Positions 1-64,000 of a stretch of DNA of 64,000 bases are shown in pieces; the stretch's first letter is position 1, and each line of letters starts with the position of its first letter. Source of the DNA: Tomocerus qinae (taxonomy: Eukaryota; Arthropoda; Collembola; Entomobryomorpha; Tomoceridae). Under the pieces are notes generated by a model, which worked only from the letters and a program-made list of their open reading frames with translations, did not search any database and had not been told where the DNA came from. The stretch covers positions 70,184,001 to 70,248,000 of the forward strand of contig CM034546.1 of assembly GCA_020055645.1 (NCBI GenBank), read 5' to 3'. The position numbers and the translations under genes are program-made.

Positions 1-1590
1 AATTTGACTATTCCAACGTGTATCCCCCGGGATAATTGGCCGTAATCCTTTAATCTTTTTTAAGGCGGCAGAAGGGAAGTCATGATTGCGAAAGTAGTTT
101 TGCACCCTAACTACTTCGTTTTTTAATATTTCTGGAGTCAATCCTTTTCCAACCAGATTCATAAGATGGGCGTTGCATCCATATACATATAAATCCGGTC
201 GTTTTTCTTTTAACTTTCGTTGCATTAATCTCATTGTGGAGCAGTTGTCAGTTACACAACCAATAACAATTGCACCAAACTCTTCTTCTACGTTTTTAAT
301 AACAGTTTCTAGCAGTCCAAGGCAGAATTCAGCCGTTTTTTTGTTTGTATCTGAACTCATTGCGTCGTAAAAGTATGTATTTTCTCCTGTGTGAATGGTG
401 TGGACAATAAGTTGATCATTGTGAAGTGCAGTCCAGCCGTCCTGAGCAATAGTTACTTTTTTCCCGGCTAACTCCTTTTTGTGTGTCGTTTTCGTCTCAT
501 TGTAAATCGATTTTAGCAACTTGTTGCCAATCACTTCGTGTGAGGGGGGTTCATATCCAGGCTTCAGCTTACTTGCAAATAGTTTGAATTCATAGTTTTC
601 GACTATGTTAAATGGCATGTTACAGGAAAATATAAACCGGGCAAGGGCGTTATCCATTTCTTCTTTTACTTTTGGTGATAAGAAAGTACCAAATGAAGCC
701 TCCAGCTTTTGTTGTCTTAATTTTGGAATTTTCGGTGGAGGACCATTAAATAATGTTTCCGATTTCGAATTGTTCTCTTCTACAGACACATCTTGCAAAG
801 ATCGTCTTCGCTCATCTCTTAATCTTTTGTATGTTTCTTGTTCGTCACATTTTGACTTATGTAGACGCAAACGATCTGCCTTTGAACTGATTACCTTCTT
901 ACACACCAAACAAGTGGACGTCTTCTTATTGTTTACTTCAATAACTTCAAAAAAATTCCAAATATCAGTTTTGGCTTTGCCAACTTTTGGTGCCCGTTTT
1001 TTCTGCTTTCTCTTTCTGGTTATATATTCTTCTCTATCTTCTTCACTTTCTGGAGATTCACTTTCTGGAGGTTCACTTTCAGGAGATTCACTGGAAGCTG
1101 CATCATTGTAATCCGAGGCATCAATCAAATCGGAAGTTGGCACAGTTGGTGACGATTGCTCGATTTCAATGGCTTCATATCCTTCTAGTTCTGATTCTTC
1201 CACTATAATACTCACAGAATCCTCAGACAGCAGTTCCTGGCCTAATTATTTTCAAAATAAATAAACTTTATATTTCAGACTGGTAGCATGCAATGCAAAC
1301 TTTGGTTCAGGTCACCGATTTTCCTGCACCATTACAAGAACATCAAGTGCTTGTAATGGAAGTACTTTAAATGATAAAGGTTCTACACAATACAATAAGG
1401 TTTTAATTCGAATTATGGTATTGCAACCACTTAATAGTATTTAAGGAAACTAATGTCAAAAGTTTGCATTACCATTAATTTAGTTACTTAGTTAAGTAGG
1501 TAAGCCTTTCATTTGCTTACTTGTTGTATTATCCAAAAAATTTTGAAGCTCGTCCCGATTTAGTAATTGTGTTCTTCTGAGGCTATCCAT
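1..1590 (-). CDS. hAT-family transposase with BED zinc finger, 5' two exons (3' end beyond window)
   Basis: DNA transposase of the hAT superfamily. I read exon 1 as 1590-1521 (ATG, 23 codons, donor GTAAGC) and exon 2 from an acceptor at 1243-1242 running open from 1241 to the window edge. The split codon (A + GC = Ser) joins them in frame. A BED-type zinc finger lies near residues 118-155, with Cys134, Cys137, His151 and Cys155. The catalytic core follows: AQDGWTALHND with the first Asp near residue 291, then CVTDNCSTM, YGCNAHLMNLV and PGDTRWNSQ. These are hAT/DUF659 hallmarks. A low-complexity acidic stretch rich in ESPESE precedes the finger. No stop interrupts the 437 visible codons, so the copy may be recent. 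A domesticated ZBED-like host gene is an alternative, but the terminal-repeat-like DNA just upstream favours a mobile element. Confidence 0.85.
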
Positions 1591-1919
1591 TTTCCACAAA
1601 CAACATGCATAATTTTCGCCTTCGCTCAATTAAACTTTACACAAGTTAGTTAGTTTTGGTAATTAAAAATTAAAATCTATTGTGGCTCCATCAAATTATA
1701 GTTTTTTTCTTAATGGAAATATCATTATGAAAATATTTACTGTTTACCTTTGACTTACAATCACGTTCTTGATTTGTTAGACAACGATAAAAATATTACA
1801 CAAAGGACAGAACACACAATAGCATAGTAGTCAGTAGTGTAGTCAGTGTAGTATCGTGTGATGAGGTCTGAGTGTCTAAAGTGAAATTTGTGTTGAAATG
1901 TAAATGCCGCGCAGAGTTC

Positions 1920-2045
1920 GTCATCCAATCATTATCATTTCCCACCTAGCTTTTTCATTTCCCAGAAATTTCCCATTTTCCCACTTTTTCCCACTTTTTC
2001 CCATTTCCCAGGTGTCCATCAAAAATGGGTGGGAAATGGGAATAT
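1920..2045. mobile_element. Probable terminal region of the hAT element, TGGGAAA-type subterminal repeats
   Basis: The segment upstream of the transposase start holds many copies of TTTCCCA/TTTCCCAC (minus-strand TGGGAAA). It includes an inverted pair, CCCATTTCCCA against TGGGAAATGGG, around 1999-2041. Clustered short subterminal repeats are usual near hAT ends. The exact terminus and target duplication cannot be set because the other end is outside the window. It runs directly into the coding frame of the gene starting at 2025. Confidence 0.45.
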
Positions 2046-3536
2046 ACGAAACTATGCTTTAGAGATCGATCGAAGATAATCTTAACAAGTGAAGAATGGG
2101 GAGATCTCAATTTCAGCATTTCAAAGTTTTTAGATTTTTCAGACTCAGTAATAAACATTCCTTTCGACGCATTCAAATTAAGATACAAAAAATGTCAAAA
2201 ATGGAAAGTCTGCGAATTGAATGAGTTCTTCGATAGTCAACAACAAAATATAAAAGTACTAGAACTGGATGAGATGTATCTGGAGGATGAAAAACAGAAT
2301 ATTATTGACAAGTACGATTTTACACCTTGGATCTCTAAATCCTTGATGGTAAAACCAAATACTAAATATAATACAAAACTGGCAGTATATTCAAACTATT
2401 GTAATAGTATCGAAAAAACGCAACTGTCAGTTTCGCTATCAGCTCTTGTTTCCATCAAAAATATATCACTTGCGTATGTTTTGATCAAGCTTGATAATGC
2501 TGATGGAATTAAAATGAGGCCAATCGAGTTAAAGTTATCTTTTGTCAAGTTTTGCTTAAATGACGTTCAGTCTAATAGAATTCGTTTTAATGATGTTGTG
2601 GATTTCTGGAAATGCAAAAGCATTCGGTTGTTTATGATTGACAGAGGTACTAACATTACATTAGATTTGGGAAATGAAAAATCAGTAAATCTTGACAGCA
2701 TCATATTTTGTGATGTCAGTGTTGTTCGAAATTGTTTAAAGGTGGTCAATTGGACAAACTCGACGTGGAAAGTAAAAGAGTTGAAAATGATCGGAGTACC
2801 ATTTTTACAAAAATCTGGAATGGAAATTATTAAATTAGACTTTTCTTATTCTAATATTGATTTGTCCTGTTTACCAAAGTCGATTAAAACTTTCAGTTTG
2901 ACCCAAGGGATTGCAGACACTGTAGAATGTAGTCACCCACTTTTCTTACCGAATCTGAAAAGTTTATTTTTGATCTTATATCAGGCTGTAAAATTTTCTC
3001 TATTATTCAATTTTAAAAATTGTGCAAACATAATTGATATTTACCTGCTTGGAGTTTTCCTTTCCCATAGCGATAGATCTGAAAATATTAAACTTAATTT
3101 TGACTGGATCCCTAAAAGTGTCAGGCGACTTAAACTCGTTAGAATGGAAATTGAGTGGGAAGGAGTAGGCGACGAGCTGCTACTTCTTGAACAACTAGTA
3201 TTGAAAACCTGCACTTTTGAAAATGTTAAACGTGTATGCATACACAATGTTAAAGCCAAGGAGATCATTCTCGACTTTACAGATGGTCGGATAGATTACC
3301 CTCAAGCAGAATTTATTGACCTTATAAAATATTTTGATAAAAGTTCTAAAAGACAAGCTCAACGAATTATTGCAGGACCTTTTACACTGAATGAAGAAAG
3401 GTACCTTGATAATTTTGTTGATAAAATTTCTGAATATTATATATTCGAAGGTCAAAGAGGGAAGGCAATTGATAAAAAATTCTTCGACGGTTTGGTTCCA
3501 GAACATGAAAAATGCATGGGTTTTTTTAGCTTTTAA
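2025..3536 (+). CDS. F-box/LRR-like family protein lacking its F-box exon
   Basis: The 503-residue frame is about 80% identical by eye to the C-terminal part of the paralogue at 16517-18283. The two match from FRDRSKIILTS through to the end (CMGFFSF here, FMGFCSF there). The body has irregular leucine-rich segments such as LPNLKSLFLI, SVRRLKL and LLLLEQLVLK, as in substrate-binding halves of F-box proteins. The paralogue has an F-box just upstream of this block. Here that part is missing: the ATG and first codons (MGGKWEY) come from sequence like the adjacent transposon terminus. Either this is a decayed copy, or it makes a protein that can no longer contact SKP1 through an F-box. The frame is intact over 1.5 kb, so decay is recent or constraint persists. 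Confidence 0.7.
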   Translation: MGGKWEYTKLCFRDRSKIILTSEEWGDLNFSISKFLDFSDSVINIPFDAFKLRYKKCQKWKVCELNEFFDSQQQNIKVLELDEMYLEDEKQNIIDKYDFTPWISKSLMVKPNTKYNTKLAVYSNYCNSIEKTQLSVSLSALVSIKNISLAYVLIKLDNADGIKMRPIELKLSFVKFCLNDVQSNRIRFNDVVDFWKCKSIRLFMIDRGTNITLDLGNEKSVNLDSIIFCDVSVVRNCLKVVNWTNSTWKVKELKMIGVPFLQKSGMEIIKLDFSYSNIDLSCLPKSIKTFSLTQGIADTVECSHPLFLPNLKSLFLILYQAVKFSLLFNFKNCANIIDIYLLGVFLSHSDRSENIKLNFDWIPKSVRRLKLVRMEIEWEGVGDELLLLEQLVLKTCTFENVKRVCIHNVKAKEIILDFTDGRIDYPQAEFIDLIKYFDKSSKRQAQRIIAGPFTLNEERYLDNFVDKISEYYIFEGQRGKAIDKKFFDGLVPEHEKCMGFFSF

Positions 3537-5090
3537 AAACCACGGTAAAGTAAGATAGTGGTTGCAGAAGGGGAGATGGAGGAGGAGGAGGTAAAAATGA
3601 AGGATTTTTTCCGCCGACTCTTCCACTTTTCTACTCTCCTCAGCCTAGGTAAAGCATACAAACAATATTTAAACTTTATAATACTTTTTATATCAAACAA
3701 TGCATTGTACTCCCCACACCATTTGCTGTCTTTTCTGTCGCTGAAGTTATTTTATTTACCGCACTTATGTGTCCATGCAAATCTTAAATTTGTCTCGACA
3801 CTTTTGATTGCAATGGTATCTCCATGGTGAGTTGTACATGAGATTTTACATTACACATAGTGTATTTTAGATTTAAGGGATGGTGGAATGCAAATTTGTG
3901 TATTTTTCCTTATTTCATGGGGCACACATTTTGCACTGGTGTCAACATGTAAATGAGCACACTATAAATCTTATTTTGAATGTCGATATTAAAATGATAG
4001 GTATACAAAATTAGATGGTTACTGTTTTAATGTAATATTTTGTGGGAAATGTAAAATATTTTAAAAATGTCTGACCTATATAATTATACTACACTTTCCT
4101 GTATATACTCCACAGAAGTGTATTTTTGAAGTTGTTTTGTTGAAGTACTTACTCTTCGATTAATTCTTGAGAACTTATCGGACATCAGTTCTCAAAAATT
4201 AATAGAAATAATATTAATTTTTTATAAATGAAAAATGTGGTTTGGTGGACTATTTTACAACGGCTTTTAAAGTCCACGAAGGAGAAATTAAATCTGCTTA
4301 AGTGCTTTCTTCATATACATAATATTAATGTCAGCAACTGAGAGCAGAACTCTAAACTTTTTTGCCAGGCTTATAATACTCTCTGCGAGGCTCACAATTG
4401 CATTTGTAATCGGCAAAGTAGCATAATATGTCATTTTTTATGTTTTTTATAAATGCCTATGCCTATGCTTACAATAGACATTTAAAATCACTTCGGTAAT
4501 TTTAAGTTTAAATTTTTAAAACCAAACCTAAATTGTATAGGTATTATAGGTGATTTTATATAATTATTATTATCACTCTTAAATGTACTTTTAAAAAAAT
4601 TATTTCATACAAATTGTGGTTTTTAAATGCGGGATAGACTACAATGCAAGGCAGCTGGAGCAGTAGATAAAAAACTTTTAAATTTAACAGCTAATTACAT
4701 TTAATTGATAGAATGTTCGCCAATTGACAATTTTTATTAACATTGATTTCATGAAGTAAAGTTTTTAGTTTTTAGTTAAACAATTTAGTTTTTTCAGAAC
4801 TAAATTGTTGATTCAAAATTGTATATTCAGCATTAGTAAATATATATGTGTATTCTATAATTGGATTTACATTTGCTACATGTGAATTTATTATTAATTA
4901 TATCTTAAAACTTAAAACATACGTGAACGTTTGCAAACTATAAATTCCTATTTTAGGTAGTGAGTTTTAAACATAGTGATTGCAGAACTGTTTACATCTA
5001 TATAATGTAACTAAATATCATAATGTATTGTAAATACAATTTAATAAAAATCAAAACGGTTTTATTGCTCTGTCCCTGTACGTGTATATT
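3537..5090. repeat. 3' flank shared with the F-box paralogue (segmental duplication)
   Basis: Non-coding sequence downstream of the first F-box-family gene realigns with 18284-19530 downstream of the second, with small indels. Shared landmarks are TTTAAGGGATGGTGGAATGC, TTCTTGAGAACTTATCG and ACTAAATTGTT. The duplicated unit therefore includes the gene and more than 1.2 kb of 3' flank. No convincing coding exon is visible in it. Confidence 0.75.
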
Positions 5091-5224
5091 ACTACCTAAT
5101 CATAATAATTTCTTGAAATCAAAAACTATCGTTATAATTAATCTATATACTGTCGTTATGTAGACTGTCGTAGACAAAGAAGCTATACATTTATCTCACT
5201 ATGTATGTATATATGGTCCCTTAA

Positions 5225-5383
5225 GGATGCAAAAGTCCTTACTCCGCAAATTGGATTAAGGTCCTTTTCACTGCAAAACAAAAAATGGAGGTAGGCCCTT
5301 TTTAGTTTTTACTGCCAAACGAAAAGTGGAGGGAATCTCTTTTGACTGCCAAACGAAAAAATGGATTAAGGTCATTTGCATCC
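5225..5383. mobile_element. MITE with TTAA target duplication
   Basis: Inverted ends GGATGCAAAAG and CATTTGCATCC are each flanked by TTAA (5221-5224 and 5384-5387). The inside repeats GCCAAACGAAAA and ATGGATTAAGG motifs on both strands and has no ORF. TTAA duplications are typical of piggyBac-like elements. A related end begins near 14693. Confidence 0.55.
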
Positions 5384-6025
5384 TTAATTCTTAGTTTATA
5401 GTTCAGGTTTCACGAAGTTGAATTCTAACAAAATTGCAGTGAAAATTTTCACTTTGAAAATTTACAATTTGGATTTTACGAAGTTATTTTGACCTTAAAA
5501 TGAAGTTCTTCACTTACCGAGTTGATACTGAATCTTGGATCACTGAAATATTTCAATGATCCAAGAGTGACGATTTTCACCTATATTTAACGCTTTGATT
5601 TTAAATATAAATGCATCTCGGCATTATCTTCTCATGATAAAGTGGGGAAACCTGGACTATGAACAGAGTTCAACTGGCCGGTGGGTAGTGGCTAGGGGGC
5701 AAAAGTGGCTTGTGGGCGGGTAAATGGGGCTAATAGATACACTAAAGGATGTAAAAATTGGCGCAAAATTTTGAGTATTAGGTACTTTTGCCCCTTTTGC
5801 CCACTACCCACTTTGCCCCTTTTACCCGGGTGGGTGGGCAGATGTAGTTTTAGCCGGCTAAAACTGAACTCTGACTATGAACTAATGTAAGGGACGATAA
5901 TGACGATACTAGTTGAATTGAAACCTAGCATCTAGAAAAATATTATATGTATCATAACTTTATTTTTATCTGCATTATCTTTTAAAAATTAGTGGCTCGC
6001 CATATAAAGGCCTTCTTATGGGTAC

Positions 6026-6492
6026 TGTAAGAGTTGAGAATCATATTTAAGTGTATCTCTATATGAATTACCCTACGCACTGTATAATAAGTGTTTATCT
6101 GGTTCTCTCATTGGTTGTTTGGTACGGCACCCGTCAGCACCGCCTACAGCCAGACGAGCCGAGTCGCGAGCGTGCGAGACGACTCATGGCATATCAGTTC
6201 GAGTTTATAGGTTTCAGTCAGTAGAGTTCACCAAATAAACCCTGCTTGCTTTAACTTGTATCTTAATTGGCTATTCTCTATTTTTCTTTCAATTTAATTA
6301 ATAGATTTTGTTTCCTTAATTGTTTAAGTATCTGCACCTCACGAATATCCCTTATTTTTCCTTTTACACTATTCATTTGTGAGCATTATCGATTCATATT
6401 CACATTTCATAACATAAGATCAGATAGTTTTCTCCAGTCCTCATCCCCAACCATTGAGAATAGACTATCTCATATCATCTACAACCCTCACA
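6026..6492. mobile_element. Solo LTR of a retrotransposon
   Basis: A 467-bp segment starts TGTAAGAG and ends CCCTCACA, so it has TG...CA termini. It is flanked by the 4-bp direct repeat GTAC (6022-6025 and 6493-6496). An AATAAA polyadenylation-like signal lies at about 6234. No gag/pol frame or second LTR is adjacent, which fits a solo LTR left by recombination. A 4-bp duplication fits a Ty3-like element. Confidence 0.65.
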
Positions 6493-6854
6493 GTACATAC
6501 AAACATACGAAATTATTCAATGCGCATGCGTCAGTTAACGTTTATACTATTGTCATGATGATGTATGTACGTGTGGTAGGGTGATCCCAAGTGCAAAATG
6601 AGCAAGCATTTATGCAATGAATATTCCAATAAACAAACACTCTGGGTTAACAATATCTTATTTCGAAATTAAAATCCAGAAAATTTTGACATGAAATTTT
6701 TTGAAATACTGGTGGCTTAATTAAAATCATTATCGAGCTTCCAAATTTGAAGAGTAAACCTATTATGCTACTTTGGACGGCGGCAGACCATACCCTTGAA
6801 TATATAATAAATTACTTCCCATATTGGAATATTTAGTATCTTAACGTCGGGTCG

Positions 6855-7190
6855 GGGGCGCAGCCAAAACTTTCTAATGGGCAAGCACACGTATCCAGTA
6901 GGGAGCGCAGAGCTCCCTAAATCTGAGAAAAAGAAAAGCTTTTCCCCTAAAAAGCAGAGCATGAAAAACACAAAAACCCGGGTTTTTGGGTAGCAAACAG
7001 CAAAAATCCAGGGTTTTTGATCAAAAACCCAAAATCACAAAAAGCCCGGGTTTTGCGGTTAGGTTTTTTCTCAACAAAGGGTTTTCATGCCCTGTTAACA
7101 AGGCCAAAAAAATTGTATTAAGTTTTTGCCATTATTATTCGCTGCGCCCCCTCCTTGGCCAAATCTCGGGATTACGTGTCTGCTCATGGA
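6855..7190. mobile_element. Nested repeat: CACGTATCCAG-type element carrying a CAGGGCATG MITE
   Basis: The outer element has GCACACGTATCCAG near its left end and ATTACGTGTCTGC near its right end, in inverted orientation, with GGGGGCGCAGCC and GCTGCGCCCCC outside. Inside lies an insertion (about 6955-7098) bounded by CAGAGCATGAAAAAC and GGTTTTCATGCCCTG and filled with degenerate AAAACCCGGGTTTTT blocks. The same nested arrangement recurs at about 24370-24810. Confidence 0.55.
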
Positions 7191-7324
7191 TACTTACATA
7201 TAAATAGTTACTGTATTATCAGCGTTTTTGGAAAGAAGTAAAATTTTTATCAGTTTTAAGGGAGCTTTGCCCCTCGACAGAAGTGCCTGGTGGCAATGCC
7301 CACCCATGCGACAAACAAACAAAA

Positions 7325-7625
7325 AAATAAGAGTGATAACCCAACAACCCAAGACATGTATAAGGTCCGGAACACTTTATTTCGGAAGGTTATGATATTT
7401 AAAAGATCGATTGGTACCTTGGACTTAGGACCTCATATGACCTTTAAGTAAAGAATTTCGAAAATATTTGCAAAAATGACGAGGTACCCCAAGAGCAGAA
7501 TCCGTTTGCGAACAGATCAAAATAAGTTTCACTCAAATCTGTCCACAACTTTCTGAAGTCTCATTGCATTACCTTCCGAAATAAAGTGTTCAGAAACCTT
7601 ACATATCTGTTGGGTTTTCACTCTG
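7325..7625. mobile_element. MITE with ~60-bp inverted ends (GAGTGATAACCCAA...)
   Basis: The left end (GAGTGATAACCCAACAACCC, then CCGGAACACTTTATTTCGGAAGG) is matched in inverse at the right end (CCTTCCGAAATAAAGTGTTC ... TTGGGTTTTCACTC). Related copies lie next to each of the other two receptor units: a right-end remnant near 19545-19665, and one at 24960-25310. The element therefore travels with the receptor duplication. Confidence 0.6.
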
Positions 7626-7875
7626 AACCAACAGACAAATGAATAGACAAAAAGCAACAAAGGCAAACTTATTGAATTAAATTTTTATTAGTGTATACAA
7701 ATATTACTAATATTAATTATTTGACTCATCTATAAGTATTAGTATTCCTTCTATAACTATATTATTCAATTTGAATTGGGTACCTATTGACGGATACTTT
7801 CATTTCCCACTCGAAACCATGATAGGCAAAACAATGACGCCATTTGTCATTTTCCTTCCAAAATGGTGCTATTTA

Positions 7876-9072
7876 ATGGGTCCCTGAAAAAATTTAAAAG
7901 TCCCTAAAAATAATTGAGTTGGTCAATTGCTGACTATGTCCCTTGGTTTAATTAATGGGTCCTTATGGAATTATTTAAAAAGTCCCTACAAATGCTGAAA
8001 TGGTACATGGACCAATTAGTGAGGTTGTCAATGTCATTTCTAGTATAAGACTACAAGGAAATGAATATTATGTTAAGATTTAGACGTTGGAGGTACGACA
8101 TAGTTCGTATTAATTCTAATTGCCCTTGCATTAGACTAGACTGTTAGACGATTAGAGGTGCACAATCAGATAATAAGTTAAAGTAAACGACACAGTTCAC
8201 TATGTCTATCATCTCTCATTTGTCTCCAACTCACTGCACAATTAAAATATTGACGCGTCTTCTGTTCTATTACTTCTCAACTAACATAATATAGCTCCGA
8301 GACTTTCGAGAAACATACCCATCGATATTTCAAAATTTAGCTGCAAAAAGGTTAGATTTTCCTTTTTTTTAAAAATACGAGAAAAATCTAATAGAGACTT
8401 TCTTACTTTATGGACTCAAAGATCTGTGAATTTAAGCAGCAGTGTGGAAGTCTGCTACTGTTAGTGCAAACAGAGTAAAATGCCCCTGTACTGTAAACCA
8501 AATTTGGTATCTAAGTAAGGCAAAGGTTGCATATTTTAAAACCCGCGCCATTAAATACACAGGGCATACCAGGACCAGATTTTGAGGGACCTAACCTAAC
8601 CTTACTAAAACAATAACCTTTTTTATTTGAGGTATTTGCGTAACCTCTACCTTACTTCAACCCAAAATTTGATTTTCGATGTAGGGGATGTACTTTCATT
8701 TTTCCAACAAGTGCAGGGCATGAAAAACCCATGGGTTTTTGCTTTTCGTTAGAAAAAACCCAACCCAAAAACCCGGGTTTTTGGGGTTTTCATGCCCTGA
8801 ACAAGTGTTCACTTCCACCTTTAACAAAATTATTTAAAGCGAAAGAAGGAATTGAAAACTTTTTAAAAAACATTTGTAGCAATTACATTTCAGAGTAACG
8901 ACTTTCACTATTTTTACTAAGTAACACAACTGTTTGTCCATGTACCATTTCAACATTTGCAGGGACTTTTTAAATAATTCCATAACGACCCATTAATAAA
9001 ACGAAGGGACAAAATCAGCAATGGACGTTTCAATTATTTTTCAGGGACTTTTAAATTTTTTCAGGGACCCAT
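7876..9072. mobile_element. 1.2-kb non-autonomous DNA transposon with ~140-bp terminal inverted repeats
   Basis: The left end ATGGGTCCCTGAAAAAATTT and the following ~140 bp (to about 8018) are found inverted at 8937-9072. Both ends are flanked by TA, suggesting a TA target duplication as in Tc1/mariner-type elements. No transposase frame lies inside. The corresponding site in the third receptor unit (about 25620) lacks the insertion. A second, 86-bp MITE is nested inside at 8714-8799. Confidence 0.6.
8714..8799. mobile_element. 86-bp hAT-type MITE with 8-bp target duplication
   Basis: The inverted ends are CAGGGCATGAAAAACCC and GGGGTTTTCATGCCCTG. The flanking direct repeat AACAAGTG is perfect (8706-8713 and 8800-8807). 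CAGGG ends plus an 8-bp duplication are diagnostic of hAT elements. The interior is almost wholly palindromic AAAACCCGGGTTTTT-type sequence with no coding capacity. Confidence 0.85.
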
Positions 9073-9154
9073 TATATATATCCCATTCTTATACACAGAC
9101 CAAGAAAGATCGATAGTCAATAAGTCAATAATTTATTGCTACTATTAGCCTTGA

Positions 9155-10705
9155 CTATTGTCGGGCTGCTAAGAGTGCATCAACAGTGTAGTCAACCACT
9201 AGAGCCAGAAATGTGAACGTGGTGGATGTTTGGAGATAGAAGAAAGGCCCGACATCAATTCTGATTGGTTTGCATCCTCTGCAGAAACATCTCATTGCCT
9301 TGTTCCCCTTTTCCAGCCACACATGGTTGAACTCCAATGACATTTCATTCATTTTTGCCCCTTGGGGAATCAGACCGACAGCCAAAATTAGTATAATTAT
9401 CAGGATTGTTGGCCAGAGTAAGTAAAGTGGCATCCCGCTGGATTTGTATGTTGTGACGATGCAAAAGTTGACCACCACGGCCAATGCAAACCCGAAACCA
9501 TACAATGTTGGAGCTATCAGTGTTCCAAAATCGTTGATAATAAAGTTAGTCATCTGTAGCATCATTTGAGCCCGCCGACAACAGAGAAGCAATTGGGATA
9601 TTTTCTTCTGTCGCTCAAGCATTTTTTTGGGGCTTTCATTTTCTACTTTGGTTTCCAAATTCTTTAGAATTTTTGGTGCTGTTTGAATGACGTAGTTCAA
9701 CCAGCCTTTGGAGGTTTGTATAGACATCAGTGCTGACATCATTATGAAAATAAAGAGCCCACCAATATGATATGCTCCAAAGAATACTGGCAGAACGCCA
9801 ATCAGCTTAATCCCCAGAGGCAACCAGAACATCAAGGGATGAAGGGGACTGTACCGGTTGAAGATTAAGGTAATGGAAAGAATGATGACAACGAACAATA
9901 TAACTGGCATTACCAGATAGAGTGACTTTTCAATCGTGCCTGCTTCCGGTTCTTCCACTGGCTCGAACTTTCCAAAATTCTCTATGCAAAGTTATTTTTA
10001 ATTAGAAGTCATTGAAATTGGTAATTTGTATAATCATAATTCAGTTATACTTTATCACTATCACAGTTATTCAATGCAAAGACGGATCCAGAGTGGGGCT
10101 GGGGTGTTCGAACCCCCCTAAATTTCCAGAAAATAGCAATTTTTTTGTCAAAAAGGGTTAAAAATCCAAAAAAATTCGCTCGAATGTCATTTTAGAAATA
10201 TATTTTGCTGGGCCCTCCTTGGTCAAATATCTTGTTACGTGCCTGACTCAATGTTCCATTAAATTGCGAGTTGTTAATTAAGAACCAGTCATCAAGTTCA
10301 ACAGAATTATTATTTTGTTCGACAAACACTAAAACTTTAGACACAAGTTAGAAAAGCAGAAATACGTTTTTTAAAAATTAAGTGATGTGGTTTCCAGAAA
10401 ACGGTTGCAACAAAGGAATCCATTATAGAGGTCAGTAAAACCGCGATGCTATGCGTGAGAACCTCAATTACTTCGAATCCATTGCCAAGAGTGGATATCC
10501 AAGCGAATCGGGCTGTCAGACCAAACACACCCATATTTGCAATGGCCATCATACACAGCCATCCTGCATGGATCCATTTCTTTTCGCTACATTTCACTGA
10601 GATAAGAATTCCAGATTTTATTTGTGGTTCATATAGAGAGAGGCCAAATCGATTGAATATTTTCCAGTACAGCACAGCAGCTCTGTTTATGTGTTTAGAC
10701 CACAT
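9155..10705 (-). pseudogene. Gustatory-receptor-like gene, copy A (exon 1/intron junction deleted)
   Basis: First of three tandem copies. Exon 1 starts at 10705 (MWSKHINRAA) and exon 2 is 9981-9155 (acceptor TAG at 9983-9982, 827 nt, intact, ending ALLAARQ). In copies B and C, exon 1 ends with GSVHLVSMDL and a GTACC donor. Here that segment and about 1.1 kb of intron are missing: the frame jumps from KPHH into intron sequence and stops near 10337. A weak phase-compatible GTATTT site near 10366 might still be spliced, giving a shorter loop. Predicted hydrophobic segments and the C-terminal block GPFFYLQTSTTFTFLALVVDYT match the insect-type chemoreceptor layout (ligand-gated channel, cytoplasmic N-terminus). 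Probably a pseudogene. Confidence 0.7.
10078..10245. repeat. Intronic repeat common to all three receptor copies
   Basis: The intron element begins GACGGATCCAGAG and ends GTTACGTGCCTGAC, with imperfect inverted ends. Copies lie at about 20818-20992 and 26778-26940 at the same intron position in the other receptor genes. The insertion therefore predates the tandem duplications. Confidence 0.55.
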
Positions 10706-11193
10706 TGTGAAATAAAATGATATTTCATGCCATGGGTCAAGTCCTTTGTATATCTAAATAGTTCTATATCACCTCTACAAATTTTGATTAAACCAAGACA
10801 AAAAGCTTTTGTATGGGAGGAGCGATACGAGCACGCAATTGAGTGACCTGATGTTCACTTCTTTCCGCTTCTATTGTACCTATATATAATCTATCTATAA
10901 TATAATCCAAGACTTGGAAAAAATTACCTATCTATCTATATTTGTCTGGTAGGAGAGCTTAGGAAACCTGCATACACTACGTAACGCAAAACCCACGCAG
11001 AATACGTCCTCCCATCAACAGCACACGTAATAAATATTATGCATGTTCCTTAAAAGCCATATAGCAAAATTCGCAATCCCAGTTCTTCTAAATACCCGAA
11101 ATGAGACGTTTCATCATTTATATTATAACAACCGTTTTAGATAAAGCAATAAATTTACCTATTTATGTATGTCACTATATGTAGTAGGTCGAA

Positions 11194-11299
11194 CTCAGGC
11201 ACGTATCCAGAATTTGGTCAAGTGGGGGCACCATAAATGGTTATGCAAAAACTTCTTTGGAGGGTTGCTGCTGCTCCTCTACTGGATATGTGCTTGAGC
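11194..11299. mobile_element. Short MITE with CTCAGGCACGTATCCAG ends
   Basis: A 17-bp left end is mirrored by CTGGATATGTGCTTGAG at the right, with two mismatches, over 106 bp. The ends match the CACGTATCCAG family seen in the receptor introns and at 6.9 kb. No clear target duplication is visible. Confidence 0.5.
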
Positions 11300-11769
11300 G
11301 AGCTAGGATAATTCCAAAAAGCAAATGGAAATGTTTCATAATATTTTCAGCAATCTCGGCTCTCGATGGCGGGAAAATAGAAAAGTGTTTTGCTAATGCT
11401 TTGGGCATGGTTCGCGGTGCGTGCGGTGTGGTTGAATGTTAAGTTTCGGTTTTGACTATTATACTAGTCATGACAAAATTGCAAGGCTCGAGTAAGATAT
11501 TATATACACACATAATTTGTAATTAAGGTTATACGTGGCATTTTCAATTTAATCTGTGTGCTGGGTTCCTTCCTATGCTCGGTTCACTAGTCTTTATAAA
11601 TTTTCTTTAATACCATTATGGATGGAGAAAATATTCCAATACTTATGTAAATAATAATAATAATAGGAAGCAGGTCCAGTTTAAACAGTATTGTGCAATT
11701 GAATAAGGAGAACATAGGAATCAATGCTATTATATAGTCTCAATTTAGTTATAATGGATAATGTACAAA

Positions 11770-12960
11770 AAGAATCGAAGTAAAGCAAAAGCATGGCCGT
11801 CTTTAAGTTGGTGAAAAAGAATATTTTTAGGGCCCCAAAATCAAAAAAAAATGTGATATTTTTCTTAAAGTTTTTAAAGTAAGAGTTTCGCTGGATTGTA
11901 ATTATTATGTAATATATTTTTTATCTCCTTTTCAACAAATAAGTAAAAAATTTTTACACATCGAGCAAAGAAAATAGCTTAACGGTTCAATTATTTCCAA
12001 AATTTGAAACAGTTTTTTAATGTGCTTGGATTAGCTTTTAAGTCGTAATATTTCAATAATTCTTCAATAATTAAATCCCTACCTTTATTTTTCTTTCATT
12101 GCCAAAGATTTCCGATAAAATCGCTATTTTGACCAATTTATTTAAATTAATTTCTACAATTTTATACTTTGGGAGGATCCAACGAAGAGCCATCTACCTT
12201 TTGTTTGCAGACTTGTTAGTAAAGAAGGCTCAGCTATAACAATCTGCTTATGGTCATTTGACTCCGCCTCCCACCACCTCTGCACCTATCAGTAGTCTAG
12301 CCATCCAACTACTCCGCCTTTTTCACACCTTAAAACCAATCAATATTCTAGCCAGCCAACATATGATCGCTCGTTTCAAACAAAGAATTGCTCTTTCTTT
12401 TAGCTAGAAGTTTAAACTAACAGGTAGATGGCTCTTCGTTGGGGAGGATCATCACCTTCAACTTTGACGGGGCCTTACATTTCTTGAACGGAAACTGTTC
12501 TCTCTCCTGCAAGTTGCTTAATGGTTTCCTCGAAAATTGTTTTGCTTTATGTTGCTCTAGTTATAGCCAAAGCCTTTTTTTAATGTTGGAAAGGTGAAGT
12601 AAATATTTAATGTTGTTTTTCACATTCCCCAGAATCCAACTTGTTCTCTACTAAACATGAGGCAAGACTCAAGACATGGAAAATATTCTTTCTTGCTGCA
12701 AAACCAAAACCTTTAGCGTTGCTTTTGCTATCAGTAACATAAACCTGTCAACTGTCATTCAACTCTTCCTACAATCGTTATTATTATTATGTTCTTTAGA
12801 TGTCCTTCCAGTATGCCTAGGTTAAACACACAATCAACAAAAACCAAAGAAATTCTCAAACTGCAGACATGATAAGAATATACAGTCATGTAGCATAGTC
12901 ACTGTTAATGGCATATGCAATTCTAATCGAGTAGGTAAGCACTATAGGGCAAAAACAAAT
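11770..12960. repeat. Conserved non-coding block upstream of the receptor copies
   Basis: This block is repeated at about 22990-23920 and 28980-29800, always upstream (minus-strand sense) of a receptor copy. Landmarks are TTTCTCGATGTG-type AT-rich runs, the GGGCCGTCTTTAAG segment and GAAGTTGCTTAATG. No open frame is kept in the same register across the three copies, so I see no protein. It could include the promoter or simply be hitch-hiking flank. Confidence 0.6.
12180..12441. mobile_element. 262-bp MITE with 20-bp inverted ends and 9-bp target duplication (Mutator-like)
   Basis: The ends are CAACGAAGAGCCATCTACCT and its exact inverse. The direct repeat GGGAGGATC flanks it on both sides (12171-12179 and 12442-12450). 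The third receptor unit carries a single GGGAGGATC at the matching place (about 29370) and the second has a near-match, so the pre-insertion site is visible. A 9-bp duplication with non-coding interior fits a Mutator-type non-autonomous element. Confidence 0.85.
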
Positions 12961-13131
12961 TCTCCCAAGAAAGGAAAGGCAAACCTTTTTTATTGTTAGT
13001 CAGTATGAATAGCCTCCACCATGCATTGTTTGACATAATAATGTGATCATTAGTTCCCCCAGACATGTGGAGACAACACGTACGTGGAGAAAAGATGCTT
13101 CGTGGTGGTGCTTGTATAATGTATAATCTTT

Positions 13132-13240
13132 TAGTATTAAAATTACCTTTAAGAATTGGTATGTGAAAACATATTTTTGTAGTAAATAAATAATTAATAT
13201 GGCATGACTCGACGCGCTGCGCTTCGTCCTAAGAAATAGT
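13132..13240. repeat. Repeat unit, copies at 13702-13810 and 30009-30110
   Basis: The segment running from AATTACCTTTAAGAATTGG to the GCTTCGTCCTAAGAAAT motif recurs 570 bp downstream and again in the third receptor unit. It contains no ORF. It marks the outer edge of the receptor duplication and a further local tandem copy. Confidence 0.6.
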
Positions 13241-13282
13241 CTGACGATAAAACAAAAAACGATATTTTCGTATAAATATGAG

Positions 13283-13360
13283 TTGCTTCGACAAGCTCGC
13301 ACAAAAAACGACATTTTCGTATAAATATGAGTTGGTTTTTGTGCAAGTTTGTCGAAGCAA
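13283..13360. repeat. 78-bp hairpin with 25-bp inverted arms
   Basis: TTGCTTCGACAAGCTCGC and the inverse GTGCAAGTTTGTCGAAGCAA form arms of about 25 bp around a short AT-rich loop. The loop motif TTTTCGTATAAATATGAGTT is also repeated directly just to the left (13264-13284). It is probably a tiny MITE. Confidence 0.5.
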
Positions 13361-14289
13361 ATCGCTTTTATAATTTTTAAGACTGCTGATTTAAAAATAA
13401 ATTTTAATTGTTTAATTTTTGAGTGTTTTGTGTTTTATTTATTTGTGTCCTACTTTACAATGTTTAATTCATGCTCTTCAACCATCTCCTAGTCCTTAGT
13501 CATTACTCAATACATTGCGCCATTATGTCCGCTAGTCCACTTGATTAGACACAGTGTGCACTCCTTCACTAGGTACGCATATACCTCGATGAGCCGAGTC
13601 GAGCGAGAACTTTCATTGTCTTCTTATCTTTCAATCATTTTGTTTTCGAGGTCTATTCAGAAAACTAAAATGCATAATATACTAATATAATCTTTAGCAT
13701 TAAAATTACCTTTAAGAATTGGTATGTGGAAACAAATTTTTGTAGTAAATAAATAATTAATATGGCATGACTCGACGAGCGGCGCTTCGTCCTAAGAAAT
13801 CGTCTGGGGTTTCTCCAGAGCCAGAATATTGTTTTTCTGGTGGAAGTCTAAACTAATTAATGTATATAGTTTAACATTTTTATTGTTTAATATTTTGGAA
13901 TGATGAGCTGGAAAACTAAAGCACTTGGCCATCAGAAAAATGAGATGACGTCATGACGTCGACGTCTTGCAAAACTAAATATTTGACACCCGAAGGCCAT
14001 ACATGTAAACACTAAGCAAGAACATGTCATTGTCATACACAATACTAACCAGATATAGTCACGAGGAAATATATCCCTATTTTGATTAAACGAAAGCCCT
14101 GTTGCTTGGGGCCGCTCTCGGTACTGGGATATCAGGATATCCCTTTCATTCTAATCTGAAAGAGTTAAGGTATCCTTCCAGGCGGATATCTAATCTCATC
14201 CAGTCTTCAACCTATACAATCAGGTAAGTTGCTTTCGGCACAACTCACAGCGTTTGACTTGTACAATTTCATGACTTATATTAAGTAAG

Positions 14290-14700
14290 ATATTAATTCA
14301 TATTTTCCATTTTATTGGCATATATGCCACGGTGAAAAGAAGGGCTTAAAAAATTAGCCATTCTTGAATATTTTTTACTCTTTTTCATGATTTTAAGTTC
14401 AATTGTAGCCAAAAAGTCATTACTTTTTTGTATAAATATAATTAATTTTATTAAAGTTTGTACGTTGTATAAATTCAAATCACCAGAATGGCTGGCTGCG
14501 AGTTATAACTCCAATAAAAGTTATTTGAATCTTCTACCAGTACATTTACGTGAGTAAAATACATCCAAAATTAAAAATTGATTAAAAATTATAAATAGAA
14601 AAGATAACTGTATCTGGCTGACAGCAAATAAATGAAATGAACACACACGCAGGTTGATATCACCTGAGTAAAATACTTTTGCATTATACCGTCTCTTAAG
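14290..14700. repeat. Diverged repeat also present at about 36960-37360
   Basis: Common landmarks in the same order are TTATTAAAGTTTGTACG, a CTGGCTG.CAGCA segment and CACCTGAG/ACCTGAGA. Identity is moderate over about 350 bp. Neither copy keeps a convincing frame. The family is unknown. Confidence 0.4.
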
Positions 14701-14920
14701 GATACTAAAGACCCTAATCCAATTTCGTTTGGCATTGGGAAGAGAAAAATGTAGGCGAGGGCCTATTGTCTTTTGACCAAGTTGTGTTTGACAACTTGAT
14801 CTCCCACACACACTTTTCTGCGACCTAATAAAATATTTTAATGAAAGTCGTGAATTACCGCCATAAAGAATTGCTGCAGGACGTTTTGGTTTGAGAGAAG
14901 AATCTTGTCTATCAGTTGAC

Positions 14921-14990
14921 AAAATTTCTGAATATTATATATTCGAAAAACAAAGAGGCAAGGCAGTAGATAAGAAAGACTTCCACAATT
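14921..14990 (+). pseudogene. Relic of the F-box-family C-terminus
   Basis: The frame reads VDKISEYYIFEKQRGKAVD and closely matches the last part of the two F-box-family genes. It is a lone ~70-bp fragment with unrelated flanks. It shows that at least one more family copy existed between the two survivors. Confidence 0.7.
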
Positions 14991-15949
14991 TATACAATAA
15001 TAATATAATATTTAGTGTACGTTGTTGGTAGGTATATACATACAGGTATTATAAAATGTAATCCTCAACTATCACATAATATTATCTACCTATATTTACT
15101 ATAGTGACATTCTAAGAATTCCGAGAACTAAGGTACTGCATAGGAAGTTTATTGTGGGCTTTGTTTTATATTCGTTGTTCAATCCTTTATGTGGGTAACC
15201 TAAAACTACCCTTTCTCTACTGAGTTGTGTGTGACTTGATTTTAAGGTAGTCTCAACTCCTTACTTCTCAGGAATTTCGTTCCAAAAATATCCTAAAAGG
15301 GATATTTATTGTATTATATTCCGCGTTTCTAAATTTGTCTTTATTTTAGCTTTGATTTACTTCACCATTGTTATATTGGTGTTTAAAAGGTGAAGGAAAG
15401 CTATTTCGCTAGGTAAACACACTGAAAAAAGTTTTGTAATGGTTATAACGTTATTGTAGTTGAATTGATAATATTCATGAGGGTAATGTATTTATATTCA
15501 GTAAACATTTAGCAGTATACAATTTATAATTATGAATTACAGATTTTGTTCATCCGTTAAATGTATTACAGTAGCAATTATACTATTTACATAGGTAGTT
15601 AGTCCAAGTATTTAATATATTTTTACGTAGAGACTCTCTACTAGAGAGTCGAAATACATCATAGTATTATATTATACGTACCCTTGATTATATATATTAT
15701 ATTTGATATAAGTCATAATAATACATCTATTTGAATCCATCTAGTCAAAACTGGCAATAGTATAGATTGGCCTAAATAGCCGTTCAGTCTAGAGAAAATG
15801 TGACTTTTTGTAAACAAATTAGGGAAAAATTAAAATACGAGACTGTTCCAAGCAACTACAACTTGTTACACTAACTCGGTAATACTGCCAATTGTATTCT
15901 TTAAATTACACATGAAATTTCTTTTTCTAGAAACATAAGTATAAAATTA

Positions 15950-16195
15950 CTAGTTGAATCCTAGCACACATAAAGTGTGCTAGAAAATGTTGAAATCAGT
16001 AAATTTCTAGCGACTGCGCATTGGCCCGAATTTCATAGACCGTTGATTGGACTCAGTATTGATAGCCTAGTCCTTGCTCATTAATTACAAAATATTACCC
16101 TTACACATTAATTACAAAATATTACGGACATAGTAGATATACAAACATTTATTCAGGAATAGTGAAAGAATCCCATGCGCATGCCCCACTTTATC
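15950..16195 (-). mobile_element. Helitron-like 3' end, minus orientation
   Basis: Read on the minus strand, this block ends with a hairpin (TAGCACAC, loop, GTGTGCTA at 15982-15962), eight bases, then CTAG at 15953-15950 followed by T. That is the layout of Helitron 3' termini. The same ~250-bp sequence lies in plus orientation at 24028-24270. No coding frame is present. Confidence 0.5.
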
Positions 16196-16516
16196 TTTAT
16201 GTAGAGTAAAGATTATAGTAGCTCCCAGCATACATAACTCAATTTCGAAAGGTAGGCAACAATCATGCGTATTTGATATTAAATTTCGAAATATTTACTA
16301 TACGCGTTCAACATTTTGGTTGGTTTTTCAAAATACGCTAATTAATACCAACAGTGTATTTTTTTATGTAAAATTTTAACATGCGTATTTTTATTTTGGG
16401 AATACCCTACCACCCATACATACATGTATAGAAATATTGACATTTAAATTTTTCAAGTCTACGATTATAATATAGATTCGAGATACATTGAAAAAATCTC
16501 CATCCGAATTTACATA

Positions 16517-18283
16517 ATGGATGTCACGGTCGAATCCGTCGATGGAATAAAACTTGATGACACCTATCCAAATGTACTTCAAGAAGATAATAAGACAAAC
16601 CCATTGCTGCTTAGTCCGGTATTTCCACTGTTTTTCAATTTTATCTTTTTCAGTTCAATTTTTTGTGATCAAGTTTCAATTTAATTACTGATTAAAATGT
16701 ACTTTTTGTTTTAGGTAATAAAATGTATATACAAATACCTAAATCTTTGTAATATTAAAAACTGTCGTCTTGCATCCTGGGAATGGTATTTGAACTCAAA
16801 GTTAATCTTTAGAGATCGGTCGAAGATAATCTTAACAAGTCAAGAATGGGGAGATCACACCATTTCGAAGTTTTTAGATTTTTCAGACTCAGCAATAAAT
16901 ATTCCTTTTGACGCATTCCAATTGAGTTATAATAATGGTCAAAGATGGAAAGTCTGCGACTTGAATGAATTTTTTGATAGTCAGCAACAAAATATAAAAG
17001 TAATAGAACTGGATCGAATGTATATGGAGGATGAAAAACAGAATATTATTGACAAGTACGATTTTACACCTTGGATCTCAAAATCCTTGATGGCAAAACC
17101 AAATACTAAATACAATACAAAACTGGCAGTATATTCAAACTATTGTAATAGTATCGAAAAGACGCAACTGTCAGTTTCACTGTCAGCTCTTGTTTCCATC
17201 AAAACTATATTGCTTACACATGTTTTGGTCAAACTTGATAATGCTGATGGAATTAAAATGAGGCCAATCGAGTTAAACCTACTTTTTGTCAAGTTTTGCT
17301 TAAATGATGTTCAATCTAATACAATTCGTATCAATGATGTTGTGGATTTCTTGAAATGCAAAAGTGTTCTGTTGGTTATTAGTGATGGAGGTACTAACAT
17401 TACATTAGATTTGGGCGGAAATGAAAAGTCAGTAAATCTTGACAAAATCACATTATGTGATTCTAGTCATGCTCGTATAACGGTGGTCAATTGGACAAAC
17501 TCAACGTGGAAAGTAAAAAAGTTAAAAATGATCGGAGTACCATTTTTAGAGAAGTGTGGAATGGAAATTGTGAAATTAGACTGTTTTTATTGCAATATTG
17601 ATTTGTCTTGTTTACCAAAGTCGATTGAAATTTTTAGTTTGATCCAAGGGATTCCAGAAACCGTGGAATGTAGTCACCCACTTTTCTTACCGAATCTGAA
17701 AAGTTTATTTTTGATCTTCGGAAAGACTGTAAAATTTTCAGTATTATCTAATTTTAAAAATTGTGCAAATATAGTTCATATTTACCTGCATGGAGTTATC
17801 CTTTGCGAAAGCGATAGATCTGAAAATATAAAACTTAATTTTGACTGGATTCCTAAAAGTGTCAGGCGACTTAAACTCAATGGAACGGAAATTGAGTGGG
17901 AAGGAGTAGGCGACGAGCTTCTACTTCTTGATCAACTTGTATTGAAAAACTCCACTTTTGAAAACGTTAAACGTGTATGCATAGACAATGTTAAAGCCAA
18001 GGAGATCATTCTAGACTTTACAGATAATCGTAATCGTGTAAATTACTCTCAATCAGAATTTATTGACCTTATTAAATATTTTGATGAAAGTTCTAAAAGA
18101 GAAGCTCAACGGATTATTGCAGGACCTTTTAAACTGAATGAAGAAAGGTACCTTGATAATTTTGTTGATAAAATTTCTGAATATTATATATTCGAAGGTC
18201 AAAGAGGGAGGGCAGTAGATGAAAAATTTTTCAACGGTTTGGTTCCACAACATGAAAAATTCATGGGTTTTTGTAGCTTTTAA
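16517..18283 (+). CDS. F-box protein with LRR-like C-terminal region, two exons
   Basis: Exon 1 is 16517-16618 (ATG, 34 codons, donor GTATTT). Exon 2 is 16715-18283, after the acceptor TTTTGTTTTAG. The join is in phase and gives about 556 residues. Residues 28-65 read NPLLLSPVIKCIYKYLNLC then NIKNCRLASWEWYL, a recognisable F-box (LP..V...I..YL.....NCRL.S..W). F-box proteins present substrates to SKP1-cullin ubiquitin ligases. The rest has irregular leucine-rich segments (LPNLKSLFLI, SVRRLKLNG, LLLLDQLVLK) that would bind the target. The plain frame in exon 2 has no ATG near its start, so the split first exon is needed. The splice sites and F-box are my reading, and the substrate is unknown. 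Confidence 0.75.
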
Positions 18284-19530
18284 AAACTGAGGTTAAAGTA
18301 AGACAGTGGTTGCAGAGGGGGAAATGGAGAAGGTAAAAATGGAGGATTTTTTGATCTTCGCCATTCGCCAACTCCTCCACTTCTCGACACTTTTGAGTGC
18401 AATGGTATCTCCATGGTGATTTGTACATGACAATATTTTACATTATACATGGTAGATTTTAGATTTAAGGGATGGTGGAATGCGAATTTGTTCATTTTTC
18501 CTTATTTCATGGGGCACACTTTTTACGCTAGTGTCACATGTAATGGAGTGCACTATAAATCTTATTTTGAGTGTTGATATTAAAATGATAGGTATACAAA
18601 ATTAGATGGTTACTTTTTTAATGTAATATTTTGTGGGAAATGTAAAACATTTTAAAAATGTCTGACCTATACTATTCTTATACCAGTATAATATACTCCA
18701 CAGTAGTGTATTTTTGAAGTTGTTTTGTTGAAGTACTTTTTTCGATTAATTCTTGAGAACTTATCGTATATCAGTTCTCAAAAATTAATAGGAGGAATAT
18801 TTATTTTTTTAAATGAAAAAGGTGTAACTATTTTACAACGGCTTTTAAAATCCGTGAATGAGAAATGAAATCTGTTTGCTGTAATATTATGTCAGCGACT
18901 GAGAGCGAAAGCTGCGGAACCCTAGAATATTTTGCCATGCTTATAATACTCACTGCCAGGCTCACATTGCATTTGTAATCGGCAAAGGAACATAAGTCAT
19001 TTTTTATGTTTTTTTATAAATGCCTATGCCTACAAAAGACATTTAAAAGCACTTCATTACTTTTAAGTTTAAATTTTTAGAACCAAAAACCCAAATTGTA
19101 TATCATAGGTGATTTTTTATATTTATTTATCACTTTCACATGCACTTTCTTAAAAATTATTTCATACAAATTGTGGTTTTTAAATGCCCCATTGCCTTGT
19201 TTTAACGGGATAGACTACCATGCAAGGCAGCTTGAGCAGTAGATAAAAAACTTCTACAATTTAACAGCTAACTACATTTCATTGATAAAATGTTCACCTA
19301 TTGACAATGTTTATATACATTGATTTCATGTAGTAAAGTATAGTAATTTAGTTTTTTCAGAACTAAATTGTTAATTCAAAATTGTAAATTGAGCATAAGT
19401 AAATAATAATATAATATATAATATGTGTATTCTATAATTGGCTGCATGTGAATTTATTATTAATTATATCTTAAAACATATGTGAACGTTTGTAAACTAT
19501 AAATTCCTACTTTATGTATTGAGTTTTAAA
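18284..19530. repeat. 3' flank duplicate of 3537-5090
   Basis: Non-coding flank homologous to the region downstream of the first F-box-family gene. It ends abruptly near 19530, where sequence belonging to the next receptor unit starts. Confidence 0.75.
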
Positions 19531-19895
19531 CAGTCTGGTTTTTGAGAAAAATGCACGTCTTCATTTCAAGTTCATACGAGGTCGACGAATCGATTTCTGA
19601 AGTCTCATTACTTTCCGAAATAAAGTGTTTCGAACCTTACACATCTCTTGGGTTTTCACTCGTAATCAATAAACAAACGAATAGACAAAAGGCAATATAG
19701 GTAAATTTATTGATTTAAATTTTTATTAGTACATACATACAGATATTGCTAATATTAATTATTTGTTGACTCCATAATAGTATTCCTTCTACAATAATAT
19801 ATTATTAGAGACTACTATTGGAGACGAGATTTAATTTAAACTAAAGTCTTACATCATACAATAACTATATTATGCAATTTAAATTGAGACTTTGA

Positions 19896-22570
19896 CTATT
19901 GTCGGGCTGTTAAGAGTGCATCTACAGTGTAGTCAACCACTAGAGCCAGAAATGTGAACGTTGTGGATGTTTGGAGATAGAAGAAAGGCCCGACATCAAT
20001 TCTGATTGGTTTGCATCCTCTGCAGAAATATCTCATTGCCTTGTTCCCCTTTTCCAGCCACACATGGTTGAACTCCAATGACATTTCATTCATTTTTGCC
20101 CCTTGAGGAATCAGACCGACTGCCAAAATTAGTATTATTATCTGGAGTGCTGGCCAAAGTAAGTAAAGTGGCATCCCGCTGGATTTGTATGTTGTGAAGA
20201 TGCAGAAGTTGGCAAACACGGCTAAGGCAAACCCGAATCCATACAATGTTGGTGCTACCAGGATTGCAAAATCGTTGAGCAGAGAGTTAGTCATCTGTAG
20301 CATCATTTGAGCCCGTCGACAACAGAGAAACAAGTAGGAGATTTTCTTCCGTCGCTCAAGCATTTTCTTGGGGCTTTCATTTTCTACTTTAGCTTCTAAA
20401 TTCTTCAGAATTTTTGGTGCTGTGTGAGTGATGTAGTTCAACCAGCCTTTGGTGGTTTGTATGTACATCAATGCTGACATCATTGTTAAAATAAAGAGCC
20501 CAACAATATGATATGCTGCAAAGAATACTGCCAGACCGCCAATCAGCTTAATCCCCAGATGCAACCAGAACACCAAGGGATGAAGGGGGCTGTACCGGCT
20601 GAAGATTGCAATAATGGAAAGAATGATGACAATAAGCAATGCAATTGGCATTACCAGATAGAGCGACTTTTCAATTGTCCCCGCTTCTGGTTCTTCCACT
20701 GATCCGAACTTTCCAAAACTCTCTATGAAAAGTTAGTTATTTTAAAACCAGAAGTAATTCAAATTAATAATTTGTATATGATCATAATTCAGTTAAACTT
20801 TATCACGTTTACTCAATGCAAAGACGTATTCAGAGGGGGCCTGGGTTGTTGGAACCCCTCTAAATTCCCAGAAAATAACGATTTTTTTGTCAAACAAGGT
20901 TAAAAATCCCTAAAATAGTTCGCGCGAATGTCTTCATTTTACCAATACATTTTGCTGTGCCCTACTTGGTCAAATTTCTGGTTACGTGCCTGACTCAATG
21001 TTTCATAGTTTTGAATTAAATTGCGGTTTGTTAATTAAGAACAAGTTATCAAGTTCAACAGAATTATAGTATATTGTTACACTAATTAAAGGTTTAGAAA
21101 AAAGTCAGAAAAGAAAAGTTTAAAAAGCATAGAGATTGTATTGGATGTAAAATTTCGTACTAGTTTAGATGTATAAGTTTTTATTCAATAGGTGATTTGG
21201 CCGTAGGAAGTTTGGAATTGATTGAGCAAAATAACTTTGGTAATCGTGCATAATTATTTCTTCTTTCTATAATTCATTGTATAAATCAAGTTATTTGGGA
21301 CAAAATACATGTTTGAAAGCATTTAAAACTATAAAAAAATTATTATAATATTATTTGTATTAATAGTATCGTTCTTTAAGGGACTATAATTTGTGAGCCA
21401 GAGATACAATAGCGTCACTGAACTGAAACTCGTATTAGTGTTTTATTTTGTCCAGCTTTTTTACATTTTAGCCAGCCACGTGGATAAAATGGTCATAATG
21501 GTCAAAAATGGCTTTTTTGGCTTAAAATAAAGAATGCATAAAACATCGTTCCTTTCGAACGTCATTCGATTCTATGTGCACTATGAAATATATTATCATG
21601 AAAATTTTTTTATGAATTTATTGATTATATAGTTAGATATCAAAAGTAAAATAAGACTTGAATTCACTATTTAATATTACATTGTACCTAGACTCCCAAT
21701 ATGGATCTAGATGGTACAGTTTAAGGTTTCATCTGCGGATTGTTGGTACTTGTTTAGATGTACTTCTAATTGAATGTATGTAACAATAAATCTAAAGTGT
21801 TATTAATCTGTTAAATATGTTAAAGCTGAGCAAACAAGATTTCTACAAACTTTAGGTATAACTACCGCACACCTCGAATGTGCATTTGTAGACCGTATCA
21901 ACCCATATAACAATTAAATGTCAATTTAACGTTTATAAAAATTTATTTTAAATAATTTACACTCTTTTTTAGTTTCATTTTTTCCACTGGCCAGCAAACA
22001 TTTTAGCCAGCCACTAGAATTTGACCACTACCATTTTAGTCACTATCCGGTGTCCAGTCAAACACTGATACTAATAGATGAATATTAATAGGAGTGTTAA
22101 TCAAACATTCTAGAAAATTAAATAGTATATTCATTGTGCTTCAATTCAACGCACAATTATTTATTATAGTTATTTTTTAATATTGGTACCTTTCAGGTTG
22201 AGATCCATTGACACCAAATGCACGGAACCAATTCTCAAGTGATGTGGTTTCCAAAAAACGGTTGCTACGAAGGAATCCATGATAGAGATCAGTAAAACCG
22301 CGATGCTATGCGTGAGAACCTCAATTACTCGAATCCATTGCCAAGAGTGGATATTGAAACTATCCAAGCGAATCGGGCTGCCAGACCAAAGAAAGTGATA
22401 TTTACAATGGCCATCATACACAACCATCCTGCTTGGATCCATTTCTTTTCGCTCCATTTCACTGAGACAAGAATTCCAGATTTTATTTGTGGCTCATAAA
22501 GAGAGACGCCAAATCCATTGAATATTTTCCAGTAGAACCCAGCAGCTCTGTTTATGTGTTTAGACCACAT
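19896..22570 (-). pseudogene. Gustatory-receptor-like gene, copy B (1-base frameshift in exon 1)
   Basis: Exon 1 is 22570-22190 (donor after CTGAAAG) and exon 2 is 20722-19896 (827 nt, open). Compared with copy C, exon 1 has a 9-base in-frame insertion near 22356-22364 and lacks one base near 22329/22330, turning GFEVIEVL into GFE-stop. Downstream of the deletion the correct frame continues (VIEVLTHSIAVLLISIMDS). All other parts, including splice sites and exon 2, are intact. A single missing base could be an assembly error, so confirm before calling it dead. Its intron holds an extra ~620-bp insertion at about 21440-22070. Confidence 0.75.
21440..22068. mobile_element. Possible hAT-like MITE in the copy B intron
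   Basis: This stretch is absent from copy C. It ends in GTCCAGTCAAACACTG on the right and starts with AGTGTTTTATTTTGTCC on the left, imperfect inverses of each other. GCCAGCCAC motifs occur near both ends. A target duplication is not clear, so the class is uncertain. Confidence 0.4.
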
Positions 22571-24027
22571 TATGAAATAAAATGATATTTCATGCCACGT
22601 TAATTAATGGGCCAGGTCCTTTGTATATCTAAATAATTTTTTGTCACATCTACAAAGTTTAATTAAACCAAGACAAAAATCTTTTGGACGCGAAGAGCGA
22701 TACGAAGGAGCAGGACGCAATTAAGTGATCTGATGTTCAAAACTTGAGCTACTGGACGACATACGACATTGTATGAACAATGCCACATTCTCATACCTCC
22801 TTTCCCCTTCTATTGTCCCTACCCAATCTAAATATAAGACATTTCTTTAATACCATTATGGCTTGAGAAAATATTCCAATACTTATGTAAATAATAAGAA
22901 GCAAGTTCAATGTAAAGAGTATTGTGCAATTGAATAAGAAGAACATAGGAATCAATGCTATATAGTCTCAATTTATTGCAGTTGATAGATAAATGTTCAT
23001 ACACAAGAAGAATCGAATTAAAGCAAAAGCAGAGCCGTCTTTATGTGGGTGAAACAGGATATTTGCAGAGCCCCAAAATCAAAGAAATGTGATATTTTTC
23101 TAAAATTTTCTAAAGTACGGATTTCGCTGGATTGTAATTATTATTTAATATTTTTATCTCCTTTTCAACAAATAAGTAAAAAATTTTATGCATCGAGCAA
23201 AGAAAATTGCTTAACGGTTCAATTATTTCCAAAATTTGAAACAGTTTTTAACGTGATTGGATTAGCTTCCAACTCGTAAAATTTCACTAATTCTTCAACA
23301 ATGTAATCCTTGCCTTTATTTTTGTTTCATTGCCAGATATTTCCGATAAAATTGGTATTTTGACCAATCTAATTTCTACGATTTTATACTTTGGGAGGAC
23401 CTTTACCTTCCACTTTGACTGGGCCTTACATTTCTAACCGGGAACTGTTTTCTCTCCTGGGAAGGTTTCTGCAGGAAGTTGCTTAATGTTTTCCTCGAAA
23501 ATTGTTTTGCTTCATGTTGCTCTATTTATACCCAAAGCCTTCTTTTAATGTTCGATATGTGAAGTAAATAAATATTTAATGTTGTTATTCACATTCCTCA
23601 GAATCCAACTCGTTCTCTACTACACAAGTATGAGGCAAGACTTAAGACTCAAGACATAGAAAATATTCTTCTGGCTGCAAAACCTGTAGAGTTGAATTTG
23701 CGATCAGTAACATAATTCAGCCAACTGTCACTCAAATCTTCCTACAGTGTTCTTTTGATATCCTCTTCCAAAATGTCACTAGGTTAAACTCACAATCAAC
23801 AGAAAACAAAGAGAAGTTTTCAAACTGCAGACATGATAAGAATATACAGTGATATAGTATCACTGAGAATGACAAAAGCAATGCTAATCAAATACATAAG
23901 TACTTTATAGGGCAAAAACAATTATAGTTTTCGATAATGTACCCCATAGCAGTTTACCCGAAGTCCAACACATGTAATGTGCCTTTGTCGGGTGTTTTCC
24001 AAATTTACCCGACATAAACATAATATT

Positions 24028-24270
24028 TTAAACATAAAGTGGGACATGCGCATGGTCACCATTCGTGTATTAAGATTTGTATATTTGTCCGTAATATTGT
24101 GTAATTAATGAGTAAGGGTAATATTTTGCAATTAATGAGCAAGGACTAGACTTAGACTATCAGTACTGAGTCCAATCAACGGTCTATGAAATTCGGGCCA
24201 ATGCGCAGTCGCTAGAAATTTACTGATTTCAACATTTTCTAGCACACTTTGTGTGTTAGGATTCAGCTAG
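24028..24270 (+). mobile_element. Helitron-like 3' end, plus orientation
   Basis: Inverted copy of 15950-16195. It ends in the hairpin TAGCACACTTTGTGTGTTA (24240-24258), then GGATTCAG and CTAG (24267-24270), then T. Similar hairpin-CTAG termini are seen at about 62540-62566 and, decayed and in minus orientation, at 5909-5935. Confidence 0.5.
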
Positions 24271-24369
24271 TAATAAATATAACGTTTACCTATCTAGCAA
24301 GCTTTAAGGAATTGTGATGCTTATATCTTTTGAAATTCAATAGCAGTACGGCAGTTAAATAATAGTATT

Positions 24370-24810
24370 CTTGGGGGTGCAGCCAAAACCTTCTCATGGG
24401 CAAGAAATCTTATCCAGTAGGGAGCGGCAGAGCTTCCTAAATCTGAGAAAAAGAAAAGCTTTTTCCCTAAAAGTCAGGGCATGAAAAACTCAAAAACCCA
24501 GGATTTTTGCTTAAAAAGCCCGGGTTTTTGGGTTGAGGTTTCCCTCATGCACCAAAAGCAAAAACCCACAGAGCATGAAAAACTCAAAAACCCGGGTTTT
24601 TGGGTGGGTTTCTGGGTAACAAACAGGAAACTTAGGTTTTTGCTCAAAAACCCGGGTTTTTAGGTTGGGTTTTTCCTAACGAAAAGCAAAACCCCATGGC
24701 TTTCTCGTGCCCTGAAACCCCATGGGTTTTTCATGCCGTGCTAAAAAGTTTTTGCCATTATTATTTGCTGCGCCCCCTCCTTGATCAAATCTGGGGATAA
24801 ATACCTGCTC
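24370..24810. mobile_element. Nested repeat, second copy (see 6855-7190)
   Basis: Here the inner MITE (24475 to about 24741) starts CAGGGCATGAAAAACTC and ends TTTTCATGCCGTG. It is flanked by CTAAAAGT on the left and CTAAAAAGT on the right, an almost perfect 8-bp target duplication inside the older CACGTATCCAG-type host repeat. It is filled with AAAAACCCGGGTTTTT blocks. Confidence 0.6.
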
Positions 24811-25692
24811 ATGGGTACTTACATATAAATAGTTGCTATATTATCAGCATTTTTGGTAAAAAGTAAAATTTATCTCATAGGTTTAAAGGGAGCTTCGCCC
24901 CTCGACAAAAAGTGCCCGGTGGCGATGCCCACCCATGCGACAAATAAACAAACAAAATAAGAGTGAAAACTCAGGAGATATACAAGGTCTGGAACATATT
25001 AATTCGGAAGGTAATGGAATTTCAGAAATCGACTGGTACCTTCGACCTCCTATAAACTTGAAATAAAGACATGCATTTTTCTCAAAAATTATGCAAATAC
25101 TTTCGAAAATTAAGAGGTACCCCAAGAGCAGAATCGATTTGCGAACAGATAAAAAAGATTTCACTCAAATCCGTCCGTAGCTTTCAGACTAATGCACCTA
25201 GAAAGATGGAAAGGTGACTTTTTCGAAATGCCTATATATATTTAGGTTCAAATGAGGTCCACGAGTCGATTTCTGAAGTCTCACTACCTTCTGAAATAAA
25301 GTGTTCCGAACCAACAGACAAACGAATAGACAAAAAACAACATAATATATGTAAATTTATTGATTTAATTAGTACTTACATACAGATTTAACTAATAGTA
25401 ATTATTTGACTCAACTATAAGCATTAGTATTCCTTCTATAATAATATAGTATTAGAGGCTACTGTTAGAGACGAGATTTAATTTTAACTATATAGTCTTA
25501 CATTATACAATAATTATATTATGTAATTTAAATTAAATTGAGTACTAATGACAGGTGACTGAGACCCACTCGAAACCATGATAGGCAAACCAATACCGCC
25601 AATTGTCACTTTCCTTCCAAAACCAAAGGCGACTCTTATACACAGACCAAGAAAATGATCGATGGTCAATAATTAATTTATTAGCCTTGTGA

Positions 25693-28525
25693 CTATTTTC
25701 GGGTTGTTAAGAGTGCATCAACAGTGTAGTCAACCACAAGAGCCAGAAATGTGAACGTGGAGGATGTTTGGAGATAGAAGAAAGGCCCGACATCAATTCT
25801 GATTGGTTTGCATCCTCTGCAGAAACATCTCATTGCCTTGTTCCCCTTTTCCAGCCACACATGGTTGAACTCCATTGACATTTCATACAATTCTGCACCT
25901 TGGGGAATCAGACCGACAGCCAAAATTAGTATGATTATCAGCATTGTTGGCCAAAGTAAGTAAAGTGGCATCCCGCTGGATTTGTATGTTGTGACGATGC
26001 AGAAGTTGATAAACACGGCCAATGCAAACCCGAATCCATACAATGTTGGAGCTATCAGTGTTCCAAAATCGTTGAGCAGAGAGTTACTCATCTGCAGCGT
26101 CATTTGAGCCCGTCGACAACAGAGAAACAAGTAGGATATTTTCTTCTGTCGCTCAAGCATTTTCTTGGGGCTTTCATTTTCTACTTTGGTTTCCAAATTC
26201 TTCAGAATTTTTGGTGCTGTTTGAATGACGTAGTTCAACCAGCCTTTGGAGGTTTGTATGTACATCAATGCCGACATCATTATGAAAATAAAGAGACCCC
26301 CAATATGATATGCTGCAAAGCATACTGGCAGAACACCAATCAGCTTAATCCCCAGAGGCAACCAGCCCACCAATGGATGAAGGGGACTGTACCGGTTGAA
26401 GATTGCAGTAATGGAAAGAATGATGACAATGAGCAATATAACTGGCATTACCAGATATAGCGACTTTTCAATTGTGCCTGCTTCCGGTTCTTCCACTGGT
26501 CCGAACTTTCCAAAACTCTCTATACAAAGTTAGTTAGTTTTAGATTAGAAGTCATGACATGGTAAATTTGAATTTTAGCGCGTTGTCAGTTCGCTTGAAC
26601 CAAGGAGGCATTGTTAAGTACTATAATATTAATACTTTGTTGAGTCGCACATGCTGGAGGCAAATAGTAATTTGTATAATCATAATTCAGTTATACTTTG
26701 TCCATAGACTAAGTATTTATCCATAGACTAGTTTCAGGCTTAATCTTAGTATAGATACTTTATCACGGTTATTCAATGCAAAGACGTATCCCTAGGGGGG
26801 CTGGGGAAGTCGAATCCCCCTAAAATTCCCAGAAAACGATTGTTTTTGTCAAAAAGGTTAAAAAATTTCGCATTTCGCAAAATCATTTTAGCAATACATT
26901 TTGTGACCTACTTGGTCAAATTTCTGGTTTTATGTGCCTGACTCAATGTTCCATAGTTTTGAATTAAGTTGCGATTTTTTAATTAAGAACCAGCCATCAA
27001 GTTCAACAGAATTATTATTATGTTCGTCAAACACTAATTAAAGGTTTAGAAACAAGTTAGAAAAGCGGAAATAAGTTTTAAAATACTATATGTATTGTAT
27101 TAATTGTAACATTTCTTGCTAGTCAAATAGATAAGTTTTTATTCAATAGAAGTTTGGAATTAAATTAGTACTCACGAAAGAGAGCATCGCACAGTGTCCA
27201 TTTTCGTGTTCAATTTGTGACATAATTCCCAGAAATGGTTTTGTGATTAGGTGAGTTGTTTTCCTTTTAAAAGACAAAGGAATGTCTAAAACCTCGTGGT
27301 TTAAAATGATAATCGATTTCAGTTACCCCAAGTTGCATAAAATTACCAATGAAAGTGACCTTAAAAACGGTTTATATGGGATTTTCCATAAGGATTTTCA
27401 TAGAATTTCATAGAATTTTTATACTGCAAGTACATGAGACCGTTAAGATTTTTTCGCTGTAAACAATTTTGACCGAAATTTATCGGTGGGTGAGATATGT
27501 AAGCTTAAAAGTTGTTTTCTCCGAATTTTGACCTCGCCAAACTTAGCAGTGGGGCACTTTTATCAACGTTTTATTTATTGAAAAAATTCTTAAGGCTAAA
27601 TGCCGTAAGTCATTGCATTGTTGTAGCTGTCGGAATCAGGCTAACGTGTTTAAAAAATAAATGAATTTTTTTAGCATAAAACTTTATCTAGTCTCACATT
27701 ACCCTTTTGTCGCAAACTGATTAAGAAAGTGGACACTGTGCATCGGTAAAATAACGTTGGTAATCGCTTTGTGCATAATTATTTCTTTTTTCTATTATTC
27801 ACTGTATAAATCAAGTTATTTCAAACAAATGACGCGTTTGAAAGCATTAAAACATATTTAAAAAGTAATATATTATTAAATTATAGTTCCTTAAGGGACG
27901 ATATGTGTGAGCCAGAGATACAATAACGCCAGGGCCACTGAACTGAAACTCGTGTCGTGTGAAAGCACCAGTAACACGTTTGTGTGTTGACCAATAGTGT
28001 TACGAAGTCGTGTCATACTGATAGATGAATTTTAATGGAAGTGTTTATCAAACATTTAAGAAAATTAAATGATAGACTCATTGTGCTTCATTCAACTATA
28101 TAACAATAAAACGCACAATTATTTATTGGTTATTTTTTTAATCATAAGGTACCTTTTAGTTTGAGATCCATTGACACCAAATGCACGGAACCAATGCTCA
28201 AGTGATATGGTTTCCAGAAAACGGTTGCTACAAAAGAATCCATGATAGAGATCAGTAAAACCGCGATGCTATGCGTGAGAACCTCAATTACTTCGAATCC
28301 ATTGCCAAGAATGGATATCCAAGCGAATCGGGCTGCCAGACCAAACAGAGTGATATTTGAAATGGCCATCATACACAACCATCCTGCTTGGATCCATTTC
28401 TTTTCGCTCCATTTCACTGAGACAAGAATTCCAGATTTTATTTGTGGCTCGTAAAGAGAGACGCCAAATCGATTGAATAATTTCCAGTAGAGCCCAGCAG
28501 CTCTATTTATGTGTTTAGACCACAT
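25693..28525 (-). CDS. Gustatory-receptor-like seven-transmembrane protein, copy C (intact)
   Basis: Exon 1 is 28525-28153 (ATG; donor GTACC after CTAAAAG). Exon 2 is 26519-25693 (acceptor TATAG). They join G + AG in phase for 399 residues, the usual length of arthropod gustatory receptors. Hydrophobic segments lie roughly at residues 45-70, 80-108, 138-158, 165-205 (two), 260-290, 298-320 and 360-385. The last carries FFYLQTSSTFTFLALVVDYT. Such receptors are ligand-gated cation channels of chemosensory neurons with a cytoplasmic N-terminus. There is no conventional TYhhhhhQF C-terminus, so this is a divergent clade. Identification rests on length, topology and this C-terminal block; a search would settle the family. 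The long intron (28152-26520) carries a Transib-like MITE. Confidence 0.7.
27190..27740. mobile_element. Transib-like MITE with CACAGTG ends and 5-bp target duplication
   Basis: The element starts CACAGTGTCCATTTTC and ends GAAAGTGGACACTGTG; inverted similarity extends about 30 bp. It is flanked by a perfect direct repeat CATCG (27185-27189 and 27741-27745). Transib transposons have 5-bp duplications and CAC-type termini related to the RAG signal heptamer CACAGTG. The 551-bp interior has no transposase frame. Copies A and B lack it. Confidence 0.65.
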
Positions 28526-30728
28526 TATGAAATAAAATGATAATATTTCATGCCACGTTAATGTTAATGGGCCAGGTGCTTTGTATTTCTAAATAGTTTT
28601 TTGTCACATCTACAAATTTTAATTAAACCAAGACAAAAATCTTTTTTTACGAGCGATACGAAGGAGCGATACGAAGGAGGACGCAATTAAGTGATCTGAT
28701 GTTCACTACTTGAGCTACTGGACGACATACAACATTGTATATGAACAATGCCACATTCACATTCTCCTTTCCACTTCTATTGTACCTATATAATCTAAAT
28801 ATAAGAATTTTCTTTAATACCATTATGACTTGAGAAAATATTCCAATACTTATGTAAATAATAAGAAGCAGGTTCAGTTTAAACAGTATTGTGCAATTGA
28901 ATAAGGAAAACATAGGAATCAATGCTATATAGTCTCAATTTTATTGCTGTTGATAGATAAATGTTCATATATAAGAAGAGTCGAAGTAAAGCAAAGGCAG
29001 GGCCGTCTTTAAGTGGGTGAAACAGGATATTTACAGGGCCCAAAATCAAATAAATATGATATTTTGCTTAAGATTTCAAAAAAGTACGGGTTTCGGTGGA
29101 TTGTTATACTATTATGTAATATTTTATATCCTTTTCAACAAATAAGTAAAATTTTTATGCATCGAGCAAAGAAAACAGCTTTACGGTTCAATTATTTCCA
29201 AAATTTGAAACAGTTATTTAATGCGCTTGGATTAGCTTCTAAGTCGTAATATTTCACTTCACTATAATTCTTTAACAATTTAAACCCTACCTTTATTTTT
29301 TGTTTCATTGCAAAAGATTTCTGATAAAATTGCTATTTTGACCAATTTATTTAAATAAGTTTAGTTTGGGAGGATCATCACCTTTCACTTTGGCGGGGCC
29401 TAACATTTCTTAACCGGGAACTGTTCTCTCTCCTGGGAAGGTTTCTGCAGGAAGTTGCTTAATGTTTTCTTTGCAACTTGTTTTGCTTCATGTTGCTCTA
29501 TTCATAGCCAAAGCCTTGTTTTAATGTTCGATATGTGAAGTAAATATTTAATGTTGTTATTCATTATTCACATTCCTCAAATCCAAATACAAATCGTTCT
29601 CCACTACGTATGAGGCCAGACTCAAAACTCCTTCAAAACTCAAGGCATAGAAAATATTCCTTCTTGCTTCAAAATCTTTAGCGTTGCCATTGCTATATCA
29701 GTAACATAAATCTGCCAACTGGCACTCAAATCTTCCTACAGTGTTCTTTAGATATCCTACCAATATGTCACTAGGTTAAACTCACAATCAACAAAAAACA
29801 AAGAGACTGTTTTGTATTGTTTTTTTTATTACTTTACTTGTATTGTTTATATCGAGAGTATTGTTTGACTCGATGAATAGGCTCCACCGTTGCTTGGCAT
29901 AATAATGATGTGATCATTAATAGTTCCCCCAGACATGTGGAGAAAACATGTACGTGGAGAAAATATGCTTCGTGGTGGTGCCTGCATAATGTATATTTTT
30001 TTAGGGATACAATTACCTTTAAGAATTGGTATGTGAAAGCATATTTTTGTAGTAAATAAATAATTAATATGGGATGACTCGGCGCTTCGTACTAAGGAAG
30101 CGTCTGGGGGTTAACCAGAGTCAGAGTATTGTTTTTTGACTTAACTAGTATAATTTCGTGACTAGTAATATTATTGCTTCATATTTCGCATGTATTGACA
30201 AATGTCACTCTAGGAAACTACTTAAATAGGTACTCATAAATGTCTACGTGGTGGTTATATTCACAGGTACTTTAGAAAACATCGCGGTTATGATTATTAG
30301 TACGTACGTGCATTAAAGTGTCCACTCCATGTACAGTGACACATCGCATCACAGCAGGATAGTAGTAGCAGTAGACAACTATGTAAAAGAAAATAATTAG
30401 ATCCTTTTCATTTCTTGGTAGGTTCCTTGGCAAGCAAATTTTATTGTTTTTGGATTGAATTCTTAACGAAATAAATATTGAAACAGTTCAGTTGGTGCTT
30501 CTAGTGTTACTACAATTTACAATCTAATACCTTTAATTGAATTTTATTTTTGTCCTTGTACAGACTTGGGCTAAATATCATAATTACAATCACACAATCA
30601 CAATATACATATATTATCCCGAATCACTTAGTGTTATTCCCCGGTACATTCATACTACTAGAATATAGTGGACGTCTGACTACGACTCGGGGAATTGGAT
30701 CCTTCGTCATTTCTCATCATAATATTTG

Positions 30729-30775
30729 CCTTTGTACCCATTTGATATCACAATGAACATTAATGGGAAAGGACT
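30729..30775 (-). pseudogene. Relic of an ionotropic receptor (pore-following segment)
   Basis: The minus-strand frame reads LMFIVISNGYKG and matches LLMFIVITNGYKG of the intact receptor at 31575-34211. The match is about 45 bp long and ends abruptly on both sides. Confidence 0.65.
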
Positions 30776-30869
30776 TCAGCTTATGAAGAGAACTGTTCCG
30801 CTGCTTCACATTTTCTTCACAACCAATTAAGCCATTAATTGCATATGACTTTACTCAGCCTCACTCTTC

Positions 30870-31110
30870 GTGCAGTGCACATGGCCAACCTCACCGTAAC
30901 CTCACTCTTTGTGTATACAAGTGAGTGACCTCACAGAAACTTCACTCTTCATACACATCTACATACAGAAAGTCCTCACATTGCATCCCTATTTGTAAAA
31001 CTGTAAACGCTTAACCTCACATCACCTCAGTAAAATCCTCCCAATGAGATGAGGTCTGAGGGTGAGGTTCCGAATATGAGGTAAATATGAGTGAGGGGTC
31101 CCAACTGTGC
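30870..31110. repeat. Interspersed CCTCAC/GTGAGG-rich segment
   Basis: Repeated CCTCAC(TCTT) motifs occur on the plus strand in the left half and their inverse (GAGGT, GTGAGG) in the right half. The structure is a loose inverted one without coding potential. Its origin is unknown. Confidence 0.35.
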
Positions 31111-31210
31111 TCCAAAGGATATTGCCAGACCTCAAATCAGCTTAATCCCCAGAGGCAACCAGTCCACCAAGGGATGAAGGGGCACTATGCGGGCTGAAGA
31201 TTGCAATAAT
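31109..31210 (-). pseudogene. Relic of gustatory-receptor exon 2
   Basis: About 100 bp matches the part of exon 2 around GIKLIG and YSPLHPL (for example AATCAGCTTAATCCCC and GGGATGAAGG motifs shared with copies A-C). It is frameshifted and isolated, so it is a fourth, dead copy. Confidence 0.7.
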
Positions 31211-31574
31211 AAATAAATTTTGGAAATAATCAAAATAAACCATAAAAATTTTAGTTCAGTAATAATATTTCGTGCATAATTTTAATATTTGAAAATATAA
31301 AAAAAACATTTAGAAACCTACGGAGTTGATTTTTAGATAATACTTTTATTACAGCACAACAATCACTCTCTCTCTCATAGGCATTTGCGTACACAGTGAA
31401 ATAAAAGTAATCTCTTAATAATTAAATACAGCAGAAGGGTAAAATGTTAATCTTGTAATGAACGTGCAAATTATAATTTTATATAGCCTCTGTGTGTTTA
31501 AAAGGTTTATTTCCTATTTAATTTTTTGCCAATTTATTTCCCAATTTTTCCACATAGAAAATTTCTTAATTTTT

Positions 31575-34211
31575 TCATTTCCCACTCGAAACCATGATAA
31601 AGACTTTTCCTTCACGGTTTAATCTCTTCATCTTTTCCGATTTGCATTTCTTGACTTGATTGCGGTTGATAAATACAGCTGCGTGAATTGGATTACATAT
31701 TTTTTTAATTTTACTCTTGTTTTCCAACAAAAATGCACAAAAGAAGACTAGCGTTCCTGCTAAAAAGACATAAAAAACGACGACTATGTTGGAATTGGAA
31801 AATTTCAGAGGTCGAAGTTCATTGTTAAGGCAATGTCTGCATTTTCTAAAATATTTTGAATCAGCTGTTTCGAAATATGTCTTCCACTTATTGTAAATTC
31901 CCGACTCGTGTATTTTGAATAACCTTCTTTTGAAATGCGTAGCTGCTAATTTAAAATACTCAGTTTCCAAATTAAGTCCCTTTGTTTCTCGAAGAATAGC
32001 ATTTTCGGGTAATCCAAAATACAACTCTCGGTTAGGATGTGGACCAGTTTTTTGGTTCCAGTTAGAATCATTGACAAACCATTGAAGGTTGCTCTCTTTA
32101 TCAATGTAGACGGATTTTTGACACTGAGAAATGAATTTTTGTGGGGTAGTAGATGGAAAATTTGTATTTATTATATGTCTTTCAAAGAGTGTTTTATTTA
32201 GCTTTGCCAACCGAGTCAATTCTTTCGTAGAATTATTTTGCGTTGCACGTGATAATATATAACTTAGTTGCGTTTCCACTTCTTCGGGAAATATCAACCA
32301 TTCTAACAAATCTGAAAAATTGAAAATGTTTTTAATTGTCCTCAAGTGCATTGCAAACTTTTGCATAATATTCATATCATTACTTTCCTTTGATGTATCA
32401 TTTGTCTTCCCGTCGCATCTTTGAAAATCATTCAAATGCCAATTCTTTTTGTCCAATCTCTTAAAGCATTCCAATTGATTACTCATCGAATTTATATTAT
32501 TATCGGATGCTACGAAAGTACCATTTGGACTATGATATATAGTAAGGCCTGTAGACAAAAGATCCTTGTGATCAATAAGATCATAGATAGATTTAATTCT
32601 CTGTACAGGAGGTTCACTGATTAAATCTGTAATAACGATGCCCTTGTACCCATTTGTTATCACAATGAACATTAATAGGAAAGGACCAATTACGAGTTTC
32701 AGCCAAAGCAGTTTCTCATATTTTCCGGGCAAGGAGTAACTCACTTCTAAAATATATGCATAGAATAATAGAGGAAATATCGAATCCAAGTCTCCCTTTA
32801 AATAGAGGACAATCCAAACAAAAGCAATAACCGAAAAGACACTGATCAATAGGCAAATCCATGTTCCCAAATCAAATGGACTTGTAAACGCATGAAAATT
32901 TAGAGCATTTTGTCCCAAAATACTGCAAGAAATAAAATTGTAGCCTTCTTCTGATGTTGGAATAAAGAGTGATAACTCCGGAACATAAATAGCATTTAGG
33001 TTTTGATTACTAACAACCTTAAAATTTCCAACTATTGTAGTTTTTAATAAATTATGTTTATAAACCTCGATATCTTTGTAATTGTTTGAACTTTCTAGTA
33101 TTAAACGTATTGGCTCGTGATGATTTGAGAAACCAAATAAGTCCATCATCGACTTTAGCATTTTGTATGAATTGCAGCTACTGATAGTAGCATTTGGTAT
33201 ATTGTTTAAAAATATTGATCCCATGACAAATTCTATTTGCGTAGGTTTCTTTACTTCAATATGTCGTACTGTTTGTTGGCAAGTATGTCGATTGTTTAAC
33301 AAGTCTCTATTTCTAGTAATACCACTTATAATATACACAATAAAATGTTTTTTCATCTCAATCATTCTCACCGCAGATTCGATTCCGATATCTCTAATTA
33401 CATTTTTTAAAGCATTAGTGCTGCTTTTAATGTTTAAAGAGTGTTTAAAGTTTAATGTGTCACAGTGATAACCTATAATTGAATATTCACAATATACATA
33501 ATAAATAATCCCTTTAGTCAGGTAATGAAAATAGAATCTTTTCTCTCGGAAATCTATTGTTGTATAAACATAACGCTTAGACATCAGGTTAGAGAAGTGT
33601 GGCATCAAACTTTTAACAGCAAGCATATCCCATTCCATTTCATATTTTTCTTTAAGCAAAATATGCACTGATGAATAATCCTCGGAGTTGTATAAACTGC
33701 TTTCTGGGTAGAACATATTAACATCACTAGGAGATGGAAACGGCAGAACGAGGTTTCTTGACATGTAGTAAGTGAAAAATACTTGTCTCTCATTACTAGG
33801 ATTTAAATTAATGACAATATGTGACAGACAGTTGAAGCGAGAGATGAAGTATGGGGCAGAGAATACTCTCTTCTTAACCAAAGGGATTCTATCATTACAA
33901 TCTCCAATTTTGCATTTTGCAAATCTTTTCGAAAATTCTTCTTCTAGGATGTCAAATCTTGTCACTGCGTGCGGAGTTTGAATATTGGGCAACTCTTCCA
34001 AATACTGGGGAATTGATACAAATTCATTTTCTCCCTTGTAAAACACTATGTTAATATAGCAATCACTTTCAGCAATTGTTAGTTGTTCTAGATTTTTGCA
34101 GTCAATAATTTCAAAAATCAAATGGAAAAACGCAATAATTATAAATGTGTTCCATTTTTTCAGTAAAAACCCCATTTCGATTATTATTATTATAGTACTA
34201 AATGTTGACAA
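31575..34211 (-). CDS. Divergent ionotropic receptor (iGluR-related), single exon
   Basis: The 878-residue frame starts at ATG 34211; an in-frame Met at residue 13 just before the hydrophobic leader (MGFLLKKWNTFIII) may be the true start. A long extracellular N-terminal region follows. A first membrane helix lies near 447-470 (LGTWICLLISVFSVIAFVW), a pore segment near 475-495, and a helix near 500-520 leading into NGYKGIVITDLISEPP, a typical ionotropic-receptor junction. The second ligand-binding lobe and a last helix near 805-830 (IVVVFYVFLAGTLVFFCAFL) precede a short basic tail. The intronless structure is common among divergent chemosensory receptors. These act as cation channels in sensory dendrites with co-receptors. 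The ligand is unknown. Confidence 0.85.
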   Translation of the reverse strand: MSTFSTIIIIIEMGFLLKKWNTFIIIAFFHLIFEIIDCKNLEQLTIAESDCYINIVFYKGENEFVSIPQYLEELPNIQTPHAVTRFDILEEEFSKRFAKCKIGDCNDRIPLVKKRVFSAPYFISRFNCLSHIVINLNPSNERQVFFTYYMSRNLVLPFPSPSDVNMFYPESSLYNSEDYSSVHILLKEKYEMEWDMLAVKSLMPHFSNLMSKRYVYTTIDFREKRFYFHYLTKGIIYYVYCEYSIIGYHCDTLNFKHSLNIKSSTNALKNVIRDIGIESAVRMIEMKKHFIVYIISGITRNRDLLNNRHTCQQTVRHIEVKKPTQIEFVMGSIFLNNIPNATISSCNSYKMLKSMMDLFGFSNHHEPIRLILESSNNYKDIEVYKHNLLKTTIVGNFKVVSNQNLNAIYVPELSLFIPTSEEGYNFISCSILGQNALNFHAFTSPFDLGTWICLLISVFSVIAFVWIVLYLKGDLDSIFPLLFYAYILEVSYSLPGKYEKLLWLKLVIGPFLLMFIVITNGYKGIVITDLISEPPVQRIKSIYDLIDHKDLLSTGLTIYHSPNGTFVASDNNINSMSNQLECFKRLDKKNWHLNDFQRCDGKTNDTSKESNDMNIMQKFAMHLRTIKNIFNFSDLLEWLIFPEEVETQLSYILSRATQNNSTKELTRLAKLNKTLFERHIINTNFPSTTPQKFISQCQKSVYIDKESNLQWFVNDSNWNQKTGPHPNRELYFGLPENAILRETKGLNLETEYFKLAATHFKRRLFKIHESGIYNKWKTYFETADSKYFRKCRHCLNNELRPLKFSNSNIVVVFYVFLAGTLVFFCAFLLENKSKIKKICNPIHAAVFINRNQVKKCKSEKMKRLNREGKVFIMVSSGK

Positions 34212-36300
34212 TGATATATTTTAATTTGCACTAGATATTTACAATGACTTGTTTGTTTTATAACTCAAATCTGAATTTGAGATGTGATAAATTTATATAA
34301 TCATACAGAGTAAATGAGAATTCATCAAAAGCACGCGGGTACGTAGGTACGTCTAAGGCCGCAGTCACGAGTAGGGCAACGGGGTCCTTCTGTGTATAAA
34401 TCTACCTTAAGATTAATGATACCTATTCCTATTATTTCGTATTGAAATAGATATCCAGCAGTGGTTTATATTTAGCTTTCTTATGAACTGAATACTCAAT
34501 TTCTAGGAAAAAGTCAATGATAGCGATTGATGAACTGTATATGTGAAATCATTTGACACTTAGAAATTAAGAATGCATTAGCGTGTAAATTAGTAATTTC
34601 CGAAATAACGCAACCAGCAACAACGAACAGGGTAATGACGACGTATAATGATGAATGTATTTAATTAGAGACTAATTCATACGTAGCCTAATACAACAAC
34701 TCTACATACACACAACACCTCGGTACTTATTATTGTTAACTTTACTTTGATCAACATTATATTGTCCCATAATTTAGTAAATTGAATGGGGAATTTTGCA
34801 AAATTTAATGGTATCCAATTTCTTCGCACCCGACACCTTATAAAAAAGCTGCATGCCACAGAATGCTTGCATAATGACAATGGAATACAAATCGTGTTGT
34901 AACTGATCGTAAAATTCCGTAGAAAATAAGCTTGGAACCAAACTTTTTTAAATCTTGGATAGTAACAAAACAAACCACTACAATGTATTTATTAATCTAC
35001 AAATTGGTTAGAAGCAAATTAATTAACTTTTTAATTCACATAATTGTTCCTATTAAAATAAAGACAAAATAGTTAACTAAGCCGTGTGCGCTGTGTTTCA
35101 AAACGATTTGTTTTGGCTCTTTTTCAAAAGGGTTCCAAAATAAGCAACGTATGTGACAAGAATTTTTGTCAATACACAGATATATCTGTGATGTCAGAGT
35201 ACAGAAGGACAAGAATGTACCTTATAAGGCTGGTTTTTTACATATTTATATATTTAGGCTATATATATATATATATTATATTTAGGCTTATAATTATAAG
35301 GCTGGTTTTTTTTAAGTTCAAAGGACAAAATTTTTTTCTTTCAAAGTAGTAAAAAGGCGTTTCAAATAGTTTTATGGTAGCACTGGTAAAATTACTAATT
35401 TGCAGCCTTATTTGTTACACTTACTAAAAAGTTGCTTTTCGGTGCCGGGGTAGACGTCATTTTAAAAATCGGACAAGTGGAAGAGCTGTCAAAGGCTCCC
35501 AATTACATTATCTGGCTTCTGGTAGTTAATTATTCAGTATGGGTTTGCATGTCTCCCATTTGAGACATAAGAGTAAACATGAAAATAAGATATTTAATTA
35601 TTGACATATTTTATTAGGCTAAGTACTGAGTCATACGTAGCCTAATAGCAAGAATTATTACGGCCAACTCTCTTGCTTGACTTTATTTTAACACTAAAAT
35701 GCTATCTAAGGCTACCATAAATTATTTGCTAGATAGCAAAAATACTATATTATAAGTTTACCATAAATCAGCTTGCTATTTGCTAGTTATATAGCTAAAT
35801 AGCTACATTTCTAATATTACAAGCTCCACACAAATAAATTGCTTAAAATTTACATTGCTACTTAACAGGTAGTAACGCAAATAATACGTATGCTAAACTG
35901 CTAAACATTTCATTCTACATTCCAATCGTAGGCTTGAATAAATATACCAACCTACCTGCACATATTACGTAACGTAAATTCTCCTCTCCCATGTGTAACT
36001 ACGCAAGGGCTGACTGTACTTTTTTATAATAATTTGCACACCTAGTTATTGTTTTTGGAAAAGTAATTCGTGGATTTCATGCATTTTAAATAGTTAAATG
36101 TTGATATTCACTTGAATTTTTAAAGATTTGAAATTTTATTTCAGCTTGAAAAATTACTAATGTTAGAATCAGATTGTTAAATAATTCTTCTTCCACCAAC
36201 TCAAAAACTTCAAACTCAAAAAAATAAGAACGGCAAATCTGATTCAGGCAATTATTTTTCCTATTTATCAGTGCGTATAAACGGCAAAGTATTAAAAGCT
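34212..36300. other. Intergenic, no gene seen
   Basis: AT-rich sequence with scattered stops in all frames and a short AT dinucleotide run near 35262-35280. A few short frames exist but none has recognisable domains, splice signals or homologues within the window. Confidence 0.5.
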
Positions 36301-36301
36301 G

Positions 36302-36523
36302 CTAAGCAGCAGGTTGTATTTGACATTTTCTCTTTCCATGCAATCGGTAATTTAAGCGGAATCTTTTGGTTGCTATAATGAATAGTAGAAATTCTTTTGG
36401 CTTAATAAGCTTCCGATTTTGCCACGCAAAAGCTGTAATGTAGACAAGTGCAAGCGAGGAGCAAATGAAAAATATGGTAGAAATATTCGAGTTGTCGACC
36501 CAATAAACGATTTTATTTAACAT
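36302..36523 (-). CDS. Small hydrophobic ORF, uncertain
   Basis: The 73-residue frame has one likely membrane segment (STIFFICSSLALVYITAFAW) followed by a basic tail. It could be an exon or remnant of a membrane receptor, as neighbours are receptor genes. I found no match inside the window, and it may be chance. Confidence 0.2.
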   Translation of the reverse strand: MLNKIVYWVDNSNISTIFFICSSLALVYITAFAWQNRKLIKPKEFLLFIIATKRFRLNYRLHGKRKCQIQPAA

Positions 36524-37918
36524 AATATTCTAACTGTTAATCAGACTGAACAAATTATTTCGGCTACTGGGTTTACGAAATTTTGATTAATAAGATTTTA
36601 TGATGTTCAAATCTATAAATTGCCACAAATAGTAGCACTATTTTGACCATGAGGTAACTGGAAAATATTTCTGAATTTTTACCATTTTGACCATAGGTTG
36701 TCACAATTGTATCTAAATTTCTTAACTAAGGCATAGTAGTAATTTATTTCTTCTACGTAAGTTAGAGTTATTGTGCTAAAAGAAGGTTGAATAAAAACAC
36801 AGTTTAGACCTCATAAAAACATTTTTATTTTACCGAATCCGGAATCTATATGCAAAATAGATTGATATCTTCAATGTCTTTAATTGCACACCATCAACTC
36901 TTTTGACCATATAATTAAAAATGTTCGGTCAAAATTTATAATTGTCAAGCTAAAATATGTAATCATTTAAGGATTAATATCCCATACAAATGATGAGCAT
37001 CCACCATTACAAAAAATTCAAATAATATTACTCCCAATAAAGTCATAACTTTTTTGTAAGAAATTTTTATTTTATTAAAGTTTGTACGCTCTATACATCC
37101 AAATGGGTAGAATATGTACTGTATATTTATATGCACTGTTAACTGATTATACGAGGCTGTGAGATATAACTTGAATAAGTTTCGAACAATCAATTTACAT
37201 AAAATACATACAAAATTGAATTTATAAAAATTGGTAAGATTGTTAAGAAATGAAAAAAGTAATAGGACAAAACTGGCTGGCAGCAGTTAATGAAATCGCA
37301 CAGAGACACAAGTTGTCACTACCTGAGAGAAACCCTTTTATAATATGCATTACTCCCAATAATAATTTACTCCCAGCAGTGTATTAAAATCATCCTGTTG
37401 GTAAATTAACCTTAGGTTCACATGCAAAAATGCTTTTGAATAATGCTTTCCCCACCACCGCATAAATGTTATATTACTATCTATATTGATAGTCAATTCA
37501 CCATCTTATCAACTGTTTATGATAATGTTAGTTTTGGAAACATGTCATTTTATAAATGCATATTTTCTGTAAAGTAATTGGCACTTTGACGTTTCCTTGT
37601 ATCCTTTTCATTAATCTAGGTATGGAAAGAGTTCCAAATATCCCTGTAGAAACAAATAGCAGAATATTAAAAATTTGGTAATCCTCGTCCTCATAACAAG
37701 TAGAAATTTCGACTCTATTGAATTAACTGCTATTTTTACTTTGCACTTCCAGATTAGAATTTCGAATTCCCAAATTGGTCTCCTTATTTATACCACAATT
37801 CTCATTTACGATAATAAATCTCCCCAAACTGTTCACCCAGTGCACAAAAATGCCATTGATAAAAAAGATTAAGACGTAATATTGCAAATTTAAATGCTCA
37901 AATTCATATGTAGTAATA

Positions 37919-40900
37919 CTAGTGAGATGATAAAAAAGCATAAAAAGTTGTAAATTTCAAAGTTCTTCTAAATATATAAATAAATAATATATAAATAAAT
38001 ATATATAATATAAATATAATATAATATATATATATAATATATATGTAATATATAATATATATATATAATATATATGTAATATATAATATATATAAATATA
38101 TATATATAATATATAAATATATATAATATAATATAAATAAATGATATATAAATAAATAAATAATATAAATAAATAATATAAATAAATCCACTTCTAAATG
38201 CGGTATCGATAAATTTAGTACACAATTTAAAAAACTATAGTCCACAATATAATGTGCTTTAATTTGCCATAATTGTACTTACTGGTATTCTGGTGTAAAT
38301 GTCAATGGACCAGAGGAAGAATAATTTTGGTCTGTGTCCGGTGACAAAAACGGATGTGGAGTGTGCAGTGATTCTACTACATGTGGAGACTCAGCTCTAT
38401 CCATCCTAAAAATTTGTTTATTATTAAAAAGTTTATCTTATTAAAAATTGATAAGTACGATCAAGAGAATAAACTTACATTTGACATCCATGGACATTAG
38501 TATAATTGCTGGAATATGAAGGATTGTTTTGGTTATTCTCAAATGCCTCTCCAAAAGTAGGCAAACTATTTCCGTAACCCATAGGCTGACTCTCCTGAGG
38601 CTGAGGATTTTTAAAATCTCCTTGCAACGGTTGGTCCAACCTCAATGAAAACAAGAAAACGAGCGTTTTTAGTGATCGGCTTGTTTTATCATAACAAATA
38701 ATTTTTTTCATCTGTTTCTCGATTTCAGTTTCCAAAGAAGATCAAATGATTTTTTGCAAAAATACGAAAACAAATTTAGTTACTTTCGCTGTTTCAAAAT
38801 TATGTAAAATTATTTTAATCAATAATTTCATTATTTTTAGTTTCTATTTAGTTTCTATTTAGTTTCTATATTTCCCTACAATCAAATCAAATCGCAATTA
38901 TTTTTGGAAACGCTAAATTAAAGGAATGCTTACAATGTTGATATTATATATTATATTTAATAACAAAATATTCAATATCTTTGTTATATATTATAATAAG
39001 CAAGATAAAAAATAACTACTTTTGTACATCAAAATTTTATGTTTGCATTTGGTATTCTACAAATTAGTATGCCTAGGTATATATTATATTGGACTTACTG
39101 ACAATCTGGTGTTGGTATAGGTGCACTAGACACGAAATGACTTTGGGCCATGTTCGATGTGTTTGAAAGATTTCTTGGGGTCGCTGTTTTAAATATTTCG
39201 AGTATTGCCAAATCTTGTTGAAAGTGGCTGCCCGTGCTAAAATTAAGATAAACATCACAATATTTAAAAGATGGGGTACAGAAAAATAACTTGATTTCCA
39301 CTCCATATCATTATATTATTATAATTATCGCTAATTGCGACAAAATGACAAAGTTAAATATTTAAAAGATTTATTTGCGAATTTAGTCCTTTTAGCTATA
39401 ATATCTGTAATTAAAGCTTACACTCCTGCAGCCTGTGGTGATCTTTGAGAGTAATTATCAGTATCAAAGTGATCAAAGCATTGGGGAGTATATTCTGCAT
39501 TTCTGTTGTATCTGTATTCATTCACTTCATCCGAATTCTGGGATGATTGATGGTCCTGGTCTATTCTGGAAAGTATGTAATGAAATACAAATAGCGTAAT
39601 TAACTAATTAAATATACTAAGAACGCAATTGCATTGGTAAAATAAGATATACAATATCTATTTGTAGGTATTTATAATAATTAAACTCAAATAGTATGAT
39701 CATACTCCATTCCGAAGGATGGAGAAAGTGATGGATTGCTGTAAGTATCAGTAGAGGAAGATGATGCACCGTTCGGACCCAAAGAAAGCTTTACAATCCT
39801 GAAAAATTATCGTGAAGTAATAATTATTAAATATTCCGCTATTTGAAAATGAGGCCCAACACTAATAATCTAAAATTTTCCTGAAAGCATTTGGAAAATG
39901 TGACAAAATGTTTGTTTGAAGTCTGTGCTTAGGGTTTGATTTACACGACTCAGAATTTTTAGTTACCTTTAAAGTATTTTTTGGTTTGATCACTTATTGT
40001 AAACGCGTAATTATTTTAGGGGAAATTTGGACATGCATAATAATAATAATTACTATTTTTCTAAAAATGGGATAATTCGGGATAGTCATTCTCTACTATG
40101 CACTAACTAGTGAGTTGTATCAAGGTGTAAGAAGGGGATTTTTACTTTTTATCATTTTCCAATTAACTGATGTTGTATAAGTTCCGTAGCAATTTAATAT
40201 AATTGAAAAAATACTTCTTGTATAACTGTTGTAAATAATACCCTTGAATTATTCATTTCTGTCAACATATTCTTGAAAGTCGAAAATGAGTCACAAATGG
40301 CCTATAAAGATCTGTTTTTGGATTTCGGGTGGGGGAGGGCATTTGCCACTTGTGCCGCTTGAATACAGCCTTGAGAATTATAAATCTATTCACCTACTAC
40401 ATATTATGCTATTGTATCCATTCAATATAAAATAAATTGAAATTAGGGATTCTATGTTATGCTAACAATAAATAGTATAAGACATTCCGCGGGTCTGAAA
40501 GATTAAATATAAATTGACCATTAAAAGATACTATATTTTATGATTGTGTAAATATTCTAAGCCACACAGTCATGGTCAATAAAAACTGTAATTTCTAAAT
40601 CCAATTGCAACTTGTTATATGCGATATAAGTGAAAGGGATGAATCATGTGAAAAGTGGCATCCAACCAAAAAAAAAGCCCACTACTACTTACTGTTCAGA
40701 TGGAATGATGGGATCGTAGCCCAGTTTTTCCTTGCATCTGTCTTTGGGGCTAAGACGATATTTTTCGAAGGCTTCTTCTTTGTTGAAGGGTTGCATATTA
40801 CTACCTTGATACACATACTTGACATTAAGTAACCCAATGACTTTTTCTGCAAAAGCATTCTTTAAGAACCGTTTTGGAATCAAATATTTTTGTAAGTCTT

Positions 40901-42474
40901 GTTTGGTGATTGGTTCACATGTGCCAATATATATTCCATCTGAAACAAAAATAGATAAAAAATAAATCACATCCATAATAATACGGATTAGCGAATAATA
41001 ATTGTATCACAATTTACCTGCACCAACGTAGCTTATAGTTATAGCACCAGACGTAGATTCAGAAAATCGTGTGACAAATGTCCCTGCAGGACATCCTCTG
41101 AGCTTACTTTCCGCGTTAGATCTGCCCACAAAGCCTAGCATGCATTGTTGTAGCTGCTTGTCGGTCCAAATACCTTTCAGACACGTTTTGACTAAATCCA
41201 GTATGCCGTAAAACCAAGAGTAAAAGCTGAACTTTAACAATTTCCCGTTATACTTCATATTATTTTTCCAAAAGGGCTTCTCAAGTATCTGTACTTCATG
41301 TTCTTCTTTTTGTCTGTCATTATAAAAATTTATACACCTCAATATAAACATAGGCAAAGGTAATAATGGTATAGAGTAGGGAATCAATAATTTGCGAACC
41401 TTCCAATCTGTTCTTTTGGTACTTCGTGCAATGCGATTAGTTTTTCTTTCAGATAATCAACCTGATCGGAACTTAATGCCCTGCCAGTCTCCAATTTAAA
41501 TTGCTTCTCCAGCTCTCTTAATACCAGAGGTAGAGGAACGCTTTCAAGACAATCTCTGGTAGCACGATTAGGAAGTTTTGCTACCAAATGGTTGTCCCAA
41601 AAGTTTTTGCCAGCAGTCTTGGGATCTTGACTACAATGGCTGGTAATAACAAATGGCCGCGAAGTAACTCCACCGCTGAAAAACTTGGTTTTATTGGAAT
41701 GCAACTTGAAATAAAAATACTTTTTAGCTTCCATTACAAGTTTTCCATTGTCACGCTCACGCGGCTCACGATTGACAGTTGGAAATTTACAACCATTGAA
41801 TCGAGCTTGATATACTTCGCTTTTCTCGTCCTTTGTAAGTGGAATTTCCATAATTAAAGCAAATTTAATGGGCTCTTTTAACTTTCCGCTCAAATCACGT
41901 ATGGATAAGTTGCTATTGGTACACACAAAATTCTGGTTACTGTAAACTCATATTTCATGCAAAATATGACATAATAATATATGGTAAAAAATATCTCTGA
42001 GATCATTGTTTACTCTATTTACAGACAAGGGTGCTACATAGTTCAAAACCTGGAGATGCTTCCTGCTTACAACAAAACTTGAAAATTTTACTTGAATATA
42101 TTGCAATTTCTTGAAATTGCAAGAATAAAACTACATACAGTACTCTACAAGGAGATATAATTTTCCATAGCAAGTCGAAACAAATAATTTATAAAATCAT
42201 ATTATAATGACATTCGGCAAAACCTTTTCATCAAAGCTTTATCCTCCTCCTCAGAATCAACGAGTCGTCCATCCCGCAATAATGTTTTAGGATTTTCGTC
42301 CAGTTCATACAGTCTAACTTGCACTTCCAATGACGAAGTGTTTTGCAACACTTTGTGAAGGCAAAGGTGACGAACTATCATTTCACTAATCTTTGCATTT
42401 TTTGATAACTTTTCCTTTGGTTGCTTTTCTACTACCAATGTTGAGTTCAGAAGCTGCTGTAATAAATTTGCAAC
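37919..42474 (-). CDS. STAT: STAT transcription factor, C-terminal ten exons (N-terminal exons missing)
   Basis: Exons by my reading: 42474-42224, 41939-41400, 41313-41018, 40939-40693, 39798-39706, 39565-39422, 39236-39099, 38640-38479, 38405-38283 and a tentative last 37967-37919. All junctions are GT-AG and in phase (680 residues). Order: end of coiled coil and start of the DNA-binding domain (VVEKQPKEKLSKNAKISEM), DNA-binding core (SRPFVITSHCSQDPKTAGKN), linker, SH2 domain with the phosphotyrosine-binding Arg in GTFVTRFSES (visible residue 346), then KYVYQG...EEAFEKY and the JAK-target tyrosine in LGYDPI (visible residue 437). The tail is long and rich in Ser, Asn, Gln and Pro (transactivation). 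On JAK phosphorylation, STATs dimerise through SH2-pTyr contacts and enter the nucleus. Layout is nearest STAT5/6 and fly Stat92E. Confidence 0.85.
37968..38200. repeat. AT-rich microsatellite (TATATAA / AATAA type)
   Basis: About 230 bp of imperfect TATA, ATATAA and AATAAAT repeats. It lies in the last putative intron of the STAT gene. The long tyrosine/isoleucine-rich frames it opens on the minus strand are low-complexity artefacts. Confidence 0.85.
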
Positions 42475-42484
42475 CTGAAAGAAG

Positions 42485-43680
42485 AAAATTTCGGTATATA
42501 CTTTTTGATGGGAAAAACGCGGTTTTTAACAAAAATTAAATAGCTAAGTATTTATATATGTAAAATCTAGACTCCGTCAGTAAAGACATCCATAAGCCCC
42601 CGTCGCGTCGCTAAAGAATGCTGAACACAATTAAATTCGACATTTGTATACAGGGTGGTCGGAAATGAACTAGGACTTTTGACTTCCACCTTAAATAATT
42701 CTGGAACAGGTTATGATATTACAACAAGAATACCAGCATCTTAAAGAGCATGCGTTTCTTAGTCAGATTCGAAATTTTGAGTCCCATACTAGGACTGCAA
42801 CTGCATAAGATAGGGTGCGAAACAAATAAAAAGCGAAAAATGGCTTTCTGTCCTTTTAGTNNNNNNNNNNNNNNNNNNNNNNNNNNNNNNNNNNNNNNNN
42901 NNNNNNNNNNNNNNNNNNNNNNNNNNNNNNNNNNNNNNNNNNNNNNNNNNNNNNNNNNNNTGCGTAAGGATTTAAAAGATAAAGTCTGCTATCGTTTTTC
43001 TAATGGATGATTTTTAGCTTGCCCCAAATTTCTATGCACAATGATTTTTATTACAATAGGTAGGTAATGTCATGTTCATATAACATTAGACTATCAAAAA
43101 GTGTTACGTGTAGGCATAGCAAGGAAAGGTTGAATATTATTTTTTAAGCCATTAATTTCTTACTAAAGATGTTAATCGTAAAATGCATTGTTTTTATTAT
43201 TATACACGTGCATATAAGCAGGAAATTATGTTTGAAATTGTTGTTATACTGAATTATGATGCATTAAAGAGTTAAGACATAAGACAGTGTAGTTTTATAT
43301 ATACAGTTATAGTAAAATCTTCATTTTAATGAGTAGCCAACTTAATTTTCCTGTAAAATTGGTATTTTATAAGTTTAGAAGCTATCAAATAGTATTAAAC
43401 AAAACTTCCAACTATTTCCAGATGTAGATTTATCTTTAGTGTTATATCTCCAATAGTAGTTTCAGATCTAGCATTTTAATGTTCCCAGAAGTTATAATTT
43501 ATTTTGTATCTAGTACCTAGTATAATATTATTATGTTGCTTACTAAGCAGAACCGGTCTTACTGATACATGTTAAAACCATTCGTGCAATTCTCAGTTCC
43601 ACACAAGTTCCAGACAGACAATTCGTACATCATTTGTACCAAGCAGAGATTTTCAATGTTTCAAATAGTTTTTAAAGCGG
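42485..43680. other. Assembly gap region between STAT and the flavoprotein gene
   Basis: It contains exactly 100 N (42861-42960), a conventional placeholder for unknown length. No STAT N-terminal exon is readable on either side. ACAGGGTGGTCGGAAATG at about 42650 resembles a transposon end; a repeat could explain why assembly broke here. The right flank (42961-43680) shows no exon. Confidence 0.6.
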
Positions 43681-43684
43681 TAAC

Positions 43685-46544
43685 ATGGCACTACTCATAA
43701 TCACAGCTGTAGCAACTTTAATACTTCTTCCAGCGATATTTACTAAATTATCGATATGGCCATTTGGACCGTCCATAAATCCGTAAGTTTTTATTCTACA
43801 GGTTGCATTATTTATATTGAAAGTTAATTTGATTGATTTCTGAGGTTTTTTGTACTATAGATTACCACATTTGAGTTACACGTCTTACCTTCAAAATCCT
43901 GTTTGTCTCCCAAGTGAAAATATTCGTTATCCTAAAACCCAAGAAGATGTTGTTGCTATTGTTAATGAAGCTATATCTAGAAAAACTACTGTTAAAGCTT
44001 TTGGACATCGACATTCTATGACTGATATTATCTGCACTGATGGAATTCCAGTGGATATGAGAGGAATTCAGGGAATCTTTTACAATGCACAAGATGAGAC
44101 GGCGACTGTTGGGGCTGGAGTTTATCTTTATGACTTTGCAACTTACTTGAGAGAGCGAGGAAGAGCGTTAAGAACTGTTCCAGGATTTGGAAATATTACT
44201 ATTGGCGGAGCTGTGGGAACTGGAGCACATGGATCATCTATTAGATACAATTCTTCTATTTCGGAACAAGTGGTTGGACTCACAATTGTCGATGGACGGG
44301 GACAATTGAGAAAAATTGACAAAGAAGAAGACCTAAAAGCATTCCGTATCCATTTAGGTCTTCTAGGAATAGTTCTAGATTTAACTCTGGCCACAGTGCC
44401 ATTATATAAAGTGCTAGCTCATAACTACGTTGTCAGTGAAGATATTTTAACAGATGGAAGAATCATTGACATTGCAAAAAATACTGATCAAGCCTCAGTT
44501 TATTGGTTTCCATCACTCAAACAAGTAAGAAACTAAAATAATCTAAATTTTCGTGTGTAGAAGTTAAGATTTCAATTATTACAGTCTACTCCCAAAAGTA
44601 TTCAGAAAACCGACAAAATTGAGAATATCCATAAACATTTATGCAAGGGTTTTCTGAAGTATGTTTCTATAAATGGATATTGGATACAGAAAAGTTAGTA
44701 TTCGGAATATATATTTTTTGCTTCAGAAAATCCAATAATGGACCAAGATTTAATTGTAATCGACGAAACAAAACTATAAGCATACCGTAATACAATTCCA
44801 CGGTGCAAGTAGGGTATTTTTTTCTGAGGATTATTTTCAATGGCTTCTTCCCGTGTATGCTTTTTATATCCTAGAATGTTTATTAATTTATGAAAACGTT
44901 TTGAACGCAGGTTGTAATTGCAAACTGGACGATAGTGGATGTGAGTACTCAAGGAGATGCATGGAGCAACGACCATGTACCACCAACTTCAGAAACATTT
45001 AACATTCTTGGGGTTTCTGGAGCGGAAGTGTTGCAAGAAATGAAATCCTTGTCGGGATTAAATTTAATGGAATTATACTGTCAACAAGTTTTAATTAGAA
45101 CAGTTCCGGATTTCGTTCCAATTTACACTGAAGACGGAGTTCATGTCAAAAATCCTGCTATAGGATATTACGATTTAATGTTTGCTCCGATTTGTAAAGA
45201 TAGTGGATATTATCAATGTTTTTGGTTCCACGGACCAAACCACAACATTACATTGATAGACAATGAATTTTCACTCCCTCTTGATCTACTTCCAAGATTC
45301 ATTATCACAATTAAAGACATTCTTTACAAAAGCCCTGCAGCTTTTCCATTATTTGGGATGCTGATGAGATTTTCAAAATCTTCAAAGACGTATATGTCAT
45401 CCAGCTATGGTCGTGACTCCTGCCACTTTGAATTCTACACGATGAAAAGGAAAAATGCATACGAAAATCCCAGCGTGAGCTTGGCTGCTTATCAAACCAT
45501 AACACAATCTCTGGTACAAAAAATATTATTTGAGAAGTTAGCAAAATGGAATATCGTGATATATCTATGTTATAACTTAATGAAAGACAAGCGAAAACTT
45601 TTACAGCGAGGAAAGAGATAGAGATGATGTACCGTAATTAAACAAGATAAATCGACCAATTTGTTGAAACTATAAGAGCGTTTAGTATTCTTATGGAGAT
45701 AACAATAAATTTAGTAAAATATAAGTTTTCAACTAAGTATTGCTAATCGAAACGTTTACGAAATATTTTTTTTTAATCAAAGAGCAATTGGACGAAATTA
45801 ACTTTCAAGATTTTCAATCGTCCGGAATAACTTTCTCCCCAATTCCTAAAAACATCGACATTAATGAATAAGCTTGTCTATATTAATTGTTTAATTAAAA
45901 ACATTGAGTGGTTGGAAAACTGAAACTTCTCTAATTACAACGTTTATAAGTTTCAGATTCAACGTTTTTCCAAGATCAGAGCATCTTCCATAATAGCTTT
46001 ATGCAGCACAGATTTTTCATCTTATCCTAATTTTTAAATTGAATATTTTTTTGAATAATTTCAGACTAGGGATTATAATGGACGATCTCATTGGGGGAAA
46101 TCCGGACTGCATTATCACAGTAGCGAAATGATTTCCATGAAGTTAGATCCTCAAGCCCGTTCTTCTTTTACAGCTAAAATGAAAGAGTATGACCCGGAAG
46201 GCATTTTCATGAACAGTTTTGGCCATCGATTGAATGGAGACGGATTCAAAATTGATACAGACCCTGCCACAACTCATTGTGCCCTTTTAGAGAACTGTGT
46301 CTGCTCTAAAAATGACGATTGTGCCAATGGCCAGATCTGCACGCACGTTGATGGATACCCGAACTACAGAGTATGTGATAACGTTAACTATTCCAATGCT
46401 CCAATCCGAAATTTACGTCCACATAATATTCCCAACTCCAACTTCAATAGTCTAGAGCAACTGCTATGCTCATCTGAATTGGGTTCCACAATTACCTTTA
46501 ATAGTACAATCAATTGCAACAATCCTAGAATCAGTAGGAAATAA
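43685..46544 (+). CDS. L-gulonolactone oxidase-like FAD-linked oxidase with plant-type cysteine-rich tail
   Basis: Exons: 43685-43782, 43861-44524, 44911-45513 and 46065-46544, all GT-AG and in phase, 614 residues. Residues 2-22 form a signal peptide or anchor. An FAD-binding PCMH domain spans about 50-225, with FGHRHSMTDIICTDG (His84 is the expected covalent flavin ligand) and IGGAVGTGAHGSS. The C-terminal sugar-lactone oxidase domain includes SSSYGRDSCHFEFYT, GRSHWGKSGL (464-467 HWGK) and DPEGIFMN. The final ~90 residues add six cysteines (527, 533, 535, 541, 547, 559) in HCALLENCVCSKNDDC and YRVC. Family enzymes oxidise L-gulono- or related aldonolactones with O2 in ascorbate synthesis. 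Vertebrate enzymes (~440 aa) lack this tail, whereas plant paralogues (~590 aa) have one. Substrate is unproven. Confidence 0.8.
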
Positions 46545-47200
46545 ACAATAATAAAATTTGTTTTTATAGTTTTTGTACCGTAATTTGTAATAATGTTTAA
46601 GGAAACTGCTTTGACTTTTATGTTACATAATTAGTCAACCTATATTAAGAGCATTTAAAGTTGAACTGATGTATAAAAATTAACTTCAGGACCTCTTAAG
46701 CTTTAATGTGATTTTGAACCTTATAATGTATTGGATATTGGATAACATACTGTTTGTTAATAACATATTGTGTTGAATACAGTCAATTTGTTATATGGCA
46801 ATAAAAAACAATTTATCAAACATTAATGGAAAAATGCTTCCCCAGCTAAATGTATTATTAGCTTGAACGAATAAAATTAGCACAATATTACTTCTGGACT
46901 TTACCAATATATTAATAATTGACATTTTAATTCAATAAAGGCTGATATATTATTTTGTATATTATTTTATATTATTTTTGATATAGAAATATTATTTTTA
47001 GTACTATGTACCATTACATGAGTTTATCTAGGCTTTCTCCTTGCGTTGGATCCATATTGTACAATGTTTGTGCCATTATATTCATTACATTAGATATCAA
47101 TTACATTAGACCTAAAATGACAAGACCTTATATTTCAACACGATACACTGATAATGATAACCATGCTCATTAGTTTGTGTTAAATTACCTACAATGGCAT
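46545..47200. other. Intergenic, no gene seen
   Basis: AT-rich spacer between the oxidase stop, with AATAAA-like signals within about 15 bp, and the NHL promoter region. No coding signal. Confidence 0.5.
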
Positions 47201-47416
47201 TAAGTATTTTAGGTTTACTAATCCCTTTTAATCCTTCAGTGGGAAGAAAGGACCTTTCACTAATTAGGAACGCTGGATGGAGAAAGGTGGGGGGCGTTTC
47301 TGGAAGTGAAAGGCTACGTGTTGCTACACGTCCGAAAAGAAGGGGGCGTTTTCTCGGTTAATAATAACAACGAAGTAGTACAATTTATGTATGTTGAAAT
47401 GGACCCTTCGGATACA

Positions 47417-47425
47417 TATAAAAGG
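47417..47425 (+). promoter_or_regulatory. TATA box of NHL gene copy 1
   Basis: TATAAAAGG lies about 250 bp before the start codon, in a block conserved with copy 2. A likely 5' UTR exon (starting near 47450) ends at the GTAAGTT donor at 47563; the acceptor TTTTCAG sits directly before ATG 47671. Confidence 0.7.
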
Positions 47426-47670
47426 CCTCCGAGTCCGTTCGGTCTTCATAGCAGTTTTTGCTCTTCCACAAACTACAACTCTTCTCCTAAAAGACTCTTG
47501 ACCTTCGTTTTACCTTTTCCTTCAACTTCGTGTCCTTGTTCCAGATTTGTTTTGAATATTTCAGTAAGTTAATTTCAATTTTTTCAAGTTTCAATGAAAA
47601 TTTGTTTTGTTTTTCAGGTTTCATTGAATTAGTTTACATTTGTTTATGAATATTTTTTGCATATTTTCAG

Positions 47671-49226
47671 ATGGAGACAACTGTTGAGCGGCCGTCCAGT
47701 CTGGAAGCTGGGATGAACTTCTTTCTGCCATCGGATCTGTTTGATGACGGACTGGATGCTGCTGGATACTCTTCACTTGCTTTGGCCACACCAGAGGAGG
47801 AGGAGTATGGAGCGACGAGGCTTGCGGATCTTGTGAGGGCATTCGCGTTGACTGAAGAGGAAGTGTGTGGGAGTCTGGAGCTGAAGATGGGGGATTTGGA
47901 GCATTTGAAAGACGAGGCTTGCGAATTCTGGATGGATGGAAGGAGCTTGGAGAAGATGGAGCTGAAGACCTTGGAGTGCTACGTGAGGAGCCCTTCCAGT
48001 GCCCGGTATCCTGTCCAGCTGGAACTCAAGTCCTCTCGGGTTTCGTGTGTCTATCGACCTCTGGAGTGCGGACCCCATACGGCTTTCCTCGTCATTCGGG
48101 ACCGCATCCAGTCTTCGCTCTCCTTCCACGTCTCCAGAAACTACTCGCTCCAACTTTATCCTGTCGTCTCTCTCCATATCCAGCTCGACCAATCCACCGG
48201 ACAACACCTCACACGCAAACCCTGGGGAATCGCCACCAGCAACAACACTGAACAGGTACTTAAATACAAGCCCTTCCTTTTTTCATAACTTGTGGCTATA
48301 AAATATAATTGAAACAATTAATTTTTATTATAGACAATTTTTCCGTGTTTTTACAAGCATTTTTAAAAGATATAATAATAATATTTGGTATTTTTCTGTT
48401 TGTTGATTTTAGCTGGGGATCTGTGATCGGGAGAAGCACGAGGTTCTTATTTTCCGTCCTGATGGAGAATTGGACTTTCGGTTCGGATCGTACGGAGCTG
48501 GTGATGGGGAGTTCAAACGTCCGATTGCCATGGCGTTTGACTGTGCTGGAGATCGTCTTGTTGTAGTGGACAAGGACAACCATCGGATTCAGATCTTCAC
48601 TTCCACCGGACAATTCATTTCTTCCTTCATCCTTCGGGAGTCGTGGACGTCGTCCGGGCCAATTCAAATATCCGTGGGATGTCGCCGTTTCTAAAGATGG
48701 ACAACTGATCGTCGTCGCCGACTCCAGAAACGCCCGCATCCAGTTCTTCGACTCTACCGGCCGATACATCAGTCAACACCGCGGACAGTTGCAGTACCCG
48801 AGAGGAGTCGCCTTCGACAATACAGGTAACTTAATTATTCTTTTGACTTGCTATTCTTTTCTTAAATAATTGAGTCTAATGGGTGGGAACTGTTTTTTGT
48901 TGATTGTAGGGGGCACTGTGTTCGTGACGGACTTCAATCTGCATTGCATGTTGAAGGTGGAGGTGAGGAGCGGGAGGAGCCAAGTTCTGGTGGACAACTC
49001 TCTTCTTCGGCGCCCATCTGGACTCGACGTGGATATCTGTGGCAACGTCATCGTCTGCGATTCCAGGAACCACTCGCTCAAAGTCTTCAACCCGTCCTCC
49101 GGAAAACTTGTCCAGACCATCCACTCCGTTGGCAACAAAGACCTGGACCTCCCTTTGGATATTTCCGTCATGCGTGCTGGATATCTCGCCGTTCTCGACC
49201 TCAACGGACGAGTCAGGATCTTCTAG
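47671..49226 (+). pseudogene. TRIM71/wech-type filamin-NHL protein without RING/B-box, copy 1 (7-base frameshift)
   Basis: Exons: 47671-48255, 48413-48825 and 48910-49226, GT-AG, phase-compatible. The N-terminal ~95 residues are acidic with no RING or B-box, followed by a filamin-like domain (about 105-185) and NHL repeats: [57 protein letters not shown]. The pattern is that of TRIM71/LIN-41/wech, RNA-binding beta-propellers that repress mRNAs. In exon 2 the frame is broken by seven extra bases (ATCCTTC, 48629-48635, a near-duplicate of the preceding TTCCTTC). Literal translation stops at 48692 after ~288 residues, leaving less than half the propeller. Beyond the lesion the frame is clean. 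Either a young pseudogene or a truncated product. Confidence 0.7.
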
Positions 49227-49605
49227 CCAATCAACACTCTTTTGTCCTCTTCAGTTTACTTCAATCTAATTTATTTTGAAACATTTCATAACTTAATTGT
49301 TTGTAAATATCATTTTTTAATTTTGACAAATATAATTTTTGTTTATTGTCTGTACATTATGGTTCTTTTGATGTAATAACTTTTTATAATAAATGACTAT
49401 TATTGAGAAGCTACTTACTTTTATTTATTCATTCATCATTTTTACTCTCAGAGCCATTTAGGTAGGAACTTTCAGGTTTCAGCAGATTTTTTGGCATTAG
49501 CTTTTAGTTCATTTTCCTAAATAATAGATAGATAAACCGGTTATTACGATAAAATTAACATTATTTCATATTTATGTTCATCCCGGCCAATCTGTTTAGG
49601 AATTA

Positions 49606-49776
49606 GACCTGTTTTATGCTTCTCACTTTCACTTCACTTTCACGTTTTGTGACGTCACTACAGTTAATTTGTAATTAGCAAAAAATATGTTTCCAATATG
49701 GTTTCCAACGTAATGACGTCATTTTGACATCACTAAACGTTCAAGTGAAGTAAAAGTGAGAAGTATAAAACAGGCA
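49606..49776. mobile_element. 171-bp MITE with ~50-bp inverted ends, TTA target duplication
   Basis: CCTGTTTTATGCTTCTCAC is mirrored by GTGAGAAGTATAAAACAGG, and similarity runs about 50 bp into each arm. TTA flanks both sides (49603-49605 and 49777-49779), which fits a PIF/Harbinger-type insertion. The arms include GACGTCA motifs. Confidence 0.55.
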
Positions 49777-50596
49777 TTAAACGTGAAATCAAGTCAAATT
49801 AACTTGGTCCGTTCTGCTGCAAATAATTTGATATTGGTCAAGGCTTGAGTCCAGAGATATTTCAAAAAAAGATTTGATAGTTTAATGTGATATCATGTGA
49901 GCCCATTAAAACATGAAAAATAATGTTTGTTTTAACATTATAATAAGGGTGCACCTGCTTGAAATGAAAACGTTAAAACGGAAGTTATCTTAGCGTTCGC
50001 ACCAGAATAGAAATGAACCTTCCAGTTGCCCGATTAGTAACTCATTAAAAGTAACGCATGCGAAGAGCCGGATGTGAAAACACTTAGAAAGATTCAATAC
50101 TATTATGGGCCACATTTGTTCGAAAAACCAAAAACAAAAATATCTATAAGATTCGTGAAACCATGATGAATTTCAGTTTGCATCTACGTTAGTAATGTAG
50201 GCTTTGAATTATGAGCAAAGAGTATAATTATTATCCGCTACCTAATTTATATTCAGCCTTGCGACAATTTAAGTGGTCGTTAAGTCACATGTGTTCGGTT
50301 GCTTGCTAGTGAATCAGAACTCAAAAGCAGTTATTTTGGTTTACAATCGGACAATATGAAGTAAAAATTGAAATGCATTTGCTTCGTGTATTTATATTTT
50401 TCCAAAAGCGCAAGCTTTATTATTGTAGGTTTTACAAATTTTACATTTCCCCTTGCATCTGGAATTTCCTTAACAATAAACCCTCCACCAATGTCACTTT
50501 AATTATATTTATTAAATATTAATGTTTACTTATTCCTCCTCCACAAGAAATTTATTCATAAATAATAACTGGTCTATAGTCTGCGCAGTATAGTTG

Positions 50597-51033
50597 TCAC
50601 TTTTTGGCGATTTCACAATCCATGTTCATGTTCTTTAAATATGCCAAAACATTGACATTATTATTGCCCCCATTAAAACACATTTTAATTTGCAATAAAA
50701 AATGACAATCTGTTGGAAAACAACTCACCCCAACATTGCAATTTGGGCAGAGCTTTATGTCATTTTGTTCAGAAGAATTCCCTGCTTCCAAGTTGACTTT
50801 TTCTAGTGGTTCGACATATTTCTCTTCGTCACCTTCTTCTTTCATTAGTTTCACCATTTGTGTCGCTTCAACTTTGGAAATTTTATTCTCGTGGATATTC
50901 ATAAGATTATTTTCTTCCTTAGGAATGTCGTCTGCATTGCATGAATTTTCGCTCATATTTGCACAGCCGCTATAAAGGCGGACTTGGATATTCTTGACAG
51001 CAGGATGTGATTTTTCTTCTGTGTCAACTTCCT
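50597..51033 (-). CDS. Hypothetical acidic protein exon
   Basis: A frame of about 145 residues follows a possible acceptor (TGTATACCAG). It is rich in Glu, Asn and Lys with a CPNCNVGVSCF motif near the end. Hydrophilic composition and length suggest a real exon, either its own gene or a 3' exon of the SIAH-like gene upstream on this strand. I do not recognise it. Confidence 0.35.
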
Positions 51034-51372
51034 GGTATACATTTTTACAGATCAATAAATTTAATGTAGATCATTAATTTTAAAATTTAAATTAGTAACT
51101 ATTTTTTGTATACACACAAGACGGCTCCCAAATAAAAGTAATCAGATGACTTGAAAACCAAAAACAAATTCCTTATTACATTAAAAATTACAATAATTGA
51201 TTTTTATTCGATTTCTATTAAAACGATTATAATGCTTTAAATTTTGAAGACGTCCACACGCACTTGCCTTAAAAGAAATATTTGATCATGGTTAGTACAA
51301 ATAATTAAAAATATATTTTAACAAAATTTTGAAATGAATAAATGTTTATGAAAGTTAAAACAACCATTGAAA

Positions 51373-52083
51373 TTATGCCGCCTTGTTTTCAAAAAGTATT
51401 TCATGGGTATCAGATACCTTCAATGAAAGACATATTCGAAAGTTACTGTCTTTGAGAAAGTTTTTCTTCAGTTCTTTGTCCGTCACGTAGAACAACGGCG
51501 AGGGCGCTGTCTTCTTAATAATTTCGTCCATTGGTGTGTTAACAGAGTAAATTATATTGATTGGTTCTGATTCCTTTTTGGATCCCTGCAACGAATTCCA
51601 AATTTAAGGCACTTTGATATTTAAGGACAGATTTTAATTAAGTGTAGAAATTTACAGTTTTGTTGTTGGGTACCAACTCCAATTGTCCATGGAACTGACG
51701 ACCACAATCTCCATCTTCCGTGGCGTGAAGCCAAAAGTAATGTCGGGAATTATGACGTGTTACAACAAACACGAAATGAAGCCCTTCATATGTAATTATG
51801 TGGGACGCTTTCATTATATCTTTGCCTACACAAAAAATAAGAAACAAAATAGTGCTAGCTAATTAATTGCTCGTTCAATAAAATAACGAATATCTGGATA
51901 TATTAAATATTACGAACCTTTTCCTTTAACATCGCCATCGTATTTTAACTTGAGCATTGTCTTTTTTGATTTTAGCAATTCAATTGCCTCTGCCTCATGC
52001 CATTTTTTGAAGTGCTCTGTCTCACCATCTTCTAAAACCAAGCCATAAGCTTGGCAACCTTTAAACGGACATTTATTAACCAT
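51373..52083 (-). CDS. Small SIAH/TRAF-like protein lacking a RING
   Basis: Exons: 52083-51918, 51825-51656 and 51585-51373, in phase, 182 residues. The ATG follows a TTGCAG acceptor, so a 5' UTR intron is likely. The N-terminus has a zinc-finger-like CPFKGC ... HFKKWH. The second exon (TYEGLHFVFVVTRH, FWLHATEDGDC, FHGQLELV) and third resemble the TRAF-like fold of SIAH/SINA ligases, which binds substrates. No RING is seen, so it would be an adaptor or decoy rather than a ligase. The gene lies between the two NHL copies but is not itself duplicated. Family assignment is from motif spacing only. Confidence 0.5.
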
Positions 52084-53130
52084 TTTCTGCAATCAAATTT
52101 AAACGGTTAGTGGCTTTCTTAATACTACATCGTTCAAAATGAATGTTACTTGGAAGATAAATAATATTATTCTAGATTTCTCAACCCAAATTACAACTTA
52201 CAATTCACTCAGGAAATTTTGGGTTGGGAACTGATTTCAGAATAAATCAAGACCAAAATACATCTGTAAACGCAAAATTTTTGCCAAAAATTTGTCGATC
52301 CAACTAAAGTATCTTCGTTTCAACCAAATGGACGTCAACAAATTGAGAATACGAGAAGGGACACAATTCTGGTCATACATTGAGCAGAATTGTGTTTAGG
52401 GATTGATAAACCGACAATAAAAACGATACACTGTACAGAGAGCTAAATTCGTTTCAAGTAAAAGTATGAAATTGATTTGCATACGTTTTAAATCTTAATT
52501 TGAATTTTAAGCATTTCAAAACTTCCAAAAAATACGGGAATAGCTGTTGGCAATGTAACCGTATATATAATCAGTAGCATTAATTTATTTTTCTAATACA
52601 GGAAAGAAACTTGGCCTACTGGCACAAAAATTCAACTTTTTGAAAACAATATTGGTCATTACAGTCATTTAATGAAAGACTTAACCACACGATTTTTATT
52701 TTATTCCTAGCCTCCTACAATTACTTTCCTTTAAATATTTAACAATTCATAGCAGCTTTTCTATACTTAATCCCTTAATCCTTAGTGTAGAATATAGAAT
52801 ATTTCTGCATTACATGCATAATATAAAAATTAGACACAAAATGACAAGATGAACACGATATTATACTGACAGGATACTCATTAATTTGTGTTAAATTATC
52901 TACAATGGCATTAGGTATTTTAAGTTTACTAATCCCTTTTAATCCTTCAGTGGGAAGATAGGACCTTTCACTAATTAGGTACGCTGGATGGAGAAAGGAG
53001 GGGGCGTTTCTGGAAGTGAAAGGCTACGTGTTGCTACTCCACGTCCGAAAAGAAGGGGGCGTTTTCTCGGTTAATAATAACAACGAAGTAGTACACCTTT
53101 ATGTATGTTAAAATGGACCCTTCGGATACA

Positions 53131-53139
53131 TATAAAAGG
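53131..53139 (+). promoter_or_regulatory. TATA box of NHL gene copy 2
   Basis: TATAAAAGG stands in the same context and spacing as in copy 1. A GTAAGTT donor lies at about 53279 and a TTTTCAG acceptor just before ATG 53387. Confidence 0.7.
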
Positions 53140-53386
53140 CCTCCAAGTCTCTTCAGCCTTCATAGCAGTTTTTGCTCTTCCACAAGCTACAGCTCTCCTC
53201 CTAAAAGACTCTTGACCTTCGTTTAACCTTTTCCTTCAACTTGGTGTCCTTGTTCCAGACTTGTCCAGAATATTTCAGTAAGTTGATTTCAATTGTCAAT
53301 TTCAATAATACATAATTTGTTTTGTTTTTCAGGTTTTCATTGAAATAGATTACATTTGTTTATGAATCTTTATTGTATATTTTCAG

Positions 53387-54947
53387 ATGGAGACAATTGT
53401 TGAGCTGCCGTGCAGTCTGGAAGCTGAGATGAATTTCTTTCTGCCATCGGATCTTTTTAGCGATGGACAGGATGCTGCTGGATACTCTTCACTTGCCTTG
53501 GCCACACCAGAGGAGGAGAAGGAGGAGTATGGAGCGACGAGGCTTGCGGATCTTGTGCAGGCATTCACGTTGACTGAAGAGGAAGTGTGTGGGAGTGTGG
53601 AGCTGAAGATGGGGGATGTGGAGCATTTGAAAGACGAGGCTTGCGAATTCTGGATGGATGGAAGGAGCTTGGAGAAGATGGAGCTGAAGACCTTGGAGTG
53701 CTACGTGAGGAGCCCTTCCAGTGCCCGGTATCCTGTCCAGCTGGAACTCAAGTCCTCTCGGGTTTCGTGTGTCTATCGACCTCTGGAGTGCGGACCCCAT
53801 ACGGCTTTCCTCGTCATTCGGGACCGCATCCAGTCTTCGCTCTCCTTCCACGTCTCCAGAAACTACTCGCTCCAACTTTATCCTGTCGTCTCTCTCCATA
53901 TCCAGCTCGACCAATCCACCGGACAACACCTCACACGCAAACCCTGGGGAATCGCCACCAGCAACAACACTGAACAGGTACTTAAATACAAGCCCTTCCT
54001 TTTTTCATAACTTGTGGCTATAAAATATAATTGAAACAATTAATTTTTATTATAGACAATTTTTCCGTGTTTTTACAAGCATTTTTAAAAGATATAATAA
54101 TAATATTTGGTATTTTTCTGTTTGTTGATTTTAGCTGGGGATGTGTGATCGGGAGAAGCCCGAGGTTCTTATTTTCCGTCCTGATGGAGAATTGGACTTT
54201 CGGTTCGGATCGTACGGAGCTGGTGATGGGAGTTCAAACGTCCGATTGCCATGGCGTTTGACTGTGCTGGAGATCGTCTTGTTGTAGTGGACAAGGACAA
54301 CCATCGGATTCAGATCTTCACTTCCACCGGACAATTCATTTCTTCCTTCATCCTTCGGGAGTCGTGGACGTCGTCCGGGCCAATTCAAATATCCGTGGGA
54401 TGTCGCCGTTTCTAAAGATGGACAACTGATCGTCGTCGCCGACTCCAGAAACGCCCGCATCCAGTTCTTCGACTCTACCGGCCGATACATCAGTCAACAC
54501 CGCGGACAGTTGCAGTACCCGAGAGGAGTCGCCTTCGACAATACAGGTAACTTAATTATTCTTTTGACTTGCTATTCTTTTCTTAAATAATTGAGTCTAA
54601 TGGGTGGGAACTGTTTTTTGTTGATTGTAGGGGGCACTGTGTTCGTGACGGACTTCAATCTGCATTGCATGTTGAAGGTGGAGGTGAGGAGCGGGAGGAG
54701 CCAAGTTCTGGTGGACAACTCTCTTCTTCGGCGCCCATCTGGACTCGACGTGGATATCTGTGGCAACGTCATCGTCTGCGATTCCAGGAACCACTCGCTC
54801 AAAGTCTTCAACCCGTCCTCCGGAAAACTTGTCCAGACCATCCACTCCGTTGGCAACAAACACCTGGACCTCCCTTTGGATATTTCCGTCATGCGTGCTG
54901 GATATCTCGCCCTGCTCGACCTCAACGGACGAGTCAGGATCTTCTAG
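53387..54947 (+). pseudogene. Filamin-NHL protein, copy 2 (two frameshifts)
   Basis: Exons: 53387-53977, 54135-54546 and 54631-54947. The first ~75 residues differ at about a dozen places and have two extra residues (EEEKEEY). From about 53620 the exons and both introns are almost identical to copy 1. It carries the same seven-base insertion (54350-54356) and in addition lacks one G in the GGGG run at 54228-54230, so the frame is lost earlier (stop about 54287). The net change after both lesions is in frame again, but the stop lies between them. The single-G loss could be a sequencing error; the shared insertion cannot. Not a functional NHL propeller as assembled. Confidence 0.75.
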
Positions 54948-55833
54948 ACAATCAAAAATCTTCTGTTCTCTTCATTTTACTTCAATCTAATTTTATTTTG
55001 TAACATTTCATAACTTAATTGTTTGTAAATATCATTTTTTAATTTTGAAAATTATAATATTTGTTAATTGTCTGTACATTATGGTTCTGATTATGTAAGA
55101 CCTTTTTATAAATAAATCAATTTTATTGAGAATCTACTTATTGTTTGACCTTATTTTTATTGATTTATTTATCATATTTACTCTTGGAGCGATTATAGGT
55201 AGGAACCTTTAGATGTTAGTACATTTTTTGTGATTAACGTTTAGTTTATTTTGCTTAGTTAGTTGGAAGACTTTAACAACACACTGGAATACAACACAAC
55301 TTCCAAGAGACTCATAACTTATGAGTCTCTTATCAGTCATAAGGTATAAGATTTGTGGAAGATGAAAATGAAAGAAACTTTACCGAATAGAACGTGATAT
55401 AGTTCATTAGTAAATTGTAATAGCAGCAGCAGAGTCACAATTCTTGAAGTAGATGAATAACTAAAGAAGACACCTGCGTATGTTACTTCTTCGGGTTTAC
55501 TTCAAGGACAAGACAAGTTGAGGTTATTTAAAAGGGAGAGTTAAATTTCCAGTAACATAACGGAGTCGTCACACTAATTAACAAATATATATACCATATA
55601 TTTACGCTCCAATGTATTTCGAGGACATGAATTTCTGAACTTCTGCAGAATGTGTTTGCTGAATGTTATTATATTCATACATAATATCATCTACATAAAA
55701 CACATTGCAGTTTATATAACTATTTAATATGTAAAAATAATTATCAAATATATGGTATTAATATTATCGATGCAGATAATGGGTTGCAAAAATCAGTTGC
55801 CATCTATTATAATATCCATATTTTGGGCGTACA

Positions 55834-56335
55834 GGTCTGTCTAGTGGTCTAAATAGCCGCTTCTCAGGCTGAGGTCTGGAGTTCGAATCTCTGGAGCGCA
55901 TCAGGTCTATAAGGTAGTAGTCTGGAGCTGGGAGAAGCTGTCATTGCTGTATATTAGCACAAGTCTGGACATTGGGATTCGCATGAGGGGATAAGGTGGG
56001 TTGAAGTAGACTGCCATAAGTGATTTGAAGGTGGTCACTGGCGGTCGGCTTACATGTCCCGGTCCCTCTCTGCCTGCTCACCAGATCGAGTTGCGGGACA
56101 GTGTTGAGTCGTTCCGTCTCATGGTTCAGTACTCTTCACTAAGTCTCTCCGTGTAAGTCTGTACACTTAGGAAAGTTGTTCCGGGAGTCACTGCAAGTAA
56201 GCCCTCGCGGCTTGAGCGGTAGCATGGCTTTACTAATCAATAGTAGTAGCCGTGCACACTGTGATAAGCAGCTGCCTGGCACGGTTGTGCATTTCGTGCC
56301 AGATAGAGCGGGTTTGACTTTTGTTTGAAATTTCC
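55834..56335 (+). mobile_element. tRNA-derived SINE candidate
   Basis: A 67-bp head (55834-55900) is tRNA-like, with an A-box-like TGTCTAGTGG and a B-box-like GAGTTCGAATC at the right spacing for internal RNA polymerase III transcription. The ~430-bp body is more GC-rich than its surroundings and unrelated to neighbouring genes. The boundary and tail are uncertain. Confidence 0.5.
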
Positions 56336-56991
56336 TACCTCAGTAATGTTAAATATACGAATTTGTAATAATTACTACTAAAGCTACGGGCTTCGTCGGT
56401 ATCTATAAATTACATATATTGTAAAATCGTTTACGACGAATCCAATGATGTAAACATGTTTGGGTAATGTTGAGAAATCTTCGAGTAAAGTCAGTTGGAA
56501 AATTTTAAGTAGGAGGTTACATGTTAAGTTCGAGCGAGGAGTGGGAAAGTACCCTGATTTTAAAAGACCAAAGCTGTCAATGTATTTATCACACAGTGCC
56601 GTGCTCTCCTCGTAACACACACACTATAATATGGCTTAAAAACTTCATATGTATTTCTCGTACCCTTCTCGCTTCAGGCGGCAAGCCTTTGGTTGTAATT
56701 AGTAATTTGACCACTGCATTAAGTCTTAAGCTTCTATTCTTTTCGCTATTAGCAAATACATATTTATTTATAGCAAGCGTCGTTTAGTTAAATGCTGTAT
56801 ATAATAGCGTTCAAAAACATCATTTTCTAGCAACAATCAGAAAACCACCATCGTCTCGTCCAAAACGGTCTCGATCTCTTGTTCTGACCTGACCTTCCTT
56901 TAACTCCTTCCTTTAATTTATCGTCAATGATTAGACTTAGTGAGAAGATTGATTTTAGTAAAAAATATCATTACTTAACGACGTGAGGTTT

Positions 56992-59636
56992 CGCAAGAAA
57001 ACAGGCGTAGCTAAAAAAACATGAAAACTGGTTTATTCCATCAAAAAATAGAACCGATCTCGGTCTAAAAAATGGCACTAGTTCCATATTTTTACAAAAA
57101 TCCTACGAATTTTAACAAATATTTAAAGTCAACGCATTTATTTTATGCTTTCAGCTATTATATAGCTGGTAAACACCCGATAGCCAAAGAAACTACCCCG
57201 AAATCCCATGAACTATAAAGCCAAAAGTCAGTTTTATTTTATAATATCTATTTATAAAAAATTTCGACCTATGGTTTAATTAAATTTAATTGTAACTAGA
57301 TTTTAGACATGTACTACAATCTGCCATATTATTATCCCTGGGGTCTAAGGGGTCAACCATCTTGGGGGCCAAAACTAAATTGCGTAATCTACTTCCGTCA
57401 GTTTGCTATTAGAGGTAAATTAAATGCGCGTAATTCAAATATAAAATTCATTTAACCACCTTAACTACCCCTGGGGGTCTAGAGGTCAACAATTTTGGGG
57501 GCCAAATTTGAATTGCAAAGTCTATTGTCCCCTGTTTGCTCTGCGGGGTAACATAATACACAGAATTCAAATATGAAATTCATTTAACCGCAATCCTTAT
57601 CCCTGGGGGTGTAGATGTCAACCCCTCAGGAGTTCAAATGTAATTTGCGTGATCTAGTTCTGCCACTTTGCCCTACGGCGTAATTAAATGCGCAGAATTC
57701 AAATATAAAATGCATGACAATGCATTACTATCCCTTGGAGGTCTAGAGGTCAACCATTTCGGGGGCCAAATTTGAATTGTGTGATCTAGTTCCGCTACTT
57801 TGCCCTACGGGGAAATTTAATGAGCAGAATTCAAATATGATACTAATTCAACTAAATTAAATACTGCTGGGGGTCTAGATGTCAGCCATTTTGGGGGCCA
57901 AATTTTAATTGCGTGAACTAGTTCCGCTACTTTGCCCTACGGGGTAATTAAATGGGCAAAATTCAAATAAAATATGCATAACACAGCATTACTTCCCCCT
58001 GGGGGTCTACATGTCAATCATTTTGGAGGCCAAATTTGAATTGTGTGTTCTAGTGGGGACACTTTGCTCTATGGGTTAATAAATGTGCATAATTCAAATA
58101 TGAAATCCATTTAACTTCAGTACCTGTTACTGGGTGTCTGGAGGTCAACTAATTTTGGGGGCCAAAAGGGAATTGGGAAATCTATGTCGCCTCTATGCTC
58201 TACGAGGTAATTAGTTACGCAGAATTCAAATGTGTAATCTATTTAACGCAAATAATGCAATACTTACCCCTGGGGGTCTAGAGGTCAACCAAGTTGGTTG
58301 ACCTCTAGACCCCCATGTGTAGGTAAGTTAGGTAAATGGATTTGATATTTGAATTCTGCGTATTAAATTCCCCCATAGGGCCAAGTGGCGGCGCTAGATC
58401 ACACAATTCAAATTTGGCCCCCAAATTGGTTGACCTCTAGACCCCCATGGGTAGCTAAGTTAGGTAAATGGATTTGATATTTGAATTCTGCGTATTAAAT
58501 TCCCCCATAGGGCCAAGTGGCGGTGCTAGATCACACAATTCAAATTTGGCCCCCAAAATGGTGGACCTCTAGACCCCCATGAGTAGTTAAGTTAGGTAAA
58601 TGAATTTGATATTTGAATTCTGCGTATTAAATTCCCCCATAGGGCCAAGTGGCGGCGCTAGATCACACAATTCAAATTTGGCCCCCAAATTGGTTGACCT
58701 CTAGACCCCCATGGGTAGCTAAGTTAGATAAATGGATTTGATATTTGAATTCTGCGTATTAAATTCCCCCATAGGGCCAAGTGGCGGCGCTAGATCACAC
58801 AATTCAAATTTGGCCCCCAAAATGGTGGACCTCTAGACCCCCATGGGTAGTTAAGTTAGGTAAATGGATTTGATATTTGAATTCTGCGTATTAAATTCTC
58901 CCATAGGGCCAAGTGGCGGCGCTAGATCACACAATTAAAATTTGGCCCCCAAATTGGTTTACCTCTAGACCCCCATGGGTAGCTAAGTTAGGTAAATGGA
59001 TTTGATATTTGAATTCTGCGTATTAAATTCTCCCATAGGGCCAAGTGGCGGCGCTAGATCACACAATTCAAATTTGGCCCCCAAATTTGTTTACCTCTAA
59101 ACCCCCATGGGTGCTAAGTTAGGTAAACGGACTTCATATTTGAATTCTGCGTATTAAATTCCCCCATAGGGCCAAGTGGCGGCGCTAGATCACACAATTC
59201 AAATTTGGCCCCCAAATTGGTTGACCTCTAGACCCCCATGGGTATCTAAGTTAGGTAAATGGATTTGATATTTGAATTCTGAGTATTCAATTCCCCCATA
59301 GGGCCAAGTGGCGGCACTAAATCACACAATTTAAATTTGGCCCCCGAAATGGCTGACCTCTAGACCTCTAGGGGTAGTTGTATTTCATATTGGACTTCTG
59401 CCAGGTAATTACCCGTAAGGGCAACCTGGGGTCTTTAGAATATGTGGTTCACGATTGGCTTCCAAAGACCCCTCTGATATCTGGTTGGGTAAAAATCATT
59501 CCTAGCCGTCTTGTGCTCTCATAATTTTCTAGTGCGATTGAGTTGGAGGAATTACTGAAATGTTAGAACGAGTGTGTTGGCTTTATATCCATTTTCTAGC
59601 TTACTAAGTTTAGTAGGCTACGCCTGTTTTCTTGCG
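56992..59636. mobile_element. Foldback-like element: two inverted arrays of ~132-bp repeats
   Basis: Outer inverted ends of 20 bp (CGCAAGAAAACAGGCGTAGC at left, its inverse at about 59617-59636). Inside, about 7 diverged units of 131-138 bp (57339-58266) run in one direction. They meet head-to-head at a perfect palindrome centred on AACCAAGTTGGTT (58285-58299), then 8 far more uniform units run the other way (58294-59349, spaced 131-132 bp) plus a partial one. Unit core: GGTCTAGAGGTCAACCA then GGGGGCCAAATTTGAATTG. Long inverted arms built of tandem repeats are the hallmark of foldback (FB/Galileo-type) elements. There is no coding frame. An inverted satellite array is the alternative, but the shared outer ends argue for a mobile unit. 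Confidence 0.7.
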
Positions 59637-59783
59637 GGTTCACACTATACCTTGATGGACTCGAAGAAAAAGAGAACATAACTGTTACTGACTTACTGAG
59701 TTGTCACTTAAATCAATCAATATAAATAAATCAACCCAAATTGGATCTTTGGTGTATCAAGGATCTTTTCATCATTAAAAAAC

Positions 59784-59907
59784 CAGGGCCGCAGCCAGAA
59801 AAAAATTTCGGGAGGGACCCGACAAATAATAATTGAAAATTTTTGGATTTTAAGGCAAAAATTCCTTTCTTTTTTCGATTTAGGGGGGGGGGGTCGCTGC
59901 GGCCCTG
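59784..59907. mobile_element. 124-bp MITE with CAGGGCCGCAGC ends
   Basis: CAGGGCCGCAGCCAG is mirrored by GCTGCGGCCCTG at the right. The interior includes a run of eleven G. The CAGGG ends suggest hAT. The flanks (TAAAAAAC and TAAAGGAA) are only partly alike, so the target duplication is uncertain. Confidence 0.5.
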
Positions 59908-60334
59908 TAAAGGAAGATAATATTATGTTCATTTGTAGTTCTTTTAGCAGCATTTTATTATTTAAGAGGATAGGCACATTCCAGGACTCCTAAATAATAA
60001 ATGTTACACCTTTTTGGTTATGTATTTGTGTCTCCCTTGATTAAATTCCTGGGTAAGTGCAGCGTGACTGCTTACATCTACTAGTCAGAAAAATCATAAA
60101 TTATTCATGGCCTTATTAAAAACATTTTACGTCTTTGGATCCATTTTACATAGTTATTTGTTTGAATGTTCACAATCTGAAACAATAAATTAAAGTGAAA
60201 ATTAATGTGGCTTGTAACAAGAATTCAGTCAGATAACACTATGCTAGGGTTATGACAGGTTACCAGTTGTTGAGTTAAACTGATGGTAAAGTTCGATTGA
60301 TTATAATTTAGTTAAATGAGTCAAATGGATCAAA

Positions 60335-60646
60335 ATGAGAAGAATATTAACGAATTGCTTCTTTTCTGTTGTTCAGTCGGCTTCATATATAATGACGTTT
60401 TCCCAACGATTGATGAGTCGAATCAAGAGTGCGTTTGGTCCAGGTCTCGAATTGTCGAGAGAAGTTAAAAAATATCACGAGACCAACAACACAATAGAAA
60501 TAAGATATTTGAATTTTTATCCCCATACTTTTCACTCTATTACTATTTCTAAACTGAGTTTAGGACACTTGACACTGGACTCATTTAAAATAAGAATCAA
60601 ACTGTCAGATTTTCCATTACTGGCAGGATTTGAAAGATTCATTTGA
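60335..60646 (+). CDS. ORF of 103 residues, uncertain
   Basis: An open frame with ATG and stop but no recognisable motif, no repeat partner in the window and no splice context. It may be chance. Confidence 0.15.
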   Translation: MRRILTNCFFSVVQSASYIMTFSQRLMSRIKSAFGPGLELSREVKKYHETNNTIEIRYLNFYPHTFHSITISKLSLGHLTLDSFKIRIKLSDFPLLAGFERFI

Positions 60647-60904
60647 CCACTTGTTATTAAACTGCTTCAGTATTGATAAGATATTCAAACAAATAATAAT
60701 TCTGAATATTTTTTAAATCTAAACAAGAATGAATCGGTAATATTATTATGATGAAATATTTGAAAATTATTCTTACATTTTTTAAAGTCGTAGTAAACTA
60801 AACTAAAATTAAACTTTGTGAAGCTTTATTCACATAAGGTCAATAAAATATGGTCACGTTTTGAGCCTTCTTTTCAATAAAAAAACATTCATTCAGCAGA
60901 AGTT

Positions 60905-61600
60905 CAGAAATGCATGTCTTGAAGAAATGTCGGATTATAAGAGTAGCATGGTGATGTAGGGTGACGTCTCCATTATGTTACTGGAAATTAAACACCCTTC
61001 AAAATAACCCCAACTTGTGTTCGAATATTTCCTTGCACTAAACCTGACGAAGTAAGACACGCAAGTGTCTTCATTAATTATTTATCTGCTTCATGAATGC
61101 TGACGCTTTTACAATTTCCTAATGAACTATTACTATCACGTTCTATTTCCTTGAGTTACTTTAATTTTCACCTTCCCTAAATCTTATAGATCCTTCTGAA
61201 ACTTTGAATAGTCTTTCAAGTGCCAATAACTAAAGAAAATGAACTGGAGGTTAATGCTAAGAAATGTTCTCAGAGCTGTCTAAATAGCCCTAAATGTAAA
61301 AAATGATAAAAACCTAAATGAACGTATATTATTTATCAATCCAACTAATTTATTTATAAAAAGTTGTTAAATTTAAACCATAATGTACAGACAGTAAACA
61401 AATAAATATTATTATTGTCAAAGTGAAAAAAATTATATTTAAAACAAATTATGAAATATTACAAAATTAGAATAGATTGAAATAAACTGAAGATGGCATA
61501 AGATTGTTGATTGACTAGAAGTTAGAAGATCCTGACTCGTCCGTTGAGGTCCAGAACGGGGAGATATCCAGTACATCCAAAATGTTCAAGCGAATTCAAG
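60905..61600 (-). pseudogene. Inverted relic of the NHL gene 3' end with its flank
   Basis: On the minus strand, 61600-61520 matches the last codons of the NHL genes (the LDLNGRVRIF region), then 3' UTR (61490-61340), then flank sequence equivalent to 55250-55620 downstream of copy 2 (61250-60905). It is thus an inverted third piece, about 0.7 kb, more diverged than copies 1 and 2 are from each other. Confidence 0.75.
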
Positions 61601-61609
61601 CACATATAT

Positions 61610-62950
61610 TATGGTATTTAGTTTAGATTGGATTATTTATAGATAAACCGAAAATTACTGGGCTCCTTCCACACATATGCAAAGTGTATTAAAAGTAAGG
61701 GTTACACTAGTACATTCTTGCTATCCATATAGTATTGGACAAAACACTTTTAACATAACTACATTTTATTTATGATGTTTGTGAGGAATATGCGGTATAA
61801 AGTCACATAAATGAAGCCATTTGACTTACTTATAAATATAACATTGCAAAGGCAGACTTTACTAAGAAATTAGTTTTTCAATATAACCTACTTTCTCTAT
61901 TATAATAGATTGCTTTGGTTTACTTATCTCCGGCTCCATGCAGACTACTAAGATAAAATAATAGTATTCATATAGTCTATACAACAATATTTCTGACATT
62001 TAATACGCTTCCAAATGCTAGCGGCTAAGTACGGGAAGCACTGAAAATACGCACACGGTAGATATTTCATAAAAGCATGTATTCTATCAATTTTATATAA
62101 GTTATGATTATTGGGAGCAACTTATCTGATTGTATAGTTTTACTCTATCTATCTGTTTGGAAAACCCTGTGGACGATAACTTTTAAGCGGTTTGAGCAGC
62201 TCAAACAGTTGAAAATTTGAAGTCTCGCTCAAATTGGGCTATAGCGAATGAATTGAACTATAGCGAATGAATTGAGCTTGACTGTTCAATTTATTAGGGC
62301 ACAATCTACAGGTAAATATGGAGATCAGGTTCGTGACACAACAACTAAAAATCAGTTATATTCTTCCAACGACGCCGCGCAACGTGTAAAATATTGTTAT
62401 TTATATAAAAGAAAAGCCGTTATAAAAATTCGGAATAGGACTAATGCATGCATGTCTTGTTTCAAAACAGCTATATTTGTCGATGAATTTAGAGGCAATG
62501 TGTGATGGCTAGAAATTGATATACATTTCAAAGTTACTCTAGCACTCAGTGCTAGGTTTCTGCTAGTAATACTATAATAATAATAATCGATGATAACTGT
62601 CATTAACACCGAGCTACCATGAAATCTTTAAAACTGAAAAATTAGGGTGAAAATGGAAATTTGGGAAAAACTTGAGTAAGAACGATAAATGGGTTTTGGT
62701 TCATAAAAATTTTTATAATTATATTTTTTATGTTACAATGACGTATTTATTTATTTTATCTACGTAGATGTGACAATGTCTCTTGTTCAAGAGAAAAATT
62801 CAAAACAGAAACACGTGCTATATTATACATAATATTATAGATAGATAGATGGCTAATCTTCCCCTGGTAAACTGTTTGAATATCGGTTGTGATTATGGAT
62901 GACATCCAAGTTGAGTTAATGAACAGCTTTGCTATTGATACATGAAAAAA
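61610..62950. other. Intergenic, with one Helitron-like terminus
   Basis: AT-rich with no supported gene. At 62540-62566 a hairpin (TAGCACTCAGTGCTA), GGTTTCTG and CTAG then T repeats the Helitron-like terminal layout seen at 15950 and 24270. A short frame at 62272-62505 has no recognisable feature. Confidence 0.4.
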
Positions 62951-62958
62951 GTGCCATT

Positions 62959-63794
62959 TCAAAAGCCTTGGAGAACATTTTTGTTAACATTAACAGATAA
63001 ACATAAATTAATTGAGTTTGAGACTATATTATCAAGGATTACTAAGGTGATTCCTCTTCTAAGGTGGAAATACGGGCCTATATTCAACTTCAGTTTTTGA
63101 CAGCCCTTTAAATTTTTCCTAACACATCTATCTCTACACCTTGACCACTCTCGCTGGAAATTTAGATTTACAGAATCGACAGTTGCTGCAAGTGGAATTA
63201 AAGTAGCCTCGACAATTGTAATTGCTATTACCCCTATGGGGAATATTGGATATACGGACATTGGCACAACTCCAATAAATTTAACAGTGCAAAAATTGAA
63301 CAAAATATGCAATAAGATAGCCGAGAATAAGGCAGCAGAGCTCATTTGGTTGGCAAATTTAGTATTTACATGTATATTTATGATACGAAGCATTCGATAG
63401 AACGACATTGCTTCCTGCGGATTTGCCCAGAAGTGTTGTTTGGATTTCCTGAACTCTCATATCCTTGGGTTGATCTTTGTGGACACAATTTTTGCCCAAA
63501 ATAAGAGAAAGCTGGTATATATCAAACCCGACTGAATCCCTAAAATTACAGGTGATATTGCATGAATCCCAGCTATGGGTATTGTAAAGAAAATGAGAAT
63601 TCTTGTTGGCATGAAGTCGATGAAAGACAGGTGTGTTTCCAAGAGTAGTAGAACAGGATTGAATGGAATGAGGAAAATCGCCGGGCCCATAAGAAATCCA
63701 ACAGCTATCCCAGCTACATTAATAAATTGTAAGGTAACCTTAGGCGGCGTAAGTCTCTTGTGTGCCCATTTTTCATCGTCATCGATATACTTGT
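62959..63794 (-). pseudogene. Divergent gustatory-receptor-like gene, 3' exon, one in-frame stop
   Basis: The exon begins after TTTCACAG (63796-63795) with KYIDDDEKWAHKRL and ends at 62959. It encodes several hydrophobic segments and a C-terminal block, KLNIGPYFHLRRGITLVILD, aligned in position with the IDVGPFFYLQTS block of copies A-C, preceded by a Cys-rich RCRDRCVRKNLKGC (compare CFCRGCKP). A single TGA at 63459-63457 (after STKINPRI) interrupts an otherwise continuous ~278-codon frame. The upstream exon is outside the window. It is either a recent pseudogene, a segregating null or a base error. Confidence 0.65.
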
Positions 63795-64000
63795 CTGTGA
63801 AATTTAAAAATAAAATCGAGATTTTCCGGTTATAAAAATAACATTAAGATCCTCTAAATTTTAAATGCGCGTGAATTTTCAATACTATCTAAGTAGTTCT
63901 AAACCACAAGGTAATATTTTATAATGGCATGTAGTGTACACGAAAACTGCCACTGATCAATGAAAAGCAAATACATATTGTAAAACTAATTTTTTAATCA

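Follow-up and report, generated by a model that had tools for sequence, protein, structure and literature searches.

The flavin of GULO and ALO is held through a histidyl-FAD link (PMC11099136). In GalDH, roles have been described for Arg388, Lys456 and a gatekeeper position (PMC11099136), where oxidases are reported to carry Gly or Pro (PMC11505616). Plant GULLOs are predicted to be secretory proteins (PMC6077269). Among animals, a survey of vitamin C genes retained proteins with an HWAK motif and put those with HWGK aside as other genes; it reported GULO to be absent from Hexapoda and Crustacea, and HWGK-type sequences to be present in some protostomes and non-bilaterians (PMC6582580). Because of this sorting, families like the one described here can easily escape notice in arthropods from which GULO is said to be absent.

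Among the open-licence papers covered, none names gulonolactone oxidase together with springtails, or L-gulonolactone oxidase together with Folsomia candida, and the passages from those that name it with Collembola do not describe this family; public databases may hold relatives under GULO-like names. The family offers a clear test of whether arthropods reported without GULO possess another lactone or sugar oxidase. It also allows one to ask whether plant GULLOs, whose role is disputed, belong to a wider clade of secreted oxidases rather than acting mainly in ascorbate synthesis.

Gene structure and protein features

The window, by which we mean the whole 64,000-nucleotide stretch of DNA that was analysed, holds a four-exon gene on the forward strand at 43685-46544, with its ATG at 43685 and its stop codon ending at 46544. 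The exons join in frame through three introns, all GT-AG as confirmed here, into 614 codons and a stop. The GTGAHGSS and ICTDG motifs, the length of 614 residues and the six-cysteine tail named in the original prediction are all present in this spliced model, the features of which are as follows.

43685-43782, forward strand: exon 1, N-terminal hydrophobic segment (putative signal peptide or anchor), residues 1-33; GT-AG
43861-44524, forward strand: exon 2, FAD-binding domain; FAD_binding_4 at residues 54-185 (hmmscan)
44012-44014, forward strand: His84, position of the covalent FAD histidine in GULO/ALO
44180-44182, forward strand: Pro140, gatekeeper position (equivalent to Ala113 of GalDH)
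44911-45513, forward strand: exon 3, cap/ALO domain with an extra Cys349-Cys357 pair
45361-45369, forward strand: Leu405-Met406-Arg407, the E-x-R active-site pair with Arg retained and Glu lost
46065-46544, forward strand: exon 4, end of the ALO domain, HWGK, tail and stop codon
46089-46100, forward strand: HWGK, residues 464-467; Lys467 is equivalent to Lys456 of GalDH
46278-46376, forward strand: six-cysteine tail, GULLO2-like_3rd (PF22906), with C527, 533, 535, 541, 547 and 559
46550-46555, forward strand: AATAAA, possible polyadenylation signal, read directly from the sequence

Mapping the predicted protein back with a spliced aligner of our own writing returned identical junctions, which is a consistency check and not an independent one. 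The gene does not include the 100-N gap at 42861-42960.

The protein matched the Pfam families FAD_binding_4 (E-value 2.5e-25), ALO (3.4e-16) and GULLO2-like_3rd (2.1e-5). The last of these, PF22906, scored 24.5 bits in the protein scan against a cut-off of 27, and 29.5 bits at the same tail in the genome scan, where five loci exceeded the cut-off and none of 14 controls was positive; at an E-value of 0.001, two of eight family members matched. The reference sequences of plant GULLO, rat GULO and yeast ALO used in all comparisons are hand-entered versions, not database copies. Against their proper models they score 1002, 738 and 774 bits, and Table 1 of PMC9602106 gives matching marker residues (mouse for rat). 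All six tail cysteines of the window protein align with those of the reference plant GULLO. ICTDG failed as a mark of plant over vertebrate enzymes, the use first made of it, since ACTD stands in its position in the reference rat GULO. Residues 1-19 are strongly hydrophobic (Kyte-Doolittle mean 2.64, 19-residue window), a second, weaker hydrophobic stretch (1.86) lies near residue 196, and there are six N-glycosylation sequons; the hydrophobic N-terminus and the sequons could be those of a secreted or ER protein.

Several other open frames were observed in the window. On the reverse strand, three similar frames of 278 aa with hydrophobic stretches (9158-9991, 19899-20732 and 25696-26529) extend across 17 kb; a scan of 25696-26529 gave no Pfam family above cut-off. 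Two similar forward-strand frames of 522-528 aa (1950-3533 and 16715-18280) have 'FRDRSKIILTS' in common, and neither has a Pfam match. The similar frames at 47650-48285 and 53366-54007 (212-214 aa) each have a long antisense open frame, and the scanned member, 53366-54007, had no Pfam match. An 881-aa reverse-strand frame at 31578-34220 is perhaps ionotropic-receptor-like, given a weak ligand-gated ion channel match (E-value 0.044, below cut-off), and a STAT linker domain was found on the reverse strand at 41387-41947 (27.2 bits, cut-off 27).

A family of related loci

A protein search of the source genome (334 Mb, 115 contigs) returned 69 matching stretches, which were grouped into 22 related loci. 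Two further matches fell outside these, a fragment of 53 residues at C1:37.354 Mb and a distant one of 25.8 bits at C1:19.69 Mb. The window gene is intact, and it is one of 22 related loci rather than a single gene. Family copies are located on contigs C1, C2, C5 and C74, and seven loci, the window gene among them, are clustered at C1:69.94-70.32 Mb.

We modelled 21 of the 22 loci (the window gene and 20 others), excluding the fragments at 70.32 Mb. Seventeen of the 21 share one architecture and have no stop before the tail ends, and these entered the trees. Left out were the C1:79.24 copy, which has five stops; L012 (51.41 Mb), which like the 70.32-Mb copies is a fragment; L022, which is probably damaged, its gene model demanding odd introns; and L016, which runs off contig C74. 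L016 differs from L021 by a dN of 0.001 and a dS of 0.021, and this near-identity suggests that it may be the L021 locus assembled twice, in which case the total would be 21 loci.

The introns of the window gene fall after residues 33 (phase 2), 254 (phase 0) and 455 (phase 0), and paralogues have introns at the same positions. Eight further members of group A have introns after 33 (32 in one model), 254 and 455, the four members of group B have one at 211 instead of 254, and the 455 intron is also present in the four divergent copies. Seven members aligned to the window protein showed 37-63% identity. Nei-Gojobori dN/dS was 0.05-0.21 in 11 of 13 member pairs, or 0.08-0.21 without the L021-L016 pair, and dS was saturated in the remaining two. 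The family is under purifying selection, and the dN/dS values together with the domains of the window gene show that the gene is not a chance reading frame. The levels of identity, the intron position common to deep paralogues and the saturated dS in two of 13 pairs indicate that the family is old in this lineage; for the last two of these reasons, any horizontal transfer must also be old.

HWGK was present in 16 of the 17 family rows, including that of the window gene, and HWAK in one (L053, C1:106.70 Mb). This member rules out HWGK/HWAK as a sharp divider, so that the motif alone is no GULO marker. The cuticle domain PF00379, which we take to be an arthropod marker, had 114 matches in the source genome and was found in none of 14 control genomes, in agreement with the arthropod host of the original prediction.

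Relatives in bacteria, plasmids and viruses

A first scan of prokaryote genome contigs, with family patterns alone, gave 71 pattern matches, none of which was confirmed. Adding the reference plant GULLO in a second scan yielded at least 506 relatives, of which the best 80 were kept. Among 83 bacterial frames (these 80 and three from plasmids), six have the six-cysteine tail: three from Vibrio, one each from Microbulbifer and Hahella, and one from a MAG that, to judge by its isolate name, is from Lake Pavin. Core and tail of these proteins are co-linear with those of the family. The tail domain scored 39.7-47.4 bits in three of the four tail-bearer genomes tested and 22.8 bits, below the cut-off, in the MAG. 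The tail that had been called plant-type does match plant GULLO, and its occurrence in some bacteria means that it is not plant-specific.

The plasmid search returned 80 records, all below 60% identity, with the 15 listed at 23-32%, and viral scans gave no confirmed relatives. A recent bacterial transfer was rejected, as family patterns alone produced no confirmed relatives and the plasmid matches were distant.

Of 369 Gammaproteobacteria genomes drawn, the sole one positive for the tail domain was the genome at the centre of the draw, so its distribution in this class is patchy. It is not rare everywhere in bacteria, since 9 of the 58 genomes from the MAG's phylum had it, 8 of them above cut-off. 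One genome of that phylum had up to three matches, and some of the tail-bearing GULLO-like proteins found there (L075, L151-L160) retain the FAD histidine and have Pro at the gatekeeper. In two small samples from other groups, with one genome in common, none of 4 and none of 5 genomes had the domain, counts that do not establish absence as no control was positive.

Phylogenetic placement and diagnostic residues

The window protein scored 141.3 bits with TIGR01677 (pln_FAD_oxido; cut-off 383.1), with one match spanning 23-559 of 560, and 134.2 bits with TIGR01678 (cut-off 396.8); a bacterial NCBIfam model gave 141 bits, again below cut-off. Among the plant, bacterial and GULO/ALO NCBIfam models, the best stretch reached the end of the protein, tail included, only for the plant model.

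For phylogenetic analysis, alignment columns after HWGK+42 were deleted, so that the tail cannot drive the split. Tree 1 had 53 rows, consisting of 17 family members, six tail-bearing bacteria, plant, rat, yeast and 27 of 77 tail-less bacteria. Tree 2 had 49 rows, with 17 family members, 13 tail-bearing bacteria, plant, rat, yeast and 16 tail-less bacteria; compared to tree 1, 11 tail-less rows and the near-copy L071 were dropped and eight of 11 new frames were added, while L150, L155 and L159 were excluded as copies or near-copies of rows already present. In tree 1 the family, the tail-bearing bacteria and the plant fell on one side (100/100). Tree 2 recovered the same tail clade with all 13 tail-bearing bacteria (100/100), opposite rat GULO, yeast ALO and the tail-less bacteria; within it the family formed one clade (100/100) on its own stem of 0.64 changes per column, and tail-bearing bacteria grouped with the plant (98/94). 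Plant and yeast sit on long branches, and the composition of several bacterial rows is odd.

AU tests rejected grouping the family with rat (p = 5e-7 in tree 1 and 1.5e-8 in tree 2), the family with rat and yeast (p = 2.8e-4) and the plant with rat (p = 3e-7). They did not reject the family with the plant (p = 0.376 and 0.334) or with the tail-bearing bacteria (p = 0.099 and 0.279), and joining the tail clade and rat GULO into one clade was borderline (p = 0.04). A placement within ordinary animal GULO, which had been named as a refuting outcome, is thus rejected. The suggestion of a plant-GulLO layout rather than that of the vertebrate enzyme is borne out by the tail alignment, the 100/100 split, the rejection of family with rat and the residue marks below. 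Judged by sequence, the family is plant-type and apart from vertebrate GULO, with a tail that is not specific to plants; among the sequences compared here, a plant GULLO and a few bacterial proteins are nearest to it.

Across the 49 rows of tree 2, equivalents of GalDH Arg388 and Lys456 were present without exception. The FAD histidine was found in all 17 family members, plant, rat, yeast and all 16 tail-less bacteria, and in two of 13 tail-bearing bacteria. At the gatekeeper, Pro occurs in all 17 family members, the plant and six of 13 tail-bearing bacteria, the other seven of which have Thr, Gln or Ala; rat and yeast have Gly, as do 15 of the 16 tail-less bacteria. All 31 tail-clade rows (17 of 17 in the family) lack the Glu of E-x-R, which rat and yeast retain together with 15 of the 16 tail-less bacteria, and Arabidopsis NP_182197.1 is also listed with LMR at this site (PMC9602106, Table 1). 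The Cys349-Cys357 pair is present in 31 of 31 tail-clade rows, with a gap in rat, yeast and all 16 tail-less bacteria. The lost Glu and the extra Cys pair are marks of the tail clade that are independent of the tail, found here and not taken from published definitions.

Origin of the family

An ancestor of the lineage may have acquired the gene from a bacterium or from a plant or alga, with introns and duplications following later. Tail-bearing relatives exist in both bacteria and plants, and the AU tests reject neither family with plant nor family with tail-bearing bacteria. Against this, the family stands as a single clade (100/100) with a separate stem, 0.64 changes per column long, and is 24-31% identical to the tail-bearing and plant rows compared, and we consider such a transfer plausible but somewhat short of probable. 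We take just as seriously, though again without quite calling it probable, the view that a family dating back to early eukaryotes or beyond was inherited vertically, was lost or overlooked in most animals and was gained separately by some bacteria. This would fit the patchy tail in Gammaproteobacteria (1 of 369, the centre genome) and the HWGK-type sequences that the animal survey noted in some protostomes and non-bilaterians but classed as other genes (PMC6582580). Those sequences may, however, fall outside the tail clade, and with 9 positive genomes among 58 in one bacterial phylum, the domain is not rare everywhere in bacteria. That the gene is a contaminant or a lone pseudogene is extremely improbable: some other copies are damaged (the C1:79.24 copy with its five stops, L012 and the 70.32-Mb fragments), but spliceosomal introns, copies on C1, C2, C5 and C74, an arthropod genome, purifying selection and an intact frame speak against it, and for the window copy it is refuted.

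As a tentative overall picture, which may well not hold as a whole, there would be a separate animal-side lineage of six-cysteine GULLOs, old in the arthropod line and derived from bacteria or an early eukaryote, with some twenty secreted flavin oxidases that, in an animal without GULO, act on a substrate that is not a vitamin C precursor and release extracellular H2O2.

Function

On balance, we lean towards reading the intact window gene as one of an expanded arthropod family of FAD oxidoreductases that are rich in disulphides and either secreted or located in the ER lumen, and whose substrate is probably something other than the aldonolactone of vitamin C synthesis. The hydrophobic N-terminus would direct the protein into the secretory pathway, the cysteines would form disulphides and FAD would be bound through His84. 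By analogy with the superfamily, Arg407 and Lys467 would stabilise a sugar or lactone alkoxide during hydride transfer to FAD, and oxygen would then reoxidise the FAD to yield H2O2. We infer a secreted, H2O2-making sugar or lactone oxidase as the preferred function. So large a family suggests a role that faces the environment, for which digestion, antimicrobial H2O2 and cuticle or secretion chemistry are candidates. The GULLO of Mucuna nectar is reported to be secreted, to make no ascorbate and to be a weak oxidase on glucose, fructose and lactones with weak H2O2 production (PMC6077269). Counting against an FAD oxidase, this same protein is reported to be flavin-free (PMC6077269), AtGULLO5 has the gatekeeper proline yet is reported to be without oxidase activity (PMC11505616), and the FAD histidine is kept in just two of 13 rows of tail-bearing bacteria.

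An ALO-domain search of the genome gave eight hits, all in family members, so no classical GULO was seen, although a GULO with many short exons could escape a search that went exon by exon and scored the best candidates. With TIGR01678, the GULO/ALO profile, 20 of 23 genome hits were family loci or fragments; the other three (33.5-43.7 bits) may be other FAD proteins, and this profile was weakly positive in 11 of 14 control prokaryotes, above cut-off in none. If the family replaced a lost animal GULO, some members would oxidise L-gulono- or L-galactono-1,4-lactone to ascorbate, which we regard as unlikely. It would agree with the retained equivalents of Arg388, Lys456 and the FAD histidine, with these searches, in which a classical GULO did not appear, with the reported absence of GULO from Hexapoda and Crustacea (PMC6582580) and with 29 hits to the regucalcin-type SGL domain, though this domain was also positive in 8 of 14 control prokaryotes and the hits do not single out regucalcin itself. 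Overexpression of Arabidopsis GulLO2, 3 and 5 in tobacco cells is reported to raise conversion of L-gulonolactone to ascorbate (PMC11066809); these proteins come from the same group of plant enzymes, so the reaction may remain open to enzymes that have lost the Glu. Nevertheless, this Glu is absent from 17 of 17 members, one would not normally expect some 20 copies and an N-terminus of the secretion type in the final step of vitamin C synthesis, and the nectar relative is reported without ascorbate as a product (PMC6077269). The lost Glu and this part of the plant evidence disfavour ascorbate as the main product, which weakens the initial suggestion that the animal may make it; we prefer the secreted oxidase reading.

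Comparison with known systems

The best solved-structure match was GalDH/GLDH (8qnr), through the FAD domain (E-value 1.9e-13 with the protein and 1e-25 with the family profile). Unlike the family, GalDH is a dehydrogenase with Ala113 and noncovalent FAD (PMC11099136), and an equivalent of the tail is missing from the printed 8qnr alignments. Animal GULO shares with the family the superfamily, the FAD histidine and the active-site Arg and Lys. It differs, in the reference rat sequence, by HWAK, E-V-R and a Gly gatekeeper, and PF22906 was not found in it. The GULO reported as horizontally acquired in the tardigrades Hypsibius and Ramazzottius (PMC5531438) is likewise a GULO-named gene of reported non-vertical origin in an ecdysozoan, and may or may not belong to the tail clade.

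Tail-bearing bacteria resemble the family in lacking the Glu and having the Cys pair in 13 of 13 rows; unlike the family, 11 of 13 lack the FAD histidine. Identity to the tail-bearing and plant rows compared, four of them bacterial, is 24-31%. With plant GULLO (Arabidopsis GULLO1-7), identity is about 26% to the reference sequence, the context of the FAD histidine is GHRHS in the family versus TTRYSHS in the plant, and the family is expanded in the arthropod. Both have FAD_binding_4, ALO and the six-cysteine tail, HWGK, L-M-R at the E-x-R site, a proline gatekeeper and the extra Cys pair.
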